A stretch of 37,721 nt of DNA from Deltaproteobacteria bacterium (GCA_016218825.1 JACRCV010000120.1:1-37721); one strand, 5' to 3'. Positions 1-37,721 are shown, numbered from the stretch's first letter. Notes: generated from the sequence alone by a model not told the origin. Numbers and translations: made by a program.

Positions 1-300
1 AACGACATTCCCTTCTGGTTTCATGTGAACCGCTCCTCAGCCGTGGCAGATCATCGAATCCGACCGAAGGCAAGCCGACGCGCCGCAGGAAAAAGATGTG
101 TGGAAGAGTCAGCCACCCGGGGGCGGGCCGAGAGCGGCGCCTGCCGCGCGCCGCTCCGGGGTGGGGGTCACGGAGGACGGGCGCGAAGCGCCCGCCGGGA
201 ATCAAGAACGCGAGAAGTCGATTGCCCTGGGAGGCGCGTCCGCCGCGGTGGCCGACGTTGGCGCGCCATGCTAGTGACTGACGGGAGGAAGGAGCGCGCG
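1..300. other. Non-coding region upstream of hypA
   Basis: I see no convincing gene here. An open frame runs from about position 25 into hypA, but its translation is Arg/Gly-rich, crosses the GC-rich repeat at 113-230, and does not resemble the HypA family before position 301. The stretch probably carries the hypA promoter and leader, but no clear -35/-10 pair was found. The upstream hydrogenase genes, if linked, lie outside the window. Confidence 0.6.
113..230 (+). repeat. Dispersed GC-rich repeat, copy A (upstream of hypA)
   Basis: This copy shares a long block with copy B at 27254-27368. Both start CCACCCGGGGGCGGG, continue CCGAGAGCGGCGCC, contain the perfect hairpin GGGCGC-GAA-GCGCCC, then CGGGAATCA, and end in TCGATTGCCCTGG. 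The left arm of the first hairpin (GCCCGCCCC), present in B, C and D, is missing here. The copy ends about 70 bp before the hypA start and points towards it. Confidence 0.85.
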
Positions 301-657
301 GTGCACGAGCTGGCGTTGGCACAGAGCCTGTGGGGGATCATTCAGAGGGCCGCCGCCCCGCACGCCGACCGCCGCATCGAGAGGGCACGCTTGCGGCTCG
401 GGATGCTGACGCACGTCGACCCCGAGACCCTGACCTTCGCGTTTCAGGCCGTGACCCGGGGCACCAAGGCCGAGCGCTGCGAGCTGGTGTTCGAGCGCGT
501 CCCGGTGACGGCAAGGTGTGGCGTCTGCGCCTTTGTCGGCCCGAGCGCCACCGAGCCCGGCCTCTGCCCCAGCTGTGGCGGCGCCGGCCTGACGGTGCTC
601 ACCGGCCGCGAGCTCGAGGTCGTCACCATCGACGTGGAGGATCCGCCCGATGCATGA
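301..657 (+). CDS. hypA: Hydrogenase nickel incorporation protein HypA
   Basis: HypA is a small metallochaperone that, with HypB, delivers nickel to the large subunit of [NiFe]-hydrogenase. The 118-residue product starts MHEL, and His2 is part of the family's nickel site. Its zinc-site cysteines are two CxxC pairs, CGVC and CPSC, about 13 residues apart. The GTG at 301 is chosen because the family begins exactly at MHE; the frame is open further upstream but is Arg-rich and unlike HypA. The end overlaps the hypB start by 8 bp, which suggests translational coupling. A copy of a dispersed GC-rich repeat lies about 70 bp upstream. Family length is about 113-120 residues, so it looks complete. 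Confidence 0.95.
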   Translation: MHELALAQSLWGIIQRAAAPHADRRIERARLRLGMLTHVDPETLTFAFQAVTRGTKAERCELVFERVPVTARCGVCAFVGPSATEPGLCPSCGGAGLTVLTGRELEVVTIDVEDPPDA

Positions 658-1312
658 GATCGCGGTCAAGACTGACTTGCTGCAGGACAACAACGACGCC
701 GCGCACCACAACCGCGAGCACTTCGTCGAGCACGGCGTCTACGTCATCAACCTGATGAGCGCCCCCGGCGCCGGCAAGACCACGCTGCTCGAGCGCACCG
801 TCGACGCGTTGCAGGCGCGCCATCGCCTCGCGGTCATCGAGGGAGATCTGCAGACCAGCCGCGACGCCGAGCGCATCGCGCGCCACGGGGTCCAGGCGAT
901 CCAGATCAACACCGGCAGCGCCTGCCACCTGGACGCGCGCCTGATCCACCAGCACCTGGGCGCCCTCGACCTCGATGCCCTCGACGTCCTGGTGATCGAG
1001 AACGTCGGCAACCTGGTCTGCCCGGCGGAGTTCGACCTCGGCGAGCACGACAAGGTCATGGTGCTCTCGGTCACCGAGGGCCACGACAAGCCGAGCAAGT
1101 ACCCGCTGATGTTCCACGTGGCGCGGGCGATGTTGGTCAACAAGATCGATCTCTTGCCCTACACCGACTTCGATCTCGACAAGGCCGCGAAGGACGCCCG
1201 GGCCTACAACATCGATCTCACGGTGCTGCCGGTCTCGGCGACCACCGGCGCCGGTATGCCGGCCTGGTACGAGTGGCTCGAGGGTCGGATCGCGAAGGTC
1301 AAAGGCCGCTGA
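650..1312 (+). CDS. hypB: Hydrogenase maturation GTPase HypB
   Basis: HypB is a SIMIBI-class GTPase that provides energy and metal for nickel insertion into hydrogenase. The 220-residue product has a P-loop at about residues 37-45 (SAPGAGKTT), an EGDLQT switch region, the G-domain metal-binding residues Cys92-His93 and Cys124, the VIENVGNLVCP signature at 115-125, and NKID at 164-167. The N-terminal CxxCGC nickel site of the E. coli type and the His-rich tract of other HypBs are both absent; only short His pairs precede the P-loop, so this is the minimal form. The ATG at 650 overlaps hypA. The gene is convergent with hypC, with only 27 bp between the two stops. Confidence 0.96.
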   Translation: MHEIAVKTDLLQDNNDAAHHNREHFVEHGVYVINLMSAPGAGKTTLLERTVDALQARHRLAVIEGDLQTSRDAERIARHGVQAIQINTGSACHLDARLIHQHLGALDLDALDVLVIENVGNLVCPAEFDLGEHDKVMVLSVTEGHDKPSKYPLMFHVARAMLVNKIDLLPYTDFDLDKAAKDARAYNIDLTVLPVSATTGAGMPAWYEWLEGRIAKVKGR

Positions 1313-1339
1313 CACCCGAGCGAACGCCCGGCGCGCGGC

Positions 1340-1579
1340 TCAGGTGGACGGCGTCGGGCTCATGACCTGCCGGAGCTCGGCGAGGGTCCGCATCGCCTCG
1401 GCCTCGTCCAGGCGCGACAGCGCGAAGCCGACGTGGACGATCACGTAGTCACCCACCTTGGCCTCGGGGACGTGGACGAGCGACACCTCGCGCACCGCGC
1501 CGGCGAAATCGACCCGGGCGCGCAGCATCGGGTCCGCTTCGACGACGCTCAACACCTTGCCGGGGATTGCCAGACACAT
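1340..1579 (-). CDS. hypC: Hydrogenase assembly chaperone HypC/HupF family
   Basis: HypC binds HypD and the hydrogenase large-subunit precursor while the Fe(CN)2CO group is assembled and transferred. The 79-residue product begins MCLAIPGKV, with the functionally essential Cys2, and continues with the OB-fold segment ending VGDYVIVHVGFALSRLDEAEA. The start at 1579 is fixed by this N-terminus; the open frame extends upstream to 1699 but that part is not family-like. The gene is unusual in lying on the strand opposite the other hyp genes, between hypB and hypF, so it cannot be in their transcript. It shares a 111-bp divergent region with hypF, which presumably holds its promoter. Confidence 0.95.
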   Translation of the reverse strand: MCLAIPGKVLSVVEADPMLRARVDFAGAVREVSLVHVPEAKVGDYVIVHVGFALSRLDEAEAMRTLAELRQVMSPTPST

Positions 1580-1690
1580 GCGGGTGAAACCTCGGCGGTC
1601 ACTATAGAGCCGGCGACCGCCGCCGTCCACCGTCCGACCGGCGTCGGCGGCAATTGCCAGGGGCAGGCCGATCGTGTCAGACAACAGGCG
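1580..1690. promoter_or_regulatory. Divergent hypC/hypF intergenic region
   Basis: This 111-bp stretch separates the divergent hypC and hypF starts, so it should hold the hypC promoter and perhaps one for hypF. No clear sigma-70 or sigma-54 boxes were identified; the assignment rests on position only. Confidence 0.35.
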
Positions 1691-4024
1691 ATGCGGCACC
1701 GCCTCGGGCTAGACGTCGCCGGCGCCATCCAGGGGGTTGGCTTTCGGCCCTTCGTGTTTCGCTTGGCGCACGAGCTCGACCTCTCGGGCTTCGTCGCCAA
1801 CGATCCGGCGGGCGTCCGTATCGAGATCGAAGGCGAGGCCGAGGCGCTGGCGCGCTTTCGGGAGCGGCTGCAACGCGAGCTGCCCGACGCCGCGACCATC
1901 CTCGACTTGCAGGCGGAGAGCCTGCCGCCGCACACGAGCGCCGGCTTCGAGATCCGCGCCAGCACCACCGCCGGTGCGCCCAGAGCGCTGCTGCTCCCGG
2001 AGCGGGCGACCTGCGCCGCGTGCCTGGCCGAGATCAGCGCCGCCGCCGAGCGCCGCCACCGCTACCCGTTCACCAACTGCACCGACTGCGGACCGCGCTT
2101 CAGCATCACCGCGAAGCTGCCCTACGACCGGGAGCACACGACGATGCGCGCCTTCGCGATGTGCCCGGCCTGCCGCCGCGAGTACAGCGACCCCGGCGAC
2201 CGCCGCTTCCACGCCCAGCCGATCGCCTGCCCGCGCTGCGGCCCCCAGCTCTTCCTCCTCGACCCCCAGGGCGAGGTGCAGGCCGAAGGCGAGGCCGCGC
2301 TCGCCGCCGCGATCGACGCGGTGCGGGCCGGACAGATCGTGGCGTTGAAGGGCCTGGGCGGCTATCAGCTGCTGGTCGACGCTCGCGGGCGCGCCGCGGT
2401 CGCGCGTTTGCGGCAGCGCAAGCAGCGGCCGGCGAAGCCGCTCGCGGTGATGGTCAAGAGCCTCGAGGCCGCCGCCGAGTTGGTGCGGATCGACGCCGAC
2501 GCCCGGACCGCGTTGCTCTCGCCGATGGCGCCCATCGTGTTGTTGCCGCGCCAGCCGGGCGCGCCGCTCGCCGACAACGTCGCCCCCGGGGTCTCGAGCC
2601 TCGGCGTGATGCTGCCGTACACGCCGCTGCATCATCTGTTGCTCGGCGGGCTCGATTTTCCGGTGGTGCTGACGAGCGGCAATCTCGCCGACGAGCCGAT
2701 CTGCATCACCGAGCCCGAGGCCCTCGAGCGCCTGGGCGGGATCGCCGACTGCTTCCTCGCCCACGACCGCGGCATCGAGCGCCACGTCGACGACAGCGTC
2801 ACCTGGATCGTCGGCGGCACGCTGCGCCTGTTGCGCCGCGCCCGGGGCTTCGCGCCGCTGCCGCTCCTCTTGCCGGCGCCGGGGCCGGCGGTGCTCGCGG
2901 TCGGCAGTGACTTGAAGAACACGATCGCGATGCGCCTCGACCGCCGGCTCTTCGTCAGCCAGCACATCGGCGATCTGACGACGCTCGCCGCGCACAACGC
3001 CTTCGAGCGGGTGATCACCGACTTTCTCGATCTCTACGACGCGAAGCCCCAGGCGATCGCGCACGATCTCCACCCCGACTACGCCGCGACCGTCTGGGCG
3101 ACGACGCCGGCGGGGTCGGCGTCGCTCGCGGCCCGCCTCGCCGGGCTGCCGCGCGTCGCGGTGCAACATCACCACGCGCATTTCGCCGCCTGCCTGGCCG
3201 ACAACGCCGCCGCCGGGCCGGCGTTGGGGGTCACCTTCGACGGCGCCGGGCTCGGACCCGACGGCACGGTGTGGGGCGGCGAGTTTCTCCACGGTGACGT
3301 CCGGCGGGTGCGGCGGGTGGCGCATCTGCGGCCGTTCGCGCTCTTGGGCGGCGATGCCGCCGCCGCCGACATCAGACGGTCGGCGCTGGCACTCCTGTGG
3401 CAGGTCTTCGGCGCCGGGGCCCTCGAGCTCGATTTCCTTCCGGTGGTCCGGGCGCTCTCGCCCATGGAGCAAGGCGCGTGGCCGACGCTGTTGGCGCGGG
3501 CCGGCGGTGCGGGCCTGACGACCAGCGCCGGGCGGTTGTTCGACGCGGTCGCGGCACTCGCCGGCGTGACGCTCGGCGCCAGCTTCGAGGGCCAAGCGGC
3601 GATGCGCCTGGAGCAGATCTGCCTGTCGTCGCCGGTCACCGCCTACCCGCTGCCGCTCGTCTACGAGGCCGGCGGCGACGACGCCGAGCTGGATTGGCGC
3701 GAGCTGGTGCGCGAGGTGGTGGCCGACGTCCGCCACGGGGTCGGCGCGCCGACCATCGCCGCACGCTTTCACACCGCGTTGACCGACGCGATCGTCGCGG
3801 TGGCGCGGGCAACCGGCGAGGCGAAGGTGGCGCTGAGCGGCGGCTGCTTCCAAAACCGGCGCCTGACCGAGTGCGCCGCCGCGGCGCTCGAGCGCTCCGG
3901 GTTCGCGGTGCTCTTGCACCGCCAGGTGCCACCGAACGACGGCGGCCTCAGCGTCGGCCAGGCGGTGGTCGGTGCCGCGACCCTGTTGTCAGGTGATACC
4001 GCGGGTGTAGGGTGCGGCTCGTGA
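1691..4024 (+). CDS. hypF: Carbamoyltransferase HypF
   Basis: HypF converts carbamoyl phosphate to a carbamoyl adenylate and passes the carbamoyl group to the C-terminal cysteine of HypE, the source of the cyanide ligands of [NiFe]-hydrogenase. The 777-residue product has the expected order. An acylphosphatase domain comes first (GAIQGVGFRPF near residues 11-21). Zinc-finger-like CxxC pairs follow (CAAC, CTDC, CPAC, CPRC), then a YrdC/Sua5-like domain (LKGLGGYQLL) and a C-terminal Kae1-like domain with HHHAHFAAC and FDGAGLGPDGTVWGGEF. The ATG at 1691 puts the acylphosphatase motif at the normal distance; the frame extends upstream antisense to hypC. The stop overlaps the hypD start. Confidence 0.96.
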   Translation: MRHRLGLDVAGAIQGVGFRPFVFRLAHELDLSGFVANDPAGVRIEIEGEAEALARFRERLQRELPDAATILDLQAESLPPHTSAGFEIRASTTAGAPRALLLPERATCAACLAEISAAAERRHRYPFTNCTDCGPRFSITAKLPYDREHTTMRAFAMCPACRREYSDPGDRRFHAQPIACPRCGPQLFLLDPQGEVQAEGEAALAAAIDAVRAGQIVALKGLGGYQLLVDARGRAAVARLRQRKQRPAKPLAVMVKSLEAAAELVRIDADARTALLSPMAPIVLLPRQPGAPLADNVAPGVSSLGVMLPYTPLHHLLLGGLDFPVVLTSGNLADEPICITEPEALERLGGIADCFLAHDRGIERHVDDSVTWIVGGTLRLLRRARGFAPLPLLLPAPGPAVLAVGSDLKNTIAMRLDRRLFVSQHIGDLTTLAAHNAFERVITDFLDLYDAKPQAIAHDLHPDYAATVWATTPAGSASLAARLAGLPRVAVQHHHAHFAACLADNAAAGPALGVTFDGAGLGPDGTVWGGEFLHGDVRRVRRVAHLRPFALLGGDAAAADIRRSALALLWQVFGAGALELDFLPVVRALSPMEQGAWPTLLARAGGAGLTTSAGRLFDAVAALAGVTLGASFEGQAAMRLEQICLSSPVTAYPLPLVYEAGGDDAELDWRELVREVVADVRHGVGAPTIAARFHTALTDAIVAVARATGEAKVALSGGCFQNRRLTECAAAALERSGFAVLLHRQVPPNDGGLSVGQAVVGAATLLSGDTAGVGCGS

Positions 4025-5109
4025 AGTACGTCGACGAGTTTCGGGGCACCGACCTGGCGCAGGGGCTCGTCGACCGCATTCGGCGCGCGGCGACGCGGCC
4101 GCTGACGCTGATGGAAGTGTGCGGGGGCCAGACCCACACGATCTTGAAGTACGGCATCCAGGCGCTGCTCCCCGAGACCATCGAGCTGTTGCACGGCCCC
4201 GGCTGTCCGGTGTGCGTGACCCCGGTGGCGCTCATCGACCACGCGGTGGCGTTGGCGCGCGAGCCCGGCGTCTGTCTGACGTCGTTCGGCGACATGTTGC
4301 GCGTGCCCGGCAGCGCGACCGATCTGCTCCACGTCAAGGCGAGGGGTGGCGACGTTCGCATGGTCTACTCGCCCCTCGACGCCCTCCGCCTCGCCACCGA
4401 AGACCCAAAACGCCAGGTGGTGTTCTTCGCGGTCGGCTTCGAGACCACCGCGCCGAGCATCGCCGCGGTGATCGAGCGGGCGGCGGCGCTCGGCCTCGGC
4501 AACATCTCGTTCCTCACCGCCCACGTGCTGGTGCCGCCGGCGCTCGGCGCGGTCCTCGACGCCGCCGACAACCGGGTGCAGGCCTTCTTGGCGCCCGGGC
4601 ACGTGTGCACGGTGATGGGCTACCGGCAGTACGAGGCCCTCGCGAGCCGGTATCGGGTGCCGATCGTGGTGACCGGGTTCGAGCCGGTGGATCTGCTGCA
4701 GGGGATCGCGAACGGCGTCGACCTCTTCAACGCCGGGCGCGGCGTGGTCGACAACCAATACTCGCGCTCGGTCAGTCGCGACGGCAACGTCGCGGCACAG
4801 CGCGCCGTCGACCGGGTCTTCGAGGTCTGCGATCGTGAGTGGCGCGGCATCGGGATGATCCCGATGAGCGGCCTGGCGCTGCGTCCGGCGTACCACGCCT
4901 TCGACGCCGGCCGCCGTTTCGCGCTCCCGCCGGGCGTCACCGAGACCAAGAACGACTGCATCGCCGGCGAGGTGCTGCGCGGCGTGCGCAAGCCTCACGA
5001 CTGCGCCGCGTTTGGCGCGCGCTGCACCCCCGAGCGTCCGCAGGGCGCGCCGATGGTGTCGGCGGAGGGCGTGTGCGCCGCCTACTTCCAGTATCGGAGG
5101 ACCGCGTGA
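4012..5109 (+). CDS. hypD: Hydrogenase formation protein HypD
   Basis: HypD is the iron-sulfur scaffold on which, with HypC, the Fe(CN)2CO unit is built. The roughly 365-residue product has the conserved cysteine motifs MEVCGGQTH (Cys37) and HGPGCPVCVTP (Cys65, Cys68), the FAVGFETTAPS segment, and the C-terminal [4Fe-4S]-binding cysteines in the stretch from CIAGEVLRG to GVCAAYF. Two GTG starts are possible, 4012 and 4021. The second gives a 4-bp GTGA overlap with the hypF stop, like the hypD-hypE junction, so it may be the true one. Either way the gene is translationally coupled to hypF. Confidence 0.95.
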   Translation: MRLVKYVDEFRGTDLAQGLVDRIRRAATRPLTLMEVCGGQTHTILKYGIQALLPETIELLHGPGCPVCVTPVALIDHAVALAREPGVCLTSFGDMLRVPGSATDLLHVKARGGDVRMVYSPLDALRLATEDPKRQVVFFAVGFETTAPSIAAVIERAAALGLGNISFLTAHVLVPPALGAVLDAADNRVQAFLAPGHVCTVMGYRQYEALASRYRVPIVVTGFEPVDLLQGIANGVDLFNAGRGVVDNQYSRSVSRDGNVAAQRAVDRVFEVCDREWRGIGMIPMSGLALRPAYHAFDAGRRFALPPGVTETKNDCIAGEVLRGVRKPHDCAAFGARCTPERPQGAPMVSAEGVCAAYFQYRRTA

Positions 5110-6167
5110 GCCGGCCGCTGAGCCCGACCGTCGCGGCCTGCCCGGTGCCCTCGACCCCGACGGCCACGGTGTTGCTGGCGCACGGCGGCGGCGGGCGCCT
5201 GACGCACAAGCTCGTCGACGAGCTCTTCCTGCCGGCGTTCGCGAATCCGCTGCTCACGCCGTTGCACGACGGCGCCGTCCTCGACCTCGGCAGCGCGCGC
5301 CTGGCGTTCAGCACCGACTCCTTCGTGGTCAAGCCGCTGTTCTTCCCCGGGGGCGACATCGGCTCGCTCGCGGTCTACGGCACCGTCAACGATCTGGCGA
5401 TGTGCGGCGCGCGGCCGCTGGCGCTGTCGGCGGGCTACATCCTCGAGGAGGGCCTGGGCCTCGAGACCCTGACGCGGGTGGTGGCGAGCATGGCCGCCGC
5501 GGCCCGCAGGGCCGGTGTCGCGATCGTGACCGGCGACACCAAAGTCGTCGACCGCGGCAAGGGCGATCAGATCTTCATCAACACCGCCGGCGTCGGCCTG
5601 ATCCCGCCGCAGGTCGAGATCGCGCCGCGGCGCGCCACCGTCGGCGACGTGATCCTGCTCTCCGGCGACATCGCCCGCCACGGCGTGACCATCCTCTCGC
5701 AACGCGAGGGGTTGGCGTTCGAGACCACGCTCGAGAGCGACGCGGCGCCGCTCGCCGATCTGGTGGCGACGCTCGTCGCGACCGAGCCTTCAGCGCTCCA
5801 CGTGCTCCGAGATCCGACGCGGGGTGGGGTCGCAACCGCGCTGTGCGAGATCGCCGCCGCCGCGCAGGTCGGGGTGCAGATCGACGAGCGGGCCGTCGTC
5901 GTCAGGGATCCGGTGCGCGGCGCCTGCGAGATGCTCGGGCTGGATCCGCTCTACGTGGCGAACGAAGGCAAGCTCCTGGCCGTCGTCGCGCGCGACGCCG
6001 CGGACCGCCTGCTCGAGGCGATGCGCAAACATCCGGACGGCGCCGAGGCGGCACGGATCGGCGAGATCGTGGCCGAGCATCGGGGCAAGGTGGTCATGAA
6101 CAGTCAGATCGGGGCGCGCCGCGTCGTCGAGATGATGAGTGGCGAACAGCTACCGCGGATCTGCTAG
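5106..6167 (+). CDS. hypE: Hydrogenase maturation protein HypE
   Basis: HypE takes the carbamoyl group from HypF on its C-terminal cysteine and dehydrates it with ATP to a thiocyanate, the cyanide donor. The 353-residue product is of the PurM/AIRS type. It has LAHGGGGRLTHKLVDELFLPAFANP near the N-terminus, FSTDSFVVKPLFFPGGDIG, VTGDTKVVDRG, RDPTRGGV and LGLDPLYVANEGK. It ends in PRIC, so the acceptor cysteine (Cys353) is present. The GTG at 5106 gives a GTGA overlap with hypD. An open frame upstream within hypD is only an overlap artefact. The next gene starts 39 bp downstream. Confidence 0.96.
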   Translation: MSRPLSPTVAACPVPSTPTATVLLAHGGGGRLTHKLVDELFLPAFANPLLTPLHDGAVLDLGSARLAFSTDSFVVKPLFFPGGDIGSLAVYGTVNDLAMCGARPLALSAGYILEEGLGLETLTRVVASMAAAARRAGVAIVTGDTKVVDRGKGDQIFINTAGVGLIPPQVEIAPRRATVGDVILLSGDIARHGVTILSQREGLAFETTLESDAAPLADLVATLVATEPSALHVLRDPTRGGVATALCEIAAAAQVGVQIDERAVVVRDPVRGACEMLGLDPLYVANEGKLLAVVARDAADRLLEAMRKHPDGAEAARIGEIVAEHRGKVVMNSQIGARRVVEMMSGEQLPRIC

Positions 6168-6206
6168 AGATCCGACCGACGGCAGCGCCCAAGGAGTGAC
6201 GCGGGC

Positions 6207-6911
6207 ATGGACGGCTTGACCTCGACCCTGGTGCTCGGCGCCCTCGCGATCGGCTTGAGCCACACGCTCTTGGGTCCCGACCACTACCTGCCCTTTCTGA
6301 TGCTGGCGCGCGCCCGCGGTTGGAGCCTGCTGCGGACGCTCACGGTGACGGCTGCCTGTGGCGTCGGCCACGTCTTGAGCTCGGTCTTGATCGGCGCCGT
6401 CGGGCTGGCGTTCGGCGTGGCGATCGGCGCGCTCGAGCGCGCCGAGGGGGTGCGCGGCGACCTCGGGGCGTGGGCGTTCGTGGCCTTCGGGCTGGCGTAC
6501 GCCGCCTGGGGCGCGCGGCAGGCGGTGCGACGCGCGCGTGGCCTGGCGCCGCACCAACACGTCCACCAGGTCCACATCCACGGTCACGGCGACCATCCGC
6601 ACGGCCACGCCCACGACCACATGTCCGACCCCAGCACCTTCTGGACCTTGTTCCTCGCCTTCGTGCTCGGGCCCTGCGAGCCGCTCATCCCGCTCTTCGT
6701 GCTGCCGGCGAGTCGGGGCCGCTACGGCCTCGCGATCACGACCGCGGTGGTCTTTGGCGTCGTCACCGTCGCCACGATGCTTTCGGTCACCCTCCTCGGT
6801 TTTCTGGGATTGCGCCGCCTGCCGCTCGGCCCGTTCAACCGCTGGTCGCACGCGATGGCGGGTGGGGTCATCGCGTTGTCGGGCGCCGGCGTCCTCGCGT
6901 TGGGGCTGTGA
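6207..6911 (+). CDS. UreH/TauE-like membrane protein with His-rich loop, probable nickel transporter
   Basis: This 234-residue hydrophobic protein has about six predicted membrane segments. Near residues 18-25 it has GLSHTLLGPDHYLPF, resembling the HxnDH metal motif of the NiCoT/UreH group, here with five residues between His and Asp-His. A strongly His-rich cytoplasmic or periplasmic loop at about residues 113-137 (HVHQVHIHGHGDHPHGHAH) separates the two halves. Such loops bind nickel or cobalt in related proteins. It lies 39 bp after hypE on the same strand, which supports a role in nickel supply (or efflux) for hydrogenase maturation. A TauE/SafE-type anion exporter is the main alternative. 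The stop overlaps the next start by one base (TGATG). Confidence 0.75.
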   Translation: MDGLTSTLVLGALAIGLSHTLLGPDHYLPFLMLARARGWSLLRTLTVTAACGVGHVLSSVLIGAVGLAFGVAIGALERAEGVRGDLGAWAFVAFGLAYAAWGARQAVRRARGLAPHQHVHQVHIHGHGDHPHGHAHDHMSDPSTFWTLFLAFVLGPCEPLIPLFVLPASRGRYGLAITTAVVFGVVTVATMLSVTLLGFLGLRRLPLGPFNRWSHAMAGGVIALSGAGVLALGL

Positions 6912-7423
6912 TGCGCCTCTGGTGTCCGGCGCCGCTCTTGCTGGTGGCCTGCGCGGGTATCGAAGGCATGCCGTTTGCGGTGTTGAGCGCGGCCCCCGAT
7001 ATGCTCTGCGAAGGCGCGCCACCCACCGAGGTGACGCTCAGCGCCCGGGGCTCGATCGACGGCGACGGCGACGACGCTGAGCTGTCCTTTCAATGGAGCA
7101 CCACGCCCGCGCCGCTCGCGGTGATCCGGGGCTCGCTGACGGCGATCGAGTGGATCGGGAGCTTCCCGACCGCGTCACCGGTGAGCATCGATCTGACGGT
7201 CACCGACGACCACGGCGCCCAGGCGTCGCGCCGCCACGTGTTGCCACTGACGCGCACCGCCGCGGTGAGCTGCGACGCCGGCTGTCTGGACCACGAGATC
7301 TGCGCCGTCGTCGACGGCCAATCACTGTGCGTCGAGGCCGCGACCTGCACCGGAGATGACGAGTGCGGCTGCCTGCGCTGTCGTCAGGCCGCGGATGCCA
7401 CGTGGCATTGCGCCACGGGCTAA
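6911..7423 (+). CDS. Predicted lipoprotein with PKD-like and Cys-rich segments
   Basis: The product is 170 residues. It starts MRLWCPAPLLLVACAG, a short signal peptide with lipobox LVAC, so it is predicted to be lipid-anchored at the membrane. Residues about 30-115 read like a PKD/Ig-like domain (sarGSIDGDGDDAELSFQW, then VSIDLTVTDDHGAQAS). The last 45 residues have about ten cysteines (CDAGCLDHEIC, CTGDDECGCLRC), suggesting disulfide bonding outside the cytoplasm. The ATG at 6911 overlaps the stop of the transporter gene, so it is probably the last gene of the hyp operon. A function is not recognisable. Its stop overlaps the convergent gene at 7420 by 4 bp. Confidence 0.75.
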   Translation: MRLWCPAPLLLVACAGIEGMPFAVLSAAPDMLCEGAPPTEVTLSARGSIDGDGDDAELSFQWSTTPAPLAVIRGSLTAIEWIGSFPTASPVSIDLTVTDDHGAQASRRHVLPLTRTAAVSCDAGCLDHEICAVVDGQSLCVEAATCTGDDECGCLRCRQAADATWHCATG

Positions 7424-8721
7424 CGGTCCCGCTCACCCACGGCGTCGAGAAGCCCGAGCTGGGCGAGGAGACGCGCGAGCTCCTGCGTCAGGGGCGCCTC
7501 GATGACCAGGCGCCCAGGGCGGCGCGGGTGCTCGAAGGCCAGCCGCTGACAGTGGAGCGCCAGGTGGTGAAACTGGAAGCGCTCGCGAAACAGACGGTTG
7601 TGCTCGCCCTTGCCGTACTGGGTGTCGCCGATGATCGGGTGGGAGGCGTGCTTCAGGTGCCGGCGGATTTGATGCGTGCGCCCGGTGTGCGGCAACGCCT
7701 CGTACAAGCCATAGCGCTCGAAGTGACCGAGCAGCCGAAAGTCGGTGACCGCGGCGCGGCGTTCGCCGCCTTTCTCCCTGGCGAGAGGATGGTCGACCCG
7801 GCGCAAGCTCGGATCGTGGCCGCGGCAGACCGCGAGGTAGCGCTTGTCGACGGCGCCGGCTTCGAAGAGCCGTTGCAGATCGCGGGCGACCTCGGAACAG
7901 AACGCGAAGAGCAGCACGCCGCTCGTCGCCCGATCCAAGCGGTGCACCGGATAGACGTGACGGCCGAGCTGATCGCGAAGCTTTTGCAGCGCCGGGACCC
8001 CGTCACGTGCCCAGCCGCGGTGCACGAGCAGGCCGGGGGGCTTGTTGACCGCGACCAGATGCTCGTCGAGGTGGAGGATCGACAGGTCCCGGTCGCCGGG
8101 CTCGGGGGACGCCGCTCCCAAGACGCCGGCGTCGCGCGGCGTCGTCTTCGTCGCGCGGCCGCTGGCCGCGAAGGTGGCGTCCACCATCCGGCCGAAGAGC
8201 GCCTCGAGTCGCTCCTGGACCTCTACGGACTCGAGGACCCCGAGCGCCCGGGCGATGGCCTCGAAGGTGCAAACGCCGTCGGCTCGGGTTTCCCGGCGCA
8301 CCCCCCAAGAGCTCGGTTTTCCGGGGGGAAGCGCGACACATTCGGCCCGCTCCAACCCCGGGACGCGTTTCGGGATCCGCGCCGCCTGCCGCCAGTTGCC
8401 GTCGGGGACCACCAACGTCACCGGGCGTCGGTCCTCGGCCTTGAGGGCGGGGCTCAGCACCCGGGCCCGTTCGGCGGGGAACAGGACCAGCAGGCGGCGG
8501 TCGTCGTCGAGCAGGTGGCGCAGATGGAGCGGCGCGTCGCGAACACCGTGCAGGTGGCGTTCGCTGTTGGCGAGGGCGGCGACGGCGAGCGGCCCGGTGG
8601 CCGTGGTCTTTCGCACCTCCCCATAGTGCATGACCAACACGACGCGGGTCTGCAGATCGAGCCGCGGGATCCACTCGCACAGACACCGCCCGGCGTGCAT
8701 CCGGCAACGCCCGCAGCGCAT
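7420..8721 (-). CDS. DTW-domain (TapT-like) / RluA-type pseudouridine synthase fusion
   Basis: This 433-residue protein joins two RNA-modification domains. Residues about 1-185 are a DTW/TDD domain: a Cys cluster with C3, C6, C13 and C15 and the signature DGNW at 107-110 (DGTW in many relatives). Members such as E. coli TapT add the aminocarboxypropyl group from S-adenosylmethionine to U47 of tRNA. Residues about 210-433 are an RluA/TruC-type pseudouridine synthase with HRLDRATSG at 260-268, so Asp263 is the probable catalytic residue, followed by RTHQIRRHLKH. Together they would act on tRNA or rRNA. The ATG at 8721 is chosen just before the Cys motif; the upstream frame crosses a repeat. The two activities are inferred from family membership only. 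Confidence 0.88.
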   Translation of the reverse strand: MRCGRCRMHAGRCLCEWIPRLDLQTRVVLVMHYGEVRKTTATGPLAVAALANSERHLHGVRDAPLHLRHLLDDDRRLLVLFPAERARVLSPALKAEDRRPVTLVVPDGNWRQAARIPKRVPGLERAECVALPPGKPSSWGVRRETRADGVCTFEAIARALGVLESVEVQERLEALFGRMVDATFAASGRATKTTPRDAGVLGAASPEPGDRDLSILHLDEHLVAVNKPPGLLVHRGWARDGVPALQKLRDQLGRHVYPVHRLDRATSGVLLFAFCSEVARDLQRLFEAGAVDKRYLAVCRGHDPSLRRVDHPLAREKGGERRAAVTDFRLLGHFERYGLYEALPHTGRTHQIRRHLKHASHPIIGDTQYGKGEHNRLFRERFQFHHLALHCQRLAFEHPRRPGRLVIEAPLTQELARLLAQLGLLDAVGERDR

Positions 8722-8762
8722 GGCACGTTTCCGTCTCCTACCCACGAACCGCTCCGCGCCGC

Positions 8763-8889
8763 CTAGACCGTCTTCGCCTTCATCTGATTCCCGCGCCGCC
8801 GATGCGGCGTCGCTCCCCACCCCCACCCCCTGAATCCCCCGCCCCCGAGTGGGGCGGGGCCGGATCACGTCCACCTGAAGACGGTCTAG
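8763..8889. repeat. 127-bp segment bounded by 13-bp perfect inverted repeats
   Basis: The left end CTAGACCGTCTTC (8763-8775) and the right end GAAGACGGTCTAG (8877-8889) are exact reverse complements. The interior is GC-rich and includes copy C of the dispersed repeat. No reading frame inside looks coding, so this resembles a miniature inverted-repeat element or a large folded leader. No flanking target-site duplication was evident. Confidence 0.7.
8786..8861 (-). repeat. Dispersed GC-rich repeat, copy C (upstream of the DTW fusion gene)
   Basis: Read on the minus strand it shows GCCCCACTCGGGGGCGGGG, then GGGGTGGGGGTGGGGAGCG, a hairpin GCCGC-ATC-GGCGGC, and GCGGGAATCA. These modules occur in the same order as in copies A and B but with different bases in the hairpin. 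It points towards the gene starting at 8721. Confidence 0.7.
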
Positions 8890-8983
8890 CCTACTCCGTT
8901 CGGCGCGGGCGAGAACCTCGGGACTGTCGCCACGCCGGCCGCGCCCTTGACCTCTAACGACAGCGGTGTTTGGTTGGCCCGGG

Positions 8984-8989
8984 AAAGGA
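8984..8989 (+). promoter_or_regulatory. Ribosome binding site of gdhA
   Basis: The sequence AAAGGAG lies just ahead of ATG 8996 and decides that start over the in-frame ATG at 8966. Confidence 0.7.
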
Positions 8990-8995
8990 GCACCC

Positions 8996-10333
8996 ATGTC
9001 CAGCGTCGTCGAGAACTTCATGAACTACGTGGTCGCGAAGAATCCCAACGAGCCTGAGTTCCACCAGGCGGTCCGCGAGGTGGTGGAGTCGGTGATGCCG
9101 GTGGTGGACGCCACCCCGGCCTACAAGCGCGCCAAGATCCTGGAGCGCATCGTCGAGCCGGAGCGCACCATCATGTTCCGGGTGCCGTGGACCGACGATC
9201 GCGGCGAGATCCGGGTCAACAAAGGCTATCGGGTCGAGTTCAACAGCGCGCTCGGCCCCTATAAAGGTGGGCTGCGTTTTCACGCCAACGTCACGCTGAG
9301 CACGATGAAGTTCCTCGGCTTCGAGCAGACCTTCAAGAACTCGCTGACCACGTTGCCGATGGGCGGCGGCAAGGGCGGCTCCGACCTCGATCCGCGCGGC
9401 ATGAGCGACAACGAGATGATGCGCTTCTGCCAGGCGTTCATGGCCGAGCTGTTCCGCCACATCGGCGCCGACACCGACGTGCCGGCCGGCGACATCGGCG
9501 TCGGCGGGCGCGAGATCGGCTACCTGTTCGGGATGTACAAGAAGCTCCGGAACGAGTTCACCGGGGTGTTGACCGGCAAGGGCCTCAACTGGGGCGGCTC
9601 GCTGGTGCGACCCGAGGCCACCGGCTTCGGCGCCACCTACTTCATCGAGGAGATGCTGAAGACCCGGGGCGAGGCGCTGCAGAACAAGAAGGTCGCGGTC
9701 TCCGGGTTCGGCAACGTCGCCTGGGGCGTGGCGCTGAAGATGACCGATCTCGGCGCCAAGGTGGTCACGATCTCCGGCCCGGACGGCTTCGTCCACGATC
9801 CCGACGGCATCAAGGGCGAGAAGATCGACTACATGCTGCAGATGCGCGCCAGCGGCCGCGATCGGGTGCAGGACTACGCCGACAAGTTCAAGGTCGAGTT
9901 CCACGCCGGCAAGAGGCCGTGGATCGTCCCCTGCGACGTCGCGGTGCCGGCGGCGATCCAGAACGAGCTCGACGAGAACGACGCCCGGGCGCTGTTGAAG
10001 AACGGCGTCAAGTGCGTCTGCGAGGCGGCGAACATGCCGGTGGTGCCGAAGGCGGTGCACCTGTTCCAGGAGGCCAAGATCCTGTTCGCGCCGGGCAAAG
10101 CGGCGAACGCCGGCGGCGTCGGGACCTCGGGCCTGGAGATGTCGCAGAACGCCCAACACCTGTGCTGGGCGCGCGAAGAGGTCGACATGCGCCTGAAGCA
10201 GATCATGGAGCGCATCCACCACACCTGCCTGACCTACGGCCAGGAGGGCACCTACACCAACTACGTCAAGGGCGCGAACGTCGGCGGCTTCATCAAGGTC
10301 GCCGACGCCATGCTCGACCAGGGTCTGGTCTAG
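8996..10333 (+). CDS. gdhA: NADP-type glutamate dehydrogenase
   Basis: It catalyses the reversible reductive amination of 2-oxoglutarate to glutamate in the cytoplasm. The 445-residue product matches the hexameric bacterial family from end to end: FNSALGPYKGGLRFH, the glycine-rich LPMGGGKGGSDLDP with the catalytic lysine region, DTDVPAGDIGVGGREIGY, TGKGLNWGGSLVRPEATG, the Rossmann motif VSGFGNVAWG, and the C-terminal TYGQEGTYTNYVKGANVGGF. The start ATG at 8996 has a good ribosome site, AAAGGAG, 8 bp upstream; an earlier ATG at 8966 lacks this. NADP use is inferred from the family (assimilatory, about 450 residues) rather than from one residue. The next gene follows after 62 bp. Confidence 0.96.
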   Translation: MSSVVENFMNYVVAKNPNEPEFHQAVREVVESVMPVVDATPAYKRAKILERIVEPERTIMFRVPWTDDRGEIRVNKGYRVEFNSALGPYKGGLRFHANVTLSTMKFLGFEQTFKNSLTTLPMGGGKGGSDLDPRGMSDNEMMRFCQAFMAELFRHIGADTDVPAGDIGVGGREIGYLFGMYKKLRNEFTGVLTGKGLNWGGSLVRPEATGFGATYFIEEMLKTRGEALQNKKVAVSGFGNVAWGVALKMTDLGAKVVTISGPDGFVHDPDGIKGEKIDYMLQMRASGRDRVQDYADKFKVEFHAGKRPWIVPCDVAVPAAIQNELDENDARALLKNGVKCVCEAANMPVVPKAVHLFQEAKILFAPGKAANAGGVGTSGLEMSQNAQHLCWAREEVDMRLKQIMERIHHTCLTYGQEGTYTNYVKGANVGGFIKVADAMLDQGLV

Positions 10334-10395
10334 GCAGCGCGTTCGCCGTCGTTCACTCGAGGGCCTCGCGCGCTCTCGGGCGCGGCCCTGTGCTC

Positions 10396-13300
10396 ATGCC
10401 CATCGAAGCGCCACAGACCTCCCGCGTCCCCTGGTACGTGCGGCTGCACGAGCTGATGCCGCACCGCGTCCGCGAGATCCTCTTGGTGTCGTCGAGCTAC
10501 GACGCCTTCATCCTCGAGGAGGACGGCCCGCTCACCGAGCGGATCTTCACCTCGTATTCGGAGATGAACCTCTCGTGGGCGCCGCGCATCACCCACGTGA
10601 CCAACCTGCCGGCGGCGCTGGCGCAGCTGAGCGAACGGCGCTTCGATCTGGTCATCGCGATGCCGCGCATCGAGGACGCCGACGTCAGCACCCTGGGCCG
10701 CGAGCTCAAGAAGCGCGATCCGTCCTTGCCGGTGGTGCTCTTGACCTTCAGCGAGGCCGACCTGCGGCAGCTGCACGCCAGCGTCGACGTCCACGCCATC
10801 GACCGGGTCTTCGTCTGGACCGGCGACGCCCGCATCCTCATCGCCATCAACAAGCTGGTCGAGGACGAGCTCAACCTGAAGCACGACTGCGAGGCGATCG
10901 GGGTGCCGGCGATCATCTTCGTCGAAGACTCGCCGCACCACGCCTCGACCTTTCTCACCGAGCTCTACACCGAGTTGATGGTGCAGTCGCAGTCGCTCGC
11001 CGCCGAGGGGGTCAACAACCTCCACAAGCTGCTGCGGATGCGCACCCGCCCCAAGGTGTTGCACGCCCGCAGCTTCGAGGAGGCCCACGGCCTCTTCGAT
11101 CGCCTGCAGGAGCACGTGTTCGCGCTGATCACCGACATGCGCTTCCCGAGGGCCGGCGTCCTCGATCCCGAGGCCGGCTTTCGCCTGATCGAGAGCTTCC
11201 GCAACATCCGCGCCGACCTGCCGGTGCTGGTGCAATCGGCGGAGACCGACATCGTCACCCGGGCCCGCGAGCGCGACATCCCCTGCGTCGACAAGAACTC
11301 GCCGCAGTTCATCCGCGAGCTCCGGGCCTTCGTCACCGAGAGCCTGGGCTTCGGTGACTTCGTGTTCCGCCTCCCCGACCGCACCGAGGTGGCGCGGGCC
11401 CGCGACATGTACGAGATGGAGCACGTGCTGAAATACGTGCCGGCGGAGTCGCTCCTCTATCACGCGTCGCGCAACCACTTCTCGATCTGGTTCACGGCGC
11501 GCGGCCTGTTCGAGGTCAGCAGCTGGCTGCGCTCGAAGAAGGTCAACGACTTCGCCGGCATCGAGGCGCTGCGCGCCTACCTGATCGAGACGTTGGCCCG
11601 CGCCCGCACCCTGGAGCAGGAAGGCATCATCACCGACTTCGGCAGCCGGGCGAAGAACCCCAACAGCATCTTCGTCCGCCTCGGCGAGGGCTCGATCGGC
11701 GGCAAGGCCCGCGGCATCGCGTTCGCGAACTACATCCTCGCCCGCGCCGGCATCGCCGATCAGTTCCCCGGGCTCTCGGTGCGCATCCCGCGCACCGTCG
11801 TCATCGGCGTCGAGGAGTTCGAGCGCTTCGTGGAGCGCAACCGCCTGCTCGACGCGGTCCGGGCCGGCGTCAACGATCGACAGCTGTTGCAGCGCTTCCT
11901 CGACGGTTACCTCTCCGAGGAGTTCCTGCGCGACCTGCGCAGCATCTGGGAGGAGCTCAAAGGGCCGCTCGCGGTGCGCTCCTCGAGCCTGCTCGAGGAC
12001 CTGCACTTCCAGCCGTTCTCCGGGGTCTACGCCACCTACATGCTGCCGAACAACCACCCGGAGCCCGAGGTCCGGTTCACCGAGCTCTGCCAGGCGGTCA
12101 AGGCGGTCTACGCCTCGACCTACTCGGAGAACGCCCGCACCTACATCGCCGGCACCCCGTTTCGCCCCGAAGAGGAGAAGATGGGGATCGTGATCCAGGA
12201 GATGGTCGGCGCGCACCGCGGCGACCACTTCTATCCCCACTTCTCCGGGGTGGCGCTGTCGTACAACTACTACCCGATCCACGGTCAGGGGGCCGACGAC
12301 GGCACCGCGCTGATCGCCGTCGGCCTCGGACACACCATCGTCCTCGGCGGCTCGGCGCTGCGCTTCTGCCCGGCGTCGCCCGGCGTGTTGCCGCAGTTCA
12401 AGACCCCGGGCGAGTTCGTGCGCAGCTCGCAGAAGACCTTCTACGGCCTCGACCTCACCCGGCCGCGCGTCGACTTCCCGGCCGGCCAGGAGGCGTCGCT
12501 GAAGCTCCTCGACATCGAGGCGGCGTTCGACGACGGCATCTTCGCCTCGGTGGGCAGCACCTACTCGGCGGCGGACAACACCCTCCGCGAAGGCTCGCAC
12601 GTCACCGGCCAACGGGTCGTCACCTTCAACAACATCCTCAAATGGGACGCGATCCCGCTGGCGGCGGCGCTCTCGCACCTGTTGCGGCGCTTCCGCCAGG
12701 GGATGGGCTGCGCGGTCGAGATCGAGTTCGCGGTGGACATGGGCGACTGGGGCAGAACGGCGCAAAGCGATCGACCGGCGCGCGAGCCGGTGTTGAACGT
12801 GCTGCAGATCCGCCCGCTCGCCACCCACTTCCTGAGCCAGGAGATGGAGCCCCAGGACTTTCCGGCCGCCGAGGTGATTTGCCACACCGACCGGGCCTTG
12901 GGCCACGGTCACATCGAGAACATCTTCGACCTGGTGTACGTACGCCGCGACGCCCTCGACAAGCACGCCACGCCCGAAATCGCGCGACAGCTCGGGGAGA
13001 TCAACCGCACCCTGCAGCAAGAAGCGCGGCCGTTCATGCTGGTCGGACCGGGGCGCTGGGGTTCGTCGGACCCGCGCCTGGGAATACCCGTGGAGTGGCG
13101 GCAGATCGCCGGCGCCCGGGTGATCGCCGAGACCCGGATCCGCGACCGCGAGGTCGAGCCCTCGCAGGGCTCGCACTTCTTCCAGAACATCACCTCGCTC
13201 GGCGTCGGCTACCTGACGCTCTCGGGCCTTGGTCGCCAGGACGACGCCGCGAGCTTCATCGACATGGATTGGCTCGACACCATCCCGGCGCACCGCGAGA

Positions 13301-13413
13301 CCAGCGCCGTCCGCCACCTGCGCTTCGACAAGCCGTTGCGGATCTATCTGAACGGCCGCCGTGGCGACGCCACGATCCTCCGCCCCGAGACCGCGCTCAG
13401 CGCCGCAACGTGA
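10396..13413 (+). CDS. Receiver-like / PEP-synthase-type ATP-grasp protein, uncharacterised family
   Basis: The product is 1005 residues. Residues about 25-150 and 170-320 look like two CheY-type receiver modules (ILLVSSSYDAFILEEDG; AIIFVEDSPHHASTF, FALITDMRFPRAG, LPVLVQSAE). After a linker with YHASRNHFSIWFTAR comes a PEP-synthase/PPDK N-terminal ATP-grasp domain from about residue 430 (GSIGGKARGIAFAN near 433-446; AVRSSSLLEDLHFQPFSGVY near 525). LNVLQIRPL follows near 800, and a conserved tail contains VGPGRWGSSDPRLGIP and SQGSHFFQNITSLG. There is no swivelling phosphohistidine domain and no PEP-binding barrel, so it is not a normal PEP synthase. Similar proteins occur in Bacteroidetes and other groups without a known function. 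ATG 10396 lacks a clear ribosome site; GTG 10390 is an alternative. It overlaps the convergent gene by 17 bp. Confidence 0.85.
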   Translation: MPIEAPQTSRVPWYVRLHELMPHRVREILLVSSSYDAFILEEDGPLTERIFTSYSEMNLSWAPRITHVTNLPAALAQLSERRFDLVIAMPRIEDADVSTLGRELKKRDPSLPVVLLTFSEADLRQLHASVDVHAIDRVFVWTGDARILIAINKLVEDELNLKHDCEAIGVPAIIFVEDSPHHASTFLTELYTELMVQSQSLAAEGVNNLHKLLRMRTRPKVLHARSFEEAHGLFDRLQEHVFALITDMRFPRAGVLDPEAGFRLIESFRNIRADLPVLVQSAETDIVTRARERDIPCVDKNSPQFIRELRAFVTESLGFGDFVFRLPDRTEVARARDMYEMEHVLKYVPAESLLYHASRNHFSIWFTARGLFEVSSWLRSKKVNDFAGIEALRAYLIETLARARTLEQEGIITDFGSRAKNPNSIFVRLGEGSIGGKARGIAFANYILARAGIADQFPGLSVRIPRTVVIGVEEFERFVERNRLLDAVRAGVNDRQLLQRFLDGYLSEEFLRDLRSIWEELKGPLAVRSSSLLEDLHFQPFSGVYATYMLPNNHPEPEVRFTELCQAVKAVYASTYSENARTYIAGTPFRPEEEKMGIVIQEMVGAHRGDHFYPHFSGVALSYNYYPIHGQGADDGTALIAVGLGHTIVLGGSALRFCPASPGVLPQFKTPGEFVRSSQKTFYGLDLTRPRVDFPAGQEASLKLLDIEAAFDDGIFASVGSTYSAADNTLREGSHVTGQRVVTFNNILKWDAIPLAAALSHLLRRFRQGMGCAVEIEFAVDMGDWGRTAQSDRPAREPVLNVLQIRPLATHFLSQEMEPQDFPAAEVICHTDRALGHGHIENIFDLVYVRRDALDKHATPEIARQLGEINRTLQQEARPFMLVGPGRWGSSDPRLGIPVEWRQIAGARVIAETRIRDREVEPSQGSHFFQNITSLGVGYLTLSGLGRQDDAASFIDMDWLDTIPAHRETSAVRHLRFDKPLRIYLNGRRGDATILRPETALSAAT

Positions 13414-14260
13414 CCTGAATCAGGGTGTCGCCGGCGCCGAGGTGATCGCCGCTCTTCAAGACGCCGCGCTTCACCGGGCGCTCGTTCAAGCGCACGCCGT
13501 TGCGGCTCCCCAGATCCACGACCTCCACCGCCGCGCCAGAGTCGACCACCACGAAGTGTCTGCGCGACATGTGCATGTCGGCGATCACCACGTCCGCCTG
13601 CTCACCACGCCCGAACACCAGCGACTGCCCGGCCGCGAGCGTCACGGTCGTGCCGCGCTTCGGTCCGCGCAGCAGCTGCAGCTCAGCGACGCTCGGGCCC
13701 GCCACGGGCGCCGCCGGCGCGCGCGCGCCGACCCAGGTCTCCTCGCGGCCGCTGTGGGAGCCGCTCGCCTCCTGGAGGATCGCGCCGGCCTGATCGATCG
13801 GCAGCGGCCCCGTTTGCCCCTGCTCGTAGTAGTAGGCGAGCGCGCGGCGCACCTGGCTCGCGGGACAGATCGCCTGCTGCACGACCATGCCGGACTGGAA
13901 CTGCAGATCGTCAATCGCCTGGAGGTTCGTCGGATCGGCGACCGCGACCACCAGCCGGCGTCGACTGCCGCTCACCTCGACGCGCACCGGCAACATCAAC
14001 AACCGCTTGGCGTCCGCCTCGGCCACCGTCACCAACGCCGCCCGCTGCGGCGTCTCCCGGGTCAGATCGATCGCCGGCAGGCGCAGGGTGTCGGCCAAGG
14101 CCTTGAGCAGCGCTTGCTCGCTCAACAGCCCGAGGGCGACGATGACCTCGCCAAGCTTCGGCGCCCCCGGCTGCCGGCGCTGGCGGTCGAGCGCTTGCTT
14201 CACCTGGGCCGGCGTCAGCAGGCCGGCGGCCACCAGCACCTCACCGAGCTTCTGGCGCAT
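13397..14260 (-). CDS. MshEN (GspE N-terminal-like) plus FHA domain protein
   Basis: The product is 287 residues. Residues about 1-150 are a GspE_N/MshEN domain with two copies of its repeat ([42 protein letters not shown]). In MshE-type proteins this domain binds cyclic di-GMP; here Lys replaces the usual first Arg of each motif. A Gly/Ala/Pro linker leads to a C-terminal FHA domain (about 200-287) with FGRG, MSRRH and SRNG, the phosphothreonine-binding residues. The secretion ATPase that normally follows MshEN is absent. It would act as a cytoplasmic signal adaptor. The ATG at 14260 has GGGAGG 7 bp upstream and lies inside the end of the mutase gene (20-bp overlap), so the two are probably co-translated. 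Confidence 0.85.
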
Positions 14261-15887
14261 GCACCGCCTCCCGATATTCACCGAACACCCGCCGCAGCGT
14301 GTCAGCGACCTCACCCACGGTAGCGCCGGCACACACCGCGCCGATGATCTTCGGCATCAGGTTCTCGCCGCCCGCGGCCGCGGCCGCCAGCGCCGCGAGC
14401 CCCAGGTCGAGCTCTCGCCGGCTGCGCCCGGCCTTGTACTCCGCGAGGCGCTGCTTCTGGCGGCGCTCGGTCTCCGGGTGCGGCCGCAAGAGCTCCGGCA
14501 ACGCCTCGGCCTCGGTGTTGAAGCCGTTGACGCCGACCACGATCTGCTCCTTGCGCTCGATCGCCAGCTGCGTCTGATAGGCGGCGTCCTCGATCTGGCG
14601 CTGCGGAAACCCCTGCTCCACCGCCGCCACCATGCCGCCCATCGCGTCGATGCGCTCGATCAACGCCAGCGCCTTGGCGGCGATCTCGTCGGTCTCGGCC
14701 TCCACCAGGTACGCGCCGCCGAGCGGATCGGCGACGTCGGCGACGCCGGTCTCGTGCGCGATCACCTGCTGGGTACGCAGCGCCAGGGTCGCGGCGCGCT
14801 CGCTCGGCAACGCCAGCGCCTCGTCCATCGAGTTGGTGTGCAGGCTCTGGGTGCCGCCGAGGACCGCGGCCAGGGCCTGCAACGCCACGCGCACCACGTT
14901 GTTGTCGGGCTGCTGCGCCGTCAGGGTGCAGCCTGCAGTCTGGGTGTGGAAGCGCAGCATCTGCGAGCGCGGGTCCTTGGCGCCGAAGCGCTGCCGCATC
15001 AAGGTCGCCCACAGCCGCCGCGCGGCGCGAAACTTCGCGACCTCCTCGAAGAGGTTGTTGTGGACGTTGAAGAAGAACGCCAGCCGCGGCGCGAAGTCGT
15101 CGACCTGTTGCCCGGCGTCGATCGCCGCCTGCACGTAGGCCAGGCCGTCGGCGAGGGTGAACGCGACCTCCTGCACCGCGGTCGAGCCGGCCTCACGGAT
15201 GTGGTAGCCGGAGATCGAGATCGTGTTCCACTGCGGCACCTCCTTGCCGCAGAACGCGAAGATGTCGGTGACGATGCGCATCGACGGCCGCGGCGGGTAG
15301 ATGTAGGTGCCGCGCGCCATGTACTCCTTGAGGACGTCGTTCTGGATCGTGCCGCGCAGCGCCTTGAACGGCACTTGCTGCTGCTTGGCGACCACGAGAT
15401 AGAACGCCAACAGCGTCGCCGCGGTGGCGTTGATGGTCATCGACGTCGAGACCTGGTCGAGCGGGATCTGGTCGAAGAGCAGCTGCATGTCGGCGAGCGA
15501 CGACACCGCGACCCCGACCTTGCCGACCTCGCCGGCGGCGCGCGCCGAGTCGGCGTCGTAGCCCATCTGCGTCGGCAGATCGAAGGCGATCGACAACCCG
15601 GTCTGGCCTTGCGCCAGCAAGTAGCGATAGCGGCGGTTCGACTCCGCGGCGTCACCGAAGCCGGCATACTGCCGCATCGTCCAGAAGCGCGACCGATACA
15701 TGCTCGGGTGGATGCCGCGGGTGAACGGATACACCCCCGGCAGGTCGGTGGCGCCGTCCTCGGCATAGACCGGCGCCAGCCGCGCGCCGCTCGCGGTCCT
15801 GAACTCGCGACGACGCTCGGGGTTCTTGACCACGGACGGCGAGTAGATCTCGCGCAACCATCGCTCGGGGGCTTTCGGAGGTGTCAC
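14241..15887 (-). CDS. Methylmalonyl-CoA mutase, catalytic subunit without B12-binding domain
   Basis: It interconverts (R)-methylmalonyl-CoA and succinyl-CoA with adenosylcobalamin. The product, about 548 residues, is the TIM-barrel part only. It has [15 protein letters not shown], whose Tyr is the methylmalonyl-specific residue (isobutyryl- and hydroxyisobutyryl-CoA mutases have Phe or Ile). [10 protein letters not shown] carries the Arg of the same substrate signature, and [10 protein letters not shown] has the Tyr-His pair. It ends at [20 protein letters not shown], where longer relatives continue into the cobalamin domain (DxHxxG). That domain must come from a separate small subunit, not seen here. 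The start is uncertain: GTG 15887 follows a weak AGAG; GTG 15905 and TTG 15941 are alternatives. The gene overlaps the MshEN-FHA gene. Confidence 0.9.
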
Positions 15888-15935
15888 ACCGTCGGTCTCT
15901 ACCACGCGGGCGGCGCCAACGGGAGAGGACCGAGC

Positions 15936-16910
15936 TTGCAACGCCGGCCGAGATCCGGTTCAACCGGGGAGATGCCGCGCTCCGATTGGCCCGCCCTCCG
16001 GCGCCTGCCGCTCACCGTTGCGGCGTGGGCGATCGGCGTCTTCGCCCTGGCCCGCAGCGCCTGCTCGTTCTGGCCGGTGACCGCCCTCGCCGAGCGTCCG
16101 GGCTTCGCCGCCGCCCGGCGCTACCTCGAGACCGCCCTGACCCCCGACAGCTTCGTCGTCGTCTGGCCGCCCGAGCACGCGGCGGCGCTGGCAGCATTGC
16201 CGCCGGCCCTCACCGCCGCCGACGCGGTGCCGATCGAGAATGACCACCAGCGCCGCTACCTGCACATCCTCGTCGTCGGCCCGAGCGGATTCGCGACCCC
16301 GCCCGAGCTCGCTGACGTCCGCGCCGAGGCGCGCCGCCGATTCGACGCGGTCGAGGTCGGGGCGTGGCGCCACCCTTCGGGGGATCGGGTGCTCGCCGAC
16401 CTCCGCACCAACCTCAGTCAGGCCAGGGTCTCGGTCTCCGGACCGACCGTGAACGTCGCCTGCGACCAACGTCGCCCCGATGGCGGTTGGGACTGCCCGG
16501 GACAGCCGCCGTGGAACAACGTCAGCCCGACGACGCTGCGGGTGGACGGCGCCGCCTGGCCCTGCGTCTGGGCGCATCCCCGAGCCCAGCACGAGCTCGC
16601 GATCGACCTCGGCGACCAGATCCTCGGCGACCGCGTCGAGCTCGAGGCCGCGCTCGCCGACGACGCCGCCACGACCCCGGGCGGGGCGCCGGTCACGCTT
16701 CGCCTCGAGGTCGCCGGGGTCGGGACGTCGCCGCTGTCGCGCACCAACGCCGCCGGTGTGGCGCGCGCCAACCTGCCGACGCCGCGGGGACAACGCCGGA
16801 ACGTCCGCGTCGTCATCAGCACCGGGAGCGACGGCCGCCGGCATCTGGGCGTCAACGTCAGGGTCGTCGAGACTCGCGCCGCGTCCGCGCCGGCCGGAGA
16901 CCACCGATGA
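15936..16910 (+). CDS. Exported or membrane-anchored protein of unknown function
   Basis: The product is 324 residues from TTG 15936, or 312 from ATG 15972. The TTG has a well-placed GAGAGGA 6 bp upstream; the ATG has GGGGAG directly abutting it, too close to work, so I favour the TTG. A single hydrophobic segment ([21 protein letters not shown]) near the N-terminus predicts export or anchoring. The rest contains [24 protein letters not shown], similar in character to the periplasmic parts of proteins that accompany glycosyltransferases, then a beta-rich, Cys-containing C-terminal half. I do not recognise the family. It overlaps the following glycosyltransferase by 4 bp (ATGA), so the two probably work together at the cell envelope. 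It is divergent from the mutase gene. Confidence 0.7.
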
Positions 16911-18574
16911 GCGCCTGGCGCCGCCGAAAGGGATTCACTGTCGCCCTGGTGTTCTGCGCCGCGGCGCTCTTCGGCTTGGCGTCCGAGCCCGACCTCCCGG
17001 TGACCGACGACGCGCGCTTCTACGTGCCGGCGGCGCGCGCCTACGGCCTGTGGGCGACCGAAGCGCTCACCGGCCTGTTCACGTTGGACCTGCAGCCCTT
17101 CGCGCGCCCTCGGCTCGACGCGGCCTTCAGCCAGAACCACGAGCACCCACCGGTCGCCAAGTACGTGATGGCCGCGGGCTGGCTGTTGTTGCACCACCTC
17201 ACCGGGCTGTTGGACGACACCGCCGCCTGTCGCGTCTTCGTGGTGTTTCTCTGGGCGTGGATGATCGCGTTGGTCTTCGCGCTCGTCGACGAGGTCCGCG
17301 GTACCGCGGCGGCGGCGTTCGCGGCGCTCGGTCTCGCGCTCTTGCCCCGAGTCCTCTTTGACGGCCACGCCGAGACCCTGGATCTCCCGGTGGCGGCGTT
17401 CATGACCTTCGCGCTCGCGACCACCTGGCGACACCTGGAACGCCCGACGCTGAAGAACGGCGGCGTCGCGATCTTGGCCTTCGCGCTGGCCCTCGGCACC
17501 AAGCACAACGCGCCGTTCTTCCTGGCCGCGGCCGTGCTCTATTGGCTCCTCGTCGACCGGCCGCGCCTCGATCGCCTGCGCGTCCGTTTGCCGCCGGTGC
17601 CGCTGGCGCTCTCCGGCATGGTGGTCGCGGCGCCCCTCGTGGTGTGGATCATGTGGCCGTGGTTGTGGTTCGACACCCTGCCGCGGCTCAGCGCCTATCT
17701 GCAGTACCACCTGCACCACTACGGCATCTTCTTCTACTACGGCGGCAAGCTCTACGGCGACGACGTCGCGCCCTGGTACGCGCCGCTGCACCTGACGTTG
17801 CTCACCGTGCCGCTGCCGTTCCTGCTGGTCGCGGCTCTCGGGCTGCTCCTGGTCGGGCAGGCGATGCTGCCGCGCAGGGAGCGCTGGAAACGGCTCACCG
17901 CTGACGCGGTCTCGTGGCGGGATGACGCCGGCGCGCGCCTCGGACTCTTCGCCCTCCTGCAGCTCGTCGTCCAGCTCGGCGCGGTGTCGTGGCCGACGGT
18001 GCCGAAGTACGGCGGCGTCAAGCTGTTTCTACCGGTGTTCCCGTTTCTCGCCATCCTCGCCGGGCTCGGCTGCGCTCGCCTCGAGCGCGAGCTCGCGGGC
18101 GCCACCCTGACGGCACGCGTCCGGATGGGCTTGCGGGCGGTGACCTGGACGTTGTTGCTGTTGCCGAGCGCCGTCGGCGTGCTCGGCTATCGCGGCCTGT
18201 GGTTGAGCTACTACAACGAGGTCGCTCTCGGGGTGCGGGGCGCGGCCGGCTCCGGGCACGAGCGGCAGTACTACGATCTGGCCTACCCGGCGCTGGCTGC
18301 AGATCTCGCCCGTTTGCTCCCCGACGGCGGCAAGGTCGCGGTGCTCCCGAACCCCAAAGAGTACGGGCCGCACCTGGCGCGCTGGCAAGACCAGGGTCGC
18401 GTCAGCGCCCGGCTCCGGCTGGCCGCCCCCGAAGCCGCCGACTTCCTGGTGCTCACCCACGAGCAGCGCTGGCGCGAGTACCCGCTGTTGATGGCGCGCT
18501 ACCGGGGGCACAAGACCGCAGCACGCCTGAGCGTCGCCGGCGTGCCGCTCTATACCGTCTTCGATCTGCGTTGA
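16907..18574 (+). CDS. GT39/ArnT-like membrane glycosyltransferase
   Basis: This 555-residue multi-pass membrane protein has an N-terminal signal-anchor and the motif VTDDARFYVPAARAYG. The Asp-Asp (or Asp-Glu) after the first membrane segment is the catalytic region of GT-C enzymes that use polyprenyl-phosphate sugars. It also has SQNHEHPPVAKYVMAAGW, close to the HPPL/HPP motif of the GT39/GT83 families. About ten membrane segments follow, then a soluble C-terminal part with LPNPKEYGPHLARWQ. It probably moves a sugar from a lipid carrier onto a protein or lipid at the outer face of the inner membrane; the acceptor is unknown. It overlaps the preceding exported protein gene by 4 bp and converges on the KAP gene, 13 bp away. 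Confidence 0.82.
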   Translation: MSAWRRRKGFTVALVFCAAALFGLASEPDLPVTDDARFYVPAARAYGLWATEALTGLFTLDLQPFARPRLDAAFSQNHEHPPVAKYVMAAGWLLLHHLTGLLDDTAACRVFVVFLWAWMIALVFALVDEVRGTAAAAFAALGLALLPRVLFDGHAETLDLPVAAFMTFALATTWRHLERPTLKNGGVAILAFALALGTKHNAPFFLAAAVLYWLLVDRPRLDRLRVRLPPVPLALSGMVVAAPLVVWIMWPWLWFDTLPRLSAYLQYHLHHYGIFFYYGGKLYGDDVAPWYAPLHLTLLTVPLPFLLVAALGLLLVGQAMLPRRERWKRLTADAVSWRDDAGARLGLFALLQLVVQLGAVSWPTVPKYGGVKLFLPVFPFLAILAGLGCARLERELAGATLTARVRMGLRAVTWTLLLLPSAVGVLGYRGLWLSYYNEVALGVRGAAGSGHERQYYDLAYPALAADLARLLPDGGKVAVLPNPKEYGPHLARWQDQGRVSARLRLAAPEAADFLVLTHEQRWREYPLLMARYRGHKTAARLSVAGVPLYTVFDLR

Positions 18575-18587
18575 GGATCGGTGGCGG

Positions 18588-19868
18588 CTATTCGAGCGCG
18601 ATCGACGTCAGGATCTTGCGCAACGGGCGCTCGTTCTGCCGGATGCGCAGCGACCAACCCGGCTCGCGGAAGCGCCAGTAGCCGTCCATCAGCTTGATGA
18701 CGTCGAGCAGGGTGTCGTCGTTGAAGAACTTCGCCATCCCCGGGTACTTCGAGATCTGTTGCTCGCGATCCTCGGGGCGGAACAAGCCCTCGGAGAGCTC
18801 GCGGAAGATCACCAGCGCCTGAATCAGGTTCAGCGCCGTGCGCTCGTCGAGGCTGCACAACGCGTCGAAGAAGTCCGGGAAGTAGGTGGCGAGGACGATG
18901 GTGAGGAAGCGCTCGTAGTCGTCGGTCGTGCCGCGATAATACTGCGCCTGGAAGAACAGCTTCTTGAGGATCGCCTTCAGGCGCCTGGGGTTGTAAGGCA
19001 GGATCTTGAAGGTGTCCTTGAGCTTGTCGGCGTGCTCCTTGTTGGGGAAGAACTCGGTGAGCGCGTCGTCGATCAGATCGTGGTAGCGGTGTTCGTCGTA
19101 GCGGAACGAGAACTCGTAGGGAAAGACCTTCTCGAGGTAGAGGTTCCCGAAGTTGCGCCGGTAGCGGTAGTAGTTGTCGATGGTCTCTTTGACCACCTCT
19201 TTGTCCATCGCCACCATGAAGACGATGCTGTCCACCGACAGGAAGTTCTTGATGGTCTCGAGCAAGAAGATGACGTTGTGCGGCGTGCAGCGGTCGAGAT
19301 CGTCGACGAACACCACCATGCGCCGGCCACCGAGGGCGCTCTTCAGCGCCTCGCCGAAGCGCTGCCTAAACGAGTCGATCTGATCGATCCAGCCGCAGTA
19401 GGCCGCCATCGCCGCGTCGCTCTCGGCGGCCGCCGCCATCAACGTCGCCGCCGACGACGACATCTTCATGAAGGCGCGCAGGTACATCGTGAACGGTGAG
19501 CCGTCGTCGTCCTTGATGCCGAGCACCGCCTGGATCTTGCGCAACAACCCGATCGCCATGTTGACCGGCTTGTTGTCGTACTGCCAGGAGTCGAACCACG
19601 CGGTGACGAAGCGCTCGCCGAGGCGCGCCGACACCATCGACAAGATGCTGGTCTTGCCCGCCCCCCAGGGAGCGAAGATCGCGATGTTGCCGGAGAACAC
19701 GTCCTCGCGGTCGAGCAGGGTGACGATGTCGGTCATCGTCTGCACGACGGCGCTGCCACCCAAACGGTCTTGCGCGGCGGCGACCGGCTTGTCCTGCAGC
19801 ACGTACGCCAACAGCTCGGCGCGGCTGTACTTGCGCTCACTGGCCACTTGATGCACGGCCCTCTCCAT
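18588..19868 (-). CDS. KAP-family P-loop NTPase
   Basis: The product is 426 residues. Walker A is APWGAGKTS at about 66-74 and Walker B is MVVFVDDLDRC at 184-194, the KAP signature with a double Asp and following LDRC. The region GNIAIFAPWGAGK and the conserved WFDSWQYDN (91-99) also fit KAP. KAP NTPases often carry membrane segments inserted in the P-loop domain; here residues 136-160 form only a weakly hydrophobic Ala/Met-rich stretch, so membrane attachment is doubtful. Known members are linked to membrane protein complexes, and some to phage defence. It is the last gene of a minus-strand run with V4R-like genes, 61 bp after the preceding stop. ATG 19868 is chosen because the longer frame is low-complexity. 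Confidence 0.88.
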   Translation of the reverse strand: MERAVHQVASERKYSRAELLAYVLQDKPVAAAQDRLGGSAVVQTMTDIVTLLDREDVFSGNIAIFAPWGAGKTSILSMVSARLGERFVTAWFDSWQYDNKPVNMAIGLLRKIQAVLGIKDDDGSPFTMYLRAFMKMSSSAATLMAAAAESDAAMAAYCGWIDQIDSFRQRFGEALKSALGGRRMVVFVDDLDRCTPHNVIFLLETIKNFLSVDSIVFMVAMDKEVVKETIDNYYRYRRNFGNLYLEKVFPYEFSFRYDEHRYHDLIDDALTEFFPNKEHADKLKDTFKILPYNPRRLKAILKKLFFQAQYYRGTTDDYERFLTIVLATYFPDFFDALCSLDERTALNLIQALVIFRELSEGLFRPEDREQQISKYPGMAKFFNDDTLLDVIKLMDGYWRFREPGWSLRIRQNERPLRKILTSIALE

Positions 19869-19929
19869 CGGGCGCGGCCCGGTCGACGCACGTCGCGCCG
19901 ACCGGAGCCACGGTCCGGACTGCTCTAGT

Positions 19930-20529
19930 TTACTTGGCGCGGGTGACGACGAACTCACCGTAGTCGTCGCCGCACTCGATCCCCTTGGTCTGGGTGCACA
20001 CGAAGGTGCCCAAGCCATCGGGATACGGCTTCTTGCCGTAGGCGAGGTCGAAGAACGCCGCGCACACGCCCTCGAGCATGTACGCCGACATCACCCGCGA
20101 CTGGCCCTTCAGCACGATGTCGGACTCGTAGTAGTCGTAGGCCCGCACCACCATCTTCTCGGCGGCGACGAGCTCGACGATCTCACACTGCGCCCAACCC
20201 CACGCCGAGAAGATCGCGAACGCGCCGTGCAGGATGTCATCCGGCTGCTTCGTGATCATCGGCTGCACCACGGCTTTCCACTCTTCACTGGTGATGATGC
20301 CGTAGCCGGTGTGGTAGCCGCACTCGTTGCCGGCCCAGCGCAGCAGGTACTGCGCCGGCTCCAGCATGTCGGGGCCGACGCTGTTGGTGAGCATGTCGGC
20401 GAAGTTGTTCCACAGCGACGCCGGCAGCTGGTTCACGAGCACCCCGAAGCCCGGGATCAGACCGTCCTGGTTGCCCTGGACCTTGATCTTCGACAACGAC
20501 TCGATAACGACCTTTCTATCAATGGTCAT
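19930..20529 (-). CDS. V4R-like domain protein, longer paralogue (199 aa)
   Basis: The product is 199 residues and soluble. Residues about 95-197 resemble the V4R (4-vinyl reductase) domain: AFSAWGWAQCEIVEL-type strand (ILHGAFAIFSAWGWAQCE), then MLEGVCAAFFDLAYG, and the C-terminal FVCTQTKGIECGDDYGEF with cysteines 178 and 186. V4R domains share a fold with heme-NO-binding proteins and bind small hydrophobic or tetrapyrrole ligands; BchJ is the classical member. The reaction here is unknown. The gene has a strong ribosome site (AAGGAG) and follows the 178-residue V4R-like gene by 13 bp. It uses fewer Arg codons and more Lys and aromatic residues than its neighbours, suggesting high expression. 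The V4R call is by pattern, not by search. Confidence 0.65.
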   Translation of the reverse strand: MTIDRKVVIESLSKIKVQGNQDGLIPGFGVLVNQLPASLWNNFADMLTNSVGPDMLEPAQYLLRWAGNECGYHTGYGIITSEEWKAVVQPMITKQPDDILHGAFAIFSAWGWAQCEIVELVAAEKMVVRAYDYYESDIVLKGQSRVMSAYMLEGVCAAFFDLAYGKKPYPDGLGTFVCTQTKGIECGDDYGEFVVTRAK

Positions 20530-20542
20530 GTGTAGCTCCTTC

Positions 20543-21079
20543 CTAGCTGCGCACGATGGTGAACAAGGAGGCCTCGGCGCCCGAGACGATGCTTTGGGTC
20601 TCGGTGACGCTGAAGCTGCCGGCCGACTCGTCGAAGATCGCGGCCATCGCCGCCATCAGGTAGCCCTGGCCGATGAAGTTGATCGGGTCCTTGCGCTTGC
20701 CCCACTTCTTGACCCAGCCCTCGTCGGCGTGGCTGCGGGGCATGCGCACCATGGCCGACATCGCGCCGATGCGCTCGAACTGCAACAGCCCCATGCCGGA
20801 CATGCGCCAGTACTCTTCGATGAGGCCGACGCGCTCGGCGAGATCGTGGATCTGGTGCTGTGCGAAGTAGCTCTTGAACACCGGCAAGAACGCCGCCTCA
20901 CTCGCCTTGCACATGATCGCCTTGCCGTTCATGTCCTTGGCGTCGTCCGCGAGGCGCAGGTAGTTGCTGGTGTAGTGGTGGCAGTGCAGCACCATCGGCA
21001 CGTCGCCCATGGTGTGGCGGCACTTGCGGCGGTCAAACTTGTGATCGATCACCCACTCGACTGTCTTTTGGGTTGCCAT
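20543..21079 (-). CDS. V4R-like domain protein, shorter paralogue (178 aa)
   Basis: The product is 178 residues and soluble. It has the N-terminal motif MVLHCHHYTSNYLRLADD (His-Cys-His-His-Tyr at 32-36), which could bind a metal or a cofactor. The C-terminal part, FIGQGYLMAAMAAIFDESAGSFSVTETQSIVSGAEASLFTIV, follows the pattern of the V4R C-terminus, where a conserved small-residue/Cys strand ends the domain. It appears to be a diverged partner of the 199-residue protein that follows 13 bp downstream; a heterodimer is plausible but inferred. The start ATG at 21079 has AAAGGA about 9 bp upstream. The gene lies 19 bp after the 63-residue gene. Confidence 0.6.
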   Translation of the reverse strand: MATQKTVEWVIDHKFDRRKCRHTMGDVPMVLHCHHYTSNYLRLADDAKDMNGKAIMCKASEAAFLPVFKSYFAQHQIHDLAERVGLIEEYWRMSGMGLLQFERIGAMSAMVRMPRSHADEGWVKKWGKRKDPINFIGQGYLMAAMAAIFDESAGSFSVTETQSIVSGAEASLFTIVRS

Positions 21080-21098
21080 CGTTGTTGTCCTTTCCTAC

Positions 21099-21290
21099 CT
21101 AGAGTTTCGGAACGTCGGCGCCGAGGATCTCTCTCGCTGCATCGAAGAACTTCTGCAGGTTCTCCGGCGAATCCGGGGCATCCTTGGCGAGATGCGACGG
21201 CATGGCCGTGCGCATCGCGAGGCGCATCTTGGCTTGCATGCCCCCCTTCTCGTCGACAAACTTGTAGTACTTCATCAGCTTCTCACCCAT
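21099..21290 (-). CDS. Small protein of unknown function (63 aa)
   Basis: The product is 63 residues with high Lys, Met and Ala content: MGEKLMKYYKFVDEKGG, then MRLAMRTAMPSHLAKDAPDSP, and NLQKFFDAAREILG. It is predicted to be mostly helical, with no signal peptide or cysteine. A strong ribosome site (AAGGAGA) sits about 6 bp before ATG 21290, and the start overlaps the preceding gene by 8 bp. This is good evidence that it is translated. I do not recognise it. Its position between a cysteine desulfurase cluster and V4R-like proteins suggests an accessory or bridging role. Confidence 0.7.
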   Translation of the reverse strand: MGEKLMKYYKFVDEKGGMQAKMRLAMRTAMPSHLAKDAPDSPENLQKFFDAAREILGADVPKL

Positions 21291-21582
21291 GATCTTCTCC
21301 TTGTTCAGTGAGATCTTGCAAATGAGCTAGGGCCGCATTCACGGCCGACCGAGCAAACGTAACGCGAAAGGTCGCGTTACCTACGACACCCTGAATCACA
21401 TAGAACCCCCATTTCTCGATGCGAAAGTACGGCCGCGGAAACTCGGGGTAGTACGACAGCTGCGCCTCGGTCGCGAGGCGTCGCATCGTCGCCTCGTCCA
21501 CCGGGGGGTCCACCCGAATCTCCTTGGCAAAGCTCCCGTCGAAGCAGTCCTCGAGGGCGCGGATCTCCAACACCCGAGTCAT
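21283..21582 (-). CDS. 99-residue protein of unknown function next to cysteine desulfurase
   Basis: The product is 99 residues. It contains RALEDCFDGSFAKEIRVDPPV and SYYPEFPRPYFRIEKWGFYVIQG, followed by TFRVTFARSAVNAALAHLQDL; it looks like a compact alpha/beta fold. A single cysteine (Cys13) lies in a conserved-looking acidic and aromatic context and could accept persulfide sulfur from the desulfurase, but that is speculation. The start at 21582 overlaps the desulfurase stop by 4 bp (ATGA) and its stop overlaps the 63-residue gene by 8 bp, so it is tightly coupled to both. An open frame extends upstream within the desulfurase gene and is not real. I do not recognise a family. Confidence 0.7.
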   Translation of the reverse strand: MTRVLEIRALEDCFDGSFAKEIRVDPPVDEATMRRLATEAQLSYYPEFPRPYFRIEKWGFYVIQGVVGNATFRVTFARSAVNAALAHLQDLTEQGEDHG

Positions 21583-22712
21583 CGGCGCCCAAGCTTGGCG
21601 AGCGCCGCCGCCAGCGCCTCGACATCGTCGTTGGTGTTGAAGGCCGCGAAGCTCGCCCGCACCGTGCCGCGCGGCAGGGTCTTGAAGTGCCGGTGCGCGA
21701 GCGGCGCGCAGTGCAGGCCGCTGCGGGTCTCGATGTCGAACGACTCGCTGAGGACCAGACCGACCTCGTCGGGGTCGACGCCCGCGACCGTGAACGACAC
21801 GACCCCGGCCCGCCCGTCGCCGTTCACGATAGGCTGCAGCGTGATCCCCGGCTGCGTCTGCAGTCGCTCGCGCAGCCGCGTCACCAGATCGTGGCGGTGC
21901 TGCCCCAGCGTCTCGACGCCGCGCTCGAGGACGAACTCGACCCCGGCGGCGAGCCCCGCCGCACCCGGCAGGTTGTGGGTCCCGGCCTCGTAATAGAGCG
22001 GCAGGGTTTCCGGCTGCAGCAGCTCCTCGCTCCTGACGCCGGTGCCGCCGACGAAGGTCGGCGCGACCAGGGCGTCCGGAACCACGAGCACGCCGGTGCC
22101 GGTCGGCCCATAGAGTCCCTTGTGACCCGCCGCGACCAGGAAGACGCGGCCGGGCAGCGTCCGGTAGGAGAGCGGCACCGCCCCGGCGGTCTGCGAGGCG
22201 TCCAACAACAGCGGGATCTGGGCGCGCGCCGCGACCGCCGCGAGCTCGGCGACCGGCTGGATCGAGCCGCTGACGTTCGACGCGTGGGTCACGGCGACGA
22301 GGCGAGTCTGCGGCCGAATGGCGTCGGCGAGCGCCGCGGCGGTGATCTCGCCGGCCGCGGTCGGCGTGAGGTGAGTGACCTCGACCTTGGCGCGGCGCGC
22401 GGCATGCGCCAGCGGCCGCAGCACCGAGTTGTGCTCCAGCTGCGTCGCCAGCACGTGGCACGGCGCCGCCGCCGTCAGCACGCCGTGGATCACGAGGTTC
22501 AGGCCGTAGGTCGCCGACGGCACGAGAATCACCTGCGCCGGGTCGTCGACGCCGAAGAGCGTCGCCAGGCGCTCGCGACAGACGCTCACCAGATCCTTGC
22601 CGCCCCGACTCCGTCCGGGCTCCATCGGCCTCGCCGCCAGCGACGCGGCGACCGCACGCGTGACCGCCTCGGGGTTCGGAAAGCTGGTCGCGGCGTTGTT
22701 CAAGAAGCGCAT
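21579..22712 (-). CDS. Cysteine desulfurase (class V aminotransferase, SufS/CsdA-like)
   Basis: It is a PLP enzyme predicted to release sulfur from cysteine as a protein persulfide for Fe-S clusters or sulfur-containing cofactors. The 377-residue product matches the cysteine desulfurase family: NNAATSFPNPEAV at the N-terminus, His95 in LEHNSVLRP, Asp171 in LLLDASQTAG, the PLP lysine Lys198 in AAGHKGLYG, GTGVRSEE, and catalytic Cys335 in TRSGLHCAPLAH. It lacks an IscS-type Cys loop and is nearer the group-II type. The ATG at 22712 lies 17 bp after the receptor stop; the end overlaps the 99-residue gene by 4 bp. No scaffold or SufE gene is adjacent, so its product is likely a dedicated sulfur donor for this operon. 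Confidence 0.92.
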   Translation of the reverse strand: MRFLNNAATSFPNPEAVTRAVAASLAARPMEPGRSRGGKDLVSVCRERLATLFGVDDPAQVILVPSATYGLNLVIHGVLTAAAPCHVLATQLEHNSVLRPLAHAARRAKVEVTHLTPTAAGEITAAALADAIRPQTRLVAVTHASNVSGSIQPVAELAAVAARAQIPLLLDASQTAGAVPLSYRTLPGRVFLVAAGHKGLYGPTGTGVLVVPDALVAPTFVGGTGVRSEELLQPETLPLYYEAGTHNLPGAAGLAAGVEFVLERGVETLGQHRHDLVTRLRERLQTQPGITLQPIVNGDGRAGVVSFTVAGVDPDEVGLVLSESFDIETRSGLHCAPLAHRHFKTLPRGTVRASFAAFNTNDDVEALAAALAKLGRR

Positions 22713-22729
22713 CGATCACCCGCGGCCGC

Positions 22730-24406
22730 TCAAGTCGAGCGCGCCGATCGGCCCTTGGTCGCCGGCGCTTCGCCCGGACGCCGCTGATACAACGAGAAGG
22801 TCTCGCGGACGTTGCTCAGCCACTCGAGGTGCGAGGCAAGGACCTGGTTGAGATCGCGCGACGAGCTGCTGGTGTCTTCGTAGAGCTCGCGCAGCGTGTG
22901 CATCAGGGTGTTCATCTCCTCGAGCTCCGTCGACAGCTGCTTGCTGCCTTGGCCGTGCTCGCCGGCCGCGGTGAGCATCTGCGTTGCCAGGCTGCGCATC
23001 TTCTTGGCGTGCTCGGTCAACAGCTCGCCGCCCTTCGACTGCTCGCTGGTCTCGCGCGAGATGTCGCCGACGCCCTGAGCGATGCCGGCGATGGCGGCCG
23101 CCAGCGAGCGGGTGCCCGACGCCTGTTGCAGCGCGGCGGCGGCGATCTGCTCGACCATGCTGGTGGAGGTCTGGGCGCTCTCGCGGATCTGGCGGAGGGC
23201 CTCGTCCGCCTCGCGCGACAGCCCGATGCCGTGCTCGACCTGCTCGGCCACGTGCCGGCTCGCGGCCACCGCCCGATCGACCTCGGCCTGGATGTCTTTG
23301 ACCAGGGTCGCGATCTCGCGCGTCGACCGGCCGGTGCTGTCGGCCAGGCCCTTGATCTCGTCGGCCACCACCGCGAAGCCCCGCCCGTGGCTGCCGGCCT
23401 GGGCGGCGATGATCGCGGCGTTCAACGCCAGGAGGTTGGTCTCGCGGGCGACGTTCTCGATGACGTCGAGCACCGCGCCGATGCGGCCGACCTTCGACTC
23501 CAGCGCCTTGACGACGGCGGTCGACGAGCTGTTGGCGGCGGCGATCTCCATGATGCCGGCGATGGTCTTGCGGACCGCGTCGGAGCCGGTCTCGGCGCGC
23601 TCCGCCACCTGCTTGGAGAGGCTGGCGGTGCTGCGGGTGTTGCCCTCGACCTGGCGGATGGCGCTGTCCATCTGGTTCATCGCCGACGCGGTCTCTTCGG
23701 CGAGCTGCGCGATCGAGTCGACGTTGGCCGCGACCTGCTTGATCGACGGCGTCATCTCGTCGACGCACAGCGCGGTGAAGTTCGAGCTCTCGGCGACGCC
23801 GTCGGCGTTCTCGGACAGCGCGTGCGCGGTCACCGCCATCTCCTGAACGCTCGCCGCGGCGACGCCCATCCGCTCGCCGGCGCCTTTGAGCTGGTCTTCG
23901 AAGCGACTGAGGCGCACGGCGCTGGCGCGCTCCAGATCGCGCACCACCGTCATCAGCGCCTGCTCGCGCCCCGCCATCTCGACCGAGAGCTCGTCAACGG
24001 CCCCGAGCGCCCGCTTCACCTGACCCCGCAGCTCCTCGGCCTCGGCGCGCGCCACTTGAGCCTGGCGCTGACTCTCGGCCCCCGCCAGGCGCAGCGGCTC
24101 GAGGTCGCCCTGCTGCCGGCGCTGCAGCAGGTGGAGCAACAGCGCGGCGCCGCCCCCGAGGACGGCCAGCACCAGGCTCGAGACCACCAGGACCCGATGG
24201 CGCTCCGCGGTCACCGCCGCATCGACGGCGGCTTGCACCTCGGCGGGGCCGTCGGTCCGTTCCGGCTCGAAACCACCGCTCTCGACCGCGATCCCGTTCA
24301 ACACCAAGAGCGCGGCCGTCACCGCCGCAGCGAATCCTGGTAACGTCAGGGCGCGCGGCCCGAGGAGCTCTCGCACCATGCCACTCGCGATCAATGCGTC
24401 ACGCAT
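22730..24406 (-). CDS. Methyl-accepting chemotaxis-type receptor
   Basis: The product is 558 residues. Two membrane segments (about 20-41 and 71-94) enclose only about 30 residues, so it lacks a usual ligand-binding domain and may sense through the membrane or from the cytoplasm. A long coiled coil leads to the signalling hairpin near 325-365: VARETNLLALNAAI, then AGSHGRGFAVVADEI, and GLADSTGRSTREI. The core reads IIAAQAGSHG where most receptors have IEAARAGE, a variant. ATG 24406 has GGGGAGGG about 7 bp upstream; GTG 24448 does not. There is no C-terminal CheR-tethering pentapeptide. It lies 17 bp before the cysteine desulfurase gene, so it is probably co-transcribed with it. No che genes are in the window. 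Confidence 0.92.
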   Translation of the reverse strand: MRDALIASGMVRELLGPRALTLPGFAAAVTAALLVLNGIAVESGGFEPERTDGPAEVQAAVDAAVTAERHRVLVVSSLVLAVLGGGAALLLHLLQRRQQGDLEPLRLAGAESQRQAQVARAEAEELRGQVKRALGAVDELSVEMAGREQALMTVVRDLERASAVRLSRFEDQLKGAGERMGVAAASVQEMAVTAHALSENADGVAESSNFTALCVDEMTPSIKQVAANVDSIAQLAEETASAMNQMDSAIRQVEGNTRSTASLSKQVAERAETGSDAVRKTIAGIMEIAAANSSSTAVVKALESKVGRIGAVLDVIENVARETNLLALNAAIIAAQAGSHGRGFAVVADEIKGLADSTGRSTREIATLVKDIQAEVDRAVAASRHVAEQVEHGIGLSREADEALRQIRESAQTSTSMVEQIAAAALQQASGTRSLAAAIAGIAQGVGDISRETSEQSKGGELLTEHAKKMRSLATQMLTAAGEHGQGSKQLSTELEEMNTLMHTLRELYEDTSSSSRDLNQVLASHLEWLSNVRETFSLYQRRPGEAPATKGRSARST

Positions 24407-24688
24407 GCGACGCCCTCCCCGCACGTGCAGCTCGAGCCGATCTGACACGCACCGGTCGCTCGAACGACCGGCGCGCAGCGAGCGCGTTCGCGGCTCTCAC
24501 GTCGGTTCTTGGGCCCCGGTGACCGGGGCGCAGAATGCTCTGCATATTCCACAGCGTCGCACAGTGCACAACACACAACGTGCCGATTCGACCAACTGAG
24601 GAAACCGCACAACGCGTCGCGTCAGCGGGCGAGGCCTGCGGGATCACGGCTGCGCGCGGGCGCGCGGTAATCAGGCGAAGGACGCCCC
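24407..24688. other. Intergenic region upstream of the receptor operon
   Basis: No supportable gene lies in these 282 bp. The short palindrome GCCCCGG-TGA-CCGGGGC at 24513-24529 lies between the lipoprotein stop and the receptor start. It could be a weak terminator, though no T-tract follows on the minus strand, or part of the leader. The operon promoter is presumably here but could not be identified. Confidence 0.5.
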
Positions 24689-26866
24689 CTAGAAGCAGTC
24701 GCTGGTCGACGCCGAGCGACCGATGCGCACCACGATCTGGCTCGAGGCGTCGGCGACGATGAGCGACCATTTGCTGGAGTCGGCGTCGGTCATGTCGAGG
24801 GCGATGCCGCGCACCGACGCGAAGCCGGTGACCATCGCGGCGCTGCCCTCGGGCAGCACCGGCGTCGGGTCGGCGGTATTGGCGTCGATGTCGGTGTACG
24901 CGAAGATCTCGCTCTGCAACGCGCCGGCGTTCGGCCGATCATTGGCGACCAACAAACAGTCGCCACCATTGGCGTCCTTCGGCACGTAGACGATGCCGTA
25001 GGGAGTGTCGAGTTGATCGTTGTTGCTGCCGAACTGCGTGGTGTCGGCGAGCCGCCAGGCATAGCTGCGCGCCGGGTCGAAGGCGGTCACCCGCTGCGAG
25101 CCGCTCACGTAGACGAACAACCGGGTCACGAGCGCGCCGTCGTCGGTCTTGGCGCGCCGCAACACCCCGACCACGTCCCGCGGGTTGTTGAGGCCCCAAT
25201 TGTTGCTGAAGTCCCAGGTCTGCAGGTTGGTGCTCGTCGAGGCCGGAGCCACCTGCACCTGGTAGACGCGCCCGTTGCTGCCGGCCACGTACATCGTGCC
25301 GTCGGCGGCGCCGTGAGCGACCTCGACCGCCGACCAGTTGCCGTTGTCGCTCTGCAGGGCCACCGGCTGGCTGCCGCGCGGCGCGGGCGCTAGGCCCTTG
25401 GTGTTGGCGACCAGGTACACGCACGGGACGCCGTTGCCGCGGCCCGGCGCGAAGTTGGCGCAGTCCGCAGACGAGAACGCGCTCATCCCGGTGATCGCGG
25501 TCTTGGTGTTGAGGAAGGTCGCGATCGCGGCGACCTGGGCGGTCTCGGTGGTGCCGATCGACTGCAGGCAGTCGCTGGGTTGCGCCGAGATCGGTCCGTT
25601 GCAGTCGGCGCCGCCACAGGCGGTGGCGTCGCGCCGCACTCGAACCACATAGCGACTCGTGCCGGCGAGCTGAATCGAGAGGCAGTCGTCGTTGGCGAGC
25701 GGGTTGCTGGCGGCCAGGAAGTAGCCGTACGCCGGGGTCGCGCCGTCGAGCATCCCGAGGCCGCGGGCGCCGTTGCTGATCGTCTGGTAGCTCGCGTGGG
25801 TGATCTCGCCGGCTAGGGTCTTGTCGATCCGATCGTTGTCGAGCGCCGCGTAGAGGTTGCCGTCGGCGTCGAAGTCGAGCGCCCGCGGCGTGCGCGGGAA
25901 GTAGTCGATGGCGACGAAGGGCGTCTGGCCGACGGGGTCGAAGCCGAACACCGCCGGCAGCGCGGCGTCGCTGTTCGCGGCGTACACCGAGCCGTCCGGG
26001 GCCACGGCGACGTCCTGCACCGACGACAGCATCGGCCCGGCGCCGACCACGTCGATCGTCCGGTCACCGGCGTCCAGGTAGTAGGTGACGTCCAAGACCG
26101 CGGCGCGCGAGTTCGCGATGTTGCCGGCGGTGTCGGTGGCTTGCGCCTCGACGCTCAGCTGCCCGGCCCAGGCGTTGATCGTGAAGCTGAACGACACGTC
26201 GTAGTCGGTGCCCGCGGTGTAGGCGCCGGCTGGGACCAGGGTGTAGTCGGAATCCGACACCCCGGTGCCGAAGGCCTTGTACTCCACTTCGGCGAGACCC
26301 CGTTCGTCCTGGGCGCGGACCGTCACCACGACCAGGGAGCCGCGGCGGAAGCGCGCCGCCGGCGTCGTGCGGCTGGCGCAATCGGAGAGATCGGCCCGAT
26401 CGGTGAGCATGCCGGAGGGCTGGCAGACGTAGTAGCCGTTGATCCGATGCACGCCGACGACCGGCAGATCGATGTCGGGACCGGCGAGCGGGTCGTAGAC
26501 GATCTCGACCACGGTCGGCTCGCTGGCGTTGCCGGCGGCGTCCTTGGCGACGAGGGCGACCTGGGTCGTCGCCGTGGTCGCGCCCCCGGGGATCGTGGTG
26601 TCGAGGCTGATCTCGGCGCGGAAGATCGCGGTGTAGGGATCGGCGGTGGTGGTGATCGAGTTCTGGCCCCCGGTGATGGTCACCGTGGCGCCGTACTCCG
26701 CCGAACCGGAGAGCAAGAGCTTCGTGGCGCGAGTCGGCGACTCGAAGGGATCGACGACCGGCTTCGGCGGCGGCGTGCCGTCCTTCTCGGAGCACGCCAG
26801 GCCGGCCATCATGACCCCGAGACCACCGACGATCACCCGCACCATCCGCTGCGACGTCCTGAACAT
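24689..26866 (-). CDS. Large lipoprotein with beta-propeller-like region
   Basis: The product is 725 residues. The signal peptide ends in lipobox MAGLACSE (MFRTSQRMVRVIVGGLGVMMAGLAC), so it is predicted to be anchored in a membrane. Residues about 60-280 look like two Ig/Big-like beta domains (SAEYGATVTITGG; VALVAKDAAGNASEP; AQATDTAGNIANS). The rest has repeats of the type DVAVAPDGSVYAANSD, ALDFDADGNLYAALDND and VEVAHGAADGTMYVAGSNGRVYQV. These are typical of NHL/SMP-30-like propellers. Cysteines occur in pairs, consistent with disulfides. The start at 26866 has AGGAGAG upstream, better than the longer frame to 26935. Function is unknown; it probably faces the periplasm or surface and binds a ligand or partner. 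Confidence 0.8.
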   Translation of the reverse strand: MFRTSQRMVRVIVGGLGVMMAGLACSEKDGTPPPKPVVDPFESPTRATKLLLSGSAEYGATVTITGGQNSITTTADPYTAIFRAEISLDTTIPGGATTATTQVALVAKDAAGNASEPTVVEIVYDPLAGPDIDLPVVGVHRINGYYVCQPSGMLTDRADLSDCASRTTPAARFRRGSLVVVTVRAQDERGLAEVEYKAFGTGVSDSDYTLVPAGAYTAGTDYDVSFSFTINAWAGQLSVEAQATDTAGNIANSRAAVLDVTYYLDAGDRTIDVVGAGPMLSSVQDVAVAPDGSVYAANSDAALPAVFGFDPVGQTPFVAIDYFPRTPRALDFDADGNLYAALDNDRIDKTLAGEITHASYQTISNGARGLGMLDGATPAYGYFLAASNPLANDDCLSIQLAGTSRYVVRVRRDATACGGADCNGPISAQPSDCLQSIGTTETAQVAAIATFLNTKTAITGMSAFSSADCANFAPGRGNGVPCVYLVANTKGLAPAPRGSQPVALQSDNGNWSAVEVAHGAADGTMYVAGSNGRVYQVQVAPASTSTNLQTWDFSNNWGLNNPRDVVGVLRRAKTDDGALVTRLFVYVSGSQRVTAFDPARSYAWRLADTTQFGSNNDQLDTPYGIVYVPKDANGGDCLLVANDRPNAGALQSEIFAYTDIDANTADPTPVLPEGSAAMVTGFASVRGIALDMTDADSSKWSLIVADASSQIVVRIGRSASTSDCF

Positions 26867-27349
26867 CTGGAGCTCTCCTGGTTCGTACTGCACCCCGGTC
26901 CCGTCATCGTAGGTGTAGCCCGACTGCCAGGGCAAGTGTAGCCACCACGCCCGAGGAAGTCAGAGGGAACATCCTCGGGAGATACCGGTCGGGTCAAGCC
27001 GCGAGCGAAAAAAGATCCGCGACAGCACCGTCGGGTGATGACTGCAGTCGTCAACCGGCGTTGACAGCGCGAGCCGGAATCGCCCGATATTTCCTAGAAG
27101 TAGGCGAGACGGCTGGCGGTCTGCTTCTTGCTCCCGTATTCTCCGCTATCCTTGATGGCGCGGTGGGACGACATCGCAGGTGACAACGTGAAGAAGGCGG
27201 TGACGTGGGTGTCAAGGCGATCGAGTTCCCGAGTTGGACCGGTGTTGCCCGCCCCACCCGGGGGCGGGCCGAGAGCGGCGCCGCAGGCGACGCTCCGGGG
27301 TGGGGGTGGGGAGGACGGGCGCGAAGCGCCCGCCGGGAATCAAAAGAAC
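26867..27349. other. Divergent intergenic region between two lipoprotein genes
   Basis: These 483 bp contain no gene that I can support; an open frame running into the 27350 gene passes through a repeat and encodes Arg/Gly-rich sequence. It holds a hairpin CCCGAGGA (26950-26957) with TCCTCGGG (26972-26979), a possible sigma-70 promoter at 27061-27091, and repeat copy B from 27218. Confidence 0.6.
27061..27091 (+). promoter_or_regulatory. Possible sigma-70-type promoter upstream of the 27350 gene
   Basis: A perfect -35 TTGACA (27061-27066) is followed after 19 bp by GATATT (27086-27091), four of six matches to TATAAT. The spacing is longer than ideal. If used, the transcript would carry about 250 bases of leader, including repeat copy B. 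Confidence 0.35.
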
Positions 27350-27368
27350 GTGAGCTCGATTGCCCTGG
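27218..27368 (+). repeat. Dispersed GC-rich repeat, copy B (overlaps the 27350 start)
   Basis: This is the longest copy. Its 5' part (27218-27280) matches copy D: CGAGTTGGACCGGTG, then GCCCGCCCCACC with its hairpin partner, then GGGCCGAGAGCG. Its 3' part matches copy A, including GGGCGC-GAA-GCGCCC, GGGAATCA and TCGATTGCCCTGG. The last 19 bases lie inside the coding region of the 27350 gene. Confidence 0.85.
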
Positions 27369-30367
27369 CGTGGGTGTGCTTGGTCGTTGTGCTCTTGGCC
27401 GCCTCGTGTCTCGGGCGCCCGGCCGAGGTGTGCGCGAACGGTGTGGCGGGCTGCGACGCCGTGACCGACCCGTGCGCGGCGACCGGCGGGATCTGCGCCG
27501 ACGCCCTCAAGATCAACGAGCTGATGCCGAAGAACGACGGCGCCTACATCGACGAGGCCTACGAGGCGAACGACTGGATCGAGATCATCAACACCGGCAA
27601 CGCCCCCAAAGGGCTGTTGGGCTACACCATCAGCGACCGCCCCGACCGCTACACCTTCCTGCCCGCGAAGACCCTGATGCCCGGCGAGGTGCTGCTGCTG
27701 TGGGCCGACAACACCCCGGCGCAGGGCGAGAACCACCTGAGCTTCAAGCTCGACGCCGGCGGCGGCACCGTCTATCTCTGGGCTCCGGACGCGCGCTTGG
27801 TCGACCGCGTGACCTACGGCAGCACCGTCGTGAACGACAGCCTGGCGCGCTTGCCGGACGGCAGCGGCGCGCTCGCCGTCTGCCACTTCGCCACTCCCGG
27901 GCGGCCAAACGGCAACCGCTGCGGCCCGCCGCCACCCGCGGAGCTGCCGGCCGAGGTGACCTTCACCCCGTACACCTGGCCGGTCCCCTGGCCGGCCCCC
28001 GGCACGCCCCTGTCGCTCTCCGAGCTGGCGCTCCGACCGGCCGGCTTCGTCGAGGTCACGAACACCGGCTCCGCGACCGTCGACACCCACGACTACCTGG
28101 TGACGATCAGCGCCCACGCTCCCGGCCTCCCCTGGCCGACCGCGGCTGCCGGGGTGCCGCTGTTGTGGCCGCAAGCGACGCTGGCGCCCGGCGAGCGGGC
28201 GGTGCTCCCGGTCGACAGCGCCGCCACCAACGCCCTCGAGGCCGACGTGAGCTTCGAAGGGGTCGTGACCCTGTGGCGCGCGAGCGATACCGCCAAGATC
28301 GATCGCGTCGACTTCATGGCGTGGCCCGACGGCGCGGCGTTGGCGCGGGTCCCCGACGGCGGCGGTACCTTCCGCTTCTGCAACGCGCTGACCCCGGGAG
28401 CGGTGAACGACCCGTGCGTGCCGCTCGCCTCCCGTCCGATCGTCGACCGCGTCCGCCACCTCTACACTCCCGGCGACTTCGCGGCGCTGGCCAAGGGCGG
28501 CGTGGCGCTCGGCATGGAGTCGGTCGAGTTCGTGATCGACATGCAGGCCGGTGACGTCGTGCACCTGTTGTCGGCCGCCGCCTGGGATCTGCACTACACC
28601 TGGGTCCGCGAGACCATCGACCGCCAACCCCACCTCGACCGCTGCATCCCGACCGAGAACCAGCTGTTCTACACCGGCTGGGTGCAGTTCTCGCAGGCGC
28701 AGTACTTCACCGTCGAAGGGCGGCGCTACCTGCTCGGGACGCTCGTGCACCACGCCGGCAGCGACATCCGCAGCGTCGAGTTCGCGTTGGGGGATCGGAT
28801 CACCGGGCCGATGATGCTGCAGGCCTTCTTCGCCGCGACCGCGAGCACCGACGCCCCCACCGCCTGGGTGATGCGACCCCAGAGCGCCCAGCAGACCTCG
28901 GTGATGCTCGGCATCGACGGCCAGGCGCCGATCGTCGACGCCAACGCCCCGTTTCGCGGCGTGACCTTTCAGCCGCTCACCGAAGGGGTCGCCTACGGCA
29001 AGCTGATCTTCGTCCCTTCGGCCGACCTCGCGACGACGCCGCTCGGCGCCCAGGTGATCGTGGTGACCGATCAGGTGCCGAACGATCTGCCGTTCGTCGG
29101 GGGACTCGTGACCGAGGCGTTCCAGACACCGCTGGCGCACGTCAACGTCCTGAGCCAAAACCGCGGCACCCCCAACATGGCGCTCGTCGACGCGCGCCAC
29201 GACCCTCGCCTGCTGCCGCTCTTCGACGCGCTCGTCCGCCTCGAGGTCTCCCCCGGCGCCTTCGCCGTCCGTCTCGCCGACCCCATCGAGGCCGAGGCGT
29301 TCTGGAGCAGCCAGCACGGCGGCGGCGCGCTCGCGGTCCCCCGTCTCGACACGACCTTGCGTGGCGTCGTGCCGCTCGCGGGTCGCGGCCTCACCGACTT
29401 GCCGGCGATCGGCGCCAAGGCGGCACAGCTCGCCGAGCTCGGGCGCGTGCTGTCGAGCTTCGCCGGCTGCCCGGGGAGCGTGCCGGTGCCGGAAAGTGCG
29501 TTCGCGATCCCGGTGGTGCACTCGCTCGAGCACCTGCAGTCGAGCGGCGCCGCGGCGCTCTTGGCCGCGCTCGAACCAGACCCGGTCTTTCGCACCGACC
29601 CCACCCTGCGCGCCCGGCGTCTCGCCGAGGTCCAGGCGTTGATCACGAGCGCGCCCGTCGACGCTGTTCTCCTCGCCGCGGTCGAGGCCCACGTCGGGGA
29701 AACCTTCGCCGACACCAGGCTGCGGTTCCGCTCGAGCAGCAACACCGAGGACCTGCCGGGCTTCAACGGCGCCGGCCTCTACACCTCGGCGAGCGCGGCG
29801 CAGGGCGACCCCGAGCGGCCGATCGCCGACGCCATCCGCACCGTATGGGCGAGCCTGTACAACCCGCGCGCCTACGACGAGCGCACGTTCTACAACATCG
29901 ACGGCACCAAGGTGGCGATGGCGGTGCTGGTGCATCCGGCGTTCCTCGCCGAGCGCGCCAACGGCGTCGCGATCAGCCGTGACGTCACCGAGCCGATCCG
30001 CTCCGACCAGTACTACATCAACGCTCAGGTGGGCGAGGCGAGCGTCACCAATCCGGCGCCGGGGGTGACCACCGACCAGATGATCTACCGCCTCGCCGGC
30101 GCGCCGCGCGTGACCTACCTCGCGCACAGCAACCTCCCCTACGCCGCGCCGGTGCTGGCGGAGGCGGAGATCGACCGGATCGCCTGCACGCTGCGCGCCA
30201 TCCACGCCCACTTCCGGCCGCTCCTCGATCCGACCGCCGCCAACCGCTGGTTCGCGATGGACGTCGAGATCAAGCTCCGGGGGCCGGCGCGGCAATTGGT
30301 GATCAAACAGACGCGGCCCTACGGCTTCGGCAAGGCCCAGATCCCCGCCGACTGCCGCGAGTTCTGA
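27350..30367 (+). CDS. Lipoprotein with lamin-tail-like domains, phosphohistidine-like and PEP-synthase ATP-grasp domains
   Basis: The product is 1005 residues. GTG 27350 gives a signal peptide with lipobox LAASC (Cys20). Residues about 53-185 resemble a lamin-tail domain (LKINELMPKN, NDWIEIINTG, GYTISDRPDR, PGEVLLLWAD), and a second, weaker one lies at about 200-360. A middle region is unknown. Residues near 575-620 look like a swivelling phosphohistidine domain (FQTPLAHVNVLSQNRGTP; candidate His597). Residues about 685-1005 are a PPDK_N/PEP-synthase ATP-grasp domain (IGAKAAQLAELG; RFRSSSNTEDLPGFNGAGLY near 793). The order phosphohistidine then ATP-grasp is that of glucan water dikinases, not PEP synthase. 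An ATP-using domain on an exported protein is odd. The start codon lies inside repeat copy B. Confidence 0.8.
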   Translation: MSSIALAWVCLVVVLLAASCLGRPAEVCANGVAGCDAVTDPCAATGGICADALKINELMPKNDGAYIDEAYEANDWIEIINTGNAPKGLLGYTISDRPDRYTFLPAKTLMPGEVLLLWADNTPAQGENHLSFKLDAGGGTVYLWAPDARLVDRVTYGSTVVNDSLARLPDGSGALAVCHFATPGRPNGNRCGPPPPAELPAEVTFTPYTWPVPWPAPGTPLSLSELALRPAGFVEVTNTGSATVDTHDYLVTISAHAPGLPWPTAAAGVPLLWPQATLAPGERAVLPVDSAATNALEADVSFEGVVTLWRASDTAKIDRVDFMAWPDGAALARVPDGGGTFRFCNALTPGAVNDPCVPLASRPIVDRVRHLYTPGDFAALAKGGVALGMESVEFVIDMQAGDVVHLLSAAAWDLHYTWVRETIDRQPHLDRCIPTENQLFYTGWVQFSQAQYFTVEGRRYLLGTLVHHAGSDIRSVEFALGDRITGPMMLQAFFAATASTDAPTAWVMRPQSAQQTSVMLGIDGQAPIVDANAPFRGVTFQPLTEGVAYGKLIFVPSADLATTPLGAQVIVVTDQVPNDLPFVGGLVTEAFQTPLAHVNVLSQNRGTPNMALVDARHDPRLLPLFDALVRLEVSPGAFAVRLADPIEAEAFWSSQHGGGALAVPRLDTTLRGVVPLAGRGLTDLPAIGAKAAQLAELGRVLSSFAGCPGSVPVPESAFAIPVVHSLEHLQSSGAAALLAALEPDPVFRTDPTLRARRLAEVQALITSAPVDAVLLAAVEAHVGETFADTRLRFRSSSNTEDLPGFNGAGLYTSASAAQGDPERPIADAIRTVWASLYNPRAYDERTFYNIDGTKVAMAVLVHPAFLAERANGVAISRDVTEPIRSDQYYINAQVGEASVTNPAPGVTTDQMIYRLAGAPRVTYLAHSNLPYAAPVLAEAEIDRIACTLRAIHAHFRPLLDPTAANRWFAMDVEIKLRGPARQLVIKQTRPYGFGKAQIPADCREF

Positions 30368-30428
30368 GCCGCGCGGCCGAGAATGACCGCTCCGATGCAC
30401 GACGTCGCCGCTTGCACTTCGGCGCGAC

Positions 30429-33122
<2,694 letters not shown>

Positions 33123-33124
33123 CG

Positions 33125-33829
33125 CTACTGGCCGCGGGCGCTCAAGAGCAGGCTGCCGTCTAGATTGAAGGTCGACAGCGACGTCCAGTCGTACGGCGCC
33201 GCCGCGGCGCGGCTCCAGTAGTTCCGATCGGCGTCGAAGGGATCGTCGGAGTTGATGCCGATGCACATCACGTTCGGGTAGGTCCCGGTCAGCGCCACCG
33301 CGACGAACAGGTGCTCTCCGGGGGTGAGGGTGAGCGGCGCCGGCAAATCGCGATCGACGTCGCGCACCACGTCGATGACGTCGCTGGCGCTCCCCTGCGG
33401 TTCTGTCAAGACCACGGGGCTCGGCGAGGCCGCAGGCACGATCGCCGTCGACGAAGACACCTCGACCCGATGGGCGGCAAGCGCATCGCAGGCCGCGCCC
33501 CCGGCGCTGCTGCCGTGCACCAGACGATAGCTGATCCGGGTCACGGTGAACGGGTAATAGGGCGGGGTCAGCCGCGCCGCCGCCAGGTAGCCCTCTTCAC
33601 CCGGGTCTGGAGCGATGCTCTTCGGCGGCTCGGTGAACCCGGCGTTCGACAACCAGCGCGGCGCGCTCGCCGAGGTATCGCCACCGGCGGCGTCCCCACC
33701 CGCGCCCCCGTCGCCCGCGCCGCCCTGGCGCGGTCGATCGCCGCCGCACGCCGCGACGCCGAGCATCGACGCCACCGAGCTCGCGGTCAGGATCAAGGAC
33801 AAAGCGAGGGCACCGGGCTTCGATTTCAT
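33125..33829 (-). CDS. Gly/Ala-rich predicted lipoprotein
   Basis: The product is 234 residues. It starts MKSKPGALALSLILTASSVA and has lipobox GVAACGGD, followed by a flexible Gly/Asp/Ala linker (GGAGDGGAGGDAAGGD). The body is a probable beta-rich domain ([71 protein letters not shown]) with a pair of cysteines. Such proteins are common in myxobacteria; function is not recognisable. A 73-bp piece of a related gene is preserved at 34307-34379 with five mismatches, showing that a paralogue existed nearby. Its start lies 70 bp from the groEL-derived insertion. Confidence 0.8.
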   Translation of the reverse strand: MKSKPGALALSLILTASSVASMLGVAACGGDRPRQGGAGDGGAGGDAAGGDTSASAPRWLSNAGFTEPPKSIAPDPGEEGYLAAARLTPPYYPFTVTRISYRLVHGSSAGGAACDALAAHRVEVSSSTAIVPAASPSPVVLTEPQGSASDVIDVVRDVDRDLPAPLTLTPGEHLFVAVALTGTYPNVMCIGINSDDPFDADRNYWSRAAAAPYDWTSLSTFNLDGSLLLSARGQ

Positions 33830-33898
33830 GGCGCAGGGATCTGCGGCATCAGATCCGAGATGTCAAGGACCGCAGCCCGGTGACTCAGGGCGATCAAT
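33830..33898. other. Upstream region of the 33829 lipoprotein gene
   Basis: A short stretch with no gene; it should carry the lipoprotein promoter. It ends at the boundary of the duplicated groEL 3' region. Confidence 0.4.
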
Positions 33899-33903
33899 AG
33901 AAA

Positions 33904-33925
33904 GAGGGCCCCAGAAGGGGCCCTC
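33904..33925 (-). terminator. Copied groEL terminator hairpin
   Basis: The stem GAGGGCCCC-TTCT-GGGGCCCTC (minus strand) is followed by only TTTCTATTG, so it is weaker than the original at 36584-36615. Confidence 0.6.
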
Positions 33926-33958
33926 TCGTTACTGCCTGCTCGATCTAGGCCCTTCCGC

Positions 33959-34306
<348 letters not shown>

Positions 34307-34309
<3 letters not shown>

Positions 34310-34379
34310 CGGGGGTGAGGGCGAGCGGCGCCGGTAAGTCGCGATCGATGTCGCGCACCACATCGATGACGTCGCTGGC
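34307..34379 (-). pseudogene. Fragment of a paralogous lipoprotein gene
   Basis: It matches 33316-33388, inside the lipoprotein gene, without gaps and with five differences in 73 positions. The encoded peptide, [20 protein letters not shown], corresponds to [19 protein letters not shown]. It is joined at one side to the groEL fragment and at the other to the barrel-like gene fragment. As it is diverged, it comes from a paralogue, not from the adjacent gene. Confidence 0.8.
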
Positions 34380-34381
34380 CT

Positions 34382-34804
34382 GCATCGGCTTCGACGCGCG
34401 CGTCGGTGGGTGCCTCGGCGGTCGGCTTGACGTATCTCGGAGCGGTGGCCGAGGCGACGCTCGGCGACACGTTCTTTGTCGGCGCTGGCCCACTCGTCGC
34501 CAGAGGCGGTTGGACGTCGGTGAAGGAATCGGCGAGCTCGACGGGGGCCTCGCAGGAAGCCACGGTGGCGGGCGCCGCTTTCATCCCGGGCGCCGACATC
34601 CGGTTGGGCCTAGGACTGGGCGGCTCGTCAGGCGGCAGGCGACGCAACCAGTTCACGATCACCCTAGACGCCAAGATCATGTCGGCGCCAGTCACCGAGG
34701 TCAAACAGAGCGGCCGCACCGCGGGCGCCAGCCAATCGGTGACGGTCGGCAACCGCGTGATCGGCATCGCGCCGATGCTGTTCTTCGGCTACGACGGCAA
34801 GTAG
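34382..34804 (+). pseudogene. 5'-truncated outer-membrane barrel-like gene
   Basis: The frame is open from 34370 and encodes about 140 residues. They have alternating hydrophobic/polar beta-strand character: [24 protein letters not shown], then [30 protein letters not shown], and a final GIAPMLFFGYDGK. This resembles the C-terminal strands of an outer-membrane barrel of the kind common in myxobacteria. There is no signal peptide. The sequence begins exactly where the lipoprotein-gene fragment ends. I read it as the 3' end of a larger gene cut by the rearrangement; a GTG at 34406 could start a short product, but export would fail. Confidence 0.6.
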
Positions 34805-34810
34805 CGTGGG

Positions 34811-35242
34811 TCAGGCCGACGCGGCCGCGGGACGTACCCTCAGACCCATGGCGTCAGCGTTCTGCGCGACGCGCGGGTCGGTCGAAAACACCAGCTCGAG
34901 GCCTGCGGCCTTGGCCAGATCGATGGTCGCCAGGTGAATCGCGTCCAGGCTGCGCACCGGCTCGACGAAGAACGGCTCTCGGGCCCTGGAGAGAACCGGC
35001 TGATCGATCGCCCGCAGGGCACACGACTGCTCGATGTCAGACATCTGTTTCTTGAGCGCGGTGTACACTCGCGGCGGGATCTCGCGGTTGTTCAGCGCGC
35101 GGAGCAGGGCCCGATGCCCTTCGAGGAAGGTGAGCGTGGAGGCCAGGAGCCGCTCTTGTTCGGCGATCTCGCGCGCCAGGCTTTCGTCGCCTTGCAGCAC
35201 CGCGAACAAGAGCGCGCTCGACTCGAGATAGGCAGTGGTCAC
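34811..35242 (-). CDS. PIN-domain (VapC-like) toxin
   Basis: It is predicted to be an RNase of a type II toxin-antitoxin pair. The 143-residue product has the PIN pattern: TTAYLESSALL at the N-terminus, LASTLTFLEGHRALLRA, VRSLDAIHLATI and VFSTDPRVAQNADAMG. The acidic metal site would be Glu7 (usually Asp), Glu in FLEGH, Asp in SLDAIH and Asp in STDPR. The substitution of Asp by Glu at the first position may weaken activity or be tolerated. The start overlaps the antitoxin stop by 4 bp, the usual toxin-antitoxin arrangement. Converges with the truncated barrel gene, 6 bp away. Confidence 0.88.
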   Translation of the reverse strand: MTTAYLESSALLFAVLQGDESLAREIAEQERLLASTLTFLEGHRALLRALNNREIPPRVYTALKKQMSDIEQSCALRAIDQPVLSRAREPFFVEPVRSLDAIHLATIDLAKAAGLELVFSTDPRVAQNADAMGLRVRPAAASA

Positions 35243-35529
35243 GCGCCCCGCTCTTCGTCGAGGATGGCCGCCACCCTTCCGGGCGGAAGGAGATCAGCGG
35301 CGTTGATCCCATAGCTCTTGCGATCGGCCCAGCGCCTGTCGTTGGGGCGCTTCGCCGGCACGAAGTCGGCGGCGACCAAGGGATCATCGTGGCCGCGAAC
35401 CGCCCGGCGCACCTCCACCATCGGCCTGCCGCGGTAGGTGACGAGAAGGCGCTCGCCCTGCACCACCCCACGCACGTACCGAGCGAGGTGGGCTTTGAAC
35501 TGCTTCAACCCGGCCGACTTCATGATCAC
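35239..35529 (-). CDS. Phd/YefM-family antitoxin
   Basis: The product is 96 residues. It begins MKSAGLKQFKAHLARYVRGVVQGERLLVTYRGRPMVEV-like (short pieces: LKQFKAHLARYV, GERLLVTYRGRPMVEV), the N-terminal DNA-binding fold of Phd/YefM proteins, with a C-terminal tail that should wrap the PIN toxin. GTG 35529 has AGAGGA 6 bp upstream; ATG 35523 is a second choice. It should repress its own operon. Repeat copy D lies about 77 bp upstream in the same orientation. Confidence 0.85.
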   Translation of the reverse strand: MIMKSAGLKQFKAHLARYVRGVVQGERLLVTYRGRPMVEVRRAVRGHDDPLVAADFVPAKRPNDRRWADRKSYGINAADLLPPGRVAAILDEERGA

Positions 35530-35606
35530 AATGTATCCTCTTCAAAGGGTCACTTCAAGTGGACGGCTGCACGCGCGTCCCCGCCGCATTCTTCGCCGCC
35601 GCACTG

Positions 35607-35690
35607 GATTCCCGCGCCGCGGCAGGCGTCGCTCTCGGCCCGCCCCCCTGGTGGGGCGGGCACCATCGGTTCAACTCGAGAGCGCGATCG
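35607..35690 (-). repeat. Dispersed GC-rich repeat, copy D (upstream of the antitoxin gene)
   Basis: On the minus strand it reads CGAGTTGAACCGATG, then GCCCGCCCCACC with its partner GGGGGCGGGC, GGCCGAGAGCGACGCC, a short GC hairpin, and GCGCGGGAATCC. The first half matches copy B base for base apart from a few changes; the GGGTGGGG block of A-C is missing. It points towards the antitoxin gene at 35529. Confidence 0.8.
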
Positions 35691-35796
35691 CATTGGCCCC
35701 TGGGTGGGGCGAGGAGGGGGCCTCATCTGTGGCTCGCGCGAGCCCAGTGGCTGTCGCGAGCATGGTGTGCTTCGATGCGGCCTCTGGAGGAATGCC

Positions 35797-36057
35797 ATGC
35801 GGAACTTTCTGTTGGGTTGCAGCGTGTCGGTCGCGTTTGTCGCCGGGCTGTTGGCCTCGGACCGGTTGATCCCGCCGGCCAAGGCGGCGACGACGACCTC
35901 GAAGTGGGAGTACCTGTGCGAGCCGAAGATGCCCAAGCCCTGGAAGGAGGAGGGCGAGGCGGTGCTCCGCGACCTCGGCGCCGAGGGCTGGGAGCTGGTG
36001 CTGCAGATGCAGAACCCCAACATGGATGTGTGGTGCTTCAAGCGCCCGGGCCGGTAG
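35797..36057 (+). CDS. Small exported DUF4177-like protein
   Basis: The product is 86 residues. An N-terminal signal peptide or anchor (LLGCSVSVAFVAGLLASDRL) is followed by a DUF4177-like domain: KWEYLCEPKMPKPWKEE, LRDLGAEGWELVL, VWCFKRP. The GAEGWELV and FKRP motifs are typical of that small domain, whose function is unknown. ATG 35797 has GGAGG 6 bp upstream. The domain is cut at the right length, so the protein looks complete. It lies between the toxin-antitoxin pair and groEL on the plus strand. Confidence 0.78.
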   Translation: MRNFLLGCSVSVAFVAGLLASDRLIPPAKAATTTSKWEYLCEPKMPKPWKEEGEAVLRDLGAEGWELVLQMQNPNMDVWCFKRPGR

Positions 36058-36103
36058 GGGAACGTGCCGTGGGCCGGGCGCGGGAAATGGCCCCGGCACC
36101 GCC

Positions 36104-36376
36104 GTGGTGTCTGGCTCGGGCAGCGGTGTGAGTGGCGCCGGGCGAACCGGCACCGGCGCGGGCGGAGGCTCGGGCACCGGCGCCGCCACGACCACACGAG
36201 CCAAGGCTTCGCCCAAGCCGCCGGTGGCGAAACCGCCGACCCCCGAAGAGCTCGAGCGCCTGCGCCGCCAACGCGAGGCTGCGGCTGCCAGAGCCGCGGC
36301 CGCCGAGGCCCAGCGCCAGCTGCTCATTGGCCACGAAGGCGGCTACCACGAGGTGACGGCGACGCCGACGCAGTAG
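36104..36376 (+). CDS. Possible low-complexity protein with coiled coil
   Basis: An open frame gives about 90 residues from GTG 36104. It has a Gly/Ser/Thr-rich region (SGSGSGVSGAGRTGTGAGGG), a Pro/Lys linker (KASPKPPVAKPPTPEE), a short coiled coil (LERLRRQREAAAARAAAAEA) and the tail LIGHEGGYHEVTATPTQ. The composition is protein-like and ordered in blocks, but there is no ribosome site and the start is arbitrary; the frame is open back to 36026 inside the DUF4177 gene. It may be a real small protein, the 3' end of a broken gene, or chance in GC-rich DNA. Confidence 0.35.
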   Translation: MVSGSGSGVSGAGRTGTGAGGGSGTGAATTTRAKASPKPPVAKPPTPEELERLRRQREAAAARAAAAEAQRQLLIGHEGGYHEVTATPTQ

Positions 36377-36583
36377 GCGTCGAGCCGCGCGGCGCTCCAC
36401 GTGAGCCCACTCGGCCGACCCGCGTCAGGCGGACTGGAAGGTGAGCCCCGCGGGAGCGGGGCGAAGACGCGGCGCAGGAGCGCCGCGGCCGAGGCCGAAG
36501 GCCGAGCCTGCAAGGAGGCCGGCCCGCGCGCCGCGCGCGGGCGACGCCCAGAGGGCAGGCAGACGTCAGAAACGCTGAAACCA
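36377..36583. other. GC-rich intergenic region with short palindromes
   Basis: No gene is supported. Short inverted repeats are present: GCCCCGC-GGGA-GCGGGGC at 36446-36463 and GGCCGAGGCCGAAGGCC around 36490. They are not similar to the four-copy repeat. Confidence 0.45.
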
Positions 36584-36615
36584 GAAAAAGAAAGAGGGCC
36601 CCAGAAGGGGCCCTC
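36584..36615 (-). terminator. Intrinsic terminator of groEL
   Basis: On the minus strand a 9-bp stem GAGGGCCCC-TTCT-GGGGCCCTC is followed by TTTCTTTTTC. It lies 33 bp after the groEL stop and is a textbook rho-independent terminator. Confidence 0.9.
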
Positions 36616-36648
36616 TCGTTACTGCCTGCTCGATCTAGGCCCTTCCGC

Positions 36649-37721
<1,073 letters not shown>

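Follow-up and report, generated by a model that had tools for sequence, protein, structure and literature searches.

V4R domains are widespread, and few of them have a known ligand or cofactor. Among the described proteins closest to the locus considered here are the phenol regulators PoxR, MopR and DmpR, in which ligand sensing drives output and the V4R domain is fused at the N-terminus; in the PoxR-type V4R domain, zinc is bound by cysteine at a site that is not universal in the superfamily (PMC10933270). In MsvR, a redox-sensing V4R regulator of methanogens, cysteines of the V4R domain control the state of the protein (PMC3729527), which is a DNA-binding homodimer with three such conserved residues. 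The Bet3 family of the TRAPP complexes offers a parallel of another kind, namely paired paralogous subunits with a V4R-type fold, and, on the side of sulfur chemistry, the Dnd/Ssp and SufS–SufU systems each feature a cysteine desulfurase working with its own partner proteins.

Our analysis of a deltaproteobacterial genome points to a five-gene module coding for a cysteine desulfurase (CSD), two small proteins (p99 and p63) and two V4R-like subunits (V4Ra and V4Rb), which has the appearance of an intracellular sensor of a type not yet described that depends on sulfur chemistry; among the papers searched, none describes this gene set, joins V4R or 4-vinyl reductase with a cysteine desulfurase, or joins 4-vinyl reductase with a chemoreceptor. 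Like the phenol regulators, the module features a V4Rb-type domain fold, as judged via a fused homologue; however, it has two separate V4R subunits, the paired C-terminal cysteines of the V4R (zinc) site have been lost in both of these, the probable outputs are chemoreceptors, kinases or roadblock proteins, and there is a dedicated desulfurase. Unlike MsvR, the pair has Cys33 (V4Ra) and Cys70 (V4Rb) as its conserved cysteines and no DNA-binding domain. The paired subunits recall the Bet3 family, as do the roadblock neighbors in some loci, but the context is one of bacterial signaling, no GTPase gene was noticed and nothing pointed to a role in vesicles. In contrast to the Dnd/Ssp and SufS–SufU systems, p99 has a single invariant cysteine and no family match, and PADLOC detected no Dnd/Ssp partner proteins among the seven genes of the run. 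The module offers a handle on what some V4R domains sense.

The gene run and its products

The module lies in a run of seven minus-strand ORFs at positions 18588–24406 of the window, i.e., the whole 37,721-nucleotide stretch that was analyzed. Their order, 5′ to 3′, is the chemoreceptor (MCP), CSD, p99, p63, V4Ra, V4Rb and a KAP NTPase, with intergenic gaps of 17, −4, −8, 19, 13 and 61 bp. Good ribosome sites precede p63, V4Ra and V4Rb. These ORFs and their spacing, as set out in a prior sequence-only reading of the DNA, were confirmed. That reading also took all seven genes as probably one operon: from MCP through V4Rb this is likely to be so, whereas the membership of KAP is doubtful because of the 61-bp gap and the lack of a ribosome site at its start. 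No sigma-70-like promoter was found within the run, and the single minus-strand terminator-like match falls within V4Ra, such matches being not above the shuffled-sequence level. The GC3 is 0.92–0.94 in the five large genes, 0.70 in p99 and 0.83 in p63; the latter two are nevertheless real genes, as the conservation of their products across other phyla shows. Pfam recognizes MCPsignal, Aminotran_5 and KAP_NTPase among the seven proteins; p99, p63, V4Ra and V4Rb have no Pfam or PADLOC match and, in NCBIfam, a single match at chance level.

The MCP (22730–24406, 558 aa; PF00015, E = 9e-38) has two TM helices predicted by hydropathy (residues 23–41 and 72–90) with a 30-residue linker between them, and no periplasmic ligand-binding domain is predicted. 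The CSD (21579–22712, 377 aa) matches PF00266 (E = 7e-70) and is TIGR01977-like, scoring 331 bits (E = 7e-99), under the curated cut-off of 377 bits; its match to SspA/DndA in PADLOC is at the general family level only. The PLP lysine, the catalytic cysteine of its loop and the pocket histidine and aspartate (Lys198, Cys335, His94 and Asp171) are intact, and the same four residues are present in the aligned V4R-linked desulfurases. The p99-linked desulfurases form one clade (support 93/91), outside of which falls the genome's own second TIGR01977-like enzyme. In one further locus (L080), the V4R pair adjoins a SufS-type enzyme of another clade, which lends weak support to the link between V4R pairs and desulfurases.

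The small α/β protein p99 (21283–21582, 99 aa) is conserved in 12 loci, and the Cys and Asp of its Cys13-Phe14-Asp15 motif (CxD; 21538–21546) are invariant in the alignment. In the structural model (pLDDT 82), this motif lies in a lower-confidence loop between strands 3–10 and 18–25. A Foldseek search gave no confident match (best E 0.05); with VIA the best score (Z 7.7) was to TBP-like chains, but unrelated folds scored equally well, and hence no function was read from the fold. No known sulfur-carrier signature and no enzyme-like fold match were found in p99. Its CxD motif is reminiscent of the CGD motif of IscU/SufU, and we propose p99 to be a sulfur acceptor or carrier. The cysteine-free p63 (21099–21290, 63 aa) would be a small accessory subunit. 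The two represent small proteins with no described family that merit characterization. Small cysteine-bearing ORFs after fused V4R genes are suggestive of p99 in position and cysteine, but the profile match is non-significant (hhalign E 0.16) and we do not claim homology; nor do we for a 104-aa protein of L080. A comparison of p63 with a Geobacteraceae 63-aa ORF before FIST was likewise not significant.

The last gene of the run (18588–19868) codes for a 426-aa KAP P-loop NTPase matching PF07693 (E = 3.5e-24; 86 bits against a cut-off of 20). In the sequence-only reading it served the V4R pair and the desulfurase as a partner that uses energy, which would make all seven genes one functional set. 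KAP does lie on the same strand, 61 bp downstream, with a similar base composition; however, no KAP gene was found in any other core locus, its start has no ribosome site, and its best PADLOC matches, PDC-S20 and QatA, come from unrelated systems. That absence led us to reject KAP as a partner: its involvement in the V4R system is exceedingly improbable, as is the seven-gene reading, and it would be a mere neighbor.

Recurrence of the five-gene core

A genome scan with V4Ra yielded seven loci, which were then subjected to translated comparison; the set was extended by searching whole genomes from sampled phyla with a V4Rb profile, and later with a profile of p99. Many of the relatives are metagenome-assembled genomes, and the genes in their loci were called by ORF, not by annotation. 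In the translated comparison, one Aminicenantes genome and one Peptococcaceae genome had the full set of CSD, p99, p63, V4Ra and V4Rb side by side, and a Holophagae genome had all of these save p63, which was not detected. Across these and other genomes the core recurs in two gene orders: CSD-p99-p63-V4Ra-V4Rb, as in the present locus, L011 and L104; and (p63)-V4Ra-V4Rb-CSD-p99, as in L009, L010, L066, L069, L070, L101 and L103. CSD is directly upstream of p99 in 12/12 of the p99 loci found, in one of which (L102) the contig starts inside CSD. An intact V4Ra–V4Rb pair is present in 10 of the 12, the present locus included, the others being the cut L102 and L068, in which CSD is broken and only a remnant of V4Rb is left. 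The p63 gene occurs in eight of the 11 p99 loci uncut by a contig end.

Indeed, p99 was never found without CSD, and every p63 gene found lies in a CSD-carrying locus. Across 345 genomes belonging to a single phylum (that of G061), only two contain p99, and they are exactly those with a close V4R operon and CSD. Thus, the co-occurrence of the 99-aa, 63-aa and V4R genes in distant genomes, which the sequence-only reading had named as its support, was found, with CSD in addition. The outcome it had named as refuting, that in most genomes the small and V4R-like genes would occur apart from the desulfurase and KAP, came out divided: KAP is absent elsewhere and V4R pairs also occur free of CSD (in the histidine-kinase type, the fused type and Geobacteraceae), whereas p99 and p63 always accompany CSD. 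Judging from these neighborhoods, CSD, p99, p63, V4Ra and V4Rb very probably constitute a functional unit.

The V4R pair, its cysteines and its signaling neighbors

The V4Ra (20543–21079, 178 aa) and V4Rb (19930–20529, 199 aa) of this locus have no PF02830 match of their own, and searches of PDB sequences with their profiles returned chance matches only. Among their aligned relatives, PF02830 is matched by 11/20 for V4Ra (best 7e-12) and 9/19 for V4Rb (best 3e-9). In all intact loci the V4Rb-family gene adjoins that of the V4Ra family, or the two are fused (~400–430 aa); such natural fusions are seen in 13 loci, one of them in this same genome (C113). The model of the fused homologue L082 (pLDDT 87, pTM 0.88) displays two V4R domains, to which V4Ra and V4Rb are homologous: its N-half matches the V4R protein MJ1460 (Z 13.8) and its C-half the phenol-sensor domain of PoxR (Z 17.6, rmsd 2.5 Å over 179 residues), with further matches to TRAPP Bet3, TRAPPC3, H-NOX and MopR. 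The V4Rb type is closest in fold to the phenol-sensor domains of PoxR and MopR. Hence, the description of these proteins as V4R-like holds by way of their relatives and the modeled fusion; both almost certainly adopt the V4R fold, and the fusions and gene pairing suggest that they form a heterodimer.

V4Ra bears the motif His32-Cys33-His34-His35 (HCHH; 20975–20986), with Cys33 kept in 10/10 of the CSD-bearing loci aligned, and V4Rb bears Cys70-x-x-His73 (20311–20322), with Cys70 in nearly all relatives. The joint V4Ra and V4Rb tree unites the CSD-bearing loci in one clade (100/100) with the Geobacteraceae type, which has neither CSD nor p99 and is nested beside the CSD-bearing L010 and L069 (99/100). 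Within this clade, HSHH replaces HCHH only in the CSD-free Geobacteraceae type; this change of Cys33 to Ser is a single evolutionary event. Cys33 is also kept in the V4Ra of the histidine-kinase type and of most fused types, all of which are without CSD, and must therefore have a role independent of sulfur delivery. The paired C-terminal cysteines are kept in the histidine-kinase type and replaced in the V4Ra and V4Rb of this locus, the loss in both subunits extending to the CSD/Geobacteraceae clade as a whole.

Outside the CSD type, the gene directly after the V4R pair encodes a histidine kinase (PAS or other) in L071–L073, L075–L078, L081 and L082; in L009, L066, L069 and the Geobacteraceae loci, the pair is preceded by RR-DUF4388 and DUF4388-roadblock proteins. 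Given such neighbors, the simplest interpretation is that the pair has a sensory role and that the MCP is its output in this locus; accordingly, we consider the pair a probable cytoplasmic sensor input. In L070, an MCP gene directly follows p99, and its product too has two TM helices, set too close together to accommodate a periplasmic ligand domain. The link between receptor and core, drawn from these two genomes, inclines us to regard the receptor as a true partner, and its recurrence beside the same genes makes the proposal of a receptor output plausible. The occurrence of the putative heterodimer beside roadblock proteins is also relevant to the ways in which bacteria combine TRAPP-like components.

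A putative sulfur-dependent sensor and its alternatives

The reading we favor, held tentatively and at somewhat under even confidence, is that of an intracellular sensory module in which CSD and p99 bring sulfur to the V4R pair and the MCP reads its state. V4Ra and V4Rb would associate as a heterodimer whose ligand pockets resemble those of PoxR/MopR and TRAPP-Bet3, going by the fold of the fused homologue. CSD, if as active as its catalytic residues suggest, would free sulfur from L-cysteine as a persulfide; p99 would take it on its loop Cys13 and hand it on to the pair, the likely targets being the HCHH motif of V4Ra and Cys70 of V4Rb. There it may give rise to a persulfide or metal-sulfur site that sets the state of the sensor, to be read here by a chemoreceptor devoid of a periplasmic sensing domain and elsewhere, for related V4R pairs, by response-regulator/DUF4388/roadblock proteins or histidine kinases. 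In this way, the cell might report its cysteine/sulfide or redox status to the signaling machinery. If true, the sensor would have a dedicated source of sulfur, and the receptor would be signaled by a soluble V4R partner.

The supply of sulfur to the V4R pair by CSD and p99 is, as a step in its own right, a tentative suggestion, somewhat less likely than not. The idea of sulfur on a V4R domain is plausible given that the V4R cysteines of MsvR are a redox switch (PMC3729527). The target is a proposal only, since it draws on one evolutionary event and the histidine-kinase-type pairs keep Cys33 without CSD. The notion that the pair senses a sulfur-dependent cofactor or ligand, already put forward in the sequence-only reading, is the best fit, though unproven. 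More speculatively, CSD and p99 might charge the V4R heterodimer with sulfane sulfur or a metal-sulfur site in several phyla, so that chemotaxis, two-component or roadblock signaling would be coupled to the cellular cysteine/sulfide or redox state.

Alternatively, CSD and p99 could make or degrade a small molecule sensed by the V4R pair, which itself would carry no sulfur modification; the ligand might then be a thio-compound, or arise when cysteine or selenocysteine is broken down. V4R domains do bind small ligands, as in the fold matches PoxR and MopR (PMC10933270, PMC2253512), the second-best NCBIfam family of CSD is the selenocysteine lyase SclA (below cut-off), and the presence of Cys33 in CSD-free pairs also speaks for this possibility. 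We nonetheless deem it unlikely: no enzyme-like fold was matched by p99, whose nature as a small, dedicated partner with a single invariant cysteine better suits a sulfur relay, and the absence of CSD coincides with the loss of Cys33.

An Fe-only-hydrogenase-like Fe-S protein, encoded between the response regulator and p63 in L103 (Aminicenantes-order), raises the prospect of dedicated Fe-S maturation, with CSD and p99 serving an Fe-S sensor of the organism and the V4R pair acting only as chaperone or regulator; such a gene is seen in that one locus, yet is absent here and in the others, making this distinctly improbable. It is also conceivable that the V4R pair works in a sulfur pathway, either as an enzyme that binds a substrate or as a carrier, rather than as a sensor, with the receptor being incidental. 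V4R, MetOD1 and ATC hydrolase domains are akin (PMC5847659), and C-S bond cleavage is the reaction of the ATC hydrolases; in the Peptococcaceae-type loci L011 and L104, the run consists of the five core genes only and contains no signaling gene. This reading, too, is improbable: many related V4R pairs directly adjoin histidine kinases, RR-DUF4388 and roadblock proteins, and an MCP adjoins the core in two genomes.

V4R pairs with other partners

In the Geobacteraceae-type loci (L012, L014 and L015, around positions 5600-11700), the V4R pair is flanked by FIST and DUF4388-roadblock proteins, as tested with Pfam, and also by a ParA-like ATPase assigned by eye; CSD and p99 are absent from these three loci. 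A further neighborhood is seen in four related loci, wherein the gene just upstream of the V4R pair belongs to one family (L071:8659-9201, L072:6138-6695, L073:5852-6391 and L074:4120-4674), whose L071 member, the one tested, is a PF02572 corrinoid adenosyltransferase. PAS histidine kinases are encoded downstream of the pair, and acyl-CoA dehydrogenase-family genes lie farther upstream in L071 and L073. These V4R pairs possibly have a corrinoid or acyl-CoA connection.

Desulfurase-linked variants and further copies in the window's genome

At L080:6244-9481, a SufS-type desulfurase gene accompanies a V4R pair, and the 168-aa and 104-aa proteins of this locus gave no Pfam matches; it could represent an independent V4R-desulfurase system. 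A locus from a genome of the Peptococcaceae phylum (L068:6674-8467) has a split CSD and an intact p99, beside which only the C-terminal third of V4Rb is left; it is a copy either in decay or misassembled. In one Aminicenantes-order core operon, p63 is separated from the gene for the response regulator by one that encodes an Fe-only-hydrogenase-like multi-Fe-S protein (L103:3896-5326).

The window's own genome carries a second V4R system on contig C113 (L029:8142-9410), encoding a 422-aa protein with V4Ra-type and V4Rb-type domains fused in a single chain; upstream is a 191-aa gene without a Pfam match and downstream a small ORF with conserved Cys. This genome's second TIGR01977-like desulfurase (C93:12784-13911, 43% identical) has no V4R or p99 genes next to it.

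Neighbors of the core genes in the window

The KAP NTPase (18588-19868, minus strand) has PDC-S20 (1.5e-28) and QatA as its top PADLOC matches, and possibly belongs to something unrelated. Upstream of the receptor, 24689-30367 codes for large, divergent predicted exported proteins, of which the plus-strand one seemingly combines, by eye, lamin-tail domains with a PEP-synthase-like region.
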